NCBI RefSeq assembly: GCF_006716125.1
Contig: NZ_VFOM01000001.1
Span: 434,001 to 498,000, forward strand
Direction: 5' to 3'
Source: Homoserinimonas aerilata
GTDB taxonomy: Bacteria > Actinomycetota > Actinomycetes > Actinomycetales > Microbacteriaceae
DNA length: 64,000 nucleotides
In this document: positions 1-64,000 of the stretch, in pieces
Numbering within the stretch: position 1 is the stretch's first letter
Layout of the letters: every line of letters starts with the position of its first letter
Program-made: the position numbers and the translations under genes
The notes under the pieces: generated by a model
The model's input: the letters and a program-made list of their open reading frames with translations, nothing else
Database searches by the model: none
Told to the model about the DNA's origin: nothing

Positions 1-344
1 TCAAGGACAGGGTCGCCGACGTCGAGGAGTTCCTCGCCGCCGTCGCCGAGGTGGGGGAGGGCGGAACCGTTCTCGACCCGGAGGTGGTCGCGCAGATCGT
101 GATCCGCTCGCGGCGCGGCAGCGACCTCGACGCCCTCACCACGCGGGAACGCGGGGTGCTGCAACTCATGGCGGAGGGCCGCTCGAACATCGCCATCGCG
201 AAGGAGCTCTTCATCGTGGAGGGCTCCGTCGAGAAGCACATCTCATCCATCTTCCAGAAGCTCGGACTGCCCATCGAGGACAGCGGAAACCGGCGCGTAC
301 TCGCCGTGCTCCGCTATCTGAACAGCCGTCCAGAACGAAACTGA
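1..344 (+). CDS. LuxR-type response regulator, C-terminal part (gene starts before the window)
   Basis: The open frame enters from the left edge (first full codon at position 3) and ends with TGA at 342-344. The visible part starts with KDRVADVEEFLAAV, the usual end of a receiver domain and linker. A LuxR/NarL helix-turn-helix follows (LTTRERGVLQLMAEGRSN, then GSVEKHISSIFQKLGL). Such proteins are DNA-binding outputs of two-component systems, activated by Asp phosphorylation in the receiver domain, which lies outside the window. The gene ends 27 bases before the DUF4097 gene, which has its own strong ribosome site, so the two may be co-transcribed. The regulon cannot be read from here. Confidence 0.9.
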   Translation, partial: KDRVADVEEFLAAVAEVGEGGTVLDPEVVAQIVIRSRRGSDLDALTTRERGVLQLMAEGRSNIAIAKELFIVEGSVEKHISSIFQKLGLPIEDSGNRRVLAVLRYLNSRPERN

Positions 345-371
345 CCCACGCGAAGCCCAGGAGGCAGCACC

Positions 372-1220
372 ATGACATCACAGAATCCGACGACAGTACC
401 CAGCGGGTCACCCGCCCCGCGCTCGAACACCCTCCGCACCGTGCTGCTCGTGCTCGGCTCGATCGTGCTCGTCATGATCCTGGCCTTCACGGTCATCGGG
501 ATCGTGCGATCACAGAACCGACACGACACATCCGGCACCTTCTCCGTCTCAGAATCGTTCGAGACGGTCGAGGTGAAGACGAGCGCCGCCGATGTCGACA
601 TCGTGATGGATCCGAGGGCCGATGTGCCCGAACTCCGATACGACCAGGGCGATACGAACCTGCAGTTCGACTATTCGGTGCGAGATGACACGCTCGTGGT
701 CTCCATCGGAAACGACGGCTGGTTCGGATGGTTCGGGGGAGGGGTGTTCGGTGACTGGAGCGCGGAATCGGCGAAGCTCACCCTGCTGCTGCCGGAGACC
801 GAGGGGCGGCTCGACGTCAATCTCGAGACCACCGCCGGCGACGTGCGCGTCGACGGCGACTACGCGGATGTCTCGGTGCGGTCCACGGCGGGCGACATCA
901 CACTCTCCGGCAGCGTGAACGACCTGAGACTGGAGTCAACAGCCGGCACCGCCGAACTGGACGACCTCGCGGTGAGAGGCGCGTTCCGCAGCGAGACGAC
1001 CGCGGGCGACATGGACTTCGCGTTCGCAGAGCTGCCGAGCAGCATCGACGTGGAATCGACGGCCGGCAATGTGCGCATCGGGCTGCCCGACGGCCGGTAC
1101 AGGATCGACGCCAACAGCACGGCGGGGGACATCAGCAGCGACGTCTCAAGCGACGCCAAAGCCGACCGCGTCTACAGGATCAGCACGACGGCGGGCGACA
1201 TCGAGGTCTACGAGAGGTAG
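372..1220 (+). CDS. DUF4097 (beta-helix adhesin-like) membrane-anchored protein
   Basis: Protein of 282 residues. A short Pro/Ser-rich cytoplasmic start is followed by one membrane segment at about residues 22-45 (VLLVLGSIVLVMILAFTVIG). The outer part is a right-handed repeat in which TTAGD or STAGD recurs about every 18-20 residues (ETTAGDVRV, RSTAGDITL, STAGTAEL, ETTAGDMDF, STAGNVRI, NSTAGDISS, STTAGDIEV). This is the DUF4097/DUF4098 repeat that stacks as a beta solenoid. GGAGG lies seven bases before the ATG, fixing the start. Members often sit next to two-component genes, as here, and are thought to act in the envelope; the exact role is unknown. Confidence 0.85.
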   Translation: MTSQNPTTVPSGSPAPRSNTLRTVLLVLGSIVLVMILAFTVIGIVRSQNRHDTSGTFSVSESFETVEVKTSAADVDIVMDPRADVPELRYDQGDTNLQFDYSVRDDTLVVSIGNDGWFGWFGGGVFGDWSAESAKLTLLLPETEGRLDVNLETTAGDVRVDGDYADVSVRSTAGDITLSGSVNDLRLESTAGTAELDDLAVRGAFRSETTAGDMDFAFAELPSSIDVESTAGNVRIGLPDGRYRIDANSTAGDISSDVSSDAKADRVYRISTTAGDIEVYER

Positions 1221-1258
1221 CCTCCGGGAGTCGACGGGCTCGGCGCCTGGGCGAAAGC

Positions 1259-1891
1259 TCAGGCGTCGAGGCGCGTCAGCTGCAGCAGGCCGTCACCGAC
1301 GGGCGTGAGTGCGCTGAGCACGGCGGTCGACTCCGAGGTCTCCTTCAACAGTGCCCTGAATGCGGTGGTCGTGTCGTCGCGCTTCGCCGGATCGGCGACC
1401 CGGTCGCGCCACAGGGCGTGCGGCACGAGCACGGTGCCGCCCGGGCGAACCAGGTGCAGACCGTGCTCGACATACTCGATGACCGACTGCGGGTCGGCAT
1501 CCACCAGAACGATGTCGTACGACTGCTCGTTCATGCGCGGCAGCACGTCGCGCGCGCGGCCCGTGATGAGGCGCACGCGATTGGCCGGAACCTCGGCCTC
1601 AGAGAAGAAACCCCGGGCGGTCTGCTGGTGGTCAGCCTCGATGTCGATCGAGGTGAGAGTCGCCTCGGGTGCGCCATGCAGCATCCAGAGACCGCTGACG
1701 CCGACGCCTGTGCCGATCTCGATGATCGTGCGGGCGGATGATGCTGCCGCGACGAGGGCGATCTGAGCGCCCGTCGCGGGTGACACCGTGTCGATGCCGA
1801 GTTCGAGGGACGCCTGCCTCGCGTGCGCTGCGACGGCGGGCTCGGTGACGAGCTCCTCGGCGAACTTCCAGCTGGCTACTTTGTCTGACAC
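1259..1891 (-). CDS. class I SAM-dependent O-methyltransferase
   Basis: Protein of 210 residues with the whole fold of the bacterial O-methyltransferase family (family 3, catechol-OMT-like). The SAM-binding loop is IIEIGTGVGVSGLWML, the acidic residue of motif II is in LTSIDIEADH, and the metal/SAM region is DIVLVDADPQSVIEYVEHGL followed by LVRPGGTVLVPHALWRGRV-like sequence. The start is GTG at 1891 with GGAG upstream. In mycobacteria an O-methyltransferase also lies beside sigE and tatB, and tatB is the next gene here in divergent orientation. The natural substrate is unknown; soluble enzyme. Confidence 0.87.
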   Translation of the reverse strand: MSDKVASWKFAEELVTEPAVAAHARQASLELGIDTVSPATGAQIALVAAASSARTIIEIGTGVGVSGLWMLHGAPEATLTSIDIEADHQQTARGFFSEAEVPANRVRLITGRARDVLPRMNEQSYDIVLVDADPQSVIEYVEHGLHLVRPGGTVLVPHALWRDRVADPAKRDDTTTAFRALLKETSESTAVLSALTPVGDGLLQLTRLDA

Positions 1892-1968
1892 TGCTACTCC
1901 TTGCTCGTTCCAAGGATATGGCCCCGCTCGGCGGCTTCTGGCGAGGGCGCACGGGTTAGTCTGAATGG

Positions 1969-2340
1969 ATGTTCGGCCTCACCTTCGACAAGCTGCTCCT
2001 CATCGGGGTGATAGCGGTGTTCGTGCTGGGCCCCGAACGGCTCCCGTACTATGCGGCGCAGCTGGGCCGGCTGGTCAGATCGCTCAAGGAGATGGCCGAC
2101 GGTGCCAAGGATCGCCTGCGCGACGAGATGGGCCCCGAGTTCGACGAGGTCGACTGGAAGAAGCTCGACCCGCGGCAGTACGACCCGCGCCGAATCATCC
2201 GCGAGGCCCTCACCGACGCGCCGGAGCCTCCCGTCATCAAGCCGCCCACGCACAAGCGCCCGGTCGAGTCGGCAGCAGAACGCCGCCGCCAACTCGCCGA
2301 CTCCGGCACCCCGGCCCCCTTCGACGCCGAAGCCACCTGA
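1969..2340 (+). CDS. tatB: Sec-independent protein translocase subunit TatB
   Basis: Protein of 123 residues with the TatA/B pattern. It has a very short N-terminus and one membrane helix (residues 4-20). The conserved LGPERLP hinge marks TatB rather than TatA, and a long amphipathic, charged helix follows (RLVRSLKEMADGAKDRLRDE). The C-terminal tail is variable and Pro/Arg-rich. TatB receives folded twin-arginine precursors together with TatC before TatA is recruited. No tatA or tatC lies in the window, as is common in actinobacteria where tatB stands alone. The ribosome site before this ATG is weak. Confidence 0.88.
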   Translation: MFGLTFDKLLLIGVIAVFVLGPERLPYYAAQLGRLVRSLKEMADGAKDRLRDEMGPEFDEVDWKKLDPRQYDPRRIIREALTDAPEPPVIKPPTHKRPVESAAERRRQLADSGTPAPFDAEAT

Positions 2341-2364
2341 GCGCGCGGCGCACCGGCAGAAGGG

Positions 2365-3915
2365 CTAGCGGATGCGCAGGGTCCGGAGCGCGACCAGCAG
2401 CGTGACCATGAGGCCCGCCATGGGGGCGAACTCCCCGCCCGTGCGGGGCAGCTGAAGCAGGCCCGTCGCATGCGCGGTGGTGCGCTGCTGCACGAAACGC
2501 ATGAGCCCCTCCGGCCCGTTGCGTCGACCGAGGCCCGAGTTCTTCACGCCGCCCATGGGCGCATCGACCGCCGAGAACGTCGCCCGATAGCCCTCGTTGA
2601 TGTTGACGCTCCCCGCGTCGATCCCGTCGGCGATGCGCCGTGCACGCCGCAGGCTTCGCCCGAAGACGGATGCGTTCAGCCCATACTCCGAGGAGTTGGC
2701 CGCGACGATGGCCTCCTCATCGTCCTCGACGATGCTCACACTCACTACCGGGCCGAAGGTCTCCTGCGAATGGCAGGCCATATCGGGCGTCACATCCGTC
2801 AACACCGTCGGCTCGTAGAACAGCGGGCCCAGCTCGGGGCGGGGCCTGCCGCCGGTGAGCAGCGTCGCGCCCTTCGCCACAGCATCCGCAACATGCCGCC
2901 GCGTGTTCTCGAGCTGCGACGGCAGGGTGAGCGAACCGGCGTCACTCGTGTAGTCGAAGGCCGCACCCAGCGTGAGCGACCGCACGCGGCTGGCGAACTC
3001 CTCGATGAACTCATCGGCGACGCCACGCTGCACGATCACGCGCTCGATCGACACGCACAGCTGCCCCATCGATGAGAAGCAGGCGTAGGCGGCATCCGCG
3101 GCGGCCTTCTTCGGATCGACATCGTCGAGCACCACAAGCGGGTTCTTGCCGCCCAACTCGAGGGAGGCGCCGATGAGGCGTTCGGCGGCGCGCACTGCGA
3201 CAGTGCGGCCTGTCGCCGTCGAGCCCGTGAAGCACACATGGTCGCAGTTGTCGGTCACCGCGGTGCCCACGACCGCGCCGGCACCCGTCACCACCTGCCA
3301 CAGCTCGGCGGGCACACCCGCGTCGATGAAGGCGCGGCGCAGGGCCAGGATGCTGAGGGCGCCCTGATTGTCGGCCTTCTGCACGACGCCATTGCCGGCG
3401 GCGAGGGCCGGGATGACATCCATCGCAGCGAGGCTGAGCGGAAAGTTCCAGGGAGTGATGACGCCGATGACGCCCTTCGGTCGGGCATCGACGGTGGTGC
3501 GCAGCACGAGCGGAATGCCGGAACGCCGACGCTGCGGGCGCAGGATCGACTCCGCGGCGACCGCGTGATAGCGCGTCACCGTCGCCGCCTGGAAGACCTC
3601 CTCGAAGGCCTGCCCCCGCGTCTTGCCCGTCTCGCTCTGCACGGCGTCGAGCAGCAGCTCGCGCCGCTCCAACAGCAGATCGTGAGCCCTGAGCAGAACC
3701 CTGCGGCGGTGCGCGAATCCGGCACCCCACCAGGCCAGCTGCGCGAGGCGGGCGTGCGCGGCGGCGGCCACGACGTCCTCTGGCGTGCTCAGCGGCAGCT
3801 CGTGCAGCACCTCGCCCGTGAACGGGGCGAGCACCGCCTCGCGCTCGCCGGAACTCGAACGGATGTCACGGTCGAGGTCATCGGCGACCGACCGGCTGAG
3901 CATTTTCCCTGCCAT
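2365..3915 (-). CDS. succinic semialdehyde dehydrogenase (NAD(P)+)
   Basis: Aldehyde dehydrogenase of 516 residues. Landmarks are the nucleotide-binding region with VITPWNFPL and VQKADNQG, the general base in LELGGKNPLVVLDD, and the catalytic Cys in SMGQLCVSIERV. The distal motif QETFGPVVSV and a C-terminal oligomerisation strand are also present. Overall it matches actinobacterial GabD2-type succinate-semialdehyde dehydrogenases, which oxidise succinic semialdehyde to succinate in GABA breakdown or an alternative TCA route. ATG 3915 is preferred over the GTG two codons upstream because AGGA is correctly spaced only for the ATG. No GABA transaminase is adjacent, so the substrate rests on family resemblance. 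Confidence 0.85.
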   Translation of the reverse strand: MAGKMLSRSVADDLDRDIRSSSGEREAVLAPFTGEVLHELPLSTPEDVVAAAAHARLAQLAWWGAGFAHRRRVLLRAHDLLLERRELLLDAVQSETGKTRGQAFEEVFQAATVTRYHAVAAESILRPQRRRSGIPLVLRTTVDARPKGVIGVITPWNFPLSLAAMDVIPALAAGNGVVQKADNQGALSILALRRAFIDAGVPAELWQVVTGAGAVVGTAVTDNCDHVCFTGSTATGRTVAVRAAERLIGASLELGGKNPLVVLDDVDPKKAAADAAYACFSSMGQLCVSIERVIVQRGVADEFIEEFASRVRSLTLGAAFDYTSDAGSLTLPSQLENTRRHVADAVAKGATLLTGGRPRPELGPLFYEPTVLTDVTPDMACHSQETFGPVVSVSIVEDDEEAIVAANSSEYGLNASVFGRSLRRARRIADGIDAGSVNINEGYRATFSAVDAPMGGVKNSGLGRRNGPEGLMRFVQQRTTAHATGLLQLPRTGGEFAPMAGLMVTLLVALRTLRIR

Positions 3916-3948
3916 GTGCACATCCTACGGTCGGCGCGGTTTGCTCGC

Positions 3949-4821
3949 TCAATCAGCGAGTTGTTCGGCGGCGCCCTGGTCGAGCCTGAACGGCGGGTAC
4001 TCGTCGCGCAGCAGCGAGGTGTAGGCGAAGACCCGGTACACCCAGCGGTGGATGCCCATCACGAGGTCGAACAGACCGCGCAGGTAGGCGCCGGTGAAGA
4101 GCAGGCCGATGGCGGCGATGAAGACGAGCAGGCCGACGAGTCCGGCGGAGGCGGGGCCGTCGCTCGCGAACCAGAAGCTTCCGCTGAGGAGGCCGATGAT
4201 GAGGAGGTGCGGCAGCGCGAGCAGCCACGACTTCACGAGCACCAGGCCGCGGTTGAGTCGTTCGGGGTAGTCGACGTCGAACGTCGCAGCGAAGTCGGTG
4301 CGGGCGAGGGTGAACGGCGGGTACTTGTCGGTGGCCAGCACGCCGGTGGCATAGAACGTCACGCGCCAACTCCAGCGGAGCACCCCGACGACGTATTCGA
4401 AGAATCCCCTCGGGTAGCGGCCGGTGAACAGGATCATGATCGCGGAGGCGAGCACCACGACGGGGAACGCCGTCCAGAGGATGGCGAGCACGATGTAGTG
4501 CGGGATGGCGAGCAGCCACTTGACCAGCCAGAGGCCGCGGGAGAGCGCCGGGTCGAGCTGGCCCTCCAGACGAGCGGGATAGCTCGCGTCGGTGGCAGCC
4601 CCGGGGCTGTCCAGGCGGATGCTCCTGCCCAGTCCGTGGGCCCCGAACAGGATCAGGGGGGTCGCGACGACGACGCCGGCGAGTGCCAACCAGAAGTGGT
4701 CGGGTTCGCGGAACAGCTGGGACATGCCTCCGCTCAGGAGCACGCCGATGACGAGCAGGGCCAGGTGCAGCCCGCTCATCCGTTGGCGCGGGGTTTCGAC
4801 GATCTCAGGTGTTGTGGTCAT
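3949..4821 (-). CDS. DUF4389 membrane protein (two repeats)
   Basis: Integral membrane protein of 290 residues with about six to eight helices. It holds two copies of the DUF4389 unit. Each begins with a YPARL/YPERL motif followed by LVKWLLAIPHYIV or LVKSWLLALPHLLI, and each ends with a PPFTL or PPFRL motif after a Trp-rich turn (VLRWSWRV, GIHRWVYRV). The family is widespread in actinobacteria and has no assigned activity. Its ATG overlaps the stop of the upstream oxidoreductase in an ATGA junction, so the two are translationally coupled. Confidence 0.85.
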   Translation of the reverse strand: MTTTPEIVETPRQRMSGLHLALLVIGVLLSGGMSQLFREPDHFWLALAGVVVATPLILFGAHGLGRSIRLDSPGAATDASYPARLEGQLDPALSRGLWLVKWLLAIPHYIVLAILWTAFPVVVLASAIMILFTGRYPRGFFEYVVGVLRWSWRVTFYATGVLATDKYPPFTLARTDFAATFDVDYPERLNRGLVLVKSWLLALPHLLIIGLLSGSFWFASDGPASAGLVGLLVFIAAIGLLFTGAYLRGLFDLVMGIHRWVYRVFAYTSLLRDEYPPFRLDQGAAEQLAD

Positions 4822-5858
4822 GAGGTGGGTCCTTCGTTGAGGTGGTGCGGTGTGGGGGTGGTGAGGCGCAGAACGACGTTGCCCTTCTTGCGCCCGGTGT
4901 CGACGTAGCGGTGCGCTTCGACGATGTCGGCGAGGTCGTAGCTGCGGTCGATGACCGCCGTGTAGCGGCCTGCTTCGGCGAGGCCGACGAGGTGGGCGAG
5001 GTCTTCTGCGCGGGCCGGGCCGACGTCGGCCGTGACGATCTTTCCGCTGCGGCGGCTCTGTCGACGCGAGCCGAGGAGGCTGCGCAGGTCGGAGATCACC
5101 AGCAGCAGTGCGCCGCCCGGTGTGATGAGGTCGGTGACCTTCTCGAAGGGGGCGTTGCCGACGCAGTCGATGATGACGTTGTACCGCCTGTTCTGGGCGG
5201 TGAAGTCATCCGTCGTGTAGTCGATGATGTGATCCGCTCCCAGTGAGCTGACGAGCTCACGGTTGACGAAGCTGGTCACGCCGGTGACGTCTGCGCCGAG
5301 CTCCTTGGCCAGCTGCACTGCGGCTGTTCCGACGGCACCGGATGCGCCGTTGACCAGTACGGTGTCTCCGGCTGTGATGGTGACCTGCTTCAGGAATCCG
5401 CGGGCGGTCACGCCGCCGAAGACGAGTGTCACGGCCTCCTCGAAGCTCATGGTGCGCGGTTTTGCGGTGATCGCGCCGTCCTGCGACACGACGGCGTACT
5501 CCGCGTGGCCGCCGAACCTGGCGCCCATCATGGCGATCACCTCATCGCCGACGGCGAACCTGCTCACGTCGGCTCCGATCGCCGCCACGACGCCGGCGAC
5601 ATCCATGCCGAGCACCCGGTGGCGGGGCCGGAACACACCGATGCTGGGGGCTGCAGGAATCCGCAGCCCGCTCGGGATGTCGAGGCTGCGGGCCCGATGA
5701 TCGGCGACGCTGACGGTGCTCGCATGGACTCGCACGAGGACCTCGCCTCGGCGCGGAACCGGCCGGGGGAGCTGTTCGACTCGCACGACATCCGGGGTGC
5801 CGAATCTGCGGTACACGGCCGCACGCATCGAAGCGCTGGGGGAGGGCTGATCTGTCAT
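4818..5858 (-). CDS. NAD(P)-dependent quinone oxidoreductase / zinc-less alcohol dehydrogenase
   Basis: Medium-chain reductase of 346 residues. It has a GroES-like N-terminal domain (PRRGEVLVRVHASTVS, GMDVAGVVAAIGADV, FAVGDEVIAM) and a Rossmann domain with VLVNGASGAVGTAAVQLAK. The Cys cluster of zinc alcohol dehydrogenases is absent, which places it with quinone oxidoreductases. It probably reduces quinones or reactive carbonyls with NADPH. The ATG giving MTDQPS at 5858 is chosen because upstream codons have unlike composition; an inner ATG at 5828 (MRAAVY) is possible. It is the first gene of a two-gene operon with the DUF4389 protein. Confidence 0.82.
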   Translation of the reverse strand: MTDQPSPSASMRAAVYRRFGTPDVVRVEQLPRPVPRRGEVLVRVHASTVSVADHRARSLDIPSGLRIPAAPSIGVFRPRHRVLGMDVAGVVAAIGADVSRFAVGDEVIAMMGARFGGHAEYAVVSQDGAITAKPRTMSFEEAVTLVFGGVTARGFLKQVTITAGDTVLVNGASGAVGTAAVQLAKELGADVTGVTSFVNRELVSSLGADHIIDYTTDDFTAQNRRYNVIIDCVGNAPFEKVTDLITPGGALLLVISDLRSLLGSRRQSRRSGKIVTADVGPARAEDLAHLVGLAEAGRYTAVIDRSYDLADIVEAHRYVDTGRKKGNVVLRLTTPTPHHLNEGPTS

Positions 5859-5991
5859 GACTCGATACTCGGTGCCGGGAGCAGACCAGGGCATCGGGAG
5901 ATCGGCCCGAATCGGGTCGGCCGAAAGTACGGTCTCCTCCTCGTCCGTCGTGCCGATCCGTTGCAGCGTGAAGCGCTCATATCATGAGGGG

Positions 5992-7119
5992 ATGACCCGC
6001 CTGCTGCGCTCGATGTGGAACTCGCCGCGTGCGGTTCCCGCCCCGCCCCGCCGGGTGTGGCGAGACTGGGCACTCCTGGCGGTCATCGTGGTGTTCTCCG
6101 TGATCGAGGGCCTGCTCCGCACCGATCTCTCCTGGCCGCTGCTCTCCGTCGTGGCCATGGTCGCGGTGGCTCCCACCGTGTTGTGGCGTCGAACGCGCCC
6201 GTCGCTCATGCTGGCGATCGATTTCGCGATCATCACCGGGTTCAGCATCGTCATGGGGCAGGAGCTCCAGCTGGTCTCCGGTGCGCTGCTGGTCGTGCTG
6301 CCGTACGCGCTGTTCCGCTGGGGCGGCGGCCGGGATCTCATACTGGGTGTCGCCATCGTCGTCGCCGGTCTGGCCGTCTCAGCCCTCTGGGGGTCGAACT
6401 GGGGTGACGCCCTCGGCGGTGTGGCCTTCGTTCTCCTGCTGGTCGTCATCGCGCTCATCTTCCGTAATCGCGCAGGTTCGCGATTCCGTGAGCTCGACAC
6501 GGTCAGGCTCCGCGAGCGGGAGCAGCTGGCACGCGACCTGCACGACACGGTCGCGCATCATGTCTCCGCGATCGCCATCCGCGCGCAGGCGGGGCTCGCG
6601 GTGGCCGAACGCAACCCGGATGCGGCGGCGGATGCTCTCCGCGTGATCGAGGCGGAGGCCTCCAAGACACTGACCGAGATGCGATCGATGGTGCGCGTAC
6701 TGCGACAGGGGGAGGCTGCAGAGCTCGCCCCCGGCGCGACGATCGCCGACATCCAGCAGATTGTGGCCGAGCAGCGGGACGGGCCACAGATCACGGCCCA
6801 GATCACAGGGGACGCCGACGCCGTGCCGCCCACCGTCGCGGCCGCCGTCTACCGACTCGTGCAGGAATCCGTCACCAACGCCCGGCGCCATGCGCGAGGC
6901 GCGAGCCGCATCGACGTGCTCGTCGAGGTGCACCACGAAGGCGTACGGCTGAGCGTGACCGACGACGGCGAGCCCACCTCGGCGGGCACACCCGGCTTCG
7001 GCATCACCGGTATGGGTGAGCGGGCGGCGTTGCTCGGCGGAACGCTCCACGCGGGCCGAGCCGCCGGTGGCGGCTGGGTGGTCACCGCGGTGCTGCCTCG
7101 TGTTGGATGGACGATATGA
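5992..7119 (+). CDS. NarL-type sensor histidine kinase
   Basis: Protein of 375 residues. Four to five membrane segments occupy residues 25-155, then comes a HisKA_3 dimerisation helix with RDLHDTVAHHVSAIAI, where His184 is the expected phospho-acceptor. The HATPase domain has the N box LVQESVTNARRHA, a G1-like DDGEP and the G2 motif GFGITGMGERA. The ATG at 5992 is chosen because it precedes the natural membrane-protein start MTRLLRSMW; the frame is open further upstream but overlaps the divergent oxidoreductase gene. It overlaps the response regulator gene by ATGA, so the two form a cognate pair. The signal is unknown. Confidence 0.9.
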   Translation: MTRLLRSMWNSPRAVPAPPRRVWRDWALLAVIVVFSVIEGLLRTDLSWPLLSVVAMVAVAPTVLWRRTRPSLMLAIDFAIITGFSIVMGQELQLVSGALLVVLPYALFRWGGGRDLILGVAIVVAGLAVSALWGSNWGDALGGVAFVLLLVVIALIFRNRAGSRFRELDTVRLREREQLARDLHDTVAHHVSAIAIRAQAGLAVAERNPDAAADALRVIEAEASKTLTEMRSMVRVLRQGEAAELAPGATIADIQQIVAEQRDGPQITAQITGDADAVPPTVAAAVYRLVQESVTNARRHARGASRIDVLVEVHHEGVRLSVTDDGEPTSAGTPGFGITGMGERAALLGGTLHAGRAAGGGWVVTAVLPRVGWTI

Positions 7120-7781
7120 CCATCCGGGTACTCATCGCCGACGACCAAGAGCTCGTGCGCACAGGCCTCGGGATGATCCTCGACGCCCAACCCGACATCG
7201 AGGTCGTGGGTGCGGCCTCCGACGGGGCCGAAGCGGTGGCGCTCGCCCGCAGCCTGCGGCCCGACGTCTGCCTGTTCGACATCCGGATGCCCATTCTCGA
7301 CGGCATCGAGGCGACCCGCGTTCTGGCGGGCCCCGGCGTCGAGGAGCCGATGGCCGTCGTCATCATCACGACATTCGACCTCGACGAGTACGTGTACGCC
7401 GCGTTGCGTGCGGGAGCCCGGGGCTTCCTTCTCAAGGATGCGGGGGCGGCGCTGCTCTCCGAAGCCGTGCATGCGGCCGCCCGCGGCGACGCCCTCATCG
7501 CGCCCAGCGTGACCGTCCGACTGCTCGAGGCCTTTGCGGGGGCATCACCTGCGGATGCCGTGGCGCAGCCGATCGAACCGCTCACCGAGCGGGAGGAGCA
7601 GGTGCTCGCGAAGGTCGCGACAGGGCTCAGCAACAACGAGATCGCGGGCGAACTCTTCATCACCCTCAGCACCGTCAAGACGCACCTCGCGAGCCTCATG
7701 ACGAAGCTCGGTGTACGCAACAGGGTCGAGATCGCCATCTGGGCGCACCGCACGAACCGCATCACGCCGCCCGGCCGCTGA
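7116..7781 (+). CDS. NarL/LuxR-family response regulator
   Basis: Protein of 221 residues with a receiver domain: acidic pair ADDQ at 8-11, phospho-acceptor Asp55 in CLFDIRMP, and the conserved Lys in GFLLKDAG. The C-terminal LuxR helix-turn-helix carries LTEREEQVLAKVATGLSN and STVKTHLASLMTKLGVRN. The start is taken at the ATG that overlaps the kinase stop codon (ATGA); an ATG three codons upstream is also in frame. It receives phosphate from the upstream kinase and regulates unknown promoters. Confidence 0.92.
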   Translation: MTIRVLIADDQELVRTGLGMILDAQPDIEVVGAASDGAEAVALARSLRPDVCLFDIRMPILDGIEATRVLAGPGVEEPMAVVIITTFDLDEYVYAALRAGARGFLLKDAGAALLSEAVHAAARGDALIAPSVTVRLLEAFAGASPADAVAQPIEPLTEREEQVLAKVATGLSNNEIAGELFITLSTVKTHLASLMTKLGVRNRVEIAIWAHRTNRITPPGR

Positions 7782-7981
7782 GCCCGGCGGGCCCGCGGGT
7801 TGAGCAGGCCGCCTGAGTCCTCCGTCTGTGGGCTCGACAGGAGAAAGGTGCCGACACCCCGCGGTCGGCCGCTTGTCGTCGGTGTGTTCCTGAGTTCTTC
7901 CTGCTGAGCAACTCGGGCGATGCGCTCCAGCGCAGTGGACTCATCGGGGAGCGCTGCGGATGTCTCGGCCCTCCGCCCGCG

Positions 7982-9103
7982 CTACGTGACCGTGAGGCCC
8001 AGCTTGCGGCCGGCGAGCCCGTGGCCGCGGCCGGCGATCAGCGTGGCGACGGCGTCGATCGCGGCGGCGGCAGGGTTATCCGGATGCGACAGCACAACGG
8101 GCATGCCGGCGTCGCCGCCTTCGCGCAGCGCCATGCTGAGCGGGATGCTCGCCAGCACGTCAACGCCGAGCCGTGCGGCGACCTCGGCGCCTCCGCCGGA
8201 GCCGAACAGTTCGAGCACGCTGCCGTCGGGCTGGGGGAGGCCCGCCATGTTCTCGATCACCCCGAACACCTTCTGGCCGGTCTGCCGGGCGGCGAGCCCG
8301 CTGCGCTCGGCGACCTCGGCGGCCGCCGCCTGCGGGGTCGTGACGACGATGACGTCCGCCTGCGGCAGCAGCTGCCCCACCGAGATGGCCACGTCGCCCG
8401 TTCCGGGTGGCAGGTCGAGCAGCAGAACGTCGATGTCGCCGAAGAAGACGTCGGTGAGGAACTGCTGGATGGTGCGGTGCAGCATGGGCCCGCGCCACGA
8501 CACGGCGGTGGAGCCTTCGACGAACATGCCGATCGAGATGACCTTCACGCCGTGCGCGATGGGCGGCAGGATCATGTCGCCCACGCGGGTGGGTTTCGCA
8601 TCCGGGATTCCCAGGATGCCGGGGATGGAGAATCCGAAGACGTCCGCGTCGACGAGGCCCACCTTGAGGCCGCGGCCTGCCAGCGCGACGGCGAGGTTCG
8701 CGGTGAGTGTTGACTTGCCGACGCCGCCCTTGCCGCTCGTGATCGCGTAGATGCGGGTGAGCGAGTCGGGGCCGAACTGCACGGTGCGCTGCCGGCCACC
8801 CTGGAGGCGTTCCGTGAGCGCGCGGCGCTCCGTCGGAGTCATGACGGTCACGTCGACGAGAGCCTCCGAGACGCCGGGCACGGAGGCGACCGCCTCACGC
8901 ACGTCACTCTCGATGCGGTCGGCGGCGGGGCATCCGACGATCGTCAGTTTGATGGTGACGGATGCCCGCCCGCCGTCGACGGTGACGTCACCGACCATGT
9001 CGAGTTCGGTTATGGGCCGACGGATCTCGGGGTCGATGACGCGGGTGAGCGCCTCACGGACGGCAGCCTCAGACGTCACGGCAGCATCCGCGGGCTCACT
9101 CAA
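7982..9103 (-). CDS. mrp: Mrp/ApbC-type iron-sulfur cluster carrier ATPase
   Basis: Protein of about 373 residues. The N-terminal DUF59/MIP18 domain (residues 10-90, VIDPEIRRPITELDMVG with VGCPAADRIE) is followed by a ParA/MinD-like P-loop ATPase with the deviant Walker A GKGGVGKST near residue 125. The switch region is LDLPPGTGDVAI. The family carries and inserts Fe-S clusters as a dimer; the usual C-terminal CxxC is not evident here. The start is uncertain. TTG 9103 overlaps the stop of the DUF1003 gene and gives a normal length; GTG 9079 is the alternative. It forms an operon with the DUF1003 and CBS genes. Confidence 0.85.
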   Translation of the reverse strand: MSEPADAAVTSEAAVREALTRVIDPEIRRPITELDMVGDVTVDGGRASVTIKLTIVGCPAADRIESDVREAVASVPGVSEALVDVTVMTPTERRALTERLQGGRQRTVQFGPDSLTRIYAITSGKGGVGKSTLTANLAVALAGRGLKVGLVDADVFGFSIPGILGIPDAKPTRVGDMILPPIAHGVKVISIGMFVEGSTAVSWRGPMLHRTIQQFLTDVFFGDIDVLLLDLPPGTGDVAISVGQLLPQADVIVVTTPQAAAAEVAERSGLAARQTGQKVFGVIENMAGLPQPDGSVLELFGSGGGAEVAARLGVDVLASIPLSMALREGGDAGMPVVLSHPDNPAAAAIDAVATLIAGRGHGLAGRKLGLTVT

Positions 9104-9611
9104 TCTGCGGCTCTTCCTTGTCCTTCTCGAGTTCTTCGAGCAGGGAGCGCAGCTCGGCACGGATGAAGTCCTTGCTGGCGACGTCCTGCATGGCCAGCCG
9201 CAGGGCGACCACCTCGCGGGCCAGGTACTCGGTGTCGTTGAGGTTGCGCTCGGCACGCTGGCGGTCCTGCTCGATCTGCACGCGGTCGCGGTCGTCCTGA
9301 CGGTTCTGCGCGAGCAGGATCATGGGCGCGGCATAGGAGGCCTGCAGCGACAGGATGAGGGTGAGCAGCGTGTAGTTGAGCGCGCGCGGGTCGAACTGTG
9401 CCTCCTCGGGCGCCCACGTGTTGTAGGCGATCCAGGCGACACAGAAGAGGGTCATGCCGACGAGGAACCACGGCGTGCCCATGGCGCGGGCGAACGACTC
9501 CGAGAAGCGGCCCATGCGGTCGCGATCGCGCCCGCCGCCGAAGCCGGGCACGATGTTCTGGCGCAGTCCCTTGGGGGAGTCGAGGTTGCTGTTGTCAGCG
9601 CGACGTGCCAT
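9096..9611 (-). CDS. DUF1003 membrane protein
   Basis: Protein of 171 residues. A Gly/Arg-rich N-terminus precedes two membrane helices (residues 39-60, MGTPWFLVGMTLFCVAWIAY, and 75-100, NYTLLTLILSLQASYAAPMI). A long charged helix follows (RQDDRDRVQIEQDRQRAERN) and the tail is acidic. This is the DUF1003 pattern, common in actinobacteria and of unknown function. The gene overlaps the CBS-protein gene upstream by 17 bases and mrp downstream by about 8 bases, so the three are probably translated together. Confidence 0.87.
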   Translation of the reverse strand: MARRADNSNLDSPKGLRQNIVPGFGGGRDRDRMGRFSESFARAMGTPWFLVGMTLFCVAWIAYNTWAPEEAQFDPRALNYTLLTLILSLQASYAAPMILLAQNRQDDRDRVQIEQDRQRAERNLNDTEYLAREVVALRLAMQDVASKDFIRAELRSLLEELEKDKEEPQIE

Positions 9612-10935
9612 TGGCGTGCCTCCTTCCTCGGTGTGTTGCGCTCGGGGCGACTACCTGCTGGGGTCGCGTGTCGGTCGTGATGTACGGCGCGGTTGCGGGT
9701 TCGTCGTCATGGCTTCGCCAGTCATCCGGCAGCAGGTAGTCGAGGACATCGTCAATGGTCACCACCCCGACAAGTCGGCGGTTGTCGTCGACGACGGGCA
9801 CCGACACCAGATCGTAGCTGGCGAGGATGCGTGCCACCTCGGCGGCCGAGGCGCTCGCGTGCACGGGCTCCAACTGCTGGTCGAGGATGGTGCCGAGGCG
9901 TTCTCCGGGCGGGTAGCGCAGCATCCGCTGGAAGTGGACCATGCCGAGGAAGCGCCCCGTCGGCGGCTCGTACGGGGGCAGGGTCACGCAGATGGCGGCG
10001 CCGAGCGCCGGGGCGAGTTCGTGGCGGCGGATGAGGGCGAGCCCCTCCGCGACGGTCGCATCGGAGGAGACGATGATCGGCTCCGTCGTCATGAGGCCGC
10101 CGGCCGTGTCGGGCGCGTACAGCAGCAGCATGCGCACATCTTCGGCCTCTTCGGGCTGCATCAGGTCGAGGAGGGCCTCGCCGCGCTCGTCGTCGAGCTG
10201 CGCGATCAGGTCGGCCGCGTCATCCGGCTGCATCTGGTCGAGAACGTCGGCGGCGCGGTCGTCGCCGAGCTTGTTCAGGATGCCCACCTGTTCGCTCTCG
10301 GGCATCTCCTCGAGCACATCGGCGAGGCGGGCGTCACTGAGTTCCCCGGCGACCTCGAGCATCCGCTGCTCAGGCAGGTCGAGGAGGGCGTTCGCGAGGT
10401 CGGCCGGCAGCAGGTCTTCATAGGTGGCCAGCAGGTGCGTCGCCGACTGCGCCTCACCGTCGATCTCGTTGTCGCGCACCTCCTCCCAGCGGGCGAACGT
10501 CGTGTGGCCCTTCGCGAAGGGGGAGGCGCTCGTGCGCGGGCGACGCAGGAAGAGCTCGGTGACCTCCCACTCTCCCTGGTCGGTCTCCTCGATCGCGACA
10601 TCCTCGATCGTGGCGTCGCCGCTGCCGTTGACGAACACGACCTTGCGGCCCAGAACCTCGGCGATCACCTGAACCTCGCCGCCGCGCTGCTCGAAGCGAC
10701 GCAGGTTGATGAGCCCTGTCGTGATGATCTGGCCGGAGCCGATGCTCGTGATGCGCCCGATCGAGAGGAACACACGCCTGCGGCCCGGAACCTCGACGAC
10801 GAAGCCGACCACGCGAGGCGAATTGTCGCTGCGGTACACGATGAGCACGTCGCGGACGCGGCCCACCTTGTCGCCCGCGGGGTCGAAGACGGAGCACCCG
10901 GCCAGGCGCGCTACGAAGACTCTTGTGGGGCTCAC
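9595..10935 (-). CDS. MgtE N-domain / CBS-pair protein lacking the transport domain
   Basis: Protein of 446 residues. The first 130 residues form PRC-barrel-like beta strands (GDKVGRVRDVLIVY, LGRKVVFVNGSGDATIED). Residues 165-280 match the MgtE intracellular N domain, with its repeated acidic helices (LLDLPEQRMLEV, LEEMPESEQVGILNKL, LDQMQPDDAADLI, LLDLMQPEEAEDV). A CBS pair follows (TAGGLMTTEPIIV through VPVVDDNRRLVGVVTIDDVLDYL). The membrane channel that completes true MgtE magnesium transporters is absent, so this may be a soluble sensor or regulator of magnesium or nucleotide state. It starts at GTG. Confidence 0.85.
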   Translation of the reverse strand: MSPTRVFVARLAGCSVFDPAGDKVGRVRDVLIVYRSDNSPRVVGFVVEVPGRRRVFLSIGRITSIGSGQIITTGLINLRRFEQRGGEVQVIAEVLGRKVVFVNGSGDATIEDVAIEETDQGEWEVTELFLRRPRTSASPFAKGHTTFARWEEVRDNEIDGEAQSATHLLATYEDLLPADLANALLDLPEQRMLEVAGELSDARLADVLEEMPESEQVGILNKLGDDRAADVLDQMQPDDAADLIAQLDDERGEALLDLMQPEEAEDVRMLLLYAPDTAGGLMTTEPIIVSSDATVAEGLALIRRHELAPALGAAICVTLPPYEPPTGRFLGMVHFQRMLRYPPGERLGTILDQQLEPVHASASAAEVARILASYDLVSVPVVDDNRRLVGVVTIDDVLDYLLPDDWRSHDDEPATAPYITTDTRPQQVVAPSATHRGRRHANGTSR

Positions 10936-10971
10936 GGCTTAACCCTAGCCGCCGCATGGGAGAATGGCCGG

Positions 10972-11469
10972 GTGAGCAACCAAAGCCCGTTTTCGCGTCG
11001 CGGTCAGGCCTTTCCGACACTGCCGCGAGGTGATCTGCTGGGCAGCTACGAAAGCTACCCGGAGGCGCAGGCCGTCGTCGACACGCTGGCGAAGCGCGAG
11101 TTCCCGGTCGCCAAGCTGTCGATCATCGGCAGCGACCTGAAGACGGTCGAGAGAGTCACCGGCAAGCTCACCTACGGGCGCTCCGCTCTGACGGGGGCGG
11201 CCAGCGGTGCCTGGTTCGGGCTGTTCTTCGGGCTCATCATGTTCCTGTTCTCGGGCGACCCCGCATCCCTCGCCTTCGTCGGCGCTGCTCTTCTCATCGG
11301 CGCCGGATTCGGCATGATCTTCGGCATCGTCTCGTACACGCTGAATCGTCGACGCCGCGACTTCACCTCGACCCACCAGGTGTTGGCCAGCAGTTATCAG
11401 ATCATCGTCGACCCCGCGCTGAGCCTGCGTGCCCAGCAGCTCCTCGAAAGGACAGACCCCCATGAGTGA
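10972..11469 (+). CDS. general stress protein 17M-like membrane protein
   Basis: Protein of 165 residues starting at GTG (VSNQSPFSRR), divergent from the CBS gene. The N-terminal part has the general-stress-protein signature LLGSYESYPEAQAVVDTLAKREFPVAKLSIIG. Two hydrophobic, glycine-rich segments follow (residues 70-120, GAASGAWFGLFFGLIMFLF and GAALLIGAGFGMIFGIVSY). It ends in a basic tail with a short beta region (QVLASSYQIIVDP). The family is linked to stress responses and has no known activity. It overlaps the next gene by 8 bases, a coupled arrangement. Confidence 0.82.
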   Translation: MSNQSPFSRRGQAFPTLPRGDLLGSYESYPEAQAVVDTLAKREFPVAKLSIIGSDLKTVERVTGKLTYGRSALTGAASGAWFGLFFGLIMFLFSGDPASLAFVGAALLIGAGFGMIFGIVSYTLNRRRRDFTSTHQVLASSYQIIVDPALSLRAQQLLERTDPHE

Positions 11470-11788
11470 TGACGACCGCGAGTACATGCGCAACTACAAG
11501 ACGGCCAGCCCCGATCTGTTGAAGGCGTACGCCGACTTCAGCGGTGCCGTGTTCGCCGCTGAGGGCCGTGAGATCCCCAAGAAGTACCGCGAGCTGATGG
11601 CTGTGGCCGTCGCCATCTCCAAACAGTGCCCGTACTGCATCGAGGCCCACACGAAGGACGCCGTCAGGGCGGGGGCGACGGATGCTGAGATCGCCGAGGC
11701 CGTCTGGGTCGCCGCAGCGATCGGCTCGGGCGCCGCGTACACGCATGGCCGCCTCGCGTTCAAGGCCTCGGCACCGCACGAGCACTAA
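11462..11788 (+). CDS. AhpD/carboxymuconolactone decarboxylase-family protein
   Basis: Protein of 108 residues, all helical. It carries the AhpD active-site signature SKQCPYCIEAHTKDAVRAG, with the redox CxxC and downstream His. The N-terminal region fits the CMD domain (SPDLLKAYADFSGAVF, PKKYRELMAVAVAISK). Such proteins act as small peroxidatic or thiol-relay enzymes in oxidative stress defence. The start ATG at 11462 overlaps the stop of the stress-protein gene, so they share an operon. A strong hairpin terminator follows 60 bases downstream. Confidence 0.87.
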   Translation: MSDDDREYMRNYKTASPDLLKAYADFSGAVFAAEGREIPKKYRELMAVAVAISKQCPYCIEAHTKDAVRAGATDAEIAEAVWVAAAIGSGAAYTHGRLAFKASAPHEH

Positions 11789-11848
11789 CCGACCCCGCGG
11801 GTCGATCCACTCGATCGATTCCGCTGATCGTTGCGTCGGCGCTTGACG

Positions 11849-11879
11849 CGGTGTGCCCCGCGCGAAGCGGGGCACACCG
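11849..11879. terminator. bidirectional hairpin terminator
   Basis: CGGTGTGCCCCGC (11849-11861) pairs perfectly with GCGGGGCACACCG (11867-11879) across a 5-base loop, a 13-bp GC-rich stem. It sits between two convergent genes, the AhpD-like gene and the FMN reductase, so it can stop transcription from both sides. Neither side has a long T tract, which is common for actinobacterial terminators. Confidence 0.75.
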
Positions 11880-11921
11880 GTCGATGTTCGGCGGGCGATC
11901 AGGCGTCACGCCAGGGGCTGA

Positions 11922-12515
11922 TTACGCCGCGAGTTCGTCTGCCTCGGCGCGCAGCGGCTGCAGGGCACGGGCCCAGGCGGCGAGCTGCGAGATCTGACCT
12001 TCGAGTTCTCCGGCCTTCAGGGCGGCCGGGGTGAAGGTCGACTCGCCGTTCTCGCCGTAGGTGAAGTCGGTGAACAGCGAGAACATGACGTGGGTGCGCA
12101 CGTCTGCCATCTGCAGTTCGCCGAAGATCTGACGCAGGTGCTCTCCGGCGCGAACGCCGCCCATGGAGCCGTAGCTGACGATGGCGGCGGCCTTGTTGTT
12201 CCATTCGGCGTTCACGTAGTCGAGCGCATTCTTGAGCGCGGCGGGAACGGAGTGGTTGTACTCGGCGGAGACGAAGATGAAGCCGTCGAATTCGGCGACC
12301 TTCGACGCCCAGGCGTTGGCCTCGTCGCCGAGGTAGTTTCCGGCGCCCGCGGGGAAGGGCTCCTCGAGAAGGGGGAGCTTGAAGTCGTGCAGGTCGACGA
12401 GTTCGAACTCGACTCCGTCTGCCGAGGCGTTCTCCTTGACCCACTGGCCCACCTGGATGCCGTTACGGCCCGGGCGGGTGCTGCCGACGATGATGCCAAT
12501 CTTGAGGTCTGACAA
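11922..12515 (-). CDS. NADPH-dependent FMN reductase
   Basis: Flavodoxin-fold protein of 197 residues. The phosphate-binding loop is GIIVGSTRPGRNG near the N-terminus. The other family landmarks are LVDLHDFKLPLLEEP, the flavin contact GFIFVSAEYNHSVPAALKNALD, and VSYGSMGGVRAGEHLRQI. Family members reduce FMN, quinones or azo compounds with NADPH. It is divergent from a marR gene, with two identical palindromes between the two start codons, so repression by that MarR protein and induction by a quinone-like or electrophilic ligand is the natural inference. Confidence 0.88.
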   Translation of the reverse strand: MSDLKIGIIVGSTRPGRNGIQVGQWVKENASADGVEFELVDLHDFKLPLLEEPFPAGAGNYLGDEANAWASKVAEFDGFIFVSAEYNHSVPAALKNALDYVNAEWNNKAAAIVSYGSMGGVRAGEHLRQIFGELQMADVRTHVMFSLFTDFTYGENGESTFTPAALKAGELEGQISQLAAWARALQPLRAEADELAA

Positions 12516-12560
12516 GAGACGTACCTTTCGCAGAATTCTTCAGAGGCCACCCTGTTTTGG

Positions 12561-12596
12561 TGACGTGTCATCTTATCTTATCTGGGTGACGTGTCA
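12561..12596. promoter_or_regulatory. twin MarR-type operator between divergent genes
   Basis: The palindrome TGACGTGTCA (TGAC-GT-GTCA) occurs twice, at 12561-12570 and 12587-12596, with centres 26 bases apart, or about two and a half helical turns. The pair lies between the FMN reductase start (12515) and the marR start (12610/12619). Position, symmetry and exact duplication fit binding of two MarR dimers controlling both genes. Binding is inferred, not shown. Confidence 0.65.
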
Positions 12597-12618
12597 ACCA
12601 ACTGATAGAATGGATGGC

Positions 12619-13092
12619 ATGTCCGAAGTGTCCGAGGTCAGCGCCGAGCAATGGCGGGTCTGGCGCAGCTTCTATGCCATGCGCCGCCAGCTCGACCGTG
12701 CCCTCGAGAACCAACTGCAGACAGACTCCGCGATATCCAGCGCCGATTACGAGATCCTGCTCGCCATCTTCGAATCCACCGAGAAGCGCCTGCGCAGTCG
12801 CGACCTGGCCGAGCGCATCGGGTGGGAGAAGAGCCGCATCTCGCACCAGGTGAGCCGCATGACGGCCAGAGGCCTCCTCAACCGCACCGAATGCGAAGAC
12901 GACCTGCGGGGCACCTGGGTCGAGATCACGGCCGAGGGTCGCCGCGCCACACTGGGTGCCATGCGAGGGCACACCAGAGCCATCAGAGAGTTCTTCTTCG
13001 ACGTGCTCGACGAGCGTGAACTGGCGGCGCTCCTCAGCGTCTCCGACAAGGTGCTGGCCGCCGTCGCCCCCGCGCCGTGCGACCCGGCCTGA
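12619..13092 (+). CDS. MarR-family transcriptional regulator
   Basis: Protein of 157 residues (160 from the alternative ATG at 12610). The winged-helix core is clear: SSADYEILLAIFES, then LRSRDLAERIGWEKSRISHQVSRM as the recognition helix-turn-helix, and the wing LNRTECEDDLRGTWVEIT. MarR dimers usually repress and are released by small aromatic or oxidising ligands. It is divergent from an NADPH-FMN reductase and the operator-like palindromes lie between them, so autoregulation plus control of the reductase is likely. Confidence 0.9.
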   Translation: MSEVSEVSAEQWRVWRSFYAMRRQLDRALENQLQTDSAISSADYEILLAIFESTEKRLRSRDLAERIGWEKSRISHQVSRMTARGLLNRTECEDDLRGTWVEITAEGRRATLGAMRGHTRAIREFFFDVLDERELAALLSVSDKVLAAVAPAPCDPA

Positions 13093-13138
13093 GTACCCCT
13101 GTCGCCTGAGCGCCCTCCGTCTGAGGTGGTCGTGGCTG

Positions 13139-14746
13139 CTAGCGCAGCCAGGCCTCCACATCGTCGACCGTGCGCGGGATGCCGGCCGACAGGTTCTCGG
13201 CGCCATCCGCCGTCACCAGGATGTCGTCCTCGATGCGCACGCCGATACCCCGGAACTCCTCCGGAACGGTCAGGTCATCGGGCTGGAAGTACAGGCCCGG
13301 CTCGATCGTGAACACCATGCCCTCCTCGAGCACACCGTCCATGTAGAGCTCCCTGCGGGCCTGCGCGCAGTCGTGCACGTCGATGCCCAGATGGTGGCTG
13401 GTGCCGTGCACCATGTAGCGGCGGTGGAACTGCCGCGCCGGCTCCAGTGACTCCTCCGCGCTGACCGGCAGCAGACCCCACTCGGCCGTCTTGCGCGCTA
13501 TGACCTTCATCGCCTCTGCATGGATCTCCCTGAAACGGATGCCCGGGCGCACGATCGCGAACGCCGCATCCGCCGCCTCCAGAACGGCCTCGTACACGCG
13601 GCGCTGAACGGGGCTGAAGATGCCGGAGATCGGCAGGGTGCGGGTGATGTCAGCCGTGTACAGGCTGTCGAGCTCGATGCCCGCGTCGAGCAGGATGAGG
13701 TCGCCCTCGTTGACGGGGCCGTCGTTGCGGGTCCAGTGCAGCACGCAGGCGTGGGGGCCGGATGCGGCGATCGTGTCGTAACCGACGGTGTTGCCGTCGG
13801 CGCGGGCGCGCCTGTTGAAGGTGCCCTCGACGAGGCGCTCGCCGCGGGGGTGCGCCACGATCTCGGCCCGGTCGGCGATGACGTCGTCGAAGCCGCGCTT
13901 CGTGGCGTCGACGGCGAGGCGCATCTGCTCGACCTCGTAGGAGTCCTTCACGAGTCGCAGCTCCGACACGTCCCGCGCGAGGGTGGCGTCGCCGTTCTCG
14001 GCCTCGTCGTCGCCCGGCTCGACGTCGATGGCGAGCAGCCGGCGGCCATCCACCTGCTCGGTCGTGTCGCGGTCGGCGTCGCGCACCAGGAGGGTGTCGG
14101 CGTCAACGGAGTCGAGCACGGCCTCGAACTCGGCGATGCCGCGCGTGGCCAAGCCCAGGTCTCCGGCGACCTGCGCGAGTGACGGCCTCGGGCCGATCCA
14201 GAACTCGCCGATCTCGGGGTTCGCGTAGAACTCGCTCGAGTCGCGACCCGCGCGCTCCCGGAAGAACACGGTCGCCTCGTGACCCGAACCGCTCGGCTCC
14301 ATGACGAGCACGGCGCCGGGCTCGCTGTCGCTGCCCCACCCGGTCAGATGTGAGAACGCCGAATGCGCCCGGAACGGATAGTCGGTGTCGTTGGAGCGCA
14401 CCTTCGCCGCCCCCGCGGGGATGATGAGCCGCTTGCCGGGGTGCATCGCGGAGACGCGCTGCCGGCGGGCTGCGGCGAACGCGGCCTGCTCACGCGGCGC
14501 AGGAATCGCATCCGTACGGTCCGCCCAGCCGGAGGAGATGAACGTCGTGAACGCCTCGGATGCCGGGGTCGTCGACCTGTTGCCGGTCGCGCGCGGCACC
14601 ACGGCGGGCGCCGTGCCCGCAGCGTCGGGGCGCGTGCTCTCGGGGTGGACCGTCTCGATGGTGTCGAGTGCGGTGTCGCTGCTGTCGAGTGTGCTGCCGT
14701 CGAGTGCGCTGCTGTCGGGTTCGGAGGATTCGCTGCTTGTGGCCAT
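13139..14746 (-). CDS. Xaa-Pro aminopeptidase (aminopeptidase P, M24B family)
   Basis: Protein of 535 residues. It begins with an unusual Ser/Thr/Asp-rich stretch of about 60 residues in which SSALDGS, TLDSSD and TALDT recur. An aminopeptidase P N-terminal domain follows (HPGKRLIIPAGAAKVRSND). The C-terminal pita-bread domain supplies the metal ligands: Asp pair in LLDAGIELDSLYTADITRT, His in HGTSHHLGIDVHD, Glu in FTIEPGLY and Glu in GVRIEDDILV. It removes N-terminal residues preceding proline using two metal ions. The low-complexity N-terminus may be a start-site overextension; internal starts exist. Confidence 0.88.
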   Translation of the reverse strand: MATSSESSEPDSSALDGSTLDSSDTALDTIETVHPESTRPDAAGTAPAVVPRATGNRSTTPASEAFTTFISSGWADRTDAIPAPREQAAFAAARRQRVSAMHPGKRLIIPAGAAKVRSNDTDYPFRAHSAFSHLTGWGSDSEPGAVLVMEPSGSGHEATVFFRERAGRDSSEFYANPEIGEFWIGPRPSLAQVAGDLGLATRGIAEFEAVLDSVDADTLLVRDADRDTTEQVDGRRLLAIDVEPGDDEAENGDATLARDVSELRLVKDSYEVEQMRLAVDATKRGFDDVIADRAEIVAHPRGERLVEGTFNRRARADGNTVGYDTIAASGPHACVLHWTRNDGPVNEGDLILLDAGIELDSLYTADITRTLPISGIFSPVQRRVYEAVLEAADAAFAIVRPGIRFREIHAEAMKVIARKTAEWGLLPVSAEESLEPARQFHRRYMVHGTSHHLGIDVHDCAQARRELYMDGVLEEGMVFTIEPGLYFQPDDLTVPEEFRGIGVRIEDDILVTADGAENLSAGIPRTVDDVEAWLR

Positions 14747-14810
14747 GCATCCATTGTCTCCCTTCGCGCTGCAGAAAGTCGCGCCGGCGAAAGACGTCAG
14801 CTCCGGATGC

Positions 14811-15872
14811 TCAGCCTCGCGGAAGCAGGCGGGCGACGACAGGTCTGTGGTCGCTGCCGGACCTGTCGCGATCCTCGATCACCGAGAACGCGGTTACCTC
14901 CCAGTCGTCGGTCACCATGACGTGGTCGATGGGGGCTCCGAGGAGCGACGGCAGCGCGGTCGGCCAGGTGCCGAGTGCCGCGGAGTTCGTGAGCGCTGCC
15001 GCATCGGCGCAGTCGCCGAGCCTGGCGCCCGCCGCGACCGTGCCGGCCGGGCGACCGCCCGCCCCCGGCCTGCCCAGGCCCTGGAAGTGGTCGATGGTCG
15101 CATTGAAGTCGCCGGCCATGAGGATGTCGTCGCCGGCGCACATGTCGGCCAGCATGGCCAGATCGGCCCGCCAGTTGTCCATCTGGCCCGGGATCGGCGC
15201 GACAGCGTGCACCGCGATGATCGTGGGGCCGGAGCCGTCGACCGGGCTCGCGACGATCGTCGGCAGCACCGACGTCGACACGGCATCCACATCGAAGGTG
15301 TACTCGCCGAGCTCGGCGCTCACGAGCAGTGACGTGGAGCGCGCCGGCGACACCAGATCGTAGGCGCGCGTCGACACCCACATGGGCCTACCGGCCTCGC
15401 GCATGGCGACCGCCGCAGCGATCGCATCCTCACCGCGTGTCTCCGGCAGCACGACGACATCAGCCTGCTGTTCGACCGCCAGATCGGCCACCTGCTGGGG
15501 AGTGGTCGCCGGGCCGAGGGTGTTCCACGACAGCACCGTGATGCCATCGGAGGTGGCCGACGTCGTCGCATCATCCGACGGCAGGAGTGCGCCAGCGCCG
15601 CGACTCACCAGCACCACCGTGTTCACCGCGGCGAAGGCGAGCAGCAGAACGGCCAGAGACGCGCCCAGCCGGCGGAACGGGCCGATGAGCAGCGCCAGCA
15701 GTAGAAGAACAACCAACAGCACGACGGCGACCGCCACCGCCGAACCCCGCAGCGACACGATCTGGGCGACGAACTCGGTGCGCTGCAGGCCGAACAGCTG
15801 AGGCCACGCACACAGCAGCAGCACCGCGATGGTGACGAGGATCAGCGCGGCGGCGGCAAGACGACGGAACAT
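14811..15872 (-). CDS. membrane-anchored endonuclease/exonuclease/phosphatase-family protein
   Basis: Protein of 353 residues. Three membrane segments fill residues 5-95 (LAAAALILVTIAVLLLC, VAVVLLVVLLLLALLI, LAVLLLAFAAVNTVVLV). The rest is an EEP domain: ITVLSWNTLGP (Asn), DVVVLPETRGED (catalytic Glu), ILMAGDFNATIDHF (Asp/Asn pair) and SDHRPVVARL (final Asp-His). The catalytic part is expected outside the membrane and hydrolyses a phosphodiester or phosphomonoester; the substrate is unknown. The tail is convergent with aminopeptidase P on the same strand, 65 bases apart. Confidence 0.85.
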   Translation of the reverse strand: MFRRLAAAALILVTIAVLLLCAWPQLFGLQRTEFVAQIVSLRGSAVAVAVVLLVVLLLLALLIGPFRRLGASLAVLLLAFAAVNTVVLVSRGAGALLPSDDATTSATSDGITVLSWNTLGPATTPQQVADLAVEQQADVVVLPETRGEDAIAAAVAMREAGRPMWVSTRAYDLVSPARSTSLLVSAELGEYTFDVDAVSTSVLPTIVASPVDGSGPTIIAVHAVAPIPGQMDNWRADLAMLADMCAGDDILMAGDFNATIDHFQGLGRPGAGGRPAGTVAAGARLGDCADAAALTNSAALGTWPTALPSLLGAPIDHVMVTDDWEVTAFSVIEDRDRSGSDHRPVVARLLPRG

Positions 15873-15983
15873 GGCGATGCAACCCTATCCGCTGCGCCGC
15901 GGCGGCACCTGCGGGGTGCGGATGCGCTCACGCCGTCAGCGGAAACGGCCGGCCCCGCAACGCCCGCGGAATAGAGTTGGGCC

Positions 15984-16835
15984 ATGCCCCGCCTCATCGA
16001 CCTGCACACGCACTCCAGCGTGTCCGACGGCACCGAGACGCCCGCGCAGCTGATCGCCGCGGCCGTGCGGGAAGGGCTCGACACCATCGCCCTCACCGAC
16101 CACGACTCGACCGCCGGCTGGCTCGAGGCGAAGGCCGCAGCATCCGGAACCGGCCTCACCGTCGTGCCCGGCATGGAATTCAGCACCCGCCTCGGCTGGA
16201 AGAGTGTGCACCTGCTCGCCTACCTGTTCGACCCGACGGATGCGGGCATCGTCGCCGAGACCGCCCGCATCCGCGCCGCACGGCTCACGAGGGCCGAAGC
16301 GATCGTCGAAAGACTGTCGAACGACTTCGAACTCAGCTGGGCGGATGTTCTGGAGCAGACCGCAGAAGGCGCGACAGTCGGGCGACCCCACATTGCCGAT
16401 GCTCTCGTCGCCCGCGGCCACGCCACCACCAGAAGTGAAGCCTTCGAAGGCATCCTGCACCCGCGGCACGGCTACTCGCAGCCGCACTACGCGCCCGACC
16501 CCATCGCGGCCATCCGACTCGTGCGGGCCGCAGGTGGGGTGCCCGTGCTCGCGCACCCCGGAACGCGGGGCCGGGACTCCGTCGCCGACGAGAAGACCAT
16601 GCGGCTCATGGTCGAGGCCGGACTCTTCGGGCTCGAGATCGACCACCGCGAGAACACACCGGACGGCAAAGAGCGGCTGCACGAACTGGCGCGTCGTTTC
16701 GACCTCGTCGTCACCGGATCGAGCGACTACCACGGGGCGGGCAAACCGAACCGGCTCGCCGAGAACACCACAACGCCCGAAGTGCTCGAACGGATCATCA
16801 CCGAGGCGAGCGGCGCGGAGCCGTACCTGCCGTAG
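15984..16835 (+). CDS. PHP-domain phosphoesterase (RNase AM / YciV-like)
   Basis: Protein of 283 residues with all PHP metal motifs: IDLHTHSSVSDGTETP at the start, IALTDHDSTAGW, VVPGMEFST, VGRPHIADALV, LAHPGTRG and SSDYHGAGKPN near the end. The helical insertion typical of the YciV/TrpH group lies in the middle. Relatives hydrolyse nucleoside 3',5'-bisphosphate and act as 5'-3' exoribonucleases. The gene is monocistronic, divergent from the EEP gene. Confidence 0.88.
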   Translation: MPRLIDLHTHSSVSDGTETPAQLIAAAVREGLDTIALTDHDSTAGWLEAKAAASGTGLTVVPGMEFSTRLGWKSVHLLAYLFDPTDAGIVAETARIRAARLTRAEAIVERLSNDFELSWADVLEQTAEGATVGRPHIADALVARGHATTRSEAFEGILHPRHGYSQPHYAPDPIAAIRLVRAAGGVPVLAHPGTRGRDSVADEKTMRLMVEAGLFGLEIDHRENTPDGKERLHELARRFDLVVTGSSDYHGAGKPNRLAENTTTPEVLERIITEASGAEPYLP

Positions 16836-16913
16836 CGGTGCTGCTGGTTGCTCGTGCCGCCGGTCTCGAGACTGGCGCCGTGGACGGCACCACCTCGACC
16901 GGCGGGGGTGGGA

Positions 16914-18467
16914 TCAGGCGGCGGGCGGCGGCGTGCTGCCCGTGCTGGGCCGACGGGTGCGGTTGCGGCGGCGACGCGTGGGGCCGGCGCCGTCGTGCGT
17001 TCCGGCGCCCTCGGGGCGCTGCTCGCCGCTCTCGGAGCGCGGGGTCTCGCCGCTGCCGGTGCGCGTGCGGCGCCGCGAACGCTGGCGGTCGCCCTCGGAC
17101 GAACCGCCCTCACTGCGCCCGCCCTCGCTGCGACCTGAGCCGTCGCGGCCGCCGTCGCGCCTGTTGCGTGATGCGCCGGCCGTGGCCGAGCGCGGCTCGC
17201 GTTCGCGCGCGGGGCCTGCGGTCTTGAGGCGACCCTTGGTGCCCTCCGGGATGTCCAGGTCGGTGAACAGGTGCGGCGACGACGAGTACGTCTCGACGGG
17301 CTCCGGAACGCCCATGTCGAGGGCGCGGTTGATGAGCGCCCACTTGTGGAGGTCGTCCCAGTCGACGAAGGTGACGGCGATGCCCGTCTTGCCCGCGCGA
17401 CCGGTGCGGCCGGCGCGGTGAAGGTAGGTGTCGTGGTCGTCGGGCACCGTGTGGTTGATGACGTGCGTGACGTCGTTGACGTCGATTCCGCGCGCCGCGA
17501 CATCCGTTGCGATCAGGATGTCCTTCTTGCCGGCCTTGAAGGCGGCCATGGCGCGCTCGCGCTGATCCTGGTTGAGGTCGCCGTGCACGGCCGCAGCGTT
17601 GAAGCCGCGGTCGTTGAGCTCCTCCACGAGCTTCGCGGCGGCGCGCTTCGTGCGGGTGAAGATGACGGTCTTGCCGCGGCCCTCGGCCTGCAGGATGCGG
17701 GAGATGACCTCGTCTTTGTCGAGGTTGTGTGCGCGGTAGACGACGTGCTTGATGTTCGCCTGCGTGAGCCCCTCATCCGGGTCGGTGGCGCGGATGTGGA
17801 TGGGCTTGTTCATGAAGCGACGGGCGAGGGCCACGATCGGGCCGGGCATCGTCGCCGAGAACAGCATGGTGTGGCGGGTGGGTGAGGTCTGCGCGAACAG
17901 CTTCTCGATATCGGCGAGGAAGCCGAGGTCGAGCATCTTGTCGGCCTCGTCGAGGACCATGACCTTGACCGCTGCAAGTGACAGCATCCGCTGGTTGGCA
18001 AGGTCGAGGAGGCGGCCCGGTGTGCCGACGACGACCTGCGCGCCTGCCTTCAGCTGCTCCACCTGGCCTTCGTAGGCCTTGCCGCCGTAGATGGCGGCGA
18101 CCTGCGTGCCGCGGTTCGATGCGGCGAGGGTGAGGTCTTCTGCGACCTGGACGCAGAGCTCGCGGGTCGGCACGACGACGAGCGCCTTCACTCCGGGCTC
18201 CGGGTTCGGGCCGAGCTCCTGCAGCAGCGGAAGGCCGAAGCCGAGCGTCTTGCCGGTTCCCGTCTTGGCCTGGCCGATGATGTCCTGGCCGCCCAGGCCC
18301 ATCGGGATCGTCTGCACCTGGATGGGGAAGGGGTGCAGGATGCCCTTCGTCGCGAGAGCATCGCACATGTCCTGCTCGATGCCGAGATCGGCGAATGTCT
18401 GCTCTGCGACAGGCTCCACAACGGGTTCTGTCGGCTGGTCTGAATCGGTTGAAACGATGGAAGTCAC
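16914..18467 (-). CDS. DEAD-box ATP-dependent RNA helicase
   Basis: Protein of 517 residues from GTG 18467 (VTSIVSTDSD). The canonical motifs are present: Q motif (FPIQVQTIP), I (AKTGTGKT), II (VLDEADKM), III (SATMP) and VI (HRAGRTGRAGKTG). The last 110 residues are a low-complexity basic tail rich in Arg, Gly, Ser and Glu (SEGGSSEGDRQRSRRRTRTG), typical of RNA-binding extensions in actinobacterial RhlE/DeaD-like helicases. It probably unwinds structured RNA in ribosome assembly or mRNA decay. Confidence 0.92.
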   Translation of the reverse strand: MTSIVSTDSDQPTEPVVEPVAEQTFADLGIEQDMCDALATKGILHPFPIQVQTIPMGLGGQDIIGQAKTGTGKTLGFGLPLLQELGPNPEPGVKALVVVPTRELCVQVAEDLTLAASNRGTQVAAIYGGKAYEGQVEQLKAGAQVVVGTPGRLLDLANQRMLSLAAVKVMVLDEADKMLDLGFLADIEKLFAQTSPTRHTMLFSATMPGPIVALARRFMNKPIHIRATDPDEGLTQANIKHVVYRAHNLDKDEVISRILQAEGRGKTVIFTRTKRAAAKLVEELNDRGFNAAAVHGDLNQDQRERAMAAFKAGKKDILIATDVAARGIDVNDVTHVINHTVPDDHDTYLHRAGRTGRAGKTGIAVTFVDWDDLHKWALINRALDMGVPEPVETYSSSPHLFTDLDIPEGTKGRLKTAGPAREREPRSATAGASRNRRDGGRDGSGRSEGGRSEGGSSEGDRQRSRRRTRTGSGETPRSESGEQRPEGAGTHDGAGPTRRRRNRTRRPSTGSTPPPAA

Positions 18468-18634
18468 GTTGTGTGGGCCCTGTCCGAAGCGAGTACGCCC
18501 GGTTTGACATGGGGCGTAGGAACCTCCACCAGAAGCGGGAGGCATTGCGACCAGTTTAGGGGATGGCGCCTGTGCGGGCCCCGATTGCGCGTCCTGGCAC
18601 GGCGAATACGGTGCGCGCCGGTAGTCTTGTCCCC

Positions 18635-19357
18635 GTGTTCAAGCTCTTCGCCCGCCGCAGCAAGGCCGTCGTCGCGCCCAAGTTGAAGTCGCGTTCCGAC
18701 GGGTCGGGCCGCACGGTCAACAAGGTGAGCGTTGCCGAGCTCACCCCCGATCTGCCCCGCTACCTCGGGCAGGCCGCCTACCTGCAGTTGTCGAACTTCG
18801 AGACGATCACCGGTGCCATCGCATCCGCGCCGAGCACGGCTGCCAAGGTCGCGCTGAGCAGTGTGGCGAAGATCTCGCAGGCGAAGCTCGACGGCCTGCT
18901 CGCCGAGATCACGCGCGGCGGCGACACGCCATCGGAGCTGATGGAGTACTTCGCGGCGCCCATCGACCGGTTCCGCGCGGAGACCCGCGGAGCGGACTGG
19001 TACGAGACCGTCGTCACCGCCTACATCACCGCGGGCATGCTCACCGACTTCTTCGCCTCGCTCGCCGAGGGCCTGCACGACGGCCCCCGCGAACGCATCA
19101 CGACCCTGCTCATCCAGAACGATCCCGCCCCGCTGCTCGTGGAACTGCTGCGCTCCGAGATCGACGCGCAGCCACTGATCGCATCGCGTCTCGCCCTGTG
19201 GGGTCGTCGCCTTGTGGGTGACACGCTGCTCGTGGCGAGGTCCGCGCTGGCTGCCCCGGGCGGTCGTGCGCCGGATGAGGCCCGGCTGGAGCCCGTCTTC
19301 ACAGAGCTGATCGCGGCGCACACACGCCGCATGGATGCCCTCGGCCTCACCGCCTAG
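18635..19357 (+). CDS. ferritin-like fold protein (tRNA-hydroxylase-like family)
   Basis: Protein of 240 residues from GTG 18635 (VFKLFARRSK). It is mostly helical, with a core LPRYLGQAAYLQLSNFETITGAI, SELMEYFAAPIDRF and DWYETVVTAYITAGMLTDFFASLAEG resembling the actinobacterial ferritin-like proteins related to tRNA-(ms2io6A) hydroxylase. Standard di-iron ExxH motifs are not obvious, so enzymatic activity is doubtful. It lies divergent from the DEAD-box helicase with under 170 bases between, a neighbourhood I recall as common in actinobacteria. It overlaps the ABC permease tail by 4 bases. Confidence 0.75.
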   Translation: MFKLFARRSKAVVAPKLKSRSDGSGRTVNKVSVAELTPDLPRYLGQAAYLQLSNFETITGAIASAPSTAAKVALSSVAKISQAKLDGLLAEITRGGDTPSELMEYFAAPIDRFRAETRGADWYETVVTAYITAGMLTDFFASLAEGLHDGPRERITTLLIQNDPAPLLVELLRSEIDAQPLIASRLALWGRRLVGDTLLVARSALAAPGGRAPDEARLEPVFTELIAAHTRRMDALGLTA

Positions 19358-20157
19358 TTCTTCAGGTCTCGCCGGTTCAACGCGATGACCGCGATGACGA
19401 GCAGCACCGCCGAGACGGCGTAGTTCAGCCAGAGGGAGCCGCCCGCTCCGCCGACACCGTTCACGAGCGGGGAGCCGCCGAAGGCCCAGTGGTAGGGCGA
19501 CCAGCCGTGAAGCCAGCCGAGATCCTGCCCCTGATTGGCGACGGCGTTGAGCGCGTAGGAGACCACCGCGATGCCGGCGCCCGCAACCGTCGCATGGCTG
19601 CGCCGACCCGTGAGCGCCCCGACGCAGAGGGCGGCCATGCCGGAGAGGAGCGTGAGCCCCAGCAGGGCGGCGGCCGCGGCCGGAATATGGGCGGGGTGGA
19701 TGTCCAACCCTGAGGGGCCGTTGAGGGCCAGGATGGCGATGGTGGCGACGACGGCGAGGGCGCCGAGCCGAGTCAGGAGGGCCGCCGCGCGCTCGAGCAC
19801 CAGCTGCGTGCGGCCGACGCCGTGCGCGAGGGTGAGTTCGAGCGAGCCCGACTCCTCGTCGCCGGCGATGGCGGCCGTGCCCCAGGCAGTAGCGGCGATC
19901 GTGAACAGCACGAAGCCCATGAGGCCGAAGAAGGTGGACTGGGTGTAGCCGGTTCCCGTCGCGATCTGCTCGTAGCCGATCGTCTTCACGAGTTCAGGGG
20001 GCAGACTGTCGAGCAGTTTCCTCATGTCGGCGTTGCCGCCTATTGCGGGGAACAGCGGCAGATAGAGGAGCAGTGCCGCGAGGATGCCGATGCTCCAGCC
20101 GAGGAGCGAACGCCAGGAATCGCTGAGGGCACGCCTGAAGAGGGGGAGCCGCATCAT
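19354..20157 (-). CDS. ABC-2-type transporter permease
   Basis: Protein of 267 residues with six membrane segments: LGWSIGILAALLLYLPLF at the N-terminus, a pair around FFGLMGFVLFTIAATAWGTAAIAG, and three more toward LNYAVSAVLLVIAVIALNRR. The sequence EESGSLELTLAHGVGRTQLVLERA before the third segment is typical of ABC-2 exporters of the antibiotic type. It partners the ATPase encoded just upstream; its ATGATG start overlaps that gene's TGA. The substrate is unknown. Confidence 0.85.
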   Translation of the reverse strand: MMRLPLFRRALSDSWRSLLGWSIGILAALLLYLPLFPAIGGNADMRKLLDSLPPELVKTIGYEQIATGTGYTQSTFFGLMGFVLFTIAATAWGTAAIAGDEESGSLELTLAHGVGRTQLVLERAAALLTRLGALAVVATIAILALNGPSGLDIHPAHIPAAAAALLGLTLLSGMAALCVGALTGRRSHATVAGAGIAVVSYALNAVANQGQDLGWLHGWSPYHWAFGGSPLVNGVGGAGGSLWLNYAVSAVLLVIAVIALNRRDLKN

Positions 20158-21104
20158 CGTGCCCCTGCCTCGTCGCCGTCCGAAGCATCCGTGTTGTAGA
20201 GGCGAAGCACCGACTCCTCGAGATCGGGCTCCTCAGCGACGAGATCGTTCACCGTGAAACGGGCGATGGCCTTCAGAAACGGGTCGATGCCGCCCTCGAC
20301 CCTGGCGGTCATCCGCGTTCCGTCTCCGTCGGAGCCGCCGAGTTCGGTGAAGGCCAGCTCGGTGACGTTGGGGATCGCGGCCAGCGCCGTCTGCAACTGC
20401 TGTGCCGTGGCATCCGCAATCCCCACCCGCACCCGGCGGATGGCCGTCAGCCGCAGCGATTCGACGTCGCTCACGGTGACGACGCGGCCCGCGCGCAGGA
20501 TGGCGACGGTGTCGGCGGCCTGCTGGATCTCGCTCAGCACGTGTGAGCTGAGGAACACCGTCTGGCCGAGCTCCCTCGCCTCCCGCACCATCGCGAGGAA
20601 CTCCTGCTGCACGAGCGGATCGAGCCCGCTCGTCGGCTCATCGAGCACGAGCAGACGGGGGCGATGCATGAAGGCCTGTACGAGCCCGAGCTTCTGCTTG
20701 TTGCCCTTCGAGAGCGTGCGCACCTGACGGCCCAGATCGAGGCCCAGTCGTTCGGCGAGCACGTCGACGGCCGCCGGCGCGACACGGCCGCTGATGCGGG
20801 CGTAGTGGCGCAGCAGCTCGTGCCCGCTGATGCGCCCCTCCAGCCGCAGCTCGCCGGGGAGGAAGCCGATCTCGCGGCGAAGGGCGGGCCCCGCCCCGCG
20901 AGGCTCGCGCCCCAGAACTGCGGCCCGGCCGGAGCTGGGGCGGATGAGGTCAAGCAGAACACGCATGAGCGTCGTCTTGCCCGCCCCGTTCGGGCCGATG
21001 AGCCCGAAGACAGCGCCCTGCTCCACCGCCAGATCGATGCCGTGCAGCGCGGTGGTCCTGCCGAAGCGCTTGGCGAGTCGTGTGGTCTCGATGGCGAGAG
21101 GCAT
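20154..21104 (-). CDS. ABC transporter ATP-binding protein
   Basis: Protein of 316 residues. It has Walker A (GPNGAGKTTLM), the Q-loop region, signature TLSKGNKQKLGL, Walker B (LLVLDEPTSGLDPL) and the switch His (LSSHVLSEI). The extra C-terminal 90 residues (RRVRVGIADATAQQLQTALA onward) form the DUF4162-like extension seen in drug-type exporters. It powers the adjacent permease as a homodimer. The coupled two-gene operon has no regulator beside it. Confidence 0.9.
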   Translation of the reverse strand: MPLAIETTRLAKRFGRTTALHGIDLAVEQGAVFGLIGPNGAGKTTLMRVLLDLIRPSSGRAAVLGREPRGAGPALRREIGFLPGELRLEGRISGHELLRHYARISGRVAPAAVDVLAERLGLDLGRQVRTLSKGNKQKLGLVQAFMHRPRLLVLDEPTSGLDPLVQQEFLAMVREARELGQTVFLSSHVLSEIQQAADTVAILRAGRVVTVSDVESLRLTAIRRVRVGIADATAQQLQTALAAIPNVTELAFTELGGSDGDGTRMTARVEGGIDPFLKAIARFTVNDLVAEEPDLEESVLRLYNTDASDGDEAGAR

Positions 21105-21249
21105 CTGCCGTCACTCCCTCGGGGTCGTTCCTGTGGCCCTGATGCCCATCATGCACCCTGGCCGCGCCGAGATCGAGGAGTGATTTCGGCTCGGTCTCAG
21201 CCTCGTAACGCAGGCTGCGGGCTGGGCGAGCACGGGGCAGACTGGGGAG

Positions 21250-22083
21250 ATGACGATTCCCTCCCACACGCTCAACGACGGCACCACGATCCCCGCGATC
21301 GGGCTCGGAACCTACAACCTGCTCGGATCGGAGGGCGACGCCTCCATCTCGCGGGCCATCGACTCCGGCTACCGGCTGCTCGACACCGCCCTCAACTACA
21401 AGAACGAGGGCGATGTGGGGGAGGGCATCCGGGCGTCGTCCGTGTCGCGTGACGAGCTGTTCGTCACGACCAAGCTGCCCGGTCGCCACCACGGCTACGA
21501 CAGCGCAATCGCGAGCCTCGAGGAGTCGCTCGGCAACCTCGGCCTCGACCACGTCGAGCTGTACCTCATCCACTGGCCGCTGCCGAAGGTCGACAAGTAC
21601 GTCGACACGTGGCGTGCCCTCATCGAGCTGCGCGAGCGCGGCCTGACCCGCTCGATCGGCGTCAGCAACTTCACGCCAACGCAGCTGCAGCGTCTCATCG
21701 ACGAGACGGGTGTGACCCCCGCCGTCAACCAGGTCGAACTGCACCCGAACTTTCCGCAGGGCGAGCTGCGCGAGTTCCATGCCGCGCACGGCATCCGCAC
21801 CCAGAGCTGGAGCCCGCTCGGGTCACGGCACGCCGACTTCACGACCGTTCCCACGATCGTCGACGTGGCCGCCGCGCACGGGGTGACGCCGTCGCAGGCG
21901 GTGCTGCGCTGGCACATCCAGCTCGGCTCGGTGCCGATCCCGCGCTCGGGGGATGCGGGCCGGCAGCGCGAGAACCTCGACGTGTTCGGCTTCGAACTGA
22001 CGGATGCGGAGATCACCGCGATCAGCGCCCTCGAGTCGGGCCGACTGTGGGACGGCGACCCCGACACGCACGAGGAGTTCTAG
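21250..22083 (+). CDS. aldo/keto reductase
   Basis: TIM-barrel reductase of 277 residues. The catalytic tetrad is present: Asp and Tyr in RLLDTALNYKNE, Lys in VTTKLPG and His in YLIHWPLP. NADPH-binding residues lie in the C-terminal part (VPIPRSGDAGRQRENLDVF). It resembles the 2,5-diketo-gluconate reductase group and probably reduces aldehydes or ketones with NADPH. A tract of short repeats begins just after its stop codon. Confidence 0.9.
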   Translation: MTIPSHTLNDGTTIPAIGLGTYNLLGSEGDASISRAIDSGYRLLDTALNYKNEGDVGEGIRASSVSRDELFVTTKLPGRHHGYDSAIASLEESLGNLGLDHVELYLIHWPLPKVDKYVDTWRALIELRERGLTRSIGVSNFTPTQLQRLIDETGVTPAVNQVELHPNFPQGELREFHAAHGIRTQSWSPLGSRHADFTTVPTIVDVAAAHGVTPSQAVLRWHIQLGSVPIPRSGDAGRQRENLDVFGFELTDAEITAISALESGRLWDGDPDTHEEF

Positions 22084-22106
22084 GCGCGCCGCTCCGGGAG
22101 TGCGCC

Positions 22107-22149
22107 GCTCCTGAAGCGCTGCTCCTGAAGCGCGCCGCTCCTAAAGCGC
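22107..22149. repeat. three direct copies of GCTCCTGAAGCGC
   Basis: GCTCCTGAAGCGC occurs at 22107-22119 and 22121-22133, and with one change (GCTCCTAAAGCGC) at 22137-22149. A related GCGCGCCGCTCC precedes them at about 22084. The last copy covers the 3' end and stop codon of the minus-strand hypothetical gene. It sits between convergent genes and looks like local slippage or tandem duplication. Confidence 0.7.
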
Positions 22150-23031
22150 GCCGCGGAGCCCCGACAGCACCGTCGTGACGATGATGGTGCCGACGACGCC
22201 GATGATCACGACCACGCCGATGATGACGCCGCCGACGACCCACAGCATCCGCTTCGGGTTCTTCTTCGGGTCTGTTCCGAGAAAGCCCTGGGAGAGTCGG
22301 CGGCCGTCCTCGCCGACGGCGTTCGGGGCGCCCGTCGCGCTCGCCGTGGCTCCTGCCACGGTCGTTCCTGCCGTGACGCGGTCGTCCGAGTAGCGGCCGG
22401 TCTGCCGGAGCGCCTTCGCGCCGACCACCTCGCGGATGCGATCCAGTCGCTGCCACAGCGCGGCATCCGACACATCGAATGGCGTGTTCGAGTAGACGAA
22501 CAGCATGTCGTCGACGATCTCCACATCGAAGTCGCCGGTCTCGTCGATGAGGAGCGCCATCAGGTCGGGGGCGAAGACGTAGAGTGCGTCGCGCTCGTAG
22601 CCGTTCGGGCAGTGCAGGGTGAAATAGGTGTTGAAGTCGCCCTCGAGCGACAGGGTCTGACCGTCGGCGATCGGCATGGGGATGCTCGAGCCGAAGGTGC
22701 GATCGTTGCGCGTCGCATCGAGCACCAGGTGGGGCAGCGCACGCTCGAGACGCATCGCCAGGTACCCGTAGCTGCGCCTCGACGTGCTGCTGTACGAGGT
22801 CGTGATGGTGAAGCCGCCGGCGTCGCTCCTCTGCGAGCCGCCCACCGTTCCCGAGAGGTTGCCGACCTCGAAGGTGCCGTCGGTGCTCGTGAAGCGGTCG
22901 GTGACGGATGCGCTCTGCAGGTACTCGAAGACGGCACCGCCATACGCGGGCTTCGGAGCGCTCGCCTCGTGGCGGAGGCCGTTCGCGGAGGCGAATGCGG
23001 CAACGTCGGGCAGTGCGGCGGTGTCGAGCAT
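22141..23031 (-). CDS. hypothetical protein with C-terminal membrane anchor
   Basis: Protein of 296 residues that I do not recognise. Residues 1-210 form a mixed soluble domain (GNLSGTVGGSQRSDAGGFTI, YGYLAMRLERALPHLVLDA, YFTLHCPNGYERDALYVF, DVEIVDDMLFVYSN). A linker follows, then a single strong hydrophobic segment near the end (WVVGGVIIGVVVIIGVVGTIIV), so the bulk is predicted to be cytoplasmic with a tail anchor or internal helix. Its stop lies inside the short-repeat tract. Composition is like the neighbours. Confidence 0.75.
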   Translation of the reverse strand: MLDTAALPDVAAFASANGLRHEASAPKPAYGGAVFEYLQSASVTDRFTSTDGTFEVGNLSGTVGGSQRSDAGGFTITTSYSSTSRRSYGYLAMRLERALPHLVLDATRNDRTFGSSIPMPIADGQTLSLEGDFNTYFTLHCPNGYERDALYVFAPDLMALLIDETGDFDVEIVDDMLFVYSNTPFDVSDAALWQRLDRIREVVGAKALRQTGRYSDDRVTAGTTVAGATASATGAPNAVGEDGRRLSQGFLGTDPKKNPKRMLWVVGGVIIGVVVIIGVVGTIIVTTVLSGLRGAL

Positions 23032-23160
23032 GGGGCCCCCTCGGGGTTGGGTCGGTACCGGGCGGCGTCGCGGCGCCGAGTCGAGGATATCCGACGACGG
23101 ATGCTCACCGATCTGTTGCGGGCAGGTCTATTCCCAGCGGAGGTGCGGGACGATTGTCGG

Positions 23161-23601
23161 ATGCTCCGCCGTCACCCCGTCCTGTCACTCGCGACCTTCG
23201 GCTACCTCGCCGTGATCGGCTGGGTCACGCTCGGGCCGCAGCCGCTCGACGGCGACGGGCGCCGGTTCCTGTGGACGGCCATCCGCTGGCTGCAGGACCG
23301 CGCCGCCACCGAGTGGGTCACCTACGACGGGGTCGAGTTCACGGCGAATGTGCTCATGTTCGTGCCGATCGGGCTCATGCTCGTGCTGCTGCTCGGCCGC
23401 GGCCGGTGGTGGCTTGCGGTGCTGCTCGCCGTCGTGCTGACCGTCGGCATCGAGACGACGCAGCTGTTCCTGCGCGACCGGGTGCCGGATGCGCGTGACC
23501 TCGTCGCCAACTCGATCGGCGGGTTCGTCGGAGTGCTGGCGGCGCTCGTGCTCACCTGGCCGAAGGCGCGGGCGCTGCGCCGGGCAGAGCTGCGCGCCTG
23601 A
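23161..23601 (+). CDS. VanZ-family membrane protein
   Basis: Protein of 146 residues (166 if started at ATG 23101). It has four membrane segments with the VanZ pattern: LATFGYLAVIGWVTLGPQP, VEFTANVLMFVPIGLMLVLLL, WWLAVLLAVVLTVGIETTQLFL and DLVANSIGGFVGVLAALVL. The conserved E-TxQ-F and DxxxNxxG motifs are present. The prototype VanZ gives low-level teicoplanin resistance, but most relatives have no assigned role. ATG 23161 begins right at the conserved part. Confidence 0.85.
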   Translation: MLRRHPVLSLATFGYLAVIGWVTLGPQPLDGDGRRFLWTAIRWLQDRAATEWVTYDGVEFTANVLMFVPIGLMLVLLLGRGRWWLAVLLAVVLTVGIETTQLFLRDRVPDARDLVANSIGGFVGVLAALVLTWPKARALRRAELRA

Positions 23602-23722
23602 GGCAACTCGGCCTCCGCGCCGCCGGTTGCGAGCCGTTATCGGCGGATCGAGCCCGCGGCGGCACCCTCACACCGCCGAAAACGGCTCGGTATCGGATGC
23701 GGTGCCTGCGATCATCCGGTGA

Positions 23723-24040
23723 TCATCCGTCGACCAGCTTGAGACCGATGATGCAGCCCACGAGGCCCAGGATGAGCAGAACCTTGACGATGGATGCGGG
23801 CTCGCCGCCGAACGCCATCGCGTAGATGACGGTGAGGCTTGCGCCGATGCCGACCCAGACGGCGTACGCCGTGCCGGTGGGGATGTCACGCATCGCGATG
23901 GCGAGACCACCCATGCTGAGGATCAGTGCCCCCACGAAGGTCACGCTCGGCCAGAGCTTCGTGAAGCCCTCCGACCTGCCGAGTGCGGTCGCCCACACCG
24001 CTTCGAGGACTCCCGAGATCACAAGAACAACCCACGCCAT
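23723..24040 (-). CDS. gdx: SMR-family guanidinium exporter (SugE/Gdx type)
   Basis: Protein of 105 residues with four membrane helices. The catalytic Glu is in the first helix (VISGVLEAVWATALGRSEGF), followed by LSMGGLAIAMRDIPTGTAYAVWVGIGA. The spacing and the W-A residues after Glu match SugE/Gdx rather than EmrE-type multidrug pumps. Gdx proteins exchange guanidinium for protons. ATG 24040 is chosen over ATG 24052 because GGAGG sits five bases upstream of it. The leader matches a guanidine-III riboswitch, which independently supports the function. Confidence 0.88.
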   Translation of the reverse strand: MAWVVLVISGVLEAVWATALGRSEGFTKLWPSVTFVGALILSMGGLAIAMRDIPTGTAYAVWVGIGASLTVIYAMAFGGEPASIVKVLLILGLVGCIIGLKLVDG

Positions 24041-24052
24041 GACGGCCTCCAT

Positions 24053-24093
24053 GGCCAGTCTTGTCGCGTTCCGGGTACTGATCCCTCGTCCGG
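24053..24093 (-). promoter_or_regulatory. guanidine-III (ykkC-III) riboswitch upstream of gdx
   Basis: Read on the minus strand, the leader starts CCGGACGAGG, continues with GTACCCGG after six bases, and ends with GACAAGAC plus a short closing segment. These blocks and their spacing agree with the guanidine-III class as I remember the Thermobifida fusca representative. The 3' edge lies only a few bases from the GGAGG ribosome site of gdx, so guanidinium binding would act on translation initiation by freeing that site. Recognition rests on motif memory; no covariance search was possible. Confidence 0.85.
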
Positions 24094-24152
24094 GGGCCGG
24101 GTGAAGGCCCTGCCCTCAGGGTAGCAAATGCCCCTGAACGGCGGGGGAGAGG

Positions 24153-24449
24153 CTAGCCCTTGGCGAGCGTCGCGAAGAGCTCCTCGTCGTGCTGCAGGCG
24201 TCGACGCGGAAGCCACAGGCCCACCGCGATGGCGACGAGCGGCCCCGCAGCGATCGCGACCACCCAGATCCAGCCGCCGTCGAACGGCCAGCCGAGCCAG
24301 GTGAGCGCCGACCACACGACCGCGGTGACCGCGGCGCCGATGGCCCCGAGGAGCGCAGTACCGCGCGTGTCACGGTGCGGGAGCGCCCAGTGCAGGGCGA
24401 GCGAGATGAACAGCCCGCCGAGCACGGCGAACAGCATCTCCATGTTCAC
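24153..24449 (-). CDS. small hypothetical membrane protein
   Basis: Protein of 98 residues (GTG 24449; ATG 24443 is equally possible) with three membrane segments: MEMLFAVLGGLFISLALHWAL, GTALLGAIGAAVTAVVWSALTW and WIWVVAIAAGPLVAIAVGLWL. A short charged tail follows (RRRLQHDEELFATLAKG). It is not recognised beyond a general actinobacterial small-membrane-protein pattern. The direct repeat GAGCCTAGTC occurs twice just upstream of the gene. Confidence 0.75.
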   Translation of the reverse strand: MNMEMLFAVLGGLFISLALHWALPHRDTRGTALLGAIGAAVTAVVWSALTWLGWPFDGGWIWVVAIAAGPLVAIAVGLWLPRRRLQHDEELFATLAKG

Positions 24450-24496
24450 GAGAGGAGCCTAGTCATGAGGCGAGCCTAGTCAGAAGCCGGGCTGGG

Positions 24497-24721
24497 TCAC
24501 GCGACGAAGCCGACCCGGCGCGGGTTCTCGGCGCCGAGTTCGAGGTAGCCGAAGGTGGCGACTGGCACGATGAACAGGCTGCCCTTCTCGTCGGAGAGGG
24601 TGAAGTACTTCGCGTCGCCGTCGAGCGCCTCTGCGACGACCGCGCGGATCTGATCCGCCGTCTGGTTCGACTCGAAGGTGATCTCGCGGGAGCTGTTGGT
24701 GATGCCGATTCGAATGTCCAC
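24497..24721 (-). CDS. DUF3107 small protein
   Basis: Protein of 74 residues from GTG 24721 (MDIRIGITNSSREITFESNQ). It has the conserved DUF3107 pattern, including TADQIRAVVAEALDGDAKYFTLSDEKG and a C-terminal YLELGAENPRRVGF. It is actinobacteria-specific, often encoded next to the AdnA-type helicase-nuclease as here (divergent, 121 bases apart), and of unknown function. Small soluble protein. Confidence 0.87.
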   Translation of the reverse strand: MDIRIGITNSSREITFESNQTADQIRAVVAEALDGDAKYFTLSDEKGSLFIVPVATFGYLELGAENPRRVGFVA

Positions 24722-24842
24722 ACGCCAAGATTACGACAGAACGGATGCCCCGCCCGGCCCGTTCGTTCACGGCAGAATTCGGCCGGGTGGCGGCCGGGGC
24801 GGCGCGGGTGCGATGTCGGTGCCTGCCGCTAGCTTGGTGGGC

Positions 24843-27800
24843 ATGACAGACGAAGGCGGGATCGGGCCGAGCGGCGGGGTGGCGGTGACGCTCGACCCTT
24901 CGCAGCGGGCCGTCCTCGAGTTGCCTGCCGGGGCATCCGCTGCTGTTCTGGGCGCCCCCGGCACGGGCAAGACGACGACGCTGGTCGAGCTGCTCGCCGA
25001 CAGGGTTCTGCGTCAGGGCTGGTCGACCGATGAGGTTCTCGTGCTGACGACGAGCCGGGTGACGGCCACGCGCCTGCGCGATCGTCTCGCCCTGCGGCTG
25101 GCCCGCCCGACGACGGGGCCGCTCGCGCGCACGGTCAACTCGCTCGCCTTCGACATCGTGGGGCGCGCAGCCCGGGCTGCGGGCGTTCCGTCTCCGCGCC
25201 TCATCACGGGCGGCGAGCAGGATGCCGATCTGGCCGGCCTGCTCGCCGGGCATGAGGAGGATGGCTCCGGGCCGCTCTGGCCTGAGCATCTGGGTCCCGA
25301 GGTGCGGCGGCTGCGGGGGTTCCGCACGGAGCTGCGCGAGCTCATGATGCGAGCCACCGAGTACGGGGTCGCACCTGAGCGGCTGCGCGAGCTCGGGGTC
25401 GCCCATGATCGGCCGGAGTGGGTCGCTGCGGGCGATTTCATGGCCGAGTACGACGATGTGCTGGGGCTCTCCAGGCCGAGCCAGCTCGATTCGGCCGAGC
25501 TGGTGGCGCGGGCGCTCGCGCTGCTCGGGCGTGATGAGGCCGGCGAGCTGGTGTCGCGGCTCCGACTCGTCGTCGTCGATGACTTCCAGGAGGCCACCGA
25601 GTCGGTCGTGTCGCTGCTGCGCGCCCTGGCGGCCAGGGGCGTCGCCGTCGTGGCCTTCGGCGATCCCGACATCGCCGCGAACGCGTTCAGGGGAGGGGAG
25701 CCGGATGCCCTGGGCACGCTCGCCATCCAGCTGGGCGTCCCCGGCGTGCAGACGGTGACGCTGTCGACCGCGCATCGGCAGGGGCCGGCGCTGCGGCAGT
25801 TCACCTCGCGCGTCACCGAGCGCGTCGGAACGGCGGCTGCGGGCTCGCAGCGCAGGGCGGCCGCAGGCGCGGCCGATGCGGAAGAGCCCATCGTTCTGGT
25901 CAAGGCGCACAGCCCTGCCCGCGAGTGGGCGTCGCTGGCCCGGATGCTGCGCAAGCACCACCTCTCGGGTGGCGTTCCGTTCGGCGATATGGCCGTGGTG
26001 GTGCGCAGCGGTGCACAGGTTCCCGGCCTTGCGCGGGCGCTCGCCCTCGCGGAGGTGCCGACCCGAACATCCGCCGGCCGTCGTGCGCTTAGAGAGGACC
26101 ATGCCGCCCGCGCCCTGCTCACGGTCGTCGACGTCGGTATGGGGCGCACCGACCTCAGCGCGGAGCTCGCCACGCAGTTGCTGCTCGGCCCCTTCGGCGG
26201 GCTCGACAGGCTCACCCTGCGCCGGCTGCGGCTCGCGCTCCGGGCCGAGGAGTTCGCGGGCGACGGCAACCGCTCGGCCGACGAGCTTGTGGTCGAGGCG
26301 CTCGCCGCCCCCGGTCGATTCGCAACCATCGATCACCGTGTGGCGCGCAGGGCCGAGCGGCTGGCGACGACGCTCGCTGCCGTACGGCGGCTGGCCGACG
26401 AGGGCGGCACGATCGAGGAGCTGCTGTGGCTCGCCTGGGACAGCAGCGGCCTTGCCAAGGAGTGGTCGGAGCAGTCGCTGAGTGCCGGCATCGCCGCGGC
26501 CGAGGCGAACCGCAACCTCGATGGCATCGTCGCGCTCTTCTCCTCCGCCAAGCGCTTCGTCGAGCGGCTGCCCGGCTCGGCTGCCCGCGTCTTCCTCGAG
26601 GAGGTGCTCGAGGCCGACGTGCCAGAAGACAGCCTGTCGCCGCAGTCACACGGCGACGCGGTGCTCGTCACCACCCCGTCGGGCGTCGTCGGGCTCGAGT
26701 TCGCCGTTGTCGCCGTTGCAGCGCTGCAGGAGGGCGCCTGGCCGAACATGCGCATCCGGGGCAGCCTGCTCGGCCCGCAGCAGCTCGTGCGCGCCGTCAC
26801 CGGCATCGACACAGAGACCCTCGACGAGCGGCGGCTCGTGCGCGACGACGAGCTGCGGATGTTCGCGCTCGCCGTGTCGAGGGCCCGCACGCAGGTCATC
26901 CTCACAGCCGCAGACAACGACGACGAGGCGGCGAGCGTGCTCTTCGAACTTGTGCCGGGCGACGTGGCACCCACCGACACCTCCACGCTCGCACCCCTCT
27001 CCCTGCGGGGACTCACCGGGAGGCTGCGACGTGAGCTCGCTCGGGCGGCCGGCAGCCATGAGGGCTGGGCCCGCGAGGAGGAGGTGGCCGCGGCATCCGG
27101 TCTCGCCCACCTCGCCGCGGAGCGCGTGCCCGGCGCCGACCCCGACGACTGGCACGGCCTGCTCGAACCCTCGAGCACAGGGCCGCTGTTCGGCGACGAC
27201 GAGCAGGTTCCCGTCTCGCCGTCGAAGCTGGAGGCCTTCGAGGATTCGCCCGTCGACTGGTTCATCGAATCGATCGCGGGCACCGAGCCGAGCACCGCCA
27301 TGGGGCTGGGCACCATCATCCACTGGGCCATGGAGACGGCCACGGACCCCAGCGTCGACACCGTCTGGCGGGCCATCGAGAGCCGCTGGCAGGAGCTGCT
27401 GTTCGAGGCGCCCTGGGTGGCGGAGCATCAGAAGGTGATCGCGCGACGGCTCGCGGCCGCGGTCGCCGAATATCTGGGCGACTTCGAACGCGACGGCAAG
27501 ACGCTCGTCGGGGCGGAGAGCCGCTTCAGCCTCGACATCGAGCGGGCCCGCGTGAACGGCTCCATCGACCGTGTCGAGCGCGCGCCCGACGGCAGCATCG
27601 TCATCGTCGACCTCAAGACGGGCAGGCCGATCACGGCGGCGAAGGAGATCGACGCGCATCCGCAGCTCGGCGTCTACCAGCTCGCCTACGCACAGGGCAT
27701 CCTCGACGAGGTGCTCGCGGAGCTCGGCGAGCACCGCCCGGGCGGCGCCAAGCTCGTGTTCGTGAAGGAGGGCATCCGGGGCAAGTCCTACCGGGAGGGC

Positions 27801-28034
27801 GTGCAGGCGCCGCTCACTCCGGAACAGCTCGACGGCTTCCGCGACCGCATCCGGGCCGCGGCGACCGGCATGGCCGCCGCCGCCTACGAGGGGCGCATCG
27901 ACATCGACCAGTGGGGCGGGTTCGGCACCGCCACCCGCAAGCTGCACAGGGTCAGCCCCGTCAGCGCCGTCGACGGCGCGCACCGCACCGCAGGGCAGGC
28001 AGAAGAACAGCACGAAGAAGGGGCAGGCGCATGA
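24843..28034 (+). CDS. adnA: AdnA-type UvrD-like helicase / RecB-like nuclease
   Basis: Protein of 1063 residues. The helicase part has Walker A (LGAPGTGKTTTL), motif II written VVVDDFQEA instead of the usual DExQ, and a late TPSGVVGLEFAVVAVAALQ region in place of canonical motif V. The C-terminal RecB-like nuclease is complete: LGTIIHWAMETA, GSIDRVERAPDG, IVDLKTGRPI and QLGVYQLAYAQG. AdnAB is the actinobacterial counterpart of RecBCD/AddAB, resecting double-strand breaks. The gene overlaps adnB by ATGA. ATG 24843 is chosen; ATG 24813 is in frame. The imperfect motif II fits the known lesser motor role of AdnA. Confidence 0.88.
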   Translation: MTDEGGIGPSGGVAVTLDPSQRAVLELPAGASAAVLGAPGTGKTTTLVELLADRVLRQGWSTDEVLVLTTSRVTATRLRDRLALRLARPTTGPLARTVNSLAFDIVGRAARAAGVPSPRLITGGEQDADLAGLLAGHEEDGSGPLWPEHLGPEVRRLRGFRTELRELMMRATEYGVAPERLRELGVAHDRPEWVAAGDFMAEYDDVLGLSRPSQLDSAELVARALALLGRDEAGELVSRLRLVVVDDFQEATESVVSLLRALAARGVAVVAFGDPDIAANAFRGGEPDALGTLAIQLGVPGVQTVTLSTAHRQGPALRQFTSRVTERVGTAAAGSQRRAAAGAADAEEPIVLVKAHSPAREWASLARMLRKHHLSGGVPFGDMAVVVRSGAQVPGLARALALAEVPTRTSAGRRALREDHAARALLTVVDVGMGRTDLSAELATQLLLGPFGGLDRLTLRRLRLALRAEEFAGDGNRSADELVVEALAAPGRFATIDHRVARRAERLATTLAAVRRLADEGGTIEELLWLAWDSSGLAKEWSEQSLSAGIAAAEANRNLDGIVALFSSAKRFVERLPGSAARVFLEEVLEADVPEDSLSPQSHGDAVLVTTPSGVVGLEFAVVAVAALQEGAWPNMRIRGSLLGPQQLVRAVTGIDTETLDERRLVRDDELRMFALAVSRARTQVILTAADNDDEAASVLFELVPGDVAPTDTSTLAPLSLRGLTGRLRRELARAAGSHEGWAREEEVAAASGLAHLAAERVPGADPDDWHGLLEPSSTGPLFGDDEQVPVSPSKLEAFEDSPVDWFIESIAGTEPSTAMGLGTIIHWAMETATDPSVDTVWRAIESRWQELLFEAPWVAEHQKVIARRLAAAVAEYLGDFERDGKTLVGAESRFSLDIERARVNGSIDRVERAPDGSIVIVDLKTGRPITAAKEIDAHPQLGVYQLAYAQGILDEVLAELGEHRPGGAKLVFVKEGIRGKSYREGVQAPLTPEQLDGFRDRIRAAATGMAAAAYEGRIDIDQWGGFGTATRKLHRVSPVSAVDGAHRTAGQAEEQHEEGAGA

Positions 28035-31000
28035 TCGGCGCAGACGACATCGCCGACGCGCTCGGGATGTTCCGGCCCACACCGCAGCAGAAGGCCGTCA
28101 TCGAGTCCCCGCTCGAACCGGCACTCGTCGTCGCGGGCGCTGGCAGCGGCAAGACCGAGACGATGGCCAACAGGGTGCTGTGGCTGCTCGCCAACGGCCA
28201 CGCGAAACCGGGCGAGATCCTCGGCCTCACCTTCACGCGCAAGGCTGCGGGCGAACTGGCCGAACGCATCCGGCACCGCATCCGGCAGCTCGCCGCGGCA
28301 GGGCTCATGCCGGCCGCTGCCGACGGCACGGCCGCCTACGACGAGTTCGACCCGCCGGCCGTCTCCACCTACAACTCCTTCGCGAACGCCATCTTCCGTG
28401 ACAACGCCATGCTGCTCGGGCGGGAGGGTGACGGGGCGGTGCTGGGCGAGGCATCCGCCTGGCAGCTCGCCCGCTCTGTTGTTCTGTCGAGCGGAGACGA
28501 ACGCCTGCCGCAGCTCGACAAGAGCGTCGACAGCGTCACCAAGGCGGTGCTCTCGCTCAGCCACGCGCTCAGCGAGAACGTCGTAGATACGGGCGCGCTC
28601 GACGCCATGGTCGAGGAGTTCGCGGCCATTGCGGAGCTGCCGCCGGGAGGCCGTGGTGCCTATGCGGAGGTCGACGGGCTTGCCGGCGCGGTCGGCGCGC
28701 TGCCCGTGCTGCTCGGGCTCGCCGAACGGTACGCGCAGGCCAAGCTCGCGCGCGGCTTCGTCGAATACTCTGACCAGGTCACGCTCGCCCTCGAGATCAT
28801 CCGCAGGGTTCCGAAGGTCGCCGCCGAGTACCGCGAGCGGTACCGCGTCGTGCTGCTCGACGAATACCAGGACACGAGCGTCGTGCAGACCTGGCTGCTC
28901 TCCGAGATGTTCGCCGGCCACCCCGTCATGGCCGTCGGCGATCCCAATCAGTCCATCTACGGATGGCGCGGTGCCAGCGCGGCCAACCTCGAGGAGTACG
29001 CGGCCCAGTTCGGTGGTGGGAGGGTGCTCGACTTCGCGCTCTCCACCTCCTGGCGCAACGGGCACGACATCCTCAGCGTCGCCAACACGCTCGTCGAGCC
29101 GCTGCTGCCCGAGACGCGCGTTCACGTCGAGAAGCTGCGGGCCGGCCCCGCGGCATCCGCTGTGCCTGTCACCGTCACGGTGCACGAGACCCTCGCGGAG
29201 GAGGCGGATGCGGCGGCGCTGTGGCTGAAGGCACGCCTCGCCGATGTGACGGTCGATGACGACGGCGTCGCGCATCCGCCCACCGCTGCCATGTTGTTCC
29301 GGGCGCGCCGCACGCAGGCGGCCTTCATCGAGGCCCTGCGCCGCCACGAGGTGCCGTTCCATGTTCTCGGCATCAGCGGGCTCATGGCCGAGCCCGAGAT
29401 CGCCGACCTTGTGAGTGCGCTCTCCGTCATCGGCGACCCGTCTGCCGGGTCCGAGCTCGTGAGGCTGCTCGCAGGCTCCCGCTGGAGCATCGGCGTGCGC
29501 GACCTGAAGGCGCTCGAACGGCTCGCCGCGAGGCTGCGCGACCGCGACCTCGCACAGCAGCCGCTCAGCGATGAGGTCAGGCAGAAGTTGCGCGACTCTG
29601 TCGCCGACGGCGAGGGCGGCTCCATCGTCGACGCCCTCGACTTCCTTGCGACGGTGAAGGGCGAGCACGGGCTGTTCGGCACTCGCGAGCTGTTCACCGA
29701 GACGGGGCTCGAACGGCTTGCGGATGCCGGTGCGCTGTTCGCGAGGCTGCGCTCGCGGGCGGGCCTCGACCTGCTCGACTTCGTCACCCTCGTCGAGCAG
29801 GAGCTGATGCTCGACATCGAGACCGCTGCCAACGACAGCCGCCCGCCCGGAAGGGCCGGCATGGAGGCGTTCCTCGACGCGCTCAGCGGCTATCTCGCCA
29901 TCGACGACACCGCCAGCCTCGGCGGCTTCCTCTCCTGGCTGCGCGAGGCAGATTGGCGCGACGGGCTGGGCCCGCGGCCCGAGGATGCCGAAGAGGGCAC
30001 GGTGCAGATCCTCACCATCCACGGCTCCAAGGGCCTCGAATGGGATGTCGTCGTTGTGCCACGGATGGTCGAAGACGAACTGCCGGGCAAGACACGCGAT
30101 GCGAAGGCCTGGCTGGGCTTCGGGCAGCTGCCGTACCAGTTCCGGGGTGACGCCGCCGAACTGCCCGACTTCGAATGGCGGGCCGCCGAGACCCGAAAAG
30201 ACGTGATCGACAGGCTTGCCCAGTTCAAGGCGGATGTCACCGCGCACCACGAGAAGGAGGAGCGCCGCCTCGCCTACGTCGCGGTCACGCGCGCCAGACA
30301 CGAGCTGCTGCTCACCGCATCCTTCTGGGCCGGTCAGAACAAGGCGCGGCGACCCAGCCCGTACCTGCGCGCACTCGTCGACGCCGGCGTCATCACGCCG
30401 CTGCCGGAGGAGAGCGAGCACGAGGAGGCGCCCGACGGCGGAGCAGAAGACGTGTTCCTGTGGCCGCTCGACCCGCTCGGAGGCCGGCGCGCCCGCGTCG
30501 AGCGCGCCGCATCACTCGTGCGTGCAGCGAGCGTTGAGGCCGACCCGGAGTCAGCAGGCCGCTGGCAGACCGACATCGAGCTGCTGCTGGAGGAGCGCCG
30601 GCGCCGGCTCGCCCGCGTCGACGACACCATCGTTCCCAGCCGTGTGCCCGCATCCCGATTCAAGGACTACGTCACCGACCCGCAGGCGGTGCTCGCCGCG
30701 CTGCGGCGGCCCATGCCCGAGAAGCCGTACAGGGCGACCCGGCTCGGCACGCTCTTCCACGAATGGGTGGAGGACCGCTACGGCATGCACGGCGCAACCG
30801 AGATGCTCGACGCCTTCGACGGTGAGCTCGACACCGACACTGTTCCTCTCGAGCAGGACCGCCTGCTCGAACTGCAGGCCACCTTCGAACGATCGCCCTG
30901 GGCGACGCTCAGCCCCATCGACGTCGAACGTGAGATCCACCTGCCGCTCGCCGACCGCGTCATCATCTGCAAGCTCGACGCCGTGTACCAGCTAGACGAT

Positions 31001-31261
31001 GCCGCCGACGGCACGCCCCGGTACCAGGTGGTCGACTGGAAGACCGGAAAAGCGCCGAGGGATGCGCAGGACCTCGAAGACAAACAACTCCAGTTGGCGC
31101 TGTACCGGCAGGCGTACGCCGAATGGAAGGGCGTCGACCCGCAGCAGATCGACGCCGTCTTCTACTTCGTCGCCGACGACGCCATCATCCGCCCGGAACG
31201 GCTCTTCGACCGCAAAGAACTCGAGCGGCTCTGGAGCGACAGCCGAGTCGTTCGCGGGTGA
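28031..31261 (+). CDS. adnB: AdnB-type UvrD-like helicase / RecB-like nuclease
   Basis: Protein of 1076 residues. The motor motifs are complete: VAGAGSGKTETM, TFTRKAAGELAERI, VVLLDEYQDTS, GDPNQSIYGWRGA, LTIHGSKGLEWDVVVVP and AYVAVTRARHELLL. The nuclease has LGTLFHEWVEDRYG, IICKLDAVYQ, VVDWKTGKAP and LQLALYRQAYAEW. AdnB is the lead motor of the heterodimer, so both subunits carry a nuclease here. It starts with ATGA overlapping adnA, with GAAGGGG upstream. A REP-like repeat follows the stop directly. Confidence 0.9.
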   Translation: MIGADDIADALGMFRPTPQQKAVIESPLEPALVVAGAGSGKTETMANRVLWLLANGHAKPGEILGLTFTRKAAGELAERIRHRIRQLAAAGLMPAAADGTAAYDEFDPPAVSTYNSFANAIFRDNAMLLGREGDGAVLGEASAWQLARSVVLSSGDERLPQLDKSVDSVTKAVLSLSHALSENVVDTGALDAMVEEFAAIAELPPGGRGAYAEVDGLAGAVGALPVLLGLAERYAQAKLARGFVEYSDQVTLALEIIRRVPKVAAEYRERYRVVLLDEYQDTSVVQTWLLSEMFAGHPVMAVGDPNQSIYGWRGASAANLEEYAAQFGGGRVLDFALSTSWRNGHDILSVANTLVEPLLPETRVHVEKLRAGPAASAVPVTVTVHETLAEEADAAALWLKARLADVTVDDDGVAHPPTAAMLFRARRTQAAFIEALRRHEVPFHVLGISGLMAEPEIADLVSALSVIGDPSAGSELVRLLAGSRWSIGVRDLKALERLAARLRDRDLAQQPLSDEVRQKLRDSVADGEGGSIVDALDFLATVKGEHGLFGTRELFTETGLERLADAGALFARLRSRAGLDLLDFVTLVEQELMLDIETAANDSRPPGRAGMEAFLDALSGYLAIDDTASLGGFLSWLREADWRDGLGPRPEDAEEGTVQILTIHGSKGLEWDVVVVPRMVEDELPGKTRDAKAWLGFGQLPYQFRGDAAELPDFEWRAAETRKDVIDRLAQFKADVTAHHEKEERRLAYVAVTRARHELLLTASFWAGQNKARRPSPYLRALVDAGVITPLPEESEHEEAPDGGAEDVFLWPLDPLGGRRARVERAASLVRAASVEADPESAGRWQTDIELLLEERRRRLARVDDTIVPSRVPASRFKDYVTDPQAVLAALRRPMPEKPYRATRLGTLFHEWVEDRYGMHGATEMLDAFDGELDTDTVPLEQDRLLELQATFERSPWATLSPIDVEREIHLPLADRVIICKLDAVYQLDDAADGTPRYQVVDWKTGKAPRDAQDLEDKQLQLALYRQAYAEWKGVDPQQIDAVFYFVADDAIIRPERLFDRKELERLWSDSRVVRG

Positions 31262-31346
31262 GGTTTCGAGACGGCCGCGGGCGGCCTCCTCAACCAGCTG
31301 AGGTAGCGGTCAGCGCTGCTGGTTGAGTAGCGAGCGTATCGAAACC
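31262..31346. repeat. REP-like inverted repeat between convergent genes
   Basis: The left arm (31262-31298) begins GGTTTCGAGACGGCC and ends CTCAACCAGC. The right arm (31318-31346) begins GCTGGTTGAG and ends ATCGAAACC. The outer and inner parts are inverted copies of each other. The motif GGTTTCGA...CTCAACCAGC is one I recall as scattered between genes in Microbacteriaceae genomes. It lies between adnB and the convergent phosphotransferase gene, where it may also act as a terminator. Confidence 0.7.
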
Positions 31347-31363
31347 CCGCAGGCCAGCAGCGG

Positions 31364-32368
31364 TCAGGCGTCGTCGCGGCGATCGCGCTCGTCGAGCATC
31401 GCCTCGACCTCGTCGACGGCCATGACGGGCATGGTGTTGTGGCTGAGGTTCTGGTTCATGTCGTTCTCGACCTTGTCGACGAGCCCGTGCAGCAGGGCGA
31501 CGGCGTCGTCGACGATCTCGGTGTTGCGCTCCTGCGCACCGTGCAGCAGCCATTTCGCGAGTTCGAGTTCGGAGTAGAGGCGGGCGCGCTGCGCGATCTG
31601 CCGGTCGACGGACCCGCGGGCCAGCTGGTAGGCATCCAGTGCACTCTCGGCGACGGCGTCGCTGGGGGCGCCGAGCAGCCAGAACAGGTCGCGCGCGGGG
31701 TCGTCGACGCTGAGTCCCTGCCAGCCGACGACGGCGGAGACGCTGCCGCCGGACTGCAGGAACGATTCGGCGGTGAGCCCGCCGTTGACGACGGTGGGCA
31801 CGAACTGCCAGAGCGCGCTGTCCTCCGATGCCCTCTCCCAGCGGCCGAGCAGCGCTGCCGGTACGAGGTTGGTGGCGGATGCGCGATCCATGATGGTCAC
31901 GGAGGCGCGCAGCGTGTCGTGCGGTGAGTGCTGGGGGAGCCCGGCGTCGACGATGAAGCTGGTCGGCAGGGTGTGGATGGCGGCGATGGCGCGCCCGATG
32001 GAGGTGGCGAGGCCTTCCCCCGCGGGGATGGCGCCCAGCTGCACGGGGTCGCCGTACACGAACTCGTAGACGACGGCGCGGGTTCCGTCGACGGGGGTCT
32101 GGCCGGCGAAGCGCGAAACCTCGAACGGCAGGCGGCCCCGGATGCCCACACTGAGTGCCCGCAGCGACACCAGGTCGGATGACTGTTCGGCTTCGGCGCG
32201 CTCCGAGGTGGGAACGCGCACGATGAAGTGTCGCCCGTCGGTGCTGGTGATGACGGCGGAGTCGTAGTCGCCGTGCGTGCCGGAGCCGAAGGGGGCGGCC
32301 TGGCGGACCTCGAGGCCGTCGACGGCTGAGGTCGCCAACGCGGCTAAGGTGAGATGAGATCTGGCCAT
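31364..32368 (-). CDS. phosphotransferase-fold protein with lost catalytic residues
   Basis: Protein of 334 residues (ATG 32368) aligning with the aminoglycoside phosphotransferase (APH) fold. The N lobe has a beta-rich start and HFIVRVPTSE, where Arg replaces the usual lysine. The C lobe has GRAIAAIHTL. At the catalytic loop, where family members have HGD, this protein reads NGG (residues 195-197), and the metal-binding DW reads GW (215-216), while PARDL is kept. It is therefore probably a pseudokinase. It lies between adnAB and nudC, a conserved actinobacterial block. Its function is unknown. Confidence 0.78.
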   Translation of the reverse strand: MARSHLTLAALATSAVDGLEVRQAAPFGSGTHGDYDSAVITSTDGRHFIVRVPTSERAEAEQSSDLVSLRALSVGIRGRLPFEVSRFAGQTPVDGTRAVVYEFVYGDPVQLGAIPAGEGLATSIGRAIAAIHTLPTSFIVDAGLPQHSPHDTLRASVTIMDRASATNLVPAALLGRWERASEDSALWQFVPTVVNGGLTAESFLQSGGSVSAVVGWQGLSVDDPARDLFWLLGAPSDAVAESALDAYQLARGSVDRQIAQRARLYSELELAKWLLHGAQERNTEIVDDAVALLHGLVDKVENDMNQNLSHNTMPVMAVDEVEAMLDERDRRDDA

Positions 32369-32478
32369 GCACAACAGGCTAGGTCGACAATTGCCGCCCG
32401 GGGCCGAACGCCACGCCTGCCGGTGGGGAAGCCCCCAGGTTTTGTGCCGGCCGCTGCACCGTTCAGAATGGCTGTGAG

Positions 32479-33453
32479 ATGTCTATTGCCCCCGGGATGC
32501 GCCTGCCGCCGCGTCGAAGCGTGCTCGATCGTGATGCGCCGACGCGCATCCGGCCGGGTGCCATCGCCGAGCTTGCCGCGGATGGGGCGAGCAGGGTTCT
32601 GGTGCTGAATGGTCGCTCCGCGCTCGCCGGGGGTGGTGTGCTGCGCCTGCTTCCGGCGCACGAGCTGCCGCCGGGGGCGTTCGATTCGGCGGATGCTGTG
32701 GTCTACCTGGGCAGGAGTCTCGCCGAGAGCGCGGCCGAGCCGGTCGGCACCCCTGTGCTCGCGCTCGCGGTGACGGATGAGATGGCGGCCGCGATCGCCG
32801 GGGCCGAGTGGGTGAGCCTGCGCAGCCTTGCGCTGGGCGCTGACGCGCGGCCGAGCATCCGCGATTTCGAGCTTCTTGCGACGGCCCTTGCGCTCGTCAA
32901 CTGGCATGCCTCGCATGGTTTCTCGCCGCTCACGGGGGAGCCGTCGACGAGTGAGGACGCCGGCTGGGTGCGCCGCGGCACGAACCCTGCGCATGATCTC
33001 TACCCCCGCACGGACCCGTCGGTGATCGTCGCGGTACTCGATGAGCACGACCGCATCCTGCTCGGCTCGAATGCCCTGTGGGAGAAGAACCGGTTCTCGC
33101 TGCTGGCCGGTTTCGTCGAGCCGGGCGAGTCGCTGGAGGGCGCTGTCGAGCGGGAGGTGTTCGAGGAGTCGGGCATCCATGTGACGGATGCGCAGTATCT
33201 GGGCTCGCAGCCGTGGCCGTTCCCGCTGTCGTTGATGCTGGGATTCAGCGCCAGGGTCGACCCGGAGCGGCTGTCGACGCTGACGCCCGACGGCGAGGAG
33301 ATCCTGGAGTTGCGCTGGTTCTCGCGTGACGAGCTTCGGGACGCGCTCGACGACATCATCCTGCCGGGCCACTCCTCCATCGCGCGCGCCATCATCGAGC
33401 TCTGGTACGGCGGCGAGATCGTCGACGGTTCGGCCACGGGCCGCAGCCGATGA
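32479..33453 (+). CDS. nudC: NAD+ diphosphatase / NAD-capped RNA hydrolase NudC
   Basis: Protein of 324 residues. The Nudix box is complete: GFVEPGESLEGAVEREVFEESGI with REVFEE. The NudC-specific SQPWPFPLSLMLGF follows it. The zinc-ribbon of E. coli NudC is not visible: the region before YPRTDPSVIVAV reads WVRRGTNPAHDL and lacks the CxxC pairs, as in some actinobacterial members. It cleaves NADH to NMNH and AMP and removes NAD caps from RNA. It overlaps uvrD2 by ATGA. Confidence 0.9.
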   Translation: MSIAPGMRLPPRRSVLDRDAPTRIRPGAIAELAADGASRVLVLNGRSALAGGGVLRLLPAHELPPGAFDSADAVVYLGRSLAESAAEPVGTPVLALAVTDEMAAAIAGAEWVSLRSLALGADARPSIRDFELLATALALVNWHASHGFSPLTGEPSTSEDAGWVRRGTNPAHDLYPRTDPSVIVAVLDEHDRILLGSNALWEKNRFSLLAGFVEPGESLEGAVEREVFEESGIHVTDAQYLGSQPWPFPLSLMLGFSARVDPERLSTLTPDGEEILELRWFSRDELRDALDDIILPGHSSIARAIIELWYGGEIVDGSATGRSR

Positions 33454-35189
33454 GTTCCGCCGTGGGGGCGGATGAGCTGCTGGCGGGCCTCGACGACGAC
33501 CAGCGTGTGGCGGCGCGGGCCACCCACGGGCCGGTCTGCCTGCTTGCCGGCGCCGGTACCGGCAAGACGACGGCCATCACGCATCGCATCGCCTACGGGG
33601 TTGCGACGGGTGTTTACGCGCCGAACCGGGTCATGGCCCTCACCTTCACGGCGCGCGCGGCCGCCGAGCTGCGCGCCCGGCTCAAGCGGCTGGGCACGAC
33701 GGGCGTCTCCGCCCGCACCTTCCACGCCTCGGCGCTGTCGCAGCTGGGTTTCTTCTGGCCGCAGGTGATCGGCGGGGTCATGCCCCGCATCGTCGACAGC
33801 AAGGGCCGACTGATCGCGCATGCGGCCGAGACGCTGCGCCTCAAACTCGACACGGCCACGCTGCGTGACCTGGCCGCCGAGATCGAGTGGCGCAAGGTCT
33901 CCCGGCTCAGCTACGAGCAGTATGCGGCGGCGGGGCGACCGCTGCCGACCCGGCTGGACATCGACATCATGGTGGCGCTGCACCGCGCCTACGAGGATGT
34001 CAAAGACGAGCGCCGCCAGCTGGACTTCGAGGATGTGCTGCTGGCGACGGCGGGCATGATCGAGATGGAGCCGCGCGTCGCCCAACAGGTGCGCGAGCAG
34101 TACCGCTTCTTCGTTGTCGACGAATATCAGGATGTCTCCCCGCTGCAGCAGCACCTGCTCGAGCTGTGGCTCGGCGAGCGGCAAGATCTCTGCGTCGTCG
34201 GCGACGCCAGCCAGACCATCTACTCCTTCGCGGGGGCCTCCTCGAAGTATCTGCTCGGCTTCTCCTCCCACTATCCGGATGCGACGGTGGTGCGTCTCGA
34301 ACGCAACTACCGTTCGTCCCCGCCCATCGTGGAGACCGCCAACCGGCTCATGAAGGGCAGGCCCGGCGCGCTCACGCTGCACGCAGAGCCGGAGCCCGTC
34401 TCGCGGGAGGAGCCGACGGTGACGGCGTACCGCAGCGACATGGCGGAGGCGCGTGCCGTCGCCGATGCGATCGCCGGACGCATCGCATCCGGAACCCGAG
34501 CGCAGGACATCGCCGTGCTGTACCGGGTGAACGTGCAGGCGGCGGCCCTCGAGGCGGCGCTCGGCGATGCGGGTGTGAGCGTGCAGCTGCGCGGTGGCAC
34601 GAGGTTCTTCGAGCTGCCGGAGGTGAAGCAGGCGCTCATGATGCTCAAGGGTGCCGCTGTCGGCGCATCCGAGGGTGTCGCGGAGCCTCTCTTCAAGACG
34701 GTGAGTGATGTGCTGCGCTCGCTGGGCTGGACCCAGCATGCGCCCGAGATGCGGGGCGCCGTGCGTGACCGCTGGGAGTCGCTGAACACGCTCATGGGTC
34801 TGGCCGAGGATGCGCCGCGCGGCACGACACTGCGCCAGTTCAGTGACGAATTGGCCGAGCGAGTGGCGGGCCAGCACGACCCGACGATGAACGCCGTGAC
34901 CCTGTCGACGCTGCACGCCGCGAAGGGGCTCGAGTGGCCTGTCGTCTACGTGGTGGGGCTCAGCGAGGGGCTTGTGCCGATCAGCTACGCGACGACGGAG
35001 GCCGGCGTGGATGAGGAGCGTCGCCTTCTGTATGTGGGCGTCACGCGGGCGCGGCGATCGCTGCACCTGTCGTGGGCGCAGTCATCGCAGCAGCGCTCCG
35101 GATCGGGCGGGCCCGGCTCGCGGGAGCCGAGCCGATTTCTGGCAGAGATGCGCAGCCGCATTCCGGGTGCTGCTCCCAGCGACGGCTGA
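33450..35189 (+). CDS. UvrD2-like superfamily 1A DNA helicase
   Basis: Protein of 579 residues. The motifs are LLAGAGTGKTTAITHRIA (I), VMALTFTARAAAELRARL (Ia), FFVVDEYQDVSPLQ (II), GDASQTIYSFAGAS (III), LERNYRSSP (IV), VTLSTLHAAKGLEWPVVYV (V) and LYVGVTRARRSLHLSW (VI). The longer mycobacterial UvrD2 has HRDC and tetracysteine domains at the end; these are missing, so this is a short form. It is coupled to nudC. The last 49 codons overlap the 3' end of the convergent ThiF-like gene on the opposite strand. Confidence 0.87.
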   Translation: MSSAVGADELLAGLDDDQRVAARATHGPVCLLAGAGTGKTTAITHRIAYGVATGVYAPNRVMALTFTARAAAELRARLKRLGTTGVSARTFHASALSQLGFFWPQVIGGVMPRIVDSKGRLIAHAAETLRLKLDTATLRDLAAEIEWRKVSRLSYEQYAAAGRPLPTRLDIDIMVALHRAYEDVKDERRQLDFEDVLLATAGMIEMEPRVAQQVREQYRFFVVDEYQDVSPLQQHLLELWLGERQDLCVVGDASQTIYSFAGASSKYLLGFSSHYPDATVVRLERNYRSSPPIVETANRLMKGRPGALTLHAEPEPVSREEPTVTAYRSDMAEARAVADAIAGRIASGTRAQDIAVLYRVNVQAAALEAALGDAGVSVQLRGGTRFFELPEVKQALMMLKGAAVGASEGVAEPLFKTVSDVLRSLGWTQHAPEMRGAVRDRWESLNTLMGLAEDAPRGTTLRQFSDELAERVAGQHDPTMNAVTLSTLHAAKGLEWPVVYVVGLSEGLVPISYATTEAGVDEERRLLYVGVTRARRSLHLSWAQSSQQRSGSGGPGSREPSRFLAEMRSRIPGAAPSDG

Positions 35190-35943
35190 CCCGTTCGCCG
35201 CTGTCGGCGTCGATCGTCACTGACGCCGCCGCCTCCGAGGCGCCGTCCTGCAGGCGGCGCAGCACCGCCCGGGCGGTGATCGCGGCGAGCTCTGCGGCGA
35301 AGCCGGGCGTCTCTGTGGGGCTCCGTCGGCCCCACAGCTGTGCGGCGATGGTCGCCCAGAGCGGATCGACGTCGGCCCTGTGGCGTTGCACGCAGTGCAG
35401 GCAGGGGCCGCGCCCGGGTTCGACGAGCGGACCGACGGTGGCGCCGAGGTCGCCGAGCACGACGGGCAGGTGCGGCACGTCTCGCCGCAGCCAGCGGGCG
35501 TGCTCGTCGGGGTCGGGCACGAAGTGGTCCACCAGTACGACGAGATCCGGATGCTCGGATGCTGTCGCGCCGTGCGCGAGGGCCGGCCTCGCCTCGATTC
35601 CTGCGGTGCCCAGTTCGTGGCGGATGCGCCTCGCGGTGAGGCTTTCGCCGATGACGGCGACGTTCGCCCCGCTGACGGTTCGTGCCGTCTGCGTTCGCAG
35701 GGCGGGCCGGATGCGTTCCACCAGTGACCAGGCGGTGTGCTCTTCGCCGCCGGCCTCCACGGCGAGCATCGCCAGCCCGGGCCCGGTGACGCCGATGAGG
35801 AGTGCGGAGACGAGCCGCTCCTCGAGGGCGCTCAGCCCGTACAGCACGGCGGCCGGCTGGTCGACGCCGATCTGCATGCAGTCGGGGCTGCGCCAGACGA
35901 CAGACAGTCGGGGGTCGATCTGCAGGGTCCGTGTCGGGGGCAT
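35041..35943 (-). CDS. ThiF/cyclodehydratase-like protein (E1-like fold)
   Basis: Protein of 300 residues (ATG 35943; GTG 35961 adds six). The N-terminal part is winged-helix-like (LQIDPRLSVVWRSPDCMQIG, ALEERLVSALLIGV). A Rossmann-like core follows, with VAVIGESLTARRIRHELG and DLVVLVDHF. GRGPCLHCVQRHR with a later ECGC supplies Cys pairs likely to bind zinc. This is the layout of the E1-like docking subunit found with azoline-forming enzymes, but no precursor peptide or YcaO gene is nearby, and the same gene type is conserved beside uvrD2 in actinobacteria. Function unknown. Confidence 0.75.
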   Translation of the reverse strand: MPPTRTLQIDPRLSVVWRSPDCMQIGVDQPAAVLYGLSALEERLVSALLIGVTGPGLAMLAVEAGGEEHTAWSLVERIRPALRTQTARTVSGANVAVIGESLTARRIRHELGTAGIEARPALAHGATASEHPDLVVLVDHFVPDPDEHARWLRRDVPHLPVVLGDLGATVGPLVEPGRGPCLHCVQRHRADVDPLWATIAAQLWGRRSPTETPGFAAELAAITARAVLRRLQDGASEAAASVTIDADSGERVSRRWEQHPECGCASLPEIGSAPASRARPIRSAAAMTAPTTGAAIAAPA

Positions 35944-36021
35944 GCGGTAATGATCGCCCACATGGCCATGGGCCCGCGCAAGTTATCCACAGCCCTGCAT
36001 CAGGGGTGGATGCGCCGCCCG

Positions 36022-37368
36022 CTATTCCTCGTGTGGCCGGTCTCCGCTGTCGTCGCCGAGCAGATCCTCGAGCGCGCGGTCGACGTCGTCGAGCTCCGGC
36101 TCCGGGTTACTGAGCCGGGCGATGAGGGCAGCGGGGTCGTCGATGTCGGAGGCCTCCGGCACCAGATCGGGGTGCGACCAGAGCGAGTCGCGCTTCTCGG
36201 CGCCCACAGCATCCGTCACCGCCTGCCACATGGCTGCGGCTTCGCGCAGGCGGCGCGGCCTCAGGTCGAGCCCGACGAGCGTCGCGAATGCCGACTCTGC
36301 AGGCCCACCGGATGCCCGGCGGCGGCGCACCATCTCGGCGATCGCATCCGCCTTGGGCAGCCTGACCGTGGCGCGGGCCGTGACGACGTCGACCCAGCCG
36401 TCGATGAGGGCGAGCGTGGTCTCGAGCCGGGCGAGCGCGGCCAGCTGGGCTTCACTCTTCGGCGGGATGAGGGCGCCGCTGGCGAGGGCGTCGCGCAGGG
36501 CTTCGGGGTCGCTCGGGTCGAACTCGGCAGCGAGCTGTTCGAGCGGTTCCGTGTCGATGCGGATGCCGCGCGCGAACTCGGTGATCGAGGTGAGCAGCTG
36601 CAGCCGCAACCACTTGGCGTGGCGGAACAGCCGGGCGTGAGCGAGCTCGCGCACGGCCAGATAGAGCTGAACCTGGTCGACGGGCACGTCGAGCCCCTCG
36701 CCGAACGCGGCCACGTTCTGCGGCAGAAGGGCCGCCTGGTGATCGCCGTTGTCGCTGCCCAGCAGCGGGATGCCGATGTCACCGCCCGAGACGACCTCCG
36801 CCGAGAGCTGGCCCACCACCTGGCCGAGCTGCATCGCGAAGAGGGTGCCGCCGACATTGCGCATGAGCTTGCCCGCATTGGCCAGCATGCCGGCCATCTC
36901 CTCAGGCGCCTGCTCCTGCAGGACGTTCGTGAGGGCATCCGCGATGCTGTCGGCGACGGGCTCGGCCAGCTGGGTCCACACGGGCATGGTCTGCGTGACC
37001 CATTCGCTGCGGCTGAGCAGCTGCGGCGTCGCGGTGAGCTCCGAGACCGAGGTGACCTCGTCGAGCCAGAGCGCGGCCACGCCGAGCGCCTGCTGCTGCA
37101 CCTCACGCTGCGCTGCGTCGACATCGTGGCTGGCCTGGCCGGCTATCGCGCGGGCCTGGTCGCGGGCGAGATCCCAGTTGATGCCGTCCCCGCTGTTCTG
37201 GAGGGCATTCTGCAGCTGGCTGATCATCTGCGAGATGAGGGCGGGGTCGTCGGGCAGGCCTGCGGCGCCCGCGAGACGGCGCGGGTCGATCTCTGAGTTG
37301 CCCGAGAGCAGCTCGCGCAGCATGTCCCTGAAGTCGTCGTCCGGGTCCCGCTGGGAATCGTCAGCCAT
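36022..37368 (-). CDS. zincin-like metalloprotease (DUF2342 family)
   Basis: Protein of 448 residues (ATG 37368). It is largely helical, with the DUF2342 landmarks INWDLARDQARAIAG, VTQTMPVWTQLAEPVADSI, LMRNVGGTLFAMQLGQVVGQLS and QVQLYLAVRELAHARLFRHA. That last segment is where family members carry a coordinated-hydrophobase-like RE-AHxRLF sequence instead of a strict HExxH. The N- and C-termini are acidic. The name rests on family annotation and no proteolytic activity is proven. It is divergent from the PDZ/S16 protease gene, as in mycobacteria. Confidence 0.83.
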   Translation of the reverse strand: MADDSQRDPDDDFRDMLRELLSGNSEIDPRRLAGAAGLPDDPALISQMISQLQNALQNSGDGINWDLARDQARAIAGQASHDVDAAQREVQQQALGVAALWLDEVTSVSELTATPQLLSRSEWVTQTMPVWTQLAEPVADSIADALTNVLQEQAPEEMAGMLANAGKLMRNVGGTLFAMQLGQVVGQLSAEVVSGGDIGIPLLGSDNGDHQAALLPQNVAAFGEGLDVPVDQVQLYLAVRELAHARLFRHAKWLRLQLLTSITEFARGIRIDTEPLEQLAAEFDPSDPEALRDALASGALIPPKSEAQLAALARLETTLALIDGWVDVVTARATVRLPKADAIAEMVRRRRASGGPAESAFATLVGLDLRPRRLREAAAMWQAVTDAVGAEKRDSLWSHPDLVPEASDIDDPAALIARLSNPEPELDDVDRALEDLLGDDSGDRPHEE

Positions 37369-37471
37369 AGCAACTACGCTAGCCGCTGCACGGTTGTGAA
37401 GGCTGTGTTTTGACCCGGGGCGAAGGCCTCGACTGTGCGCCCGTGGCGAACACGGATGTGAAAGGACCACG

Positions 37472-38584
37472 GTGTCGCTCTTCGCCCGCCCTGCCATCCA
37501 CGACGAGGTGCCGCCATCGCGCGGGCTCCGCACGGGATGGACCCTTCTGCTGCTCGCCCTCGCCGCGGTCGTGGCGCTGTCGTTCGTGCCCGCGCCCTAC
37601 GTCATCCAGAAGCCCGGCCCCGTCTTCAACACGCTCGGAACGGTCGAGGTCGACGGTGAGGAGGTGCCGCTCATCGAGGCGGATGCCACGACCTACGCCA
37701 CGAGCGGATCGCTCGACCTGCTCACGGCCAGCATCGTCGGCAGCAGGGCGACGCGGCCCAGCTGGCTGAGCGTCGTGAGCGCCTGGTTCGACCCCAGCAT
37801 GGCGGTGCTGCCACTCGACGAGGTGTACCCGGAGGGCACGACCTTCCAGCAGTCGGAGGAGGCGAGCCGCATCCAGATGCAGAATTCGCAGAAGGATGCA
37901 GTGGCCGCTGCCCTGCTGCAGCTCGGCTACGAGGTTCCCAGCACGCTCACCGTCGAGAGCCTCACCGCGGGTTCCCCGGCGGAGGGGGTGGTCGAACCCG
38001 GCGACGTGATCGTGGCCATGAACGGCATCGCCTACGCGGATGTCCCCGCACTCCGCGAGGCGCTCGACAAGCACGGCACGACCTCGCCCGTGACGCTGTC
38101 TGTGCTGCGCGGCGACGAGCAGCTCGAGCTGGAGATCGTTCCCGCCCTGAGCGCCGAGGCGGTGCCCGCGCCGATCATCGGGGTCGGAATCAGCGTCGAC
38201 TACGACTTCCCGGTGGATGTGAGCATCCAGTTGGAGAATGTCGGCGGCCCCTCTGCGGGCATGATGTTCGCCCTCGGGATCATCGACACGCTCACCCCGG
38301 GCGAGGCCACGGGCGGCGAGGACATCGCCGGGACGGGCACGATCGACCGCGACGGCACGGTCGGCGCGATCGGCGGTATCCGGCAGAAGCTGTATGGGGC
38401 ACTGGATGCCGGGGCCGAGTGGTTCCTGGCGCCCGCATCCAACTGCGACGAGGTGGTCGGGCACGTGCCCGACGGGCTCACGGTGTTCTCCGTCTCCACC
38501 CTCGAGGAGGCGCTCGACGCGGTCGAGGCGATCGGCGAGGGAGACACCACGGGCCTGCGAGGCTGCGAGATTGCTGCGCGCTGA
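37472..38584 (+). CDS. YlbL-type PDZ / Lon-like (S16) membrane protease
   Basis: Protein of 370 residues from GTG 37472 with AAAGGA upstream. One N-terminal membrane helix (LLLLALAAVVALSFVPAPYVI) precedes a PDZ domain (LTAGSPAEGVVEPGDVIVAMNG). The C-terminal Lon-type protease domain has the catalytic Ser in GGPSAGMMFALGI and Lys in GAIGGIRQKLYGAL. It is anchored facing outside and probably degrades misfolded membrane or secreted proteins. It is followed by the UPF0182 gene in the same direction, an arrangement conserved in actinobacteria. Confidence 0.9.
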   Translation: MSLFARPAIHDEVPPSRGLRTGWTLLLLALAAVVALSFVPAPYVIQKPGPVFNTLGTVEVDGEEVPLIEADATTYATSGSLDLLTASIVGSRATRPSWLSVVSAWFDPSMAVLPLDEVYPEGTTFQQSEEASRIQMQNSQKDAVAAALLQLGYEVPSTLTVESLTAGSPAEGVVEPGDVIVAMNGIAYADVPALREALDKHGTTSPVTLSVLRGDEQLELEIVPALSAEAVPAPIIGVGISVDYDFPVDVSIQLENVGGPSAGMMFALGIIDTLTPGEATGGEDIAGTGTIDRDGTVGAIGGIRQKLYGALDAGAEWFLAPASNCDEVVGHVPDGLTVFSVSTLEEALDAVEAIGEGDTTGLRGCEIAAR

Positions 38585-38678
38585 GCGAACGCGGGTCCGC
38601 GAGGGTGCGCTGGCCGGTTAAGCTGGGTCGTACCCCGTCCCCCCATCGGCAATCGCGCCGTGAGCCAGGAGTACACGC

Positions 38679-41573
38679 TTGAGTTCCGCAACAACCCAGC
38701 AGCCCGCCTCCAAGAACCGGGGCACTCTCGTCATCACGATAGTGATCATCGCGGCGGTGGTCGTCGCCTTCTTCATCTTCGCGGGGCTCTACGCCGACTG
38801 GCTGTGGTTCCAGCAGCTCGGCTTCCAGAACGTGCTCACCACGCAGTGGCTCGCCGCCGCGGTCATGTTCCTCATCGGCTTCGTCGGCATGGCGGTGCCC
38901 GTCTGGGTGAGCATCGAGATCGCCTTCCGGCGCAGGCCCGTCTACGCCAAGCTCAACGCGCAGCTCGACCGCTACCAGGAGGTCGTCGAGCCGCTGCGCC
39001 GCCTCGCGACCTTGGGCATCCCGATCGTTCTCGGCTTCTTCGCCGGCATCGCAGCGGCCAGCCGCTGGGAGCTCGCGCTCATGTGGCTCAACCGCACCAC
39101 CACGGGTGAGGTCGACCCGCAGTTCGGGCTCGACATCTCCTTCTATCTCTTCGAGCTGCCGTTCTACTCCTCGGTGCTGGCCTTCGCATCCGCCGTCGTC
39201 ATCATCTCGGCGCTCGCGGCGCTCGCCACCAGCTACCTGTACGGCGCGCTGCGGGTCACCGGCCGCGAGGTGCGCATCTCCAAGACCGCGCGCATCCAGC
39301 TGGCCATCACGGGCGCCATCTATCTGGCGCTGCAGGCGGTGTCGTTCTGGCTCGACCAGTACCGCACGCTCTCCGACACGAGCAGCGGGCTCATCTATGG
39401 CGCCTCGTTCACCGACGTCAATGCGACCATCCCGGGCAAGGCGATCATCGCCGGCGCTGCTGCGGTCGTCGCCATTCTGTTCATCGTGACGGCCATCGTC
39501 GGCCGCTGGCGCCTGCCGATCGTCGGAACGGCACTGCTCATCGTCACGGCGATCATCGCCGGCTCCGTCTACCCGTGGATCATCCAGCGCTTCCAGGTCG
39601 AGCCGAGCGTTCGAAGCCTCGAGGCCGAATACATTCAACGCAATATCGACGCCACCCGCACCGCGTACGGGGTGACGGATGTCACCGAGACGCCATACTC
39701 GGCGACGACGGATGCCGAACCCGGCCAGCTGAGAGATGATGCCGAGACCACGGCGAGCATCCGAATCCTCGACCCCGCACTCGTGACGCTGTCGTTCGCG
39801 CAGCTCGAGCAGATCAAGCAGTACTACAAGTTCCCGCAGCACCTCGACGTCGACCGCTACGAGGTCGACGGCAAGAGCCAGGACACCGTCATCGCGGTGC
39901 GCGAGATCGACACCACCAACACGGGTGGCACGAACAGTGCCTACAACGACACCTTCGTGTACACGCACGGCTACGGTGTCGTCGCGGCGGCCGGCAACGA
40001 GCGCACGGCCGACGGCATGCCGTCGTTCATCGAGTCGGGCATCCCGAGCACTGGTGTGCTGGGTGAGTACGAGCCTCGCGTCTACTTCGGTGAGAACTCA
40101 CCCGACTACTCGATCGTGGGCGCGCCGGAGGGCGCGAAGCCGATCGAGCTCGACTACCCCGCCAACGGCGAGGACAGCGACACGAACGCCACGACCACCT
40201 ACAAGGGTGACGGTGGGCCGAAGCTCGACAACATCTTCAAGCAGCTGATCTACGCGATCAAGTTCCAGTCCGAGCAGATCGTGCTCTCCGACGCCGTGAA
40301 CTCGGACTCGCAGATCCTGTTCGACCGTGACCCGCGCGAGCGCGTGCAGAAGGTCGCCCCGTATCTGACGCTCGACAGTGACGCGTACCCGGCCGTCGTC
40401 GACGGCAAGGTCGTCTGGATCGTCGACGGCTACACGACGAGCGCGCAGTACCCGTACTCGGAGAAGCAGTCGCTGAGCACCGCCATCGTCGACACCTACA
40501 CGCCGGCGCCGCTCGTTGCTCTCGACCAGATCAACTACATCCGCAACTCGGTGAAGGCCACGGTCGACGCCTACTCGGGTGAGGTCACGCTGTACGCCTG
40601 GGATGACGAGGATCCGATCCTCAAGACCTGGCAGAAGATCTTCCCCAGCACCCTCAAGTCGGCCAGTGAGATGACCGAGCAGCTCAGCGAGCACGTGCGC
40701 TACCCGGCCGATCTGTTCAAGGTGCAGCGAACCATCCTGGGCACGTACCACGTCACCGACACGAACTCGTTCTACTCGGGCGACGACGCATGGGTGACGC
40801 CGGATGACCCGACTTCGTCGGCAGCGACCGCGAAGGCGCAGCCGCCGTACTACATGACGATGAAGATGCCGGGCGCCGACTCGGCGGCGTTCTCGCTGTA
40901 CTCCACCTACATCCCGCGTTCTTCGGGGGAGGGCACAAGGAGCATCCTCACCGGCTATCTTTCGGTGAACGCCGATGCAGGGGAGAACTACGGCAAGTTC
41001 ACACTGCTGGCACTGCCTAAGGACACCACCGTCGCCGGCCCCGGCCAGGTGCAGAACAACTTCAACTCGGATACTGCCGTGTCGACCGAGCTGAACCTGC
41101 TCGACCAGGGTGCGACATCCGTTCGCAAGGGAAACCTGCTGACGCTGCCCGTTGGTGGAGGCCTCCTCTACGTGCAGCCGGTCTATGTGCAGTCGACGGG
41201 TGAGACGAGCTACCCGATCCTGCAGAAGGTCCTGGTGTCGTTCGGTGACGAGATCGCGTTCGAGAGCAGCCTGGATGCCGCGCTCGACGTCATCTTCGGA
41301 GGCGACTCCGGAGCCGTGGCCGGCGACGAGAACGTGCCGGATGCGCCGACCGTGCCGACGGACCCGGACGCCCCGGAGACGCCCGAGACTCCGACCACTC
41401 CGACCACTCCGGGTGCCGGTGACAGCAGCGCCTTCACGCAGGCCCTCGCTGACGCGCGGGACGCCCTGCAGGAGCGCGAGGCAGCCTACGCCGCCAACGA
41501 CCTCGTGGCAGCGGCCCAGGCCGATGAGAAGCTGCAGAAGGCGCTCGAGACGCTCTTCGCTGAGTCGAAGTAG
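38679..41573 (+). CDS. UPF0182 large membrane protein
   Basis: Protein of 964 residues starting at TTG 38679, with AGGAG seven bases upstream. Seven membrane helices lie within residues 15-310 (LVITIVIIAAVVVAFFIFAG and onward, then WRLPIVGTALLIVTAII). A large extracytoplasmic domain follows with family motifs such as WIVDGYTTSAQYPYS, INYIRNSVKATVDAYSG and VRYPADLFKVQRTILG TYHV. The tail has a Pro/Thr/Asp-rich linker (PDAPETPETPTTPTTPG) and a final helix. UPF0182 is conserved in actinobacteria and cyanobacteria and its function is unknown. The last gene before the initiator tRNA. Confidence 0.9.
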   Translation: MSSATTQQPASKNRGTLVITIVIIAAVVVAFFIFAGLYADWLWFQQLGFQNVLTTQWLAAAVMFLIGFVGMAVPVWVSIEIAFRRRPVYAKLNAQLDRYQEVVEPLRRLATLGIPIVLGFFAGIAAASRWELALMWLNRTTTGEVDPQFGLDISFYLFELPFYSSVLAFASAVVIISALAALATSYLYGALRVTGREVRISKTARIQLAITGAIYLALQAVSFWLDQYRTLSDTSSGLIYGASFTDVNATIPGKAIIAGAAAVVAILFIVTAIVGRWRLPIVGTALLIVTAIIAGSVYPWIIQRFQVEPSVRSLEAEYIQRNIDATRTAYGVTDVTETPYSATTDAEPGQLRDDAETTASIRILDPALVTLSFAQLEQIKQYYKFPQHLDVDRYEVDGKSQDTVIAVREIDTTNTGGTNSAYNDTFVYTHGYGVVAAAGNERTADGMPSFIESGIPSTGVLGEYEPRVYFGENSPDYSIVGAPEGAKPIELDYPANGEDSDTNATTTYKGDGGPKLDNIFKQLIYAIKFQSEQIVLSDAVNSDSQILFDRDPRERVQKVAPYLTLDSDAYPAVVDGKVVWIVDGYTTSAQYPYSEKQSLSTAIVDTYTPAPLVALDQINYIRNSVKATVDAYSGEVTLYAWDDEDPILKTWQKIFPSTLKSASEMTEQLSEHVRYPADLFKVQRTILGTYHVTDTNSFYSGDDAWVTPDDPTSSAATAKAQPPYYMTMKMPGADSAAFSLYSTYIPRSSGEGTRSILTGYLSVNADAGENYGKFTLLALPKDTTVAGPGQVQNNFNSDTAVSTELNLLDQGATSVRKGNLLTLPVGGGLLYVQPVYVQSTGETSYPILQKVLVSFGDEIAFESSLDAALDVIFGGDSGAVAGDENVPDAPTVPTDPDAPETPETPTTPTTPGAGDSSAFTQALADARDALQEREAAYAANDLVAAAQADEKLQKALETLFAESK

Positions 41574-41596
41574 GGGAAGAGCTGGGAGTTCACCGG

Positions 41597-41629
41597 TTGG
41601 TAACCCCGCGGTACAGGCTGTGCTAAAGT
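41597..41629 (+). promoter_or_regulatory. likely promoter of the initiator tRNA gene
   Basis: TTGGTA at 41597-41602 is a plausible -35 box. It is followed after about 18 bases by TGCTAAAGT (41621-41629), a -10-like block often seen before actinobacterial tRNA genes. Mature tRNA begins 13 bases downstream. The start point was not determined. Confidence 0.45.
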
Positions 41630-41641
41630 TGACTCTTGTGC

Positions 41642-41715
41642 CGCGGGGTGGAGCAGTTCGGTAGCTCGCTGGGCTCATAACCCAGAGGTCGTAGGTTCAA
41701 ATCCTGCCCCCGCAA
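41642..41715 (+). tRNA. initiator tRNA-fMet (anticodon CAT)
   Basis: A full cloverleaf of 74 bases can be drawn. The acceptor arms are CGCGGGG and CCCCGCA, with the C1:A72 mismatch that marks bacterial initiator tRNA. The D stem is GAGC/GCTC and the anticodon loop is CTCATAA with anticodon CAT. The anticodon stem CTGGG/CCCAG contains the three consecutive G:C pairs diagnostic of initiators. The T arm is GTAGG-TTCAAAT-CCTGC and the discriminator is A. The 3' CCA is not encoded (CCG follows). It lies just left of the accessory region. Confidence 0.97.
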
Positions 41716-41767
41716 CCGAGGCTCATTCCGGAAATGATCGAAAGATTATCCGGATATTGAGTGAAGG

Positions 41768-41810
41768 AAGGACCGGGATGGTTGAGAAACCATCCCGGTC
41801 CTTTCTTTTT
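41768..41810 (+). terminator. intrinsic terminator after tRNA-fMet
   Basis: A perfect 16-bp stem (AAGGACCGGGATGGTT at 41768-41783 with its complement at 41788-41803) has a 4-base loop and is followed by CTTTCTTTTT. It is a textbook intrinsic terminator on the plus strand, 53 bases after the tRNA, and protects the tRNA unit from the accessory region downstream. Confidence 0.9.
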
Positions 41811-41868
41811 GGCAGGAGTGCCTTGCTGGCAGGTGGCGTCTGGCGCCCGGGCGCGTTAAATGACGAAA

Positions 41869-41889
41869 GGCCTGCCTTTTGGGCAGGCC
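41869..41889 (-). terminator. hairpin after the DDE transposase-like gene
   Basis: On the minus strand GGCCTGCC pairs with GGCAGGCC across a CAAAA loop, followed by TTTCGTC. It lies 38 bases beyond the stop of the 623-residue protein and would terminate that two-gene unit. The T tract is short, so efficiency is uncertain. Confidence 0.6.
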
Positions 41890-41926
41890 GGATCGTCCGG
41901 TCTTGCGAAGTAGGGTCTGAATTCGG

Positions 41927-43798
41927 TCAGGCTCGAGGTTCTGCCAGGGCCATGTGCGGGACCCTAGCGAGCGGCATGCCCCGTTCATCTCGTCTGCGTC
42001 TCGTTCTCGTGAGAGTCGCCGCTCGCTGAATACGCTCGGCTTCGCTGTGAAAGAACGTGGCAATGCGTCGCATATTCGAGCAAACGGCGGCGAACGCGAG
42101 AGTCATGTAGGTAGCGGCATAGCCTCGCCCGCTTCGCTTGTTTACGTTCTCGATGTCTCCGTGGAGGGGTGTCTTCAGCAGTTTGTTCGAGGTCTCAACG
42201 AGGTTTCGCATGCCAAACCAGGCACGCCACTCGTCGCTCTCGTAGGGGAGATGCTGCGCGAACTTGACTGGATGGGATTTCCCGCGGGTGTTCTTTGACT
42301 GTTCCGACTTCGGCTTCCGCCGCGACGTCGTGCCAGATGCGATGCCTTCGGTTTCAGGAAGGACCGGCGGGACTGTGATGCTCGTAACGTTCGGCAGGGC
42401 TTTCGGACGCACCAGCATTTTGTCGAAGGGGGGATAGGAGAAACGCTGAAAGCCGTCCTTGTCTCGCTTGCCCTTTGGGATCATGCGATAGGCGTCGCGG
42501 TTGGCGATGCGATGCCGAAGACTACTTTCGCCATCGCGGGCATCAGCGATCGTCTTCTTCGCTGCTGACACTTCGGTGTCGGTCGGGCCCTTTCTCCCGG
42601 TGGGATGTTGGGACTGATAGACGACTACCTCGGCGTCAGCTACCGCCTCCTCTACTTTGGCGCGTTCTCTCGTTGCGTTGACGAGGTTTTCCGGCATCCA
42701 CTCGACGTACCAACTGCCGTCCACCAGCTGCAGGTCCGCAAAGTGGCTCTGGACGCCGAGATCGTCCACTTGGTAGTCGAACACAGTGTCGACCCCGAGT
42801 CTGATCAGAGGCTCGTGGAATGTTTGGATTCTCTCGTAGTTGTACGCGCGGTCAACGACGAGCACGGGACGGACGAATCCGAGCTTCATGTGCCGGGCCG
42901 TCATCGCAGCCGCGTGACCCACGAGCCTTCCTGGAGCGTGGCATCCGATCTCGGTGAGGAGCGATGGGAAGGCGGAGCTCTCTCCCGGCCTATTCCAGAT
43001 CATGACCGCCGTCTCAAGCTCATACGCTGCCTCGTCAGTGGCGGCACCAATGCCGCCGTGACTTCCTTCCCGCCTGTAGCGACCGGCCAACGGATCCGGA
43101 TTGCTTCGCGATCCTGCTTTGCTCGCGCTGTTTCGCGAACCTCGGATGGGCGCCTTCGTCGCATCGATTGCCGTGTTGCCTTTGTACTTGTCGCGCAAGT
43201 CAGCTGGCAGCATTCGATAGGAGGCATGCACAAGCCCGTTGCAGAAGTCGTCGAGTCGTTCCTGGTTCCGAGTCTGTAGCGCTTTTGCATCCGGCGCTTC
43301 CATCGATTGAAGCAGCTTGTCGAACTGGTCGGCGTTCATGATTTTGCGCAGCGGGGTCGGTGTCGGATCCATGAGCGCGATGAGCCGATATGTGGTGTCG
43401 GAGACTCGCTTGTACCAGTGTTGGGTGTCGCCCAGGGTGGTGCGAATGCCGAGTGCGGCGAAGTGCTCCGTTGAGAAGCGGTACGCCAGGGTGCGAGCCA
43501 ACTCCATGTAGCTGACGCCGACCCCCATCTGTGCGTTCATTAGGTACAGCACGACGAGGGCGCGGAGGGGGATGATCGCCTTCTTGCCAGCGTTGCTCTT
43601 TCGCCTGTCTGAATCCCACTTGCTGAGCATCTCTGGGATGCCAGACGTGTCGGCAACTCGGGTCGCGGTGTTCAGGTGCGCTTTCGGCACGGGGTGCATC
43701 GCGATGCCCGCGTCGTATTCCCGGGAGCCCACCCCGAACGTGGACACCATACGCTCCTCGAGGTGGTCGACAGCCTTCGAGTCGGTGATCCTCGTCAT
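41927..43798 (-). CDS. DDE transposase-like protein (second gene of a recombinase-like pair)
   Basis: Protein of 623 residues that I cannot place in a named IS family. An RNase-H-type core is likely. The candidates are Asp212 in GNTAIDATKAPIRG, Asp316 in PVLVVDRAYNYER, and Glu535 in WFGMRNLVETSNKLLK, a YREK-like signature. A variable insertion holding coiled-coil sequence (ERAKVEEAVADAEVVVY) lies before the last motif. The N-terminus resembles transposase DNA-binding helices, and the C-terminus is Arg-rich (TLTRTRRRRDERG). Its ATG overlaps the stop of the upstream gene, so the two products are made together. No flanking inverted repeats were found by eye. Confidence 0.7.
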   Translation of the reverse strand: MTRITDSKAVDHLEERMVSTFGVGSREYDAGIAMHPVPKAHLNTATRVADTSGIPEMLSKWDSDRRKSNAGKKAIIPLRALVVLYLMNAQMGVGVSYMELARTLAYRFSTEHFAALGIRTTLGDTQHWYKRVSDTTYRLIALMDPTPTPLRKIMNADQFDKLLQSMEAPDAKALQTRNQERLDDFCNGLVHASYRMLPADLRDKYKGNTAIDATKAPIRGSRNSASKAGSRSNPDPLAGRYRREGSHGGIGAATDEAAYELETAVMIWNRPGESSAFPSLLTEIGCHAPGRLVGHAAAMTARHMKLGFVRPVLVVDRAYNYERIQTFHEPLIRLGVDTVFDYQVDDLGVQSHFADLQLVDGSWYVEWMPENLVNATRERAKVEEAVADAEVVVYQSQHPTGRKGPTDTEVSAAKKTIADARDGESSLRHRIANRDAYRMIPKGKRDKDGFQRFSYPPFDKMLVRPKALPNVTSITVPPVLPETEGIASGTTSRRKPKSEQSKNTRGKSHPVKFAQHLPYESDEWRAWFGMRNLVETSNKLLKTPLHGDIENVNKRSGRGYAATYMTLAFAAVCSNMRRIATFFHSEAERIQRAATLTRTRRRRDERGMPLARVPHMALAEPRA

Positions 43799-44832
43799 GA
43801 CCTTTCACCTCCACGAAGCTGGCTCCGGGCATCCTGGACGCTCGGCAGCGTGAGGTAGGGGAGGTAGTTGTGCAGGTTGTTGAACTGCTTGAATCCGGAC
43901 GCCTTGAACACCACCGAGATGTGCACCCTCTCGTCGAGGAGTTGCACCAGCCAAGTTCCCCGCAGCCGCGACGCCTTCGGGGCCGTTCCGTCGCTTCGGC
44001 TAGTGAAGTCCGAGACCAGGTTCTTCGGCTCCCGAGTCGTGCGCTCGGGACCCCACATCGGCTTCCCCGGCTCACAGCCAGAGACGGCTTCGAGAAACAT
44101 CTCCTCCCATTCAGCACGGACCGCGACCTCCCGGGGGCATCGTCCCCGGATGGCGACGGTGACGCCAGACTCGCTGGCTGTGACATCCTCCGGGAACAGT
44201 TCCCCGAGCTCGCCAGGCCAGAGGCCAGCACCCGCTGCGCCAGCGAGGAGGAGTTTCGCCTTCCGTGTCCGCTCCACCGTCCGCTGGCCGTTCGCCCAGC
44301 TGCGAAAGCCATTGGCTTCCTCGGCTGTGTACGGATCCTTTATCGTCCTGCGCCTGATCGGCTGCATCGGCTCTGGATTATCCGCCGGCGCAACCCGGTC
44401 GGCAAGCGCCACCAACACAGAGCGATAGCTCGCTCTAGAACCTTCCTCGAGTGTCAGCGATTCGCAGTAGTTGTCGATGACGCGCCTGTTGAAGACAGCA
44501 CCCGGCTCCTGCGGCAGGCCCTGAAGGTTGACGGCCCACTGCACGAAATGCGCAGCGATCTTGAGAGCTCGATTAGTGTCGAGCGTCGTACCCTCGGACG
44601 CCGCGCCCACGGCGTCCAGCACGAACACACGGATCGCCGCCCAGTCACTGGCTGGGATTCTCGGCGAGTACCGCATCAGCGGAGCGACCACCTCCTTCGG
44701 AAGTCTGCGGATGTGACGTCCGTCGAGTATCGCCGCGACAGGGATGATAAGGGAAATGTCAACTATCAGGTTCGGGTTGTCGCCCTCTGATGCGATCGGG
44801 CGGGGGGAATGGGAAAGCTTTCTTGTTGTCAT
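43795..44832 (-). CDS. degenerate tyrosine-recombinase-fold protein
   Basis: Protein of 345 residues from ATG 44832, with GAGGGGGC just upstream. A SAM-like core-binding region (RVIDNYCESLTLEEGSRASYRSVL) precedes a C-terminal domain aligning with phage integrases, from KAKLLLAGAAGAGLWPGELGEL to FNNLHNYLPYL. The box I arginine is replaced by Trp205. SRLRGTW (288-294) corresponds to HxLRHT, GFKQ (313-316) replaces the LGH motif, and Tyr323 could be the nucleophile. With box I Arg and two His lost, normal strand exchange is unlikely; it may bind DNA as a partner of the DDE protein. The family call is moderate. Confidence 0.65.
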   Translation of the reverse strand: MTTRKLSHSPRPIASEGDNPNLIVDISLIIPVAAILDGRHIRRLPKEVVAPLMRYSPRIPASDWAAIRVFVLDAVGAASEGTTLDTNRALKIAAHFVQWAVNLQGLPQEPGAVFNRRVIDNYCESLTLEEGSRASYRSVLVALADRVAPADNPEPMQPIRRRTIKDPYTAEEANGFRSWANGQRTVERTRKAKLLLAGAAGAGLWPGELGELFPEDVTASESGVTVAIRGRCPREVAVRAEWEEMFLEAVSGCEPGKPMWGPERTTREPKNLVSDFTSRSDGTAPKASRLRGTWLVQLLDERVHISVVFKASGFKQFNNLHNYLPYLTLPSVQDARSQLRGGERS

Positions 44833-44908
44833 GCCCCCTCTCTGTGCGGGCACGAAAAACGAGCCGGTCGTCCTTTCACTGTGCAATTAGCAATAGGATG
44901 CCCAGAGT

Positions 44909-44934
44909 AGCTAAATCTTGCCATACCTTTAGCT
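44909..44934. promoter_or_regulatory. inverted repeat in the divergent promoter region
   Basis: AGCTAAA (44909-44915) and TTTAGCT (44928-44934) are perfect inverted 7-mers separated by 12 bases, in the AT-rich gap between the recombinase-like pair and the divergent HTH gene. TATAAG at 44945-44950 is a good -10 candidate for the HTH gene. The repeat is placed to act as an operator for both directions, plausibly bound by the small HTH protein. Confidence 0.5.
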
Positions 44935-44971
44935 GTACCGCCTCTATAAGGTTAGAAAGTAGGCCGAGACT

Positions 44972-45376
44972 ATGGACCCAGTAGGCGATCTCCGCGCGTT
45001 CAAGTTCAAACCCCGGGACGTTGTGCAGTCACCGAAACAGTTCGGGAAGTCTGGGTTGACCCTCAAGCCGCGCGACGGGGTCGAGCGGGACGATCCAAGA
45101 TTTGGGGCAGCACAGCTCCAACATCTGATCGCCAACGCCGTCAGGGAGTCAATGCTTGCCGAGGGACACTCGCTCCGAAGCTATGTGAACCTTCTCGACG
45201 GTGTGCCCGGAATGACCTACGAGCGACTGGTTCGCATTCAACGCGGCGACACGCTCATGCAGTTCGCCGATCTGGTGGCGTGGGCAAGGCGATTCGAAGC
45301 GGTCCGTTCTCTTCTGACTGACTCGAGCACCTGGCCTGACGGTGTAGCCATCGATGAGCCCGAAGTCTCGGGTTGA
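44972..45376 (+). CDS. small helix-turn-helix protein (XRE-like)
   Basis: Protein of 134 residues. The first 40 residues are basic and unstructured. Residues 48-115 form helices with SLRSYVNLLDG and TYERLVRIQRGDTLMQFADLVAWARRF, a compact XRE-like HTH. The segment from AAQLQHLIANAVRE to RIQRGDTLMQF aligns with the minus-strand protein at 47837-48307 (AAAIQHEVALAINR to AILRGDLGMYL), so the two are paralogues. It is divergent from the recombinase-like gene, with an inverted repeat between, which suggests a controlling repressor. Confidence 0.65.
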   Translation: MDPVGDLRAFKFKPRDVVQSPKQFGKSGLTLKPRDGVERDDPRFGAAQLQHLIANAVRESMLAEGHSLRSYVNLLDGVPGMTYERLVRIQRGDTLMQFADLVAWARRFEAVRSLLTDSSTWPDGVAIDEPEVSG

Positions 45377-45525
45377 ACACAGCGTCTAGTGCATTTGGGG
45401 ACCCCAAGACGGGCAATTGCCGAAACCTGTTAAGCAGCCAGGCCCTGCGGCATCCTCGCTGGATGTCTGCTCTCGCATATCGACAACACATATCTGGCTA
45501 ACAAGCATCCGTGCGGAGTCCGTGG

Positions 45526-45602
45526 GCGCCGTCGGACTTCATGGTCCAGTAGCCGAATTGACCGACTCAGCATGCCTCAATGTGCGCAGTCGACGTGTGG
45601 CG
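45526..45602. repeat. duplicated 3' segment of the phosphoesterase-like gene (second copy at 45906-45982)
   Basis: About 76 bases here repeat 45906-45982, with shared blocks GCCGTCGGACTTCAT, GTCCAGTAGCCG and GCGCAGTCGACGTGTGG. The original lies in the 3' end of the phosphoesterase-like gene. This copy has a one-base deletion and an in-frame stop and forms the end of the hicB-like gene. The rest of 45377-45525 shows no gene. Confidence 0.85.
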
Positions 45603-45831
45603 AGATTGGAGGCTGGGCTGACGGTGCGACCTCGCCGTCGTCCAGCATGTCACGGAGGGCGGACGCCACCAAGGACTGAATCCCGGAGAGCGCCTGGCAT
45701 TCTTGGTTGGCAGCCCACGCCAGCGATGGGAACTCGGTGACCGTTCCGATGAATGTCTCGTCGACAGCGGACCAGTGCACTCGATAGCTGTAGTAGGCGG
45801 CGCTCGGTGGGGGATCCTCTGCGTTAGGCAT
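45577..45831 (-). CDS. HicB-like antitoxin-family protein with altered tail
   Basis: Protein of 84 residues. Residues 13-70 (YYSYRVHWSAVDETFIGTVTEF, SLAWAANQECQALSGIQSLV, LRDMLDDGE) follow the HicB fold: a strand-rich RNase-H-like core with the ..EFP.. and ..DGE.. landmarks. The usual C-terminal DNA-binding part is missing. Instead the last codons (HVDCAH) come from the duplicated segment at 45526-45602. No HicA toxin gene is adjacent. It overlaps the upstream gene by 8 bases as third gene of an operon. It may be an orphan or truncated antitoxin. Confidence 0.6.
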   Translation of the reverse strand: MPNAEDPPPSAAYYSYRVHWSAVDETFIGTVTEFPSLAWAANQECQALSGIQSLVASALRDMLDDGEVAPSAQPPISPHVDCAH

Positions 45832-46852
45832 CGAAGGCTGCCACTCGCTTGATCCAGCGAATCTCGGTCGACACTGCCCAGAAGAAGTCCGTCGGGTCGT
45901 TGTAGCCGCCGTCGGACTTCATTGTCCAGTAGCCGGATTGCCCGACTCGGCATGCTTCGATGGTGCGCAGTCGACGTGTGGTGTCATTGATGGTGAGCGA
46001 GGCCATCGTTCCCGGCTGTCTCGCGACGGTGCGCCGGTCGAGGTCGAAGAAGTAGTGGCTGCTCCAGGTTCGTACGACCCAGAGTCCGGCCTCTCCTCCG
46101 GTGAGCTCTGTCACCGTGTCGTCGTCGCGTGGGAAAAGCGTGAGCGCACTGGTGCGCGAGAACAGGATGCCCTGGCTCAATTCCATCGGGTCGTCCTGAG
46201 CAAGAAGGATCACTTTGGTGTCGGAGGCGTCTGGCCCCTCGCCAGTACTGACCGTCTCCTCGACAGTGACGTCGTCGTGAGTACCCAGGTAGAGCTTTGG
46301 GTGGATTCGAGCGATCGGATCGGTCGGTTCCGTGGCATTCTCGCTGAGTGGGCCGCTGCGGCCCGTGGACTGGGCGTCCAGCGGTGGCCGCGCTGGAGGC
46401 AGGAGCGGGTTGTAGCCGGCAGGACCGATGAGGATATCGGTGCCAGCCTCTGGGACTGGACCGGGGGAGTGGGCCTCATCAAGAGTGGCCAAGGTCGCAT
46501 GGAAGCGAAGCGTGGCGCGGAATCCGCGGGGAAGTTGGGCGATGTTGGTGCGCAGCCAGCACAACCCGTCCTCCGCGAGGTGCCCGTGCTCGATGGCGGC
46601 TGTGGTGGCATCACGGATGAACAGTGTTTGCTCGCGGGCACGCAGCCGCTCGTTGATCCGATCTAGAGTGGCCTCCCACGTGCGGTCTGCTGCGGAGAGT
46701 CCCAGGCGGCCGAGGATGACGAGTGCTTCGACTCCGCGCTTCCACATCGTCTCCGAGACGATTTCCAGGTGATCGAGGTCGCCGTTGATATCGCTGAGGA
46801 TGCCGATATAGACCTCGTTCTCGAGGCTCGTGGGTGGGGTTGTCGCAGTCAT
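45824..46852 (-). CDS. metallophosphoesterase-fold protein lacking metal ligands
   Basis: Protein of 342 residues (ATG 46852, ATGA overlap with the gene before). The first 135 residues follow the calcineurin-like phosphoesterase plan, but key positions differ: GDxHG reads SDINGD (20-25), GDFG reads GRLG (48-51), and GNHE reads RDAT (80-83). DGLCWLRTNIAQLPRGFR keeps the family's later framework. An extra 200-residue region of unknown fold follows, with LWVVRTWSSHYFFDLDRR and RRLRTIEACRVGQSGYW. Without the ligands it is probably a non-catalytic binding protein. Fold assignment is by motif comparison only. Confidence 0.65.
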   Translation of the reverse strand: MTATTPPTSLENEVYIGILSDINGDLDHLEIVSETMWKRGVEALVILGRLGLSAADRTWEATLDRINERLRAREQTLFIRDATTAAIEHGHLAEDGLCWLRTNIAQLPRGFRATLRFHATLATLDEAHSPGPVPEAGTDILIGPAGYNPLLPPARPPLDAQSTGRSGPLSENATEPTDPIARIHPKLYLGTHDDVTVEETVSTGEGPDASDTKVILLAQDDPMELSQGILFSRTSALTLFPRDDDTVTELTGGEAGLWVVRTWSSHYFFDLDRRTVARQPGTMASLTINDTTRRLRTIEACRVGQSGYWTMKSDGGYNDPTDFFWAVSTEIRWIKRVAAFDA

Positions 46853-47163
46853 GGTAGGTCCTTCCCGAGGTTGAGGTGTGTCGGAGTGAGCGGCTCGATG
46901 CTGGTGACGGTGGTAGAGGAGCGGCGGGTCAGAAGGACGCCAGGGATGCCGAGATTGATGTCCAGGATCATGGGCTCGCCGACGTGGCATCGCAGGACCC
47001 TCACCAGCTGGACTGGCGAGGTGTCGTTGCGCATGCGCCGTATCGCGTCATCGAGGGCGTCGGGTGTCCGGTTCAGGAGCATCCGGGTGAAGTCGATGCG
47101 GTAGCTGGCCGACTCGGTAACCACGAGGTAGAGGCCGGTGCTGCGTCCATCGAGGGAATCCAT
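46849..47163 (-). CDS. hypothetical protein, first gene of a three-gene operon
   Basis: Protein of 104 residues, not recognised. It has two strand-helix units (GLYLVVTESASYRIDFTRML, TPDALDDAIRRMRND) and a beta-rich end (LVRVLRCHVGEPMILDINLG, VLLTRRSSTTVTSIEPL). No membrane segment or signal peptide is present. Its stop overlaps the start of the phosphoesterase-like gene, so it probably works with that protein. The divergent region upstream holds a palindrome. Confidence 0.65.
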   Translation of the reverse strand: MDSLDGRSTGLYLVVTESASYRIDFTRMLLNRTPDALDDAIRRMRNDTSPVQLVRVLRCHVGEPMILDINLGIPGVLLTRRSSTTVTSIEPLTPTHLNLGKDLP

Positions 47164-47224
47164 GCGCTGATCTTCGCGCGGTACGCAAGCGGCCGAAATT
47201 ACAAGAAATCTGTATGTGCCACTG

Positions 47225-47238
47225 GATGCGAACGCATC
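47225..47238. promoter_or_regulatory. palindrome in the divergent intergenic region
   Basis: GATGCG-AA-CGCATC is a perfect inverted repeat of 6-base arms with a 2-base centre. It lies between the three-gene operon (starting at 47163, minus) and the gene starting at 47326 (plus). This position suits an operator acting on both. No binding protein can be assigned, though the HTH protein at 47837-48307 is a candidate. Confidence 0.4.
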
Positions 47239-47325
47239 TAACTGGACCGCGCGGGCTGCAACGATGGACTGCGGTCGCCGGTTGCGGAGTGCGTCGGATT
47301 CTGTCCGCCCAACGAGGAGGCAGCG

Positions 47326-47802
47326 ATGTCAGGATCCGAGCGGATCGGCACGTGGTCGGACTGGACTGAACTACTCGCCGCCATTGACGCCTACGGGGGC
47401 AGCGGGTCCGAGGTCAGGCGCCGAGCTGACGCCGACGGGGTCTCTCTCGAAGTTGTTGGCGAGGGGCTGTCCCGTGCGGCCGAGCTTCGCAATCGTCTCG
47501 CAGACTCAGTGTTGCCGGACTTCACCAGTTGGGAGGCCACGCCGCCGGGGCTGCTCGACCTGCGAGTGTTCGATCAGGATCTCTGGTGGGTCGATGTGGT
47601 GCGCCGACCGCACAGGGTTGCTGACATGAGCGGCGAGTATCTGGCGAACGTCATTGACTCTCTCCGGCGCGGGAAGGTCGACTTCTGTCAGGCCTACCAC
47701 TGTCAATACAGAGGCGTTGCCGTGCCCGTCGATGCCCACAAATGGTTGGAGTCCACTGCTCTGATGCGCGGTCTCCTGGCCGAACTGCGAAAGCGGCACT
47801 AA
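47326..47802 (+). CDS. hypothetical protein
   Basis: Protein of 158 residues, not recognised. GAGGAGG lies just before the ATG, a strong ribosome site. The first 70 residues are helical (WTELLAAIDAYGGSGSEVRRRADADG, VGEGLSRAAELRNRLADSV). The rest mixes strands and helices (LLDLRVFDQDLWWVDVVRR, EYLANVIDSLRRGKVDFCQAYHC) and is rich in Trp. It is soluble and divergent from the phosphoesterase-like operon. Confidence 0.65.
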   Translation: MSGSERIGTWSDWTELLAAIDAYGGSGSEVRRRADADGVSLEVVGEGLSRAAELRNRLADSVLPDFTSWEATPPGLLDLRVFDQDLWWVDVVRRPHRVADMSGEYLANVIDSLRRGKVDFCQAYHCQYRGVAVPVDAHKWLESTALMRGLLAELRKRH

Positions 47803-47836
47803 GACAATGGCCCGGCTGCCGCGCGAGTGGCCGTAC

Positions 47837-48307
47837 CTAGTCTTCGTCCGCAGTCAAAGTGATGTAGCGATACCCGTCCAGAGGTGCGACCGGTTGGATC
47901 TTGCTCGAGTAGGTTCTCGCAAGCTGGGCGCGCCGGAATCTCACCCGCAGCACGGTCTCGAGCCCTGGGAGACATCGCTTGGCTATCTCGAACTCGTGCA
48001 GATACATCCCAAGATCACCACGCAGAATCGCCCCGATCCGGCGCTCATCGAGCCCGACCAGCCTTCCGTACGCCGCGTGTGTGATGTGGTCGATTGTCAA
48101 GATCCTGTTGATCGCGAGGGCAACCTCATGTTGAATCGCGGCCGCCTGGGCCTCACCGGCAAACTCTGCCATCCACGCCCGAGCGTTCTCGGGCATCGTC
48201 GTATCCGGATCAGGAAATGGCGCCTCGATGAAGGCCGCGTTCTCGGACTTGCCGAACTCGGCCGGCCGGTCACAGAACGACCTCGGCTTGCCATGCACCG
48301 GTGTCAT
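47837..48307 (-). CDS. helix-turn-helix protein (XRE-like), paralogue of the 44972 gene
   Basis: Protein of 156 residues. The middle (residues 50-110) is helical: AAAIQHEVALAINRILTIDH, then AAYGRLVGLDERRIGAILRGDLGMYLHEFEIAKR, an XRE-like HTH with an RGD-containing turn. It aligns with the 134-residue protein encoded at 44972-45376. The end is strand-rich and acidic (YRYITLTADED). Its 3' end faces the gene at 47326, about 35 bases away. Likely DNA-binding regulator of island genes. Confidence 0.6.
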   Translation of the reverse strand: MTPVHGKPRSFCDRPAEFGKSENAAFIEAPFPDPDTTMPENARAWMAEFAGEAQAAAIQHEVALAINRILTIDHITHAAYGRLVGLDERRIGAILRGDLGMYLHEFEIAKRCLPGLETVLRVRFRRAQLARTYSSKIQPVAPLDGYRYITLTADED

Positions 48308-48453
48308 GTGGGGAGGCTACGCCTCGCAAGGCGCTGCGTACAGGAATCGTGTAGTTGACCCTTCACTTCTGATGCGTTCCGACGGCAACGAGCAGTGGTA
48401 CGTGTAGGTGAAGTACGCACGCGATGCGATCGACATAGAGAAGGGGAGACGCG

Positions 48454-48666
48454 ATGACAACGAGCCCAAGCACTCCGAAGACTCCGTCCGAACGAGCCCA
48501 AAGACTGTCCGAGATCCGAGCCAAGGCTCGCGAGGAGATCGCCGGGCCTGTGCTCAGCCCTGAGGAAGTTCGCGGCATGGTTCGTGGCAATGCTTGTACC
48601 AGCACCGATGTCGATCGACAGGTGCCCACTACCTCGGAGCGACCTCGTGGCCGACGAGCCCAATAG
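48454..48666 (+). CDS. small charged hypothetical protein
   Basis: Possible protein of 70 residues, Pro/Ser/Thr-rich at the start and with one charged helix (SERAQRLSEIRAKAREEIAG). AAGGGGAG sits seven bases before the ATG, a good ribosome site. No family is recognised. The size and single helix would suit an antitoxin or a small regulatory protein, but this is speculative. Confidence 0.45.
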   Translation: MTTSPSTPKTPSERAQRLSEIRAKAREEIAGPVLSPEEVRGMVRGNACTSTDVDRQVPTTSERPRGRRAQ

Positions 48667-48823
48667 CTGAACTCCGTGCTTCTGGACTGGTTTCCCTCCG
48701 TGCCGAATGACTCGACGAGTCGATCACCGGAAAGGTCCGCGTGGCCCTGACGCAGAGCGATGCTTTTTACTAGGCATACACGCCTGTACGACAGACGTAT
48801 GCGTCCGCGGAGTATCGAATGCG

Positions 48824-49429
48824 TTAGACCGCAACCGTCTCTTCGTACCCGTCGTCCAGTCCGAGATCGAAGCGCATCATCCCAACCAGCTCGCTGGCGA
48901 GAGGCAGATCGTCATCAAATTGGGGGCTGAGTTCCCCCGACCACGCGTCGTTCATCCGACTCTGATAGTTCCAGAAAAGACGCTCAGCCCTGTCAGCAAC
49001 CTCCGCATCACCGATGAGCTTGAGTGCCCCGAGGCACGTCCGCCATCGCTCCCAGAGGTCGTCTCGCATACGCTCCAGAGCGGCCAACTCATCCCGCTTG
49101 GGGTGTGACGACGGAATATCGGCAACCATCAGAAAAAACTTGCCGCCGGCGTCGGCCTCCACACCCGCCGGAGGATCGAACTCGCAATGGATAAGTCCAA
49201 TGTCGGGTGCGAGCAGTCGCCACTGGTCCATACAGTCAATGTATTCTGCGTAGACGCGACGCTTTTCAGCTCGGTCGGACTCTCGCGCTGAGTGCTCCAG
49301 CTCGAGTTGCTTCGTCTTACGCGCTCCGGAGTTGGCCAGAACGGTGCCGAGCATCGCCAAACCTCCAGAGACCAGGACTCCCAGCAGCGTTCCGCCCACA
49401 GCGAGAACTGCTCCGTCGAGTTCGCCCAT
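48824..49429 (-). CDS. hypothetical protein with one membrane helix
   Basis: Protein of 201 residues (ATG 49429). One N-terminal membrane segment (GAVLAVGGTLLGVLVSGGLAMLGTVLA) is followed by a charged helix that may form a coiled coil (TKQLELEHSARESDRAEKRRVYAEYIDCM). The C-terminal part is soluble and helical (LAALERMRDDLWERWRTCLG) with an acidic tail. No family is recognised. The frame is open upstream, but that stretch has poor codon use. It is divergent from the YobI-like NTPase gene. Confidence 0.65.
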   Translation of the reverse strand: MGELDGAVLAVGGTLLGVLVSGGLAMLGTVLANSGARKTKQLELEHSARESDRAEKRRVYAEYIDCMDQWRLLAPDIGLIHCEFDPPAGVEADAGGKFFLMVADIPSSHPKRDELAALERMRDDLWERWRTCLGALKLIGDAEVADRAERLFWNYQSRMNDAWSGELSPQFDDDLPLASELVGMMRFDLGLDDGYEETVAV

Positions 49430-49697
49430 TCCGTCGGCTTTCGATCTAGTTCGGTCGGTGCAGATAGATGAATCTGGTGCGAGCCTATAGGTCTGCAGAC
49501 GCGCCTGAGGCCACACTCCGCTGGGGCGTGTGGCCTGAACGTCCCCCGACGAGAGAGATCGCGCATCACCATGAGGTGAGTAAATCCGAGACGCCAGCCG
49601 GAGCTGCGAAGGGGCGTGGGCTCGTGCCAGACCGCTAGGGTTCCTCTCACGGACGCTATTAGCGAGCGACAGCGTCACACCGAGAGAGCGAGACCCT

Positions 49698-50762
49698 TTG
49701 GCGGAGACAACTTTGCGCTCACTCGCGCCCGACTACAGAGATACCCAACATGCCTCATACGTGCGTCATCTCACCGAAGCGCTGGAGGACTCTCGGAACA
49801 GGAACATCGCACTCACAGGGCGGTATGGTGCCGGAAAATCGAGTGTCCTAGACCGCTTTGTTGCTGATCAAAACAAGCTTGACAAAAATGTCCTGCGCAT
49901 CAGCATCAGCACGCTCGGTCCCGACAACGACGAGGACCTCACTAACCGGATCCAGAAGGAACTGGTCAAGCAGCTTCTCTACCGAGCTAAGCCTGGCGAG
50001 ATCAGACGTTCGCGCTTTGCCCGCCCCAAGCCGCTGACATGGTGGCGGGCGCTGCTCGAGTCTGCAGGCGCTACCGCGGCGATTGTGGGGCTTCTCTGGC
50101 TCTTCGGGTTGTGGCCAGTACAGGAGGTCCTCGGTGTTTCTGACCCGACGCTAGTGGCCGCGATGTTGTTTACGGTGACGTTCGTGCTGCTGGTGCTCGG
50201 TGTCGTTTGGTCGGTGCGGTGGCTTCTGGGGGATCGCCTCGTCTCTAAAGTCTCGACAGCGGGCCTGTCGATCCAGCTCGAGAAGAAGGCGGACTCGTAT
50301 TTCGACGCGTACTTGGATGAGATTGTGGCGTTCTTCGAGACAACGAATCCGGACATCGTTGTCTTCGAGGATCTGGACCGATTCGATGACGCGCGGATTT
50401 TCGACTCATTGCGAGAGCTCAACACCCTACTCAACGCGTCGGCACACTGGTCGAAGCGCAAGGATCGCCCTCTCCGCTTCATCTACGCGATCAAGGACAG
50501 CATCTTCGAGAAGATTGGCAAGCCACAGGCAGAGAAGGATCGCGCGGGCGAGTCGGGCACGCCCGGCGAAGGTGCACTCGCCGCTGAGCTCGCCAGACCC
50601 GCAGACGCACAGCAGAACTCCCAGTGGTACCGCACCTCCGACATCGCCGCTGCGGAAACCGAGCGCGCCAACAGGACCAAGTTCTTCGAGATAGTCGTGC
50701 CCATCGTGCCATTCCTTTCTCACAACAACTCACGGGACCTGCTTAGCGATTGTTTGGAGGAG
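49698..50762 (+). pseudogene. YobI-like P-loop NTPase, 5' fragment (interrupted by IS)
   Basis: First 355 codons of a gene split by the IS element at 50763. It starts at TTG 49698. It has Walker A (LTGRYGAGKSSVL), two membrane segments (ATAAIVGLLWLFGLW; AMLFTVTFVLLVLGVVWSV) and Walker B (PDIVVFEDLDRFDD). FFEIVVPIVPFLSHNNSRDLL follows at the break. The reading frame runs nine codons into the IS before a stop. Joined to 52060-54732 it gives a 1245-residue protein of the YobI family, large membrane-linked NTPases found in accessory regions and suspected of defence roles. Confidence 0.85.
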
Positions 50763-50831
50763 GGGACTGCTGCACGAATAGGTGACATCTGATCTGGCTA
50801 GCCCGGAGGGTTGGCCTGGAAGGATGGCATC

Positions 50832-51140
50832 ATGCCTAAGCCCTATCCGCGAGAGTTCCGTGATGACGTCGTGCGCGTCGCGCGGGGCCGTGAGCCTGGT
50901 GTGACGATCAAGCAGGTCGCGAAAGATTTCGGTGTCCATGCGGTGACGTTGCATAAGTGGTTGCAGCGCGCGGCGGTCGACGACGGGGTCAAGCCCGGCG
51001 AAAGCCGTGGTGAGGCCGCGGAGTTGCGGGAAGCGCGTCAGAGGATTCGTCTGCTCGAGCAAGAGAATGAGGTGCTCCGCCGTGCGGCGGCGTATCTGTC
51101 GCAGGCGAATCTGCCGGGAAAAGGTTCTACCCGCTCGTGA
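50832..51140 (+). CDS. IS3-family transposase OrfA (IS A)
   Basis: Protein of 102 residues with a helix-turn-helix (YPREFRDDVVRVARG, TIKQVAKDFGVHAVTLHKWLQ) and a leucine-zipper-like C-terminal helix (LREARQRIRLLEQENEVLRRAAAYL). OrfA binds the IS ends and regulates transposition. Its end overlaps OrfB by GTGA, and the slippery heptamer at 51116-51122 lies six codons before its stop. Start ATG 50832. Confidence 0.92.
   Translation: MPKPYPREFRDDVVRVARGREPGVTIKQVAKDFGVHAVTLHKWLQRAAVDDGVKPGESRGEAAELREARQRIRLLEQENEVLRRAAAYLSQANLPGKGSTRS
51116..51122 (+). other. programmed -1 frameshift site (G GGA AAA) in IS A
   Basis: GGGAAAA is positioned exactly as X XXY YYZ in the OrfA frame (ccG GGA AAA). 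A -1 shift there continues as RFYPLVTELAAAGIPV, joining OrfA to OrfB. IS3 elements make their active OrfAB transposase this way. Any stimulating RNA structure was not examined. Confidence 0.75.
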
Positions 51141-52024
51141 CAGAGCTCGCCGCTGCGGGGATCCCCGTGACGGTGACGTGTCGGGTATTGAAGCTTGCTC
51201 GCCAGCCTTACTACCGGTGGCTGGCTGACCCCATCACGACCAGCGAGGTAGTGCAGGCATATCGTGCGAACGCGTTGTTCGACGCGCACAAGGACGACCC
51301 CGAGTTCGGTCACCGGTTGCTCGCAGACGAGGCCCGCGACGCCGGGGAATCAATGGCGGACCGGACCGCGTGGCGCATCACGGCCGCGAACGGCTGGTGG
51401 AGTGTGTTCGGGAAGAAACGGGGCAAGAACGGCAAGAAACCCGGCCCTGCCGTTCACGACGACCTCTGCACGGTCACCGATGAGAGCGGGCGGGTCCGGC
51501 ACGAGTTCACCGCCGAGGGTCCGAACCAGCTCTGGCTGACCGACATCACCGAACACAAGACCGCAGAGGGCAAGCTCTACCTCTGCGCGATTAAAGACGT
51601 GTTCGGGAACAAGATCGTCGGGTACTCGATCGACTCGCGGATGAAGTCGAGTCTCGCTGTCCGCGCGCTGGAGAACGCCGTCCAGATGCGCGGTGACGTC
51701 GCCGGGTGCGTGGTCCACTCCGACCGCGGATCGCAATTTCGAAGCCGAAAATTCCTGCGTGCTCTATCCCGCAACCGCCTGGTCGGATCAATGGGCCGGG
51801 TTGCATCATGCGGAGACAACGCCGCGATGGAATCGTTCTTTGCGCTGCTGCAAAAGAACGTCCTCGACCATCGCTCCTGGACAACCCGCGAGCAGCTGCG
51901 CATCGCGATCGTGACCTGGATCGAACGCACCTATCACCGACGCCGACGGCAAGCCGCTCTGGGGCGTTTGACGCCCGTCGAATTCGAGACCATCATGAAC
52001 ACGACCGTCGCACTGGTGGCGTGA
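51137..52024 (+). CDS. IS3-family transposase OrfB (IS A)
   Basis: Protein of 295 residues, the catalytic half of the transposase. The DDE triad is in LWLTDITEHKT (Asp), VVHSDRGSQF (Asp) and NAAMESFFALLQKN (Glu), with the terminal WIERTYHRRRRQAALG typical of IS3. It starts at GTG 51137 inside the OrfA stop, but the functional form is likely the frameshifted OrfAB. The frame is intact. Confidence 0.93.
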   Translation: MTELAAAGIPVTVTCRVLKLARQPYYRWLADPITTSEVVQAYRANALFDAHKDDPEFGHRLLADEARDAGESMADRTAWRITAANGWWSVFGKKRGKNGKKPGPAVHDDLCTVTDESGRVRHEFTAEGPNQLWLTDITEHKTAEGKLYLCAIKDVFGNKIVGYSIDSRMKSSLAVRALENAVQMRGDVAGCVVHSDRGSQFRSRKFLRALSRNRLVGSMGRVASCGDNAAMESFFALLQKNVLDHRSWTTREQLRIAIVTWIERTYHRRRRQAALGRLTPVEFETIMNTTVALVA

Positions 52025-52059
52025 CTATAACTGTCACCTATCCGTGCAGCAGTCCCGAG

Positions 52060-54732
52060 CTTGACCTGCCCGACGGCGTCAGAGTGGAACGCAAACTACT
52101 CAGCCTCGTTGGCCGACACACCACAGATATGCGGTTGATGACCAATATCTGCAACGAGTTCGTGGTCTACGCCGAGAAACTGCTTTGGAGCGCTAACCCA
52201 GTGCCCGGTATGACCCCAGACGACCTGTTCGCCATCGTCGTATATAAGAACTTCCACGTAACTGACTTTGAGGCTCTTCCGCAGCGCGAGAGCGCTTTAG
52301 ACACTCTCGAGCGTCGTCGCCGGGACTTCGTGCAAGAGTCCATCAAGGCGCTTCAAGCGAAGCGGGAATCGATTTCTCGGGGCGAGGCGCTGAAGCGTGA
52401 GCAGGCGGATCTTGCCGCAAAGCTCGGTAGCCGACTGGATACTTTTCTCAACGCAACAGGCTCCACGCTTGTCAGCGCAACGGTTGGTGCAAAAGTCCTT
52501 GACAAGACTATGACCCAACGGCCCGCGTTCTGGAGCACAATTGCCACAGAGGGTGAGTTGACACTTGACTTCAAACACCCTGGCGGTTACCGCACCAATG
52601 TGGCCTTGGATCGAACTCAACTCGCTAAGTTATTCCCCGACGGTATCAACCCAGAGAGCTGGGGCGATTATGACACCGAGACCGCTTCCGCAAAACGCCG
52701 AGAGAGCGACGCGAAGATCGCGTCTCTTCGAGGCGCTGACTTCACAACACTCGCGCATCAACCGCACTACACCGTCAACAGTCTGACATTCTCCGATCAC
52801 ATCAACGCGACATTAAGCTCAGAGCTCGCGAGGGATTTGGTACGCCAGGGTTTCTTGAACCGCTACTACGCGGAGTACTCGTCGGTGTTCTACGGGAAAT
52901 TCTTAGGTGTCGACGTCGCACACTTTTTCCGCAACAGCGTCTGGCCAAACGAAATGGACATTCATTTCAAGTTTGCGACAGAGGGGGCGATCAAAAATCT
53001 ACTGGAACAGGCACCTGACGGGTTCACCAGCTCACGCAGTGCGCTCAACCTTGAGGTCGTCGACTACTTGCTGCAGCACCGCCGGGATCTTGCGATGCAG
53101 GTCGTTCGCTATCTTGTCACGGAGGCGGGTGAAGAACGGGACACCTTCCTGGAGGCCTTCCTGGGCGAGAAGGGCCTTCAGAGGAAGGCCCTTGTTGCAC
53201 TTCTGGCAGAGCATCCTTGGCGCGGCCTGTACGAATACCTCGCGAAACACCCAGACCGTGGACTGTTTCGTGATCCGAATCCTGGAGAATCCGATACTGA
53301 CGCGGACGTTGTCGGTTCTCTTCTCAATGCCGCGTTACTCAGCGGAAAGAACGCTGCGAAGTATGACTGGAGCAGCGCCGTACAGAGTCTGGTAGTTGAT
53401 CTACACTCACGCCTTCCGGCATTCACAAAAAAGCAGCAGTCCGCAAAGATGAAGGATCTCTACTCCTTCATCGTCCGCGCGGAAATGATCGTGCCCTCGC
53501 TGAAGGTGTTGTCCGAAGGGCTCCGCGAACGGGTCACCGAAGAGCGCCGGTACGCCCTCACCGCGGATAATCTCCGCGCCGCCATTGGTCTAGGGGCAGA
53601 AACGCCGGTGACGCTGGAACGCATTCGCCAGAGAGAAGTCGTCTGGGATCACTGCGCGAGCGCTCCCGATACCTTCCTTCGCGTTGTAGCAGAGGACAAG
53701 CACACACCTCACGTCGTGGCAGATCCCGAAGTCCTCAGAGGCGTCGTCGATGATGTGCATGACAGGTGGTCGCAGGCGCAGCTCGACACACTTCTTCGCT
53801 GGAGTTCCCCGAAAGCTGCGCTGCCCGATCTCACGCTCCTGCCCAAGATGGCTTGGCAATCGATCGCGAAGGCGCGGCGGATGGTCCCGAGTGTAGAGAA
53901 CCTCCACGCCTACACGGCAGTATTTCGTGTCGATGATTCGCTCGCGGGCGTTCTCATCACCGAAGACGGTCATGCCGCAGAGATCATCGACGTGAAGAGC
54001 AAAGCCGGAACCCGCGACGCGTTGACGATAGCTATCCTCAACGCATCCGAGCAGCTCACTCCTACACAGCGGGTATGGCTCGTGCTGAAACTCGTAGACG
54101 GCTACACGGAGGAACAGCTCGATGTAAGCGCGATTACGTCGACCGGGGACAATCTCCTCGCGAAGTTGCTCGAGGCCGAGCTAGTTGCAGACACCTTCGA
54201 GACATTTAAGCACTTCGCCACAGCCGGCTGGGAAGCAATTGCCGCGGCCTTTAGAATCTCGGCCGAAGCGCATAACTTCATCAATTCTGAGCTTGTCGGC
54301 GGCCACGCTGCGGACTTGCTTGAGGACCCGCTCGTTCCTTCGGTGCTTCAGAAGGTGCTTATCGTTCGTCTGGAGGACTTCGCTGAAGCGAACGGCGTAG
54401 CATTCCTTCGGGCGGCGGCAGCCAAGGCGAGGACCTGGCACATTCGGCTCACGATGGCCCAACTCGAGTTGATCTCAAAGCACGCCTCGGACCCGGAGGA
54501 TGTGGTCTGGCAACTCGCCAGGACGGATGACGGATTCGACGGCCCTGCAGCGATGCACATTCTCAGCCTGCTTGGCGGTGACTATGAAGGCTTTTCGCAG
54601 AGTGCTAATCACGAGTTCGAGATCGCAAAGACCGATTCGACGAATGAGGTGCTCAAGCTGCTGAGAGACGCCGACCTTGTAAGCACGCCACCGGGCGGAC
54701 GTGGCACGCGCCGAATGGTGAAGCTGTGCTGA
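52060..54732 (+). pseudogene. YobI-like P-loop NTPase, 3' fragment (after IS)
   Basis: Remaining 890 codons of the interrupted gene, in frame from the base after the right target duplication: LDLPDGVRVERKLLSLVGRHTTDMRL. This rejoins to ...SDCLEE of the left fragment. It includes TDMRLMTNICNEFVVYAEKLLW (the sensor-2-like region), a coiled coil (LERRRRDFVQESIKALQAKRE) and many helical repeats to the end (VSTPPGGRGTRRMVKLC). No point mutations break it, so only the IS disrupts the gene. A separate product could arise only from an internal start. Confidence 0.85.
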
Positions 54733-54925
54733 GGCGGCACGCTGGACAACACGGTGCGTAAGCACTCCTGAAGGTCTAGGAGATTTTGAGCCGGCGTAGC
54801 GATCTGGCTGGAGCTATAGATGGCGTCGCAGTCATTCTCAACTCGCCATGAATGTAGTCGCACATCGCTTCGATGTCGGAGGATGTCCGTAGGTGCCAGA
54901 GACGACTAACCCACTTGGAGGCCCG

Positions 54926-55537
54926 ATGGGCTGGAACGCTTTTCAGTACGTAGCGACAGCAATCGGTACGATCGTTGCAGTCGCCAACGTCGTATCGGTA
55001 GTGGGGCAGCACCGTACTCGGCGGTTCTTCGAGCGATCGATTCGCCTACTCGACCTCCGCATGCGACTCATCGACCTCGGACCGATGGAGGGTCCAGGTG
55101 CCTCATCGACCTCATCTTTGGCGCATGACAAGCTGCTACTTGAGTACGAGCGGGAAGCACGCGCGAACGCTGCAATGTTCGTGTCATCGGGCGCGTCATT
55201 GAAGAAGGCCGGATCATATTTCTGGAGTAGCTTCTCACTGTTCTATGCGCTGCTGATGGCGCTCTTAACGGGGGATGTAATTAGGCAACTCTCGGGGCAG
55301 CCGGCATTGGCGGTGACATCTCTCGCGCTGGTGCCTGGAATTGTGACTGTAGTGCTCCTATGGAGTGGAACTCGGGCTCTATTGCGGCGCGACCGCGTGC
55401 GCAGTCTCCGTCAGAAGATCGGCGAGGTAGATCCTGTGTCGGTTGAGGGCGTCATGCGTTCTTCGGAAGTGGCTGCCCTATCGAGGCTTTTTTCATGGAT
55501 TCGTCGTCAGTTCGTGGCGGAGTCGAGTAAGACCTAG
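54926..55537 (+). CDS. hypothetical membrane protein
   Basis: Protein of 203 residues from ATG 54926 (GGAGG four bases upstream; GTG 54893 is the alternative). There is one N-terminal helix (ATAIGTIVAVANVVSVVG), a charged loop, and two central membrane segments (SLFYALLMALLTGDVI; LALVPGIVTVVLLW). A basic cytoplasmic tail follows. No family is recognised. It lies downstream of the split NTPase in the same direction, 193 bases from its end, and may belong to the same system. Confidence 0.65.
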   Translation: MGWNAFQYVATAIGTIVAVANVVSVVGQHRTRRFFERSIRLLDLRMRLIDLGPMEGPGASSTSSLAHDKLLLEYEREARANAAMFVSSGASLKKAGSYFWSSFSLFYALLMALLTGDVIRQLSGQPALAVTSLALVPGIVTVVLLWSGTRALLRRDRVRSLRQKIGEVDPVSVEGVMRSSEVAALSRLFSWIRRQFVAESSKT

Positions 55538-55783
55538 CCATTCCGTTCCTCGAGTAGGAACGTCACCACAGCTTTCCCCCTTCGCGAATGTCGGGGCAGG
55601 AAAGCGTCCGATGGTGGCTAGCCGATGCCCCATCCAGCGAACCGTGCACTTCTTCGGCCGCCCTATGGGCTGAACCGTAGGTTTCGGTTGATCGGATTCT
55701 CGTGAGACGGCGGGAAGCCCGATAGTCTGCGGCCATGAGGGGGACCACTCTTTGATTGCGGGCGAACGATGAGGGGACGACCA

Positions 55784-56986
55784 ATGGCGACGGGCAGCGA
55801 GCGCTACAGAACACATTCCGTGTGGGAGACACTTCGGTTGAAACAGGAGTCGCTAGCGGCAGCTCGCTTCGGCGATGCTGACACCGAGGAGTGGCGAACA
55901 GACATCGTGGAGTGGCTGAGCGAAGCGCTGAAAACAAAGCTAACGCGGCAGCCTGCTCTATATCTCGGCGTTTTGGACTCACTTGGCACAGCCCTCAACG
56001 CACTGCCCGTGACCACAGCGGAGTTCGCACAGTATGTCGCGGACGGCTATGGCCGCAAGCAGGGGGTGGACATACTTGAGGCGGCGCTAAGGAAGCTACC
56101 TCTGCCTGCGCCGAAGGAGCTCAACGCTTCATACATTGCGCTACTCGACAGTGAAGTCGAGGCTCGGACGACAAGGTTGAGTGAGCTTCAGTCCCGGATC
56201 TCGGAGACCGAAGCGGCTCTCGCCTCCCGCCAGAAGGAACTCGACAACATTGCGAAGAACGTCGAATCGCTGTCCAAGCGCATCGAATCGGAGCGTGAGG
56301 CTATAGCGGAGGTGAGCCAGTCCGCGCGGGATCAGATTGATAGGGACTGGGGCGAAGCGCTGGCTGAGTGGCATTCCGATCAAGAGGCCATCAACTCTAA
56401 GAACAACGCAGCTGCGCTCGAACATGTCGCAACGCTCGCAGCGACCGCTCGCGCTGGCGAAGCGCTCGCCGAGCACGCCGCCGGCAGCCTCAGTGCGACC
56501 GACTGGAACGGGCGTGCAAAGCGCGAGCGCAGGGCGGCGCAGTGGATGCGGGCCGGCGCCGCGGCGGCCTTCGTGTTCGCCGGGGCTATCGGCTTCTTCA
56601 TCGTCACGGAGGCGGTTCGCAGCAATTTTGACCTGACTGTGGGCGACGGAATTCTCCGAGCATCTGTAGCGCTCGTGGTTGGTGCGTTTGGTGCACTTCT
56701 ATTGAGGGAATCCGGTCGGCATTTCCGAGAGGCCGACACTGCGGAGGACGTTGCCCTCTCGCTGAAGGCACTTGCTCCGTTCTATGCGGGTTCCGATGAT
56801 TCGGTGCGAATCGCTGCCCGTGTGCAGGTCGGAGACGCTGTCCTCGTCAAGAATGTGTTGTCGAGGTTCGCACATCGCGACGCGGCTAAACACTCAGCGG
56901 AGATTGACACCGCAAATCTCTCGGTGCTTGTCGACGACGCCGCCAAGGCTCTGAGCACAGTGCAGCGAGCGGCCAAGACGGGGTAG
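55784..56986 (+). CDS. hypothetical coiled-coil membrane protein
   Basis: Protein of 400 residues from ATG 55784 (GAGGGG seven bases upstream). A helical N-terminal domain (WRTDIVEWLSEALKTKLTRQ) is followed by a long coiled coil at about residues 125-190 (LDSEVEARTTRLSELQSRIS, KELDNIAKNVESLSKRIESE). Two membrane segments come next (AAAFVFAGAIGFFIVTEAV; LVVGAFGALLLRESG), then a helical tail. It resembles membrane-anchored effector or scaffold proteins by shape only. Same strand as the previous gene with about 246 bases between. Confidence 0.65.
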   Translation: MATGSERYRTHSVWETLRLKQESLAAARFGDADTEEWRTDIVEWLSEALKTKLTRQPALYLGVLDSLGTALNALPVTTAEFAQYVADGYGRKQGVDILEAALRKLPLPAPKELNASYIALLDSEVEARTTRLSELQSRISETEAALASRQKELDNIAKNVESLSKRIESEREAIAEVSQSARDQIDRDWGEALAEWHSDQEAINSKNNAAALEHVATLAATARAGEALAEHAAGSLSATDWNGRAKRERRAAQWMRAGAAAAFVFAGAIGFFIVTEAVRSNFDLTVGDGILRASVALVVGAFGALLLRESGRHFREADTAEDVALSLKALAPFYAGSDDSVRIAARVQVGDAVLVKNVLSRFAHRDAAKHSAEIDTANLSVLVDDAAKALSTVQRAAKTG

Positions 56987-57069
56987 GAAGACACCGGCTG
57001 AGTGCCGTTAGGGGGTGAGGTCAGCTATGCGCCGATGACGATCGCTCGATGACTGCCTCGGCTTGAGCG

Positions 57070-58224
57070 CTATCCAGGATTAGCATCACCAGGGATCTGG
57101 CCGCGTTGGATCAACGCGCGTCCAGTTACTATCCATGCGTGAATCATTGAGGCCTTGAGAGGTTCGGATCCGTCGTCGCGGCGTTGAACCACGCTAATGA
57201 ACTCGCCTTGCACTTTCTCGTCAATGATCGCACCGGAAACAAGGTATGGCTTGTTGTGCTCCGGTTGTGGCGGCAACTCGATCAACACGAACATCCCGCG
57301 CTTATCGGCTGTCGGAACAACCGTGACATCAAGGCCGACTGGGAACGGATAGAGCAGTTGATCGATAATCTTGCGGTATCGAGTCGCCTGGGACGGATCA
57401 AAAGGCACTGGCGTGAGCTTGGAAACAGCTTCGACGCCCTCCTCGACTGAGCATTCGAGACCCACGACGACCAGCCCTCCGTCGTCGCCGTTGCAAAAGC
57501 GGGCGACGCTCTGAGCGAGCGAGATCTTGCCGCGTGCTGTAGCCAAGTCGTAGTGCGTCGTCTTCGCATCGAACCATTTTCCTTCGGGCTGGCCAAGTAG
57601 CGCACCGAGTCGCCCGGAGCGTGCCAGCGCAGAAGTTGTAGTCAGCGAGAGTGCCCCGCCTCGAGTTGCCTCCAGAAGGGCAATGATGTCTTCGCCAGCG
57701 CTGACGAGATCGCCGAGAGTCCTGTCTGCGGGGTTGTACGTGAGTTGGAGATGGGCCCCCAGAGCCGAGGTTGACCCATACAGGTCATGTTCAACAAAAG
57801 TTAGGTTGCGTCGATCGAGTATGGGGCGGAGGAGCTCTTCCATCATGAGCTGGTCATCCGTATCGGTACTTGAGTCGGCGTCCCACAACCATTGCGGAGC
57901 TCGAAAGTCGATCATCAGCGAGAAATGCTCGTCGGCTGCTTCGAACCACACGTCAAGGACGGGAGACTCTTCGTCGCGATAGTCGGTTTCGGAATCGTCA
58001 GTGATATGCACCGATTCAGGGCCGCCATCGAGCCTGAGCGAACTATCTAGATCGGACGCGAGACATCGTGCGAGGTCGGCTCGGCGAACAATGAGCATTC
58101 CTGTGTGTCTTCCCGTGTCATACGGTATGCCACCAAAGACGAATAGTCCGGGTTCGTCATCCCGAGCTCCTCGGACAGTCGGGAGAGAGTCGGAACGAGG
58201 ATTCGAATCGGCTGTAGCGGTCAT
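57070..58224 (-). CDS. Schlafen-AlbA (AAA_4-like) DNA/RNA-binding domain protein
   Basis: Protein of 384 residues (ATG 58224). The central region (residues 205-330) matches the AlbA_2 domain: LGQPEGKWFDAKTTHYDL, KISLAQSVARFCNGDDGGLVVVGLE, then YPFPVGLDVTVV and MFVLIELPPQP. The first 190 residues are acidic and unknown. AlbA_2 proteins bind nucleic acid and occur in defence and regulatory loci. The longer frame upstream runs into the relic of an IS end at 58245-58340, so its start was trimmed. It is convergent with the coiled-coil gene. Confidence 0.75.
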   Translation of the reverse strand: MTATADSNPRSDSLPTVRGARDDEPGLFVFGGIPYDTGRHTGMLIVRRADLARCLASDLDSSLRLDGGPESVHITDDSETDYRDEESPVLDVWFEAADEHFSLMIDFRAPQWLWDADSSTDTDDQLMMEELLRPILDRRNLTFVEHDLYGSTSALGAHLQLTYNPADRTLGDLVSAGEDIIALLEATRGGALSLTTTSALARSGRLGALLGQPEGKWFDAKTTHYDLATARGKISLAQSVARFCNGDDGGLVVVGLECSVEEGVEAVSKLTPVPFDPSQATRYRKIIDQLLYPFPVGLDVTVVPTADKRGMFVLIELPPQPEHNKPYLVSGAIIDEKVQGEFISVVQRRDDGSEPLKASMIHAWIVTGRALIQRGQIPGDANPG

Positions 58225-58244
58225 CGACGATCCGTTCGGGTGTG

Positions 58245-58340
58245 AACTACCGAAGGCTGAGATGGCTCTTCGGTTCAGGCCGCGACTGCCGCCTGTGGAC
58301 ATCATGGTCCCGAGTTTGGTCGGCGTCAAACGAGTCAGTG
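58245..58340 (-). mobile_element. relic of an IS3-family element end
   Basis: This stretch aligns with the left end and OrfB 3' end of IS B (58445-58550). Shared blocks are AGGCCGCGA, ATGGTC and TCGGCGTCAAACG, with scattered changes and small gaps. It is in the same orientation as IS B and is cut off at about 58340. The following 99 bases (58346-58444) carry no gene; on the minus strand they end in a frame reading TELASEDLTVAYGMSH before a stop, perhaps a gene tail. Confidence 0.7.
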
Positions 58341-58477
58341 CTCAATGACTCATTCCATAGGCGACGGTCAGGTCTTCGGAGGCGAGCTCCGTCAGGTGGC
58401 CATCCTGCAGTACCCGCGACGAACCAACTCGTCGACGAAGGGACGGGGACTGCTGAAGGTCTTGGTGACTCTTTGGG

Positions 58478-59362
58478 TTAGGCCGCGAGTGCGGCCGGTG
58501 TGGTCATGATGGTCTCGAATTCGATCGGCGTCAAACGGCCCAAAGCTCGTTGTCGTCGACGGCGGTGATAGGTCGCCTCGATCCAGGACACGATCGCCAG
58601 GCGCAACTGTTGCCGGGTTGCCCATCGGTACTGATTCAGGAGGTTCTTCTGCAGGAGCGCGAAGAAGGACTCCATCGCGGCGTTGTCTCCGGCGGCACCG
58701 ACCCGGCCCATCGATCCGGTCAGCCCGGCGACGCTGAGTTCATGGACGAAGCGCCGGGAGCGGAACTGGCTGCCGCGGTCCGAGTGAACGATCGTGCCGA
58801 CCGGTCGTCGACGTTGGATCGCCATCCGCAGCGCATTCACCGCCAGTTGCGAGGCCATATTGTCATCGATCGAGTAACCTACGATCCGGTTCGAGAACAC
58901 GTCCTTGATCGCGCACAGATACACCTTTCCCTCGGCGGTCCAGTGCTCGGTGATGTCGGTCAACCACAGCTGGTTCGGTCCGGCCGCGGCGAACCGGCGG
59001 CGCACCAGGTCGTCATGGACCGGAGGGCCGGCCCTACGGCTCTTGCCGCCCTTCTTCTTGACGAACACGCTCCAGATCCGTTGTTGCGAGCACACCCGCC
59101 ACACCCGCCGCTCCGACGCTTCAAAGCCGAGGTCGGCCAGCTCGTCGGCGATGAACCGATACCCGAACACCGGATCGTCCCGATGCACATCGATTGCCGC
59201 GTTGATCAGCTGGGCCTCGTCCCAGTCCCGATCCGCCACAGGCCTGCGCAACCATCGATAGAACGGTTGCTTGGCGATCTTCAATACCCGGCACGTCACC
59301 GCGACCGGCACCCTGATTGGGGCGCCGGTCGCGGCCAGCTCGCGGACGAGCGGGTAGATCAT
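58478..59362 (-). CDS. IS3-family transposase OrfB (IS B)
   Basis: Protein of 294 residues (ATG 59362 overlapping the OrfA stop by ATGA). The DDE residues are in LWLTDITEHWTAEG, IVHSDRGSQFRS and NAAMESFFALLQKNLL, with the IS3-type end RLTPIEFETIMTT. It is clearly related to OrfB of IS A but differs along the whole length. The frame is intact. Confidence 0.93.
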   Translation of the reverse strand: MIYPLVRELAATGAPIRVPVAVTCRVLKIAKQPFYRWLRRPVADRDWDEAQLINAAIDVHRDDPVFGYRFIADELADLGFEASERRVWRVCSQQRIWSVFVKKKGGKSRRAGPPVHDDLVRRRFAAAGPNQLWLTDITEHWTAEGKVYLCAIKDVFSNRIVGYSIDDNMASQLAVNALRMAIQRRRPVGTIVHSDRGSQFRSRRFVHELSVAGLTGSMGRVGAAGDNAAMESFFALLQKNLLNQYRWATRQQLRLAIVSWIEATYHRRRRQRALGRLTPIEFETIMTTPAALAA

Positions 59363-59649
59363 TTTGGGCTGCGCAGGACCCCTTGCGACAAATACGCTGC
59401 CGCCCGCCGCAGCACCTCGTTCTCCTGCTCCAGCAACCGGATGCGTTTCTTCGCTTCCCGCAGCTCGGCATGTTCGGTCGAGCTCACCCCGGGCTTGATG
59501 CCGTCGTCGACTTCGGCGATCTTGACCCACCGCTGGACGCAGGACTCGGAGATCCCGAAGTCTTTCGCGATCTGAGCGAACGACGCCTCACGGCGCCGCG
59601 CGATCGCGACGACATCGTCACGGAACTCCTTCGGAAACGCTCTCGGCAT
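59359..59649 (-). CDS. IS3-family transposase OrfA (IS B)
   Basis: Protein of 96 residues (ATG 59649) with HTH (FAQIAKDFGISESCVQRWVKIA) and leucine zipper (LREAKKRIRLLEQENEVLRRAA). CCCAAAA at 59362-59368 (minus strand) lies as C CCA AAA immediately before the TGA, a perfect slippery site. A -1 shift there enters OrfB as MIYPLVRELA. Confidence 0.92.
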   Translation of the reverse strand: MPRAFPKEFRDDVVAIARRREASFAQIAKDFGISESCVQRWVKIAEVDDGIKPGVSSTEHAELREAKKRIRLLEQENEVLRRAAAYLSQGVLRSPK

Positions 59650-59738
59650 GGCAAACATCCTTCCAGAGGCGAGCATCTCGCCCCAGATCAGGAGTCACCT
59701 AAACCTTCAGCAGTCCCCTCTGCCCGCGACCTGCTCAT

Positions 59739-59909
59739 AAACGATCGTTTTCGAGCCGGTTCTTGCGGCTGCGAGCCCACGCCGGAGATCCGGGGGAGCG
59801 ATGTGCTCGAAACTCATCGCCGAAAACAAACGGCGCCGAAACCTAGCGGGATGGTTTTCGGCTACCAGCGATGATCAAAGGAGCGCCAGGTCCGTGACCG
59901 TTTCGAAAC
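59739..59909. repeat. cluster of palindromes, possible resolvase (res-like) site
   Basis: AAACGATCGTTT (59739-59750) is a perfect palindrome. GCCGAAAAC (59819-59827) has its exact complement at 59854-59862, with a further CGCCGAAACC between them. GTTTCGAAAC (59900-59909) is palindromic and flanked by GACCG and CGGTC. Several related half-sites in under 200 bases recall the multi-subsite res region of Tn3-type elements. No resolvase gene is in the window. The 245-base gap from 59719 to 59963 holds nothing else. Confidence 0.45.
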
Positions 59910-59963
59910 TGGTTTCGGTCGGGCTGCGGTCGTTTCGAGGTTCTGACCTGCCCGCCGCGATGC

Positions 59964-60362
59964 TCAAGGCACAGGGATGAGGTGACAGACCTGGGAGGGT
60001 GTGCACTCGCTGGGATTCAGAGTCTTCGCGCGGTCGCCGAGCTGGCGTACCTGGGCAAGGAGAGCGGTGAGCTCGGCGATGCGTTGCTCCAGCTCGGAGG
60101 CATGCTGTGCGAGCACTGCGGCGACATGCTCGCACGGTGCACCGCTGCTCTCGCGGGCCGAGACGACCTCGACGACTTCGGCCAAGGTCAGCCCGGCAGC
60201 CTGCGCAGCCTTCACGAACGCCAACCGGTCGACCGCACGGTGGTCGTACTCCCGGTAGCCCGACGCCTGGCGAGCCGGCATCGGCAACACGCCAGCGCTC
60301 TCGTAGAAGCGGATCGTCTTGGCCGTCACGCCGGCCGCGGCGGCCAGATCTCCGATAAGCAT
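59964..60362 (-). CDS. merR: MerR-family mercury-responsive regulator
   Basis: Protein of 132 residues. The winged HTH is standard (LAAAAGVTAKTIRFYESAGVLPMP, GYREYDHRAVDRLAFVKAAQ), followed by a dimerisation helix. Cys77 (GAPCEHV), Cys120 (PSECTP) and Cys126 (SQVCHL) correspond to the three Hg-binding cysteines of classical MerR. It is divergent from merA and shares an operator with it. It should repress and, with Hg(II), activate by unwinding the long spacer. Confidence 0.9.
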   Translation of the reverse strand: MLIGDLAAAAGVTAKTIRFYESAGVLPMPARQASGYREYDHRAVDRLAFVKAAQAAGLTLAEVVEVVSARESSGAPCEHVAAVLAQHASELEQRIAELTALLAQVRQLGDRAKTLNPSECTPSQVCHLIPVP

Positions 60363-60376
60363 GCTCCACCATAGCC

Positions 60377-60408
60377 TTGACCTTCCCCTGCGCTGGAACG
60401 TCTACCGT
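60377..60408 (+). promoter_or_regulatory. MerR-type promoter and operator of merA
   Basis: TTGACC (60377-60382) is the -35 box, and TACCGT or CTACCG about 19-20 bases later (60402-60408) is the -10. Between them is the dyad ACCTTCC-CCTGCGCT-GGAACGT (60380-60401; arms match at 6 of 7). The over-long spacer bearing a dyad is the hallmark of MerR-family control. Confidence 0.8.
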
Positions 60409-60444
60409 TCGATGACGACGGACCTGCGTACAAAGGAGAGCACC

Positions 60445-61815
60445 ATGGACAAGCACGACCTGATTGTCATCGGGACCGGCGGCGCGGCCATGGCCGCGGG
60501 CATAGAGGCGCGCTCCCGCGGCAACAGCGTCCTGCTCCTCGAGCACGGCCCGGTCGGCGGGACATGCCTGAACATCGGCTGCGTGCCCAGCAAGAACCTG
60601 CTGGCCGCTGCAGGACAACGCCACCGTGCGGCCAGTAGCCCGTTCGAGGGCATTTCGACGAGTGCCGGCACGGTCGCGCTGAACACCTTGATGGAGCAGA
60701 AGCAGTCGCTAATCGACCACCTGCGTCAGGCCAAGTACACCGACGTTGCCGAAGCCCACGGCTTCCCCATCCTGCGCGGGCACGCACGCTTCATCGACGA
60801 GCACACCCTGCAGGTGGACGACCAAACCTTCCGCGCCGAGCGGGGGTACGTCGTGGCGACCGGGGCTGCGCCGCATGCCCCCGATCTGCCGGGCCTGCGC
60901 GAGGTGGCCTACCTGACCTCGACCACGGCGATGGAGCAGCAAGACCTGCCGGCCTCGATGGTGGTGGTGGGAGCCGGGTACGTCGGACTGGAGCAAGCCC
61001 AGCTGTGGGCGCACCTTGGGGTGAAAGTCACGCTCGTCGGTCGTTTCGCACCACACGCTGAACCAGAGGTCGCCGCAGTGCTGCTCGGAGTATTCCAAGA
61101 CGAGGGCATCACCGTGATTCAGGAGCGCGCCACCGAGGTGCGGGCCACCAGAGACGGCGTCGAGGTGAGAACCCGGAGCGAGAAGTACGCGACGGGCGAG
61201 CGACTGCTCGTTGCGACCGGCCGATTCCCTGACACGTCCGACCTGGGTCTGGGCATCGCTGGCGTCACCACCGACGCACGGGGGTTCATCGTTGTCGACG
61301 AGAACCAGCGGACCACCAATCCTCGGATCTTCGCCGCCGGAGACGTCGCCGGCGTGCCACAATACGTCTACGTCGCCGCCCAGACAGGACGTGTCGCCGC
61401 AGCTGGTGCGCTCGGCCAGCCGTCAGCAGTGGACTACCGGGGGCTCCCCGGCGTCACTTTCACCACTCCACAGATCGCCACCGCCGGACTGACCGAGGAC
61501 CAAGCCGTTGCCGCTGGGCACACCTGCGAATGCCGCGTCCTAGGCGCACAGGACATCCCACGGGCACTGGTCAACCAGGACACCCGCGGTGTCCTCAAGC
61601 TGGTCATCGACGCCAACACCCGCAAGATCCTCGGCGCGCACGCCGCTTTGGACGGTGCAGGCGAGCTGATGCTCGCAGCGACCTACGCGATCAAGTTCGG
61701 CCTTACCGTCGACGACATCGCCGACACGTGGGCCCCCTACCTGACGATGAGCGAGGCCCTGCGCATCGCGGCCGGCCTATTTCGTTCCGCCCTGCCCACA
61801 AGCTGCTGCGCCTAA
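60445..61815 (+). CDS. merA: mercuric reductase
   Basis: Flavoprotein of 456 residues of the pyridine-nucleotide disulfide oxidoreductase family. FAD binding is by VIGTGGAAMAAGIEA, the redox pair is Cys41-Cys46 in GGTCLNIGCVPSK, NAD(P)H binding is by VVVGAGYVGLEQAQ, and the terminal vicinal pair Cys454-Cys455 (TSCCA) delivers Hg(II). It reduces Hg(II) to volatile Hg(0) with NADPH. The N-terminal NmerA domain is absent. ATG 60445 has AAAGGAG upstream. No merT, merP or merB accompanies it. Confidence 0.95.
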   Translation: MDKHDLIVIGTGGAAMAAGIEARSRGNSVLLLEHGPVGGTCLNIGCVPSKNLLAAAGQRHRAASSPFEGISTSAGTVALNTLMEQKQSLIDHLRQAKYTDVAEAHGFPILRGHARFIDEHTLQVDDQTFRAERGYVVATGAAPHAPDLPGLREVAYLTSTTAMEQQDLPASMVVVGAGYVGLEQAQLWAHLGVKVTLVGRFAPHAEPEVAAVLLGVFQDEGITVIQERATEVRATRDGVEVRTRSEKYATGERLLVATGRFPDTSDLGLGIAGVTTDARGFIVVDENQRTTNPRIFAAGDVAGVPQYVYVAAQTGRVAAAGALGQPSAVDYRGLPGVTFTTPQIATAGLTEDQAVAAGHTCECRVLGAQDIPRALVNQDTRGVLKLVIDANTRKILGAHAALDGAGELMLAATYAIKFGLTVDDIADTWAPYLTMSEALRIAAGLFRSALPTSCCA

Positions 61816-62157
61816 GTGTCGCGCAGCTAGCACGTCATGGCTGAGTGGAGTCACCGTGGACGGGGTCGCCCCTCAACCTCAGCGCCACCCAAAATCCCAC
61901 AAGGGCGACAGATGTACGCTGTGCCGTCGTCCAGCGCGTGCAGCGCGCGGCGTGGCTTACTGCGCCTGCAGCACAAGCATGCTCTCGAGTCCTTGCTCAC
62001 GGCCCGATCCTCCCACGCGCCCCTGAGGAGGTACAGGCCCGACGTCCCGCATCGAGATCGCACAACTCACCTCGCCAGAGCGCAGTTGATCGTTTCCGGC
62101 GGCAGGCTCGTCTGGAGTCGCAGGTCGGTCGAGTGTGCTCCGGGGATCTTGCGGCGC
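61816..62157. other. intergenic stretch between merA and the arsenite permease gene
   Basis: The two flanking genes point toward each other. On the plus strand there are only frames of poor composition. The one plausible gene is the small Cys-rich frame on the minus strand at 61851-62000, listed separately. No clear terminator or repeat was seen. Confidence 0.5.
61851..62000 (-). CDS. possible 49-residue Cys-rich protein
   Basis: From GTG 62000 (GGAGG eight bases upstream), a frame of 49 residues carries CLCC and, 20 residues later, CRPC, which could form a small zinc site (RACLCCRRSKPRRALHALD, TAYICRPCG). It lies downstream of the arsenite permease on the same strand. It may be real, but the length and Arg-rich composition also allow chance. 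Confidence 0.35.
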   Translation of the reverse strand: MSKDSRACLCCRRSKPRRALHALDDGTAYICRPCGILGGAEVEGRPRPR

Positions 62158-63156
62158 CTAGTTTCCGGTGCGGTACGTGAGCGATTGCCGGTCGGGTACA
62201 AGGCGGGGGACAAGTCGCACGTAGATGACCATGCCGATCAGTTCGACGAGGGTTTGTGTTACCACTACTACTGGGGCGATCGCGAGAGTGGCCGGAAGCG
62301 CGAGTGCGAGGGGGAGCACGACGAGGGAGTTGCGCGTCGCGCCGCTGAAGGTGAGTGCCCGTGCGCTCTTGGTGTCGAGGCGAGCGACGCGCGACGTTGC
62401 AGTTCCCACCAGCGCCATGAGGACGAGGAAGCCGGCATAGAGGGGCAGGAGCCCGATGAGCGCGGCCGCGTTGACGGCGATCCGGTGTGCTTGAGAGGCG
62501 ACGACGATGAACAGCACCAGCATCATCAGCGGAACCATCGAGGTCGCTCCCGTGCTGGCTATCGCCCGGAACGGCCGCGCTCCTGGGCTGGCCCATTGGG
62601 TCACTGCGGCGGCCGCTAGTGAGGCCACGATCAGCAGGAGGAACGCCTCGATGAATGGTTCTATGTCGATGATCCCGAGCGTGGAGGGGCCAGCGAAGGC
62701 GAAGAGGTAGACCGGCAGGAGGAGGAGTTGCGCGATCATCAGCAACGGTGCGGCCGCAAGCAGCTTCTCGTGGGCGGCACCGGCCAGGGCTGAGAACACG
62801 ATGACGTAGTCAATGCAGGGAGTCAGTAACACCAGTAAGACCCCGATGAACAGCCCGGCATCGTGTGCGACGAACCGCGACAGGCCGAACACGATCCCCG
62901 GAACCAGGACGAAATTCAAGACGAAGAGGGTGACGAGGAAGCGTGCGTCACGGAATGCTGTGCCGAGCCGAGTGAACGGCACTCCGAGGAAGGTGACGTA
63001 GAGCAGCACCGCGATCACGGGGTTAATCGCGGCTTCCAGAACTTGTGCGCCTGGCAGCGCGATACCGACTGCGAAGCCCAGAACGATCGCTGCGAGGTAG
63101 AGCGGGATCTGATGCCGCTCCAGGCGCTCTCGGATCGGCATTCTCGGCCCGCTCAT
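62158..63156 (-). CDS. arsenic resistance permease (ACR3 / bile acid:sodium symporter fold)
   Basis: Protein of 332 residues (ATG 63156) with ten membrane helices. Landmarks are LYLAAIVLGFAVGIALPG, LVLLTPCIDYVIVFSALAG with a conserved Cys in helix four, SGATRNSLVVLPLALALP, and TQTLVELIGMVIYVRLVP near the end. These match the actinobacterial arsenic-resistance permeases of the BASS/ACR3 fold that export arsenite. It neighbours merRA in a metal-resistance segment. No arsR or arsC is seen in the window. Confidence 0.85.
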   Translation of the reverse strand: MSGPRMPIRERLERHQIPLYLAAIVLGFAVGIALPGAQVLEAAINPVIAVLLYVTFLGVPFTRLGTAFRDARFLVTLFVLNFVLVPGIVFGLSRFVAHDAGLFIGVLLVLLTPCIDYVIVFSALAGAAHEKLLAAAPLLMIAQLLLLPVYLFAFAGPSTLGIIDIEPFIEAFLLLIVASLAAAAVTQWASPGARPFRAIASTGATSMVPLMMLVLFIVVASQAHRIAVNAAALIGLLPLYAGFLVLMALVGTATSRVARLDTKSARALTFSGATRNSLVVLPLALALPATLAIAPVVVVTQTLVELIGMVIYVRLVPRLVPDRQSLTYRTGN

Positions 63157-63216
63157 GTGGGCATCGCCGTAACGAGCGCATCGATTCCGATTAGCTCCGC
63201 CGCAAAAGGCGGGCAC

Positions 63217-63588
63217 CCTGTGGCCATATCCCGACTGTATCCGTTGGATTCAGCTTGCCGGTCAGTGTCGGAACTCACCCTGGGGCGTTGTCGGCGAGGC
63301 GATCGGAACCCATTCAAAGGGGACCGAGACGCTGGAGAACGAGTGGAGCACTGGCTCATCCCTTACTTCATCATCGTGTCCGGCGTGGTGCTTCGCCTTA
63401 CCGGCGTGCTGAATTGACATCCGGTCGCGTGGCCCGGCGCGGTCCCTGCCTTCGCCGACAGTGCCCAGTCGCACCCGGCAGGCTCACTTGGCCGCTGACC
63501 GGTGTGGTGGCGGGGTCGACCTGTCGTTCGCGGAGCCGATTCTGTTCGCCTCTCGGCCAGCGCCCGGCGGGCGCAACCGGAGGCTGGA
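63217..63588. other. gap between the arsenite permease and lspA genes
   Basis: Both flanking genes are on the minus strand. The only notable content is the plus-strand frame end at 63343-63417 (listed separately). The promoter of the permease gene should lie in the first 60-100 bases, but no clear boxes are visible. Confidence 0.4.
63343..63417 (+). pseudogene. possible C-terminal remnant of a membrane transporter (CadD-like)
   Basis: A plus-strand frame ends with VEHWLIPYFIIVSGVVLRLT GVLN and a stop. This looks like the last membrane helix of a cadmium-resistance (CadD-type) transporter. There is no upstream domain, start codon or ribosome site, so at most it is a gene tail. Confidence 0.3.
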
Positions 63589-64000
63589 CTATTCCGCCTT
63601 CCGGTGCTCCCCGCTGTCGCTGAAGAGATTGCAGGCGAGCCAGGCGATCATTCCGCAGACGACGAGCACGTCGCCGAAATTGAAGATGGCGAACCAGTCA
63701 ACGGCGATCATGTCGACGACGTGCCCGGTCAGGGCGCCGTCGTTCGCGCGGGTGATTCGGTCGTACATGTTGCCCCAGCCGCCGGCGGCAACCAGCGTGA
63801 GGAGCGCGATTTCGGCCAGGCGATGCCTCCTGGCGATCTTCGTCGCGATCCAGACCGTCAGGCCGGTCAGGAGAATCAGCACCACGGAGGCCGTTACGGC
63901 ACCGTACTCCGCGCCCAGACTGAACGCGACGCCAGGGTTGAAGGCCAGGCTGAATGAGGCGGATGGCAGCAGTGGAATCTCGGTGCCGTCGGCTAGGGCG
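63589..64000 (-). CDS. lspA: lipoprotein signal peptidase LspA, C-terminal part (start outside the window)
   Basis: The frame continues through the right edge of the window. The visible 136 residues contain FNPGVAFSLG, the conserved N-x-G-x-A-F motif, a membrane helix (VVLILLTGLTVWIA), the catalytic Asp in GGWGNMYDRI and the second in FAIFNFGDVLVVCGM. It cleaves diacylglyceryl prolipoprotein signal peptides as an aspartyl protease in the membrane. An extra lspA is often carried on metal-resistance islands of actinobacteria, which fits the mer/ars neighbours. Confidence 0.88.
   Translation of the reverse strand, partial: ALADGTEIPLLPSASFSLAFNPGVAFSLGAEYGAVTASVVLILLTGLTVWIATKIARRHRLAEIALLTLVAAGGWGNMYDRITRANDGALTGHVVDMIAVDWFAIFNFGDVLVVCGMIAWLACNLFSDSGEHRKAE

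Follow-up and report, generated by a model that had tools for sequence, protein, structure and literature searches.

A probable family of tRNA-homing DDE transposons with a catalytically incomplete tyrosine recombinase-fold partner as candidate target selector

The window, a stretch of 64,000 nucleotides from Homoserinimonas aerilata, raises the question of what two proteins of different recombination chemistries, a DDE transposase (623 aa; 41927–43798, minus strand) and a tyrosine recombinase-fold protein (345 aa; 43795–44832, minus strand), do together beside a tRNA gene. The two ORFs overlap through ATGA at 43795–43798 on the minus strand, as the initial annotation had stated. It is considered that the pair is probably the mobility module of a DDE transposon family homing to tRNA genes, with the dead recombinase acting as the suggested selector of the target.

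Predicted folds of the two proteins

The triad D212/D316/E535 and the large insertion proposed for the DDE protein were both recovered, with the three residues being invariant across 33 aligned sequences. Among 57 DDE ORFs, D212 was kept in 52 (four gaps, one G), D316 in 55 (one gap, one S) and E535 in 55 (two gaps). The predicted structure and the alignment show a predicted RNase H fold in which a long insertion separates the second D from the E, and the protein also has an N-terminal helical region. A Foldseek search with the whole model returned nothing at E 0.001 or below, while further examination of the model with Foldseek pointed to the Tn5 transposase fold. The motif Y(2)R(3)E(6)K is the signature of IS4 superfamily transposases and was found here with R531 in 55/57, E535 in 55/57, K542 in 52/57 and Y or F at position 528 in 41/57. 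The window DDE protein fell into no family of Pfam or NCBIfam, three of the 33 relatives matched DDE_Tnp_1 with E values no higher than 1 (the best being 5.5e-4), and searching PDB sequences with a profile of the DDE protein gave no matches. As the window proteins had no match in Pfam, NCBIfam, PHROGs or PADLOC (E up to 1), naming was based on alignments and folds. In viral contigs, 13 stretches fitted a pattern and none of these encodes a relative. Going by its model, the DDE protein is a Tn5-fold transposase with a conserved triad.

With the start at 44832, the partner has Tyr323, Ser288-Arg289-Leu290-Arg291 and Trp205 in place of the box I arginine, and both histidines are absent, in agreement with the initial annotation. 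The catalytic set R-K-H-R-H/W-Y is incomplete throughout the family: in the adjacent partners, of which 49 of 50 could be aligned (one row unaligned; R, H, R, H/W and Y positions scored), the box I Arg was present in 21/50, the box II Arg in 49/49 and the Tyr in 33/49, with the box II His and the box III His/Trp in 0/49 each. Further copies of the partner gave 0/19 and 0/19 for the two His positions. High-scoring structural neighbours of the partner model were XerA, the Tn1549 integrase and Cre, and the alignment with XerA extended over 246 residues, which is most of XerA. Structure prediction, suggested earlier as a check, yielded both folds, and the partner is, as modelled, a XerA/Cre fold without the catalytic set.

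A small divergent gene (44972–45376, plus strand), a putative regulator found in the same place in many elements, lies beyond a possible operator, detected by eye as a perfect 7-bp inverted repeat at 44909–44934 with the arms AGCTAAA (44909–44915) and TTTAGCT (44928–44934). The gene and the repeat between the divergent genes had both been described before, but the HTH label found no Pfam support in the window copy; Streptomyces counterparts in the same place gave HTH_3 matches. This arrangement bears on a very unlikely alternative, in which the tyrosine recombinase-fold protein would be a dead-recombinase transcription regulator of the operon, comparable to MrpR, YopR and SroF of SPbeta-type phages, with no targeting role. 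The operon already has the small putative regulator with its inverted repeat, the partner gene overlaps the transposase gene, and XerA, the Tn1549 integrase and Cre score higher as structural neighbours.

Element borders, cargo and tRNA targets

The neighbouring tRNA-fMet (CAT) gene named in the initial annotation was confirmed at 41642–41717 (plus strand), and reading of the junction showed it intact despite the insertion. The left target-site duplication, ACCGA (41715–41719), begins at the discriminator base A73, with its right copy at 82082–82086 outside the window. It is followed by the left terminal inverted repeat GGCTCATTCCGGAAAT (41720–41735, plus strand), to which the right end, ATATCCGGAACCACCC at 82066–82081 (outside the window), is complementary at 12 of 16 positions. 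A subterminal second copy of the end repeat, ATTATCCGGATATT (41745–41758, plus strand), was seen by eye at the tRNA-side end and none was seen at the far end. A terminator-like hairpin with a T-run lies at 41764–41811 (plus strand), within the tRNA-side end of the element. An initial scan with a 46-mer and 20-mers for the opposite end gave a convincing copy for L018 only, among the matches listed; the far end was missed because it is 40 kb distant and matches over only about 16 bp. It was located by comparison among congeners, in which the empty site of G080 was set against the filled site of G241. The three genes, previously taken as a compact unit, represent just one end of an element of 40,362 bp, of which 41720–64000 lies in the window and the remainder runs on to 82081 in window numbering.

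The elements of the family span 5.5–40 kb and carry variable cargo, with the trio forming the mobility end. Within the window the cargo includes a YobI-like ATPase gene and the next large gene, weakly resembling the Tmn defence family (49698–54729, plus strand), a pyridine nucleotide-disulphide oxidoreductase (60319–61812, plus strand) and an SBF-type transporter (62161–63216, minus strand). There is also a transposase inside the element with rve and HTH_21 domains (58481–59530, minus strand), which we take to be of IS3 type. In the 6.6-kb element G626, five ORFs of at least 90 aa were predicted with a GC-bias script, encoding the DDE protein, the tyrosine recombinase-fold protein, a type II methylase, a GmrSD/HNH restriction enzyme and AbiD. 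Some of the accessory genes aboard the elements are related to defence or metals.

Across the family, 47 of 55 loci lie at a tRNA 3′ end, with 15 isoacceptors targeted and the target varying by subfamily. The end bearing the DDE gene points toward the tRNA 3′ end, and the tRNA is kept whole. Eight of the 55 loci had no tRNA within 420 bp, three of these having one further off, and the Streptomyces plasmid copies L140 and L141 had no tRNA across 13.5 kb of surrounding sequence. Terminal inverted repeats with target-site duplications were detected in 21/49 loci, at a level reached in three or fewer of 200 shuffles, in a search limited to starts at most one base from nucleotide 73 (an earlier search used seven starts); a convincing far end was missing in the other 28, eight of which had less than 12.1 kb of flank. 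The duplications are of 5–7 bp, from tRNA nucleotide 73, and are bordered by the inverted repeats. In 17 of the 21 the duplication begins at nucleotide 73 as set by the script. For G774 and G190 a 5-mer one base further on was extended by eye to 7 bp and then checked, for G047 a 6-mer begins one base earlier at a C common to both sides, and for G276 nucleotide 73 was placed by eye one base off the estimate of the script. The terminator-like hairpin was present in 17/21 tRNA-side ends compared to 53/630 control windows.

As tRNA 3′ ends are classic sites of tyrosine integrases, an ordinary integrase island has to be weighed. In such an island the integrase-fold protein would carry out the recombination at the 3′ end of the tRNA, across a short overlap region, and the role of the DDE-like protein would be accessory. 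The frequent retention of the Tyr and the box II Arg agrees with this, yet this reading is judged highly improbable: both the box II His and the box III His/Trp are absent from all scored partners, the DDE triad is kept and inverted repeats flank the duplication. In addition, related elements whose 16-nt ends are identical differ in the 5-mer at the junction, a variation incompatible with a fixed attP overlap.

A domesticated host system merely located beside tRNA genes had also been suggested. The element is a single copy in the H. aerilata genome, which would fit, but the suggestion is scarcely credible given the empty and filled sites among congeners, the differing tRNA targets, the variable cargo and the apparent serial insertions, with the ends and duplications speaking against it at the level of the family. 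It is the other earlier suggestion, that of an undescribed mobile element, which the exact ends, target duplication, empty site, linkage of the genes in many genomes and tRNA targeting uphold, and a search of the open-licence PMC literature (no preprints) turned up no account of elements of this kind.

Role of the partner and significance

Examination of other genomes, as had been proposed, showed that 50 of the 57 distinct DDE ORFs have the partner gene alongside, which is more than chance, and the partner was doubled in tandem in 18/57. Two full-size DDE ORFs (G774 and G076) and a shorter one (G132) had long upstream flanks with no partner ORF, and the partner may therefore not be required or may have been lost; G076 has a 56-aa fragment of it, and the partnerless G774 still has ends at tRNA-Leu. 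Trees of the two proteins, built from the 43 of 49 loci with known tRNA that had a partner ORF nearby, followed the target tRNA equally with 16 changes each, and 24 of 40 splits were shared.

These data leave room for an unlikely alternative in which the DDE protein alone recognises the tRNA end, through its N-terminal domain or large insertion, with the partner being an accessory for transposon-end binding or for DNA bending in synapsis. The N-terminal helical region and long insertion, the DDE tree tracking the target as well as that of the partner, and the ends of G774 are consistent with it, and an accessory role would suit the two palindrome-like repeats seen by eye at the tRNA-side end, spaced by about 21 bp, with one at the far end. 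However, the diverse tRNA targets despite similar ends, together with a partner kept phylum-wide and sometimes doubled, suggest a separate specificity module. TnsF also offers a precedent, established by experiment, of a protein with this fold choosing the target (PMC10293859).

The tyrosine recombinase-fold protein as DNA-targeting partner is thus the best inference, based on fold, linkage and analogy. Of the earlier proposal of a dead integrase as targeting partner, the catalytic incompleteness stands family-wide, but the targeting remains at this strength, as both trees track the target equally. Retention of the catalytic Tyr in so many partners is more than a purely DNA-binding role would demand and counts against this explanation. 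Under the selector reading, the partner, or the tandem pair in some subfamilies, would bind a particular tRNA gene at its T-arm/acceptor end, and perhaps also the asymmetric end of the element, positioning the transposase for staggered cuts 5–7 bp apart at nucleotide 73. The transposase would then join the element ends in one orientation, and repression of the operon is the probable function of the small divergent protein.

On balance, it is suspected that these elements form a separate phylum-wide bacterial transposon superfamily, with a Tn5-fold transposase steered by an ancient and permanently inactivated tyrosine recombinase, single or in tandem, which recognises individual tRNA genes and fixes the cleavage position at the discriminator base. 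Most of what is known of site-specific DDE transposition comes from Tn7-like elements and their multi-protein machinery, whereas two overlapping genes seem enough here for insertion to occur at a single tRNA-gene nucleotide. If true, the superfamily would be an independent, ATPase-free route to such transposition with an exchangeable protein selector. Were the partner the selector, its exchange should redirect the transposase, which would offer a simple insertion tool for actinobacteria. How a dead recombinase turns into a targeting device becomes a directly testable question, and some tRNA islands usually ascribed to integrases would be DDE transposons with defence and metal-related genes.

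Comparison with known systems

Genomic islands and ICEs of tyrosine integrases at tRNA 3′ ends share the chromosomal address, similar size, cargo and serial accretion with these elements; here the tyrosine recombinase-fold protein has an incomplete catalytic set, and the ends are of DDE transposon type. From the IS4 superfamily and Tn5 (IS50) the elements differ in the lack of a Pfam or NCBIfam match for the window protein, the partner, the large cargo, the tRNA-end targeting and duplications of 5–7 bp, compared to 9 bp for Tn5. Tn7 with TnsD and the CRISPR-associated transposons homing to tRNA genes also make oriented, harmless insertions beside a conserved gene, but use multi-protein machinery with an AAA regulator and have a protein or guide RNA as selector.

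The eukaryotic Dada transposons are DDE elements with 6–7 bp duplications at fixed positions in tRNA or snRNA genes and tandem insertions, similar to those described here (PMC3706591). They insert inside genes, the U6 and U1 families are without terminal inverted repeats, and the Dada sections of that source describe no partner protein. Tsy resembles the present operon in combining a tyrosine recombinase-fold selector with an HTH gene; it forms circular intermediates and requires the catalytic activity of both of its tyrosine recombinases, and the passages on Tsy describe no DDE protein, which is present here (PMC10293859).

The Tn6022-like Tn7 transposons have a dedicated target selector, TnsF, with an inactivated tyrosine recombinase domain (PMC10293859). 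TnsF is without the catalytic chamber (PMC10293859), whereas the partner model covers most of XerA. Neither TnsC nor TniQ was among the five ORFs of G626, the other elements being scanned in part, and the transposase here has a Tn5 fold with a tRNA end as target. The two systems have in common a DDE transposon, target duplications and an inactivated tyrosine recombinase-fold selector, here a suggested one (PMC10293859); the presence of such a protein in the operon is shared at the level of fold class.

The transposase gene and its partner

The gene of the putative Tn5-fold DDE transposase (623 aa; 41927–43798, minus strand) is joined by an ATGA overlap to that of its partner, a 345-aa protein with a tyrosine-recombinase fold (43795–44832, minus strand). 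The pair lies beside tRNA-fMet (41642–41717, plus strand), so that the window coordinates bear out the arrangement described in the initial annotation. A small gene of 134 aa starts at 44972 and is divergent from the pair. No matches to Pfam, NCBIfam, PHROGs or PADLOC were obtained for the three proteins at E up to 1. Protein database entries numbered 62 for the DDE protein and 21 for the partner (the window's own copy counted in both), the named ones being mostly 'hypothetical protein'. The D212/D316/E535 triad proposed earlier was upheld, as all three residues, together with R531, were invariant across 33 aligned sequences. Among 20 aligned partners, R289 and R291 were invariant and Y323 nearly so, with the box I arginine being variable.

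The supposed coupling of the two genes was also seen in other genomes. Within the loci collected by that stage, 57 distinct DDE ORFs, each of at least 433 aa, were surveyed; a same-strand upstream partner ORF was present for 50 of these, and 18 of the 57 had at least two. The stop-to-stop frames of partner and DDE touched or overlapped in 48 of the 50, with gaps of 42 and 976 bp in the remaining two. Of the seven partnerless ORFs, one has a partner fragment truncated by the record end (L010), two start at a record end (L042 and one L055 ORF) and one is preceded by another DDE frame (the second L055 ORF). For the other three, in genomes G132 (457 aa), G076 (656 aa) and G774 (613 aa), no partner ORF was found in 8–18 kb of upstream DNA, despite a 56-aa partner fragment in G076.

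Judging by its residues, the partner is CATALYTICALLY incomplete across the whole family. The box I arginine was present in 21/50 adjacent partners. In the 49 rows that aligned (one of 50 did not), box II held arginine throughout and never histidine, box III held neither histidine nor tryptophan, and the tyrosine was found in 33. Both histidines were also missing from all 19 aligned further copies. At least two tyrosine-recombinase-fold genes occur in the subfamilies found at tRNAs for Ser, Pro, Arg and Ala (loci L152, L153 and L155–L161), and the catalytic histidines are absent from them wherever aligned; a heterodimer of these proteins is conceivable where multiple copies occur. The gene order partner, DDE, divergent HTH gene is conserved on Streptomyces plasmids at 23–25% DDE protein identity. 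Two such linear plasmids (L140 and L141) carry the divergent regulator, tyrosine-recombinase-fold and DDE genes, and in one of them a type I-E CRISPR locus adjoins the trio.

Insertion at tRNA ends

A convergent tRNA 3' end was located within 420 bp downstream, at distances of 109–290 bp, for 47 of the 55 DDE ORFs (among the 57) with at least that much sequence. The targets were Leu(cag) (21), Met (7), Leu(gag) (4), Ser(gct), Ser(cga) and Pro(ggg) (2 each) and nine others (1 each). The tRNA was more distant in L018, L013 and L153, and none was found within the sequenced stretches examined of L041, L055, L140, L141 and L150. With a density of 0.030 tRNA genes per kb (1.66 Mb of collected, tRNA-enriched stretches), such adjacency would be expected by chance in about 1% or less of cases. 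The 47 loci are related and are thus not independent events; nevertheless, their targets and duplications differ. Among 398 genomes of the bacterial family, 80 had a match to the DDE profile, weak partial ones counted, as did 13 of 396 sampled phylum-wide.

In the congener G080, matches to window positions 41726 and 85183 sit approximately 100 bp apart, and the window genome therefore has approximately 43 kb of extra DNA at this place; congeners G143 and G241 have approximately 20 and 16 kb, respectively. The comparison of empty and filled sites proposed in the initial annotation defined both the ends and the target-site duplication. In G241 the left junction reads CCCGCA of the tRNA, ACCAA and GGCTCATTTCGGAAAT, and the right junction ATTTCCGGAACCACCC, ACCAA and AGCTCATCAGAG. 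The empty site of G080 reads CCCGCA, ACCAA and GGCTCATCAGAG, with one base differing from G241 after the duplication. The next seven host bases in G080 (GGCTCAT) resemble the left end of the element by chance, and are missing from the DNA right of the G143 element. The window element spans 41720–82081 (40,362 bp; window numbering is continued past 64000) and is flanked by a copy of ACCGA on either side; the left copy begins at A73, the discriminator base, of tRNA-fMet. Between the right duplication and conserved host DNA, outside the element, lie a further 3.1 kb or so (82087–85183, outside the window), missing from the empty site and possibly the remains of an older insertion.

Far ends were searched at 49 tRNA loci as a second copy of the 5–6 nt from nt 73 (±1 base) following an inverted left end, with 200 shuffled left ends per locus as control. 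In 21 loci at most three shuffles equalled the true left end, with approximately 0.7 loci expected; the other 28, eight of them with less than 12.1 kb of flank, gave none or weak candidates. An earlier search of 31 loci from seven starting points gave identical junctions in ten. The elements measure 5.5–40.4 kb, and their duplications of 5–7 bp begin at nt 73 (17/21 as computed, 4/21 by eye), regardless of whether this base is an A, a G (tRNA-Ser) or a T (tRNA-Gly). Five Cryobacterium loci, whose far ends were not found, share one 16-nt end next to four different 5-mers, a pattern that favours host-derived duplications over an integrase overlap. By eye, left-end-like sequence lies past the right duplication in G145, G006 and G626, as though earlier insertions had been displaced outward by more recent ones.

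Element anatomy and cargo

In the first 10 delimited elements, the DDE gene ended 202–286 bp from the tRNA-side end, except in L018 (2022 bp), where an insertion is present. The partner was next to the DDE gene in nine called gene sets and was found by profile in the tenth (G080, locus L049); clustering recovered the small divergent gene in seven of the ten. Its profile matched 45 ORFs among the collected loci, some loci being counted twice, and these include a second, diverged copy in the window (47840–48316, E 1.3e-12). By eye, two palindrome-like repeats approximately 21 bp apart were noted at the tRNA-side end and one at the far end. A terminator-like hairpin lay at most 160 bp from the tRNA-side end in 17/21 elements, compared to 53/630 control windows. 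It should also be noted that an 88-bp repeat (45522–45608 and 45902–45989; 87–89% identity, 380 bp apart) has its second copy near the end of a 388-aa ORF (45824–46990) and its first adjoining that ORF.

Cargo varies between elements. A scan of 10 of the 43 called ORFs of the window element gave a YobI-like ATPase gene, an IS3-like transposase, an oxidoreductase and an SBF transporter within the window, and a P450-like protein, ResB and a P-type ATPase past it. The YobI-like ATPase gene and the large-protein gene after it (together 49698–54729) show weak likeness to the Tmn defence system. At tRNA-Ser, the 6.6-kb element of G626 encodes a DDE protein, its partner, an EcoRI-type methylase, a GmrSD/HNH restriction enzyme and AbiD as its five called genes. 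Over its final 8 kb (74042–82086, outside the window; locus L079), the window element is 97% identical to the G143 element, compared to about 75% at the transposase end, and modules seem to be exchanged between elements.

Proposed mechanism and related systems

Taken together, the comparisons show a family of DDE-type transposons targeting tRNA ends, with a linked, catalytically incomplete tyrosine-recombinase-fold protein. The DDE protein would perform the chemistry, the partner would select the tRNA end and the small divergent protein may act in regulation. Target labels group on the DDE and partner trees alike (16 changes against a shuffle mean of 23 and minimum of 20; 200 shuffles), and the trees have 24 of 40 splits in common. 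As both trees track the target and share splits, sequence alone favours neither protein as the reader of the target. The initial suggestion of a dead integrase acting as DNA-targeting partner stands as to the incomplete catalytic set, and a targeting role for the partner is the probable reading.

No report of this family was found in the literature searched (open-licence PMC articles). In eukaryotes, Dada DDE transposons are described within tRNA and snRNA genes with duplications of 6–7 bp (PMC3706591). The nearest precedent is TnsF (PMC10293859). This protein of Tn6022 has an inactivated tyrosine-recombinase domain and is required, along with TnsA, B, C and TniQ, for comM insertion; Tsy, in the same source, employs an active relative. 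Judged by the features tested, the present family is not a Tn7-like element, although in its working it probably resembles a TnsF-guided transposon.
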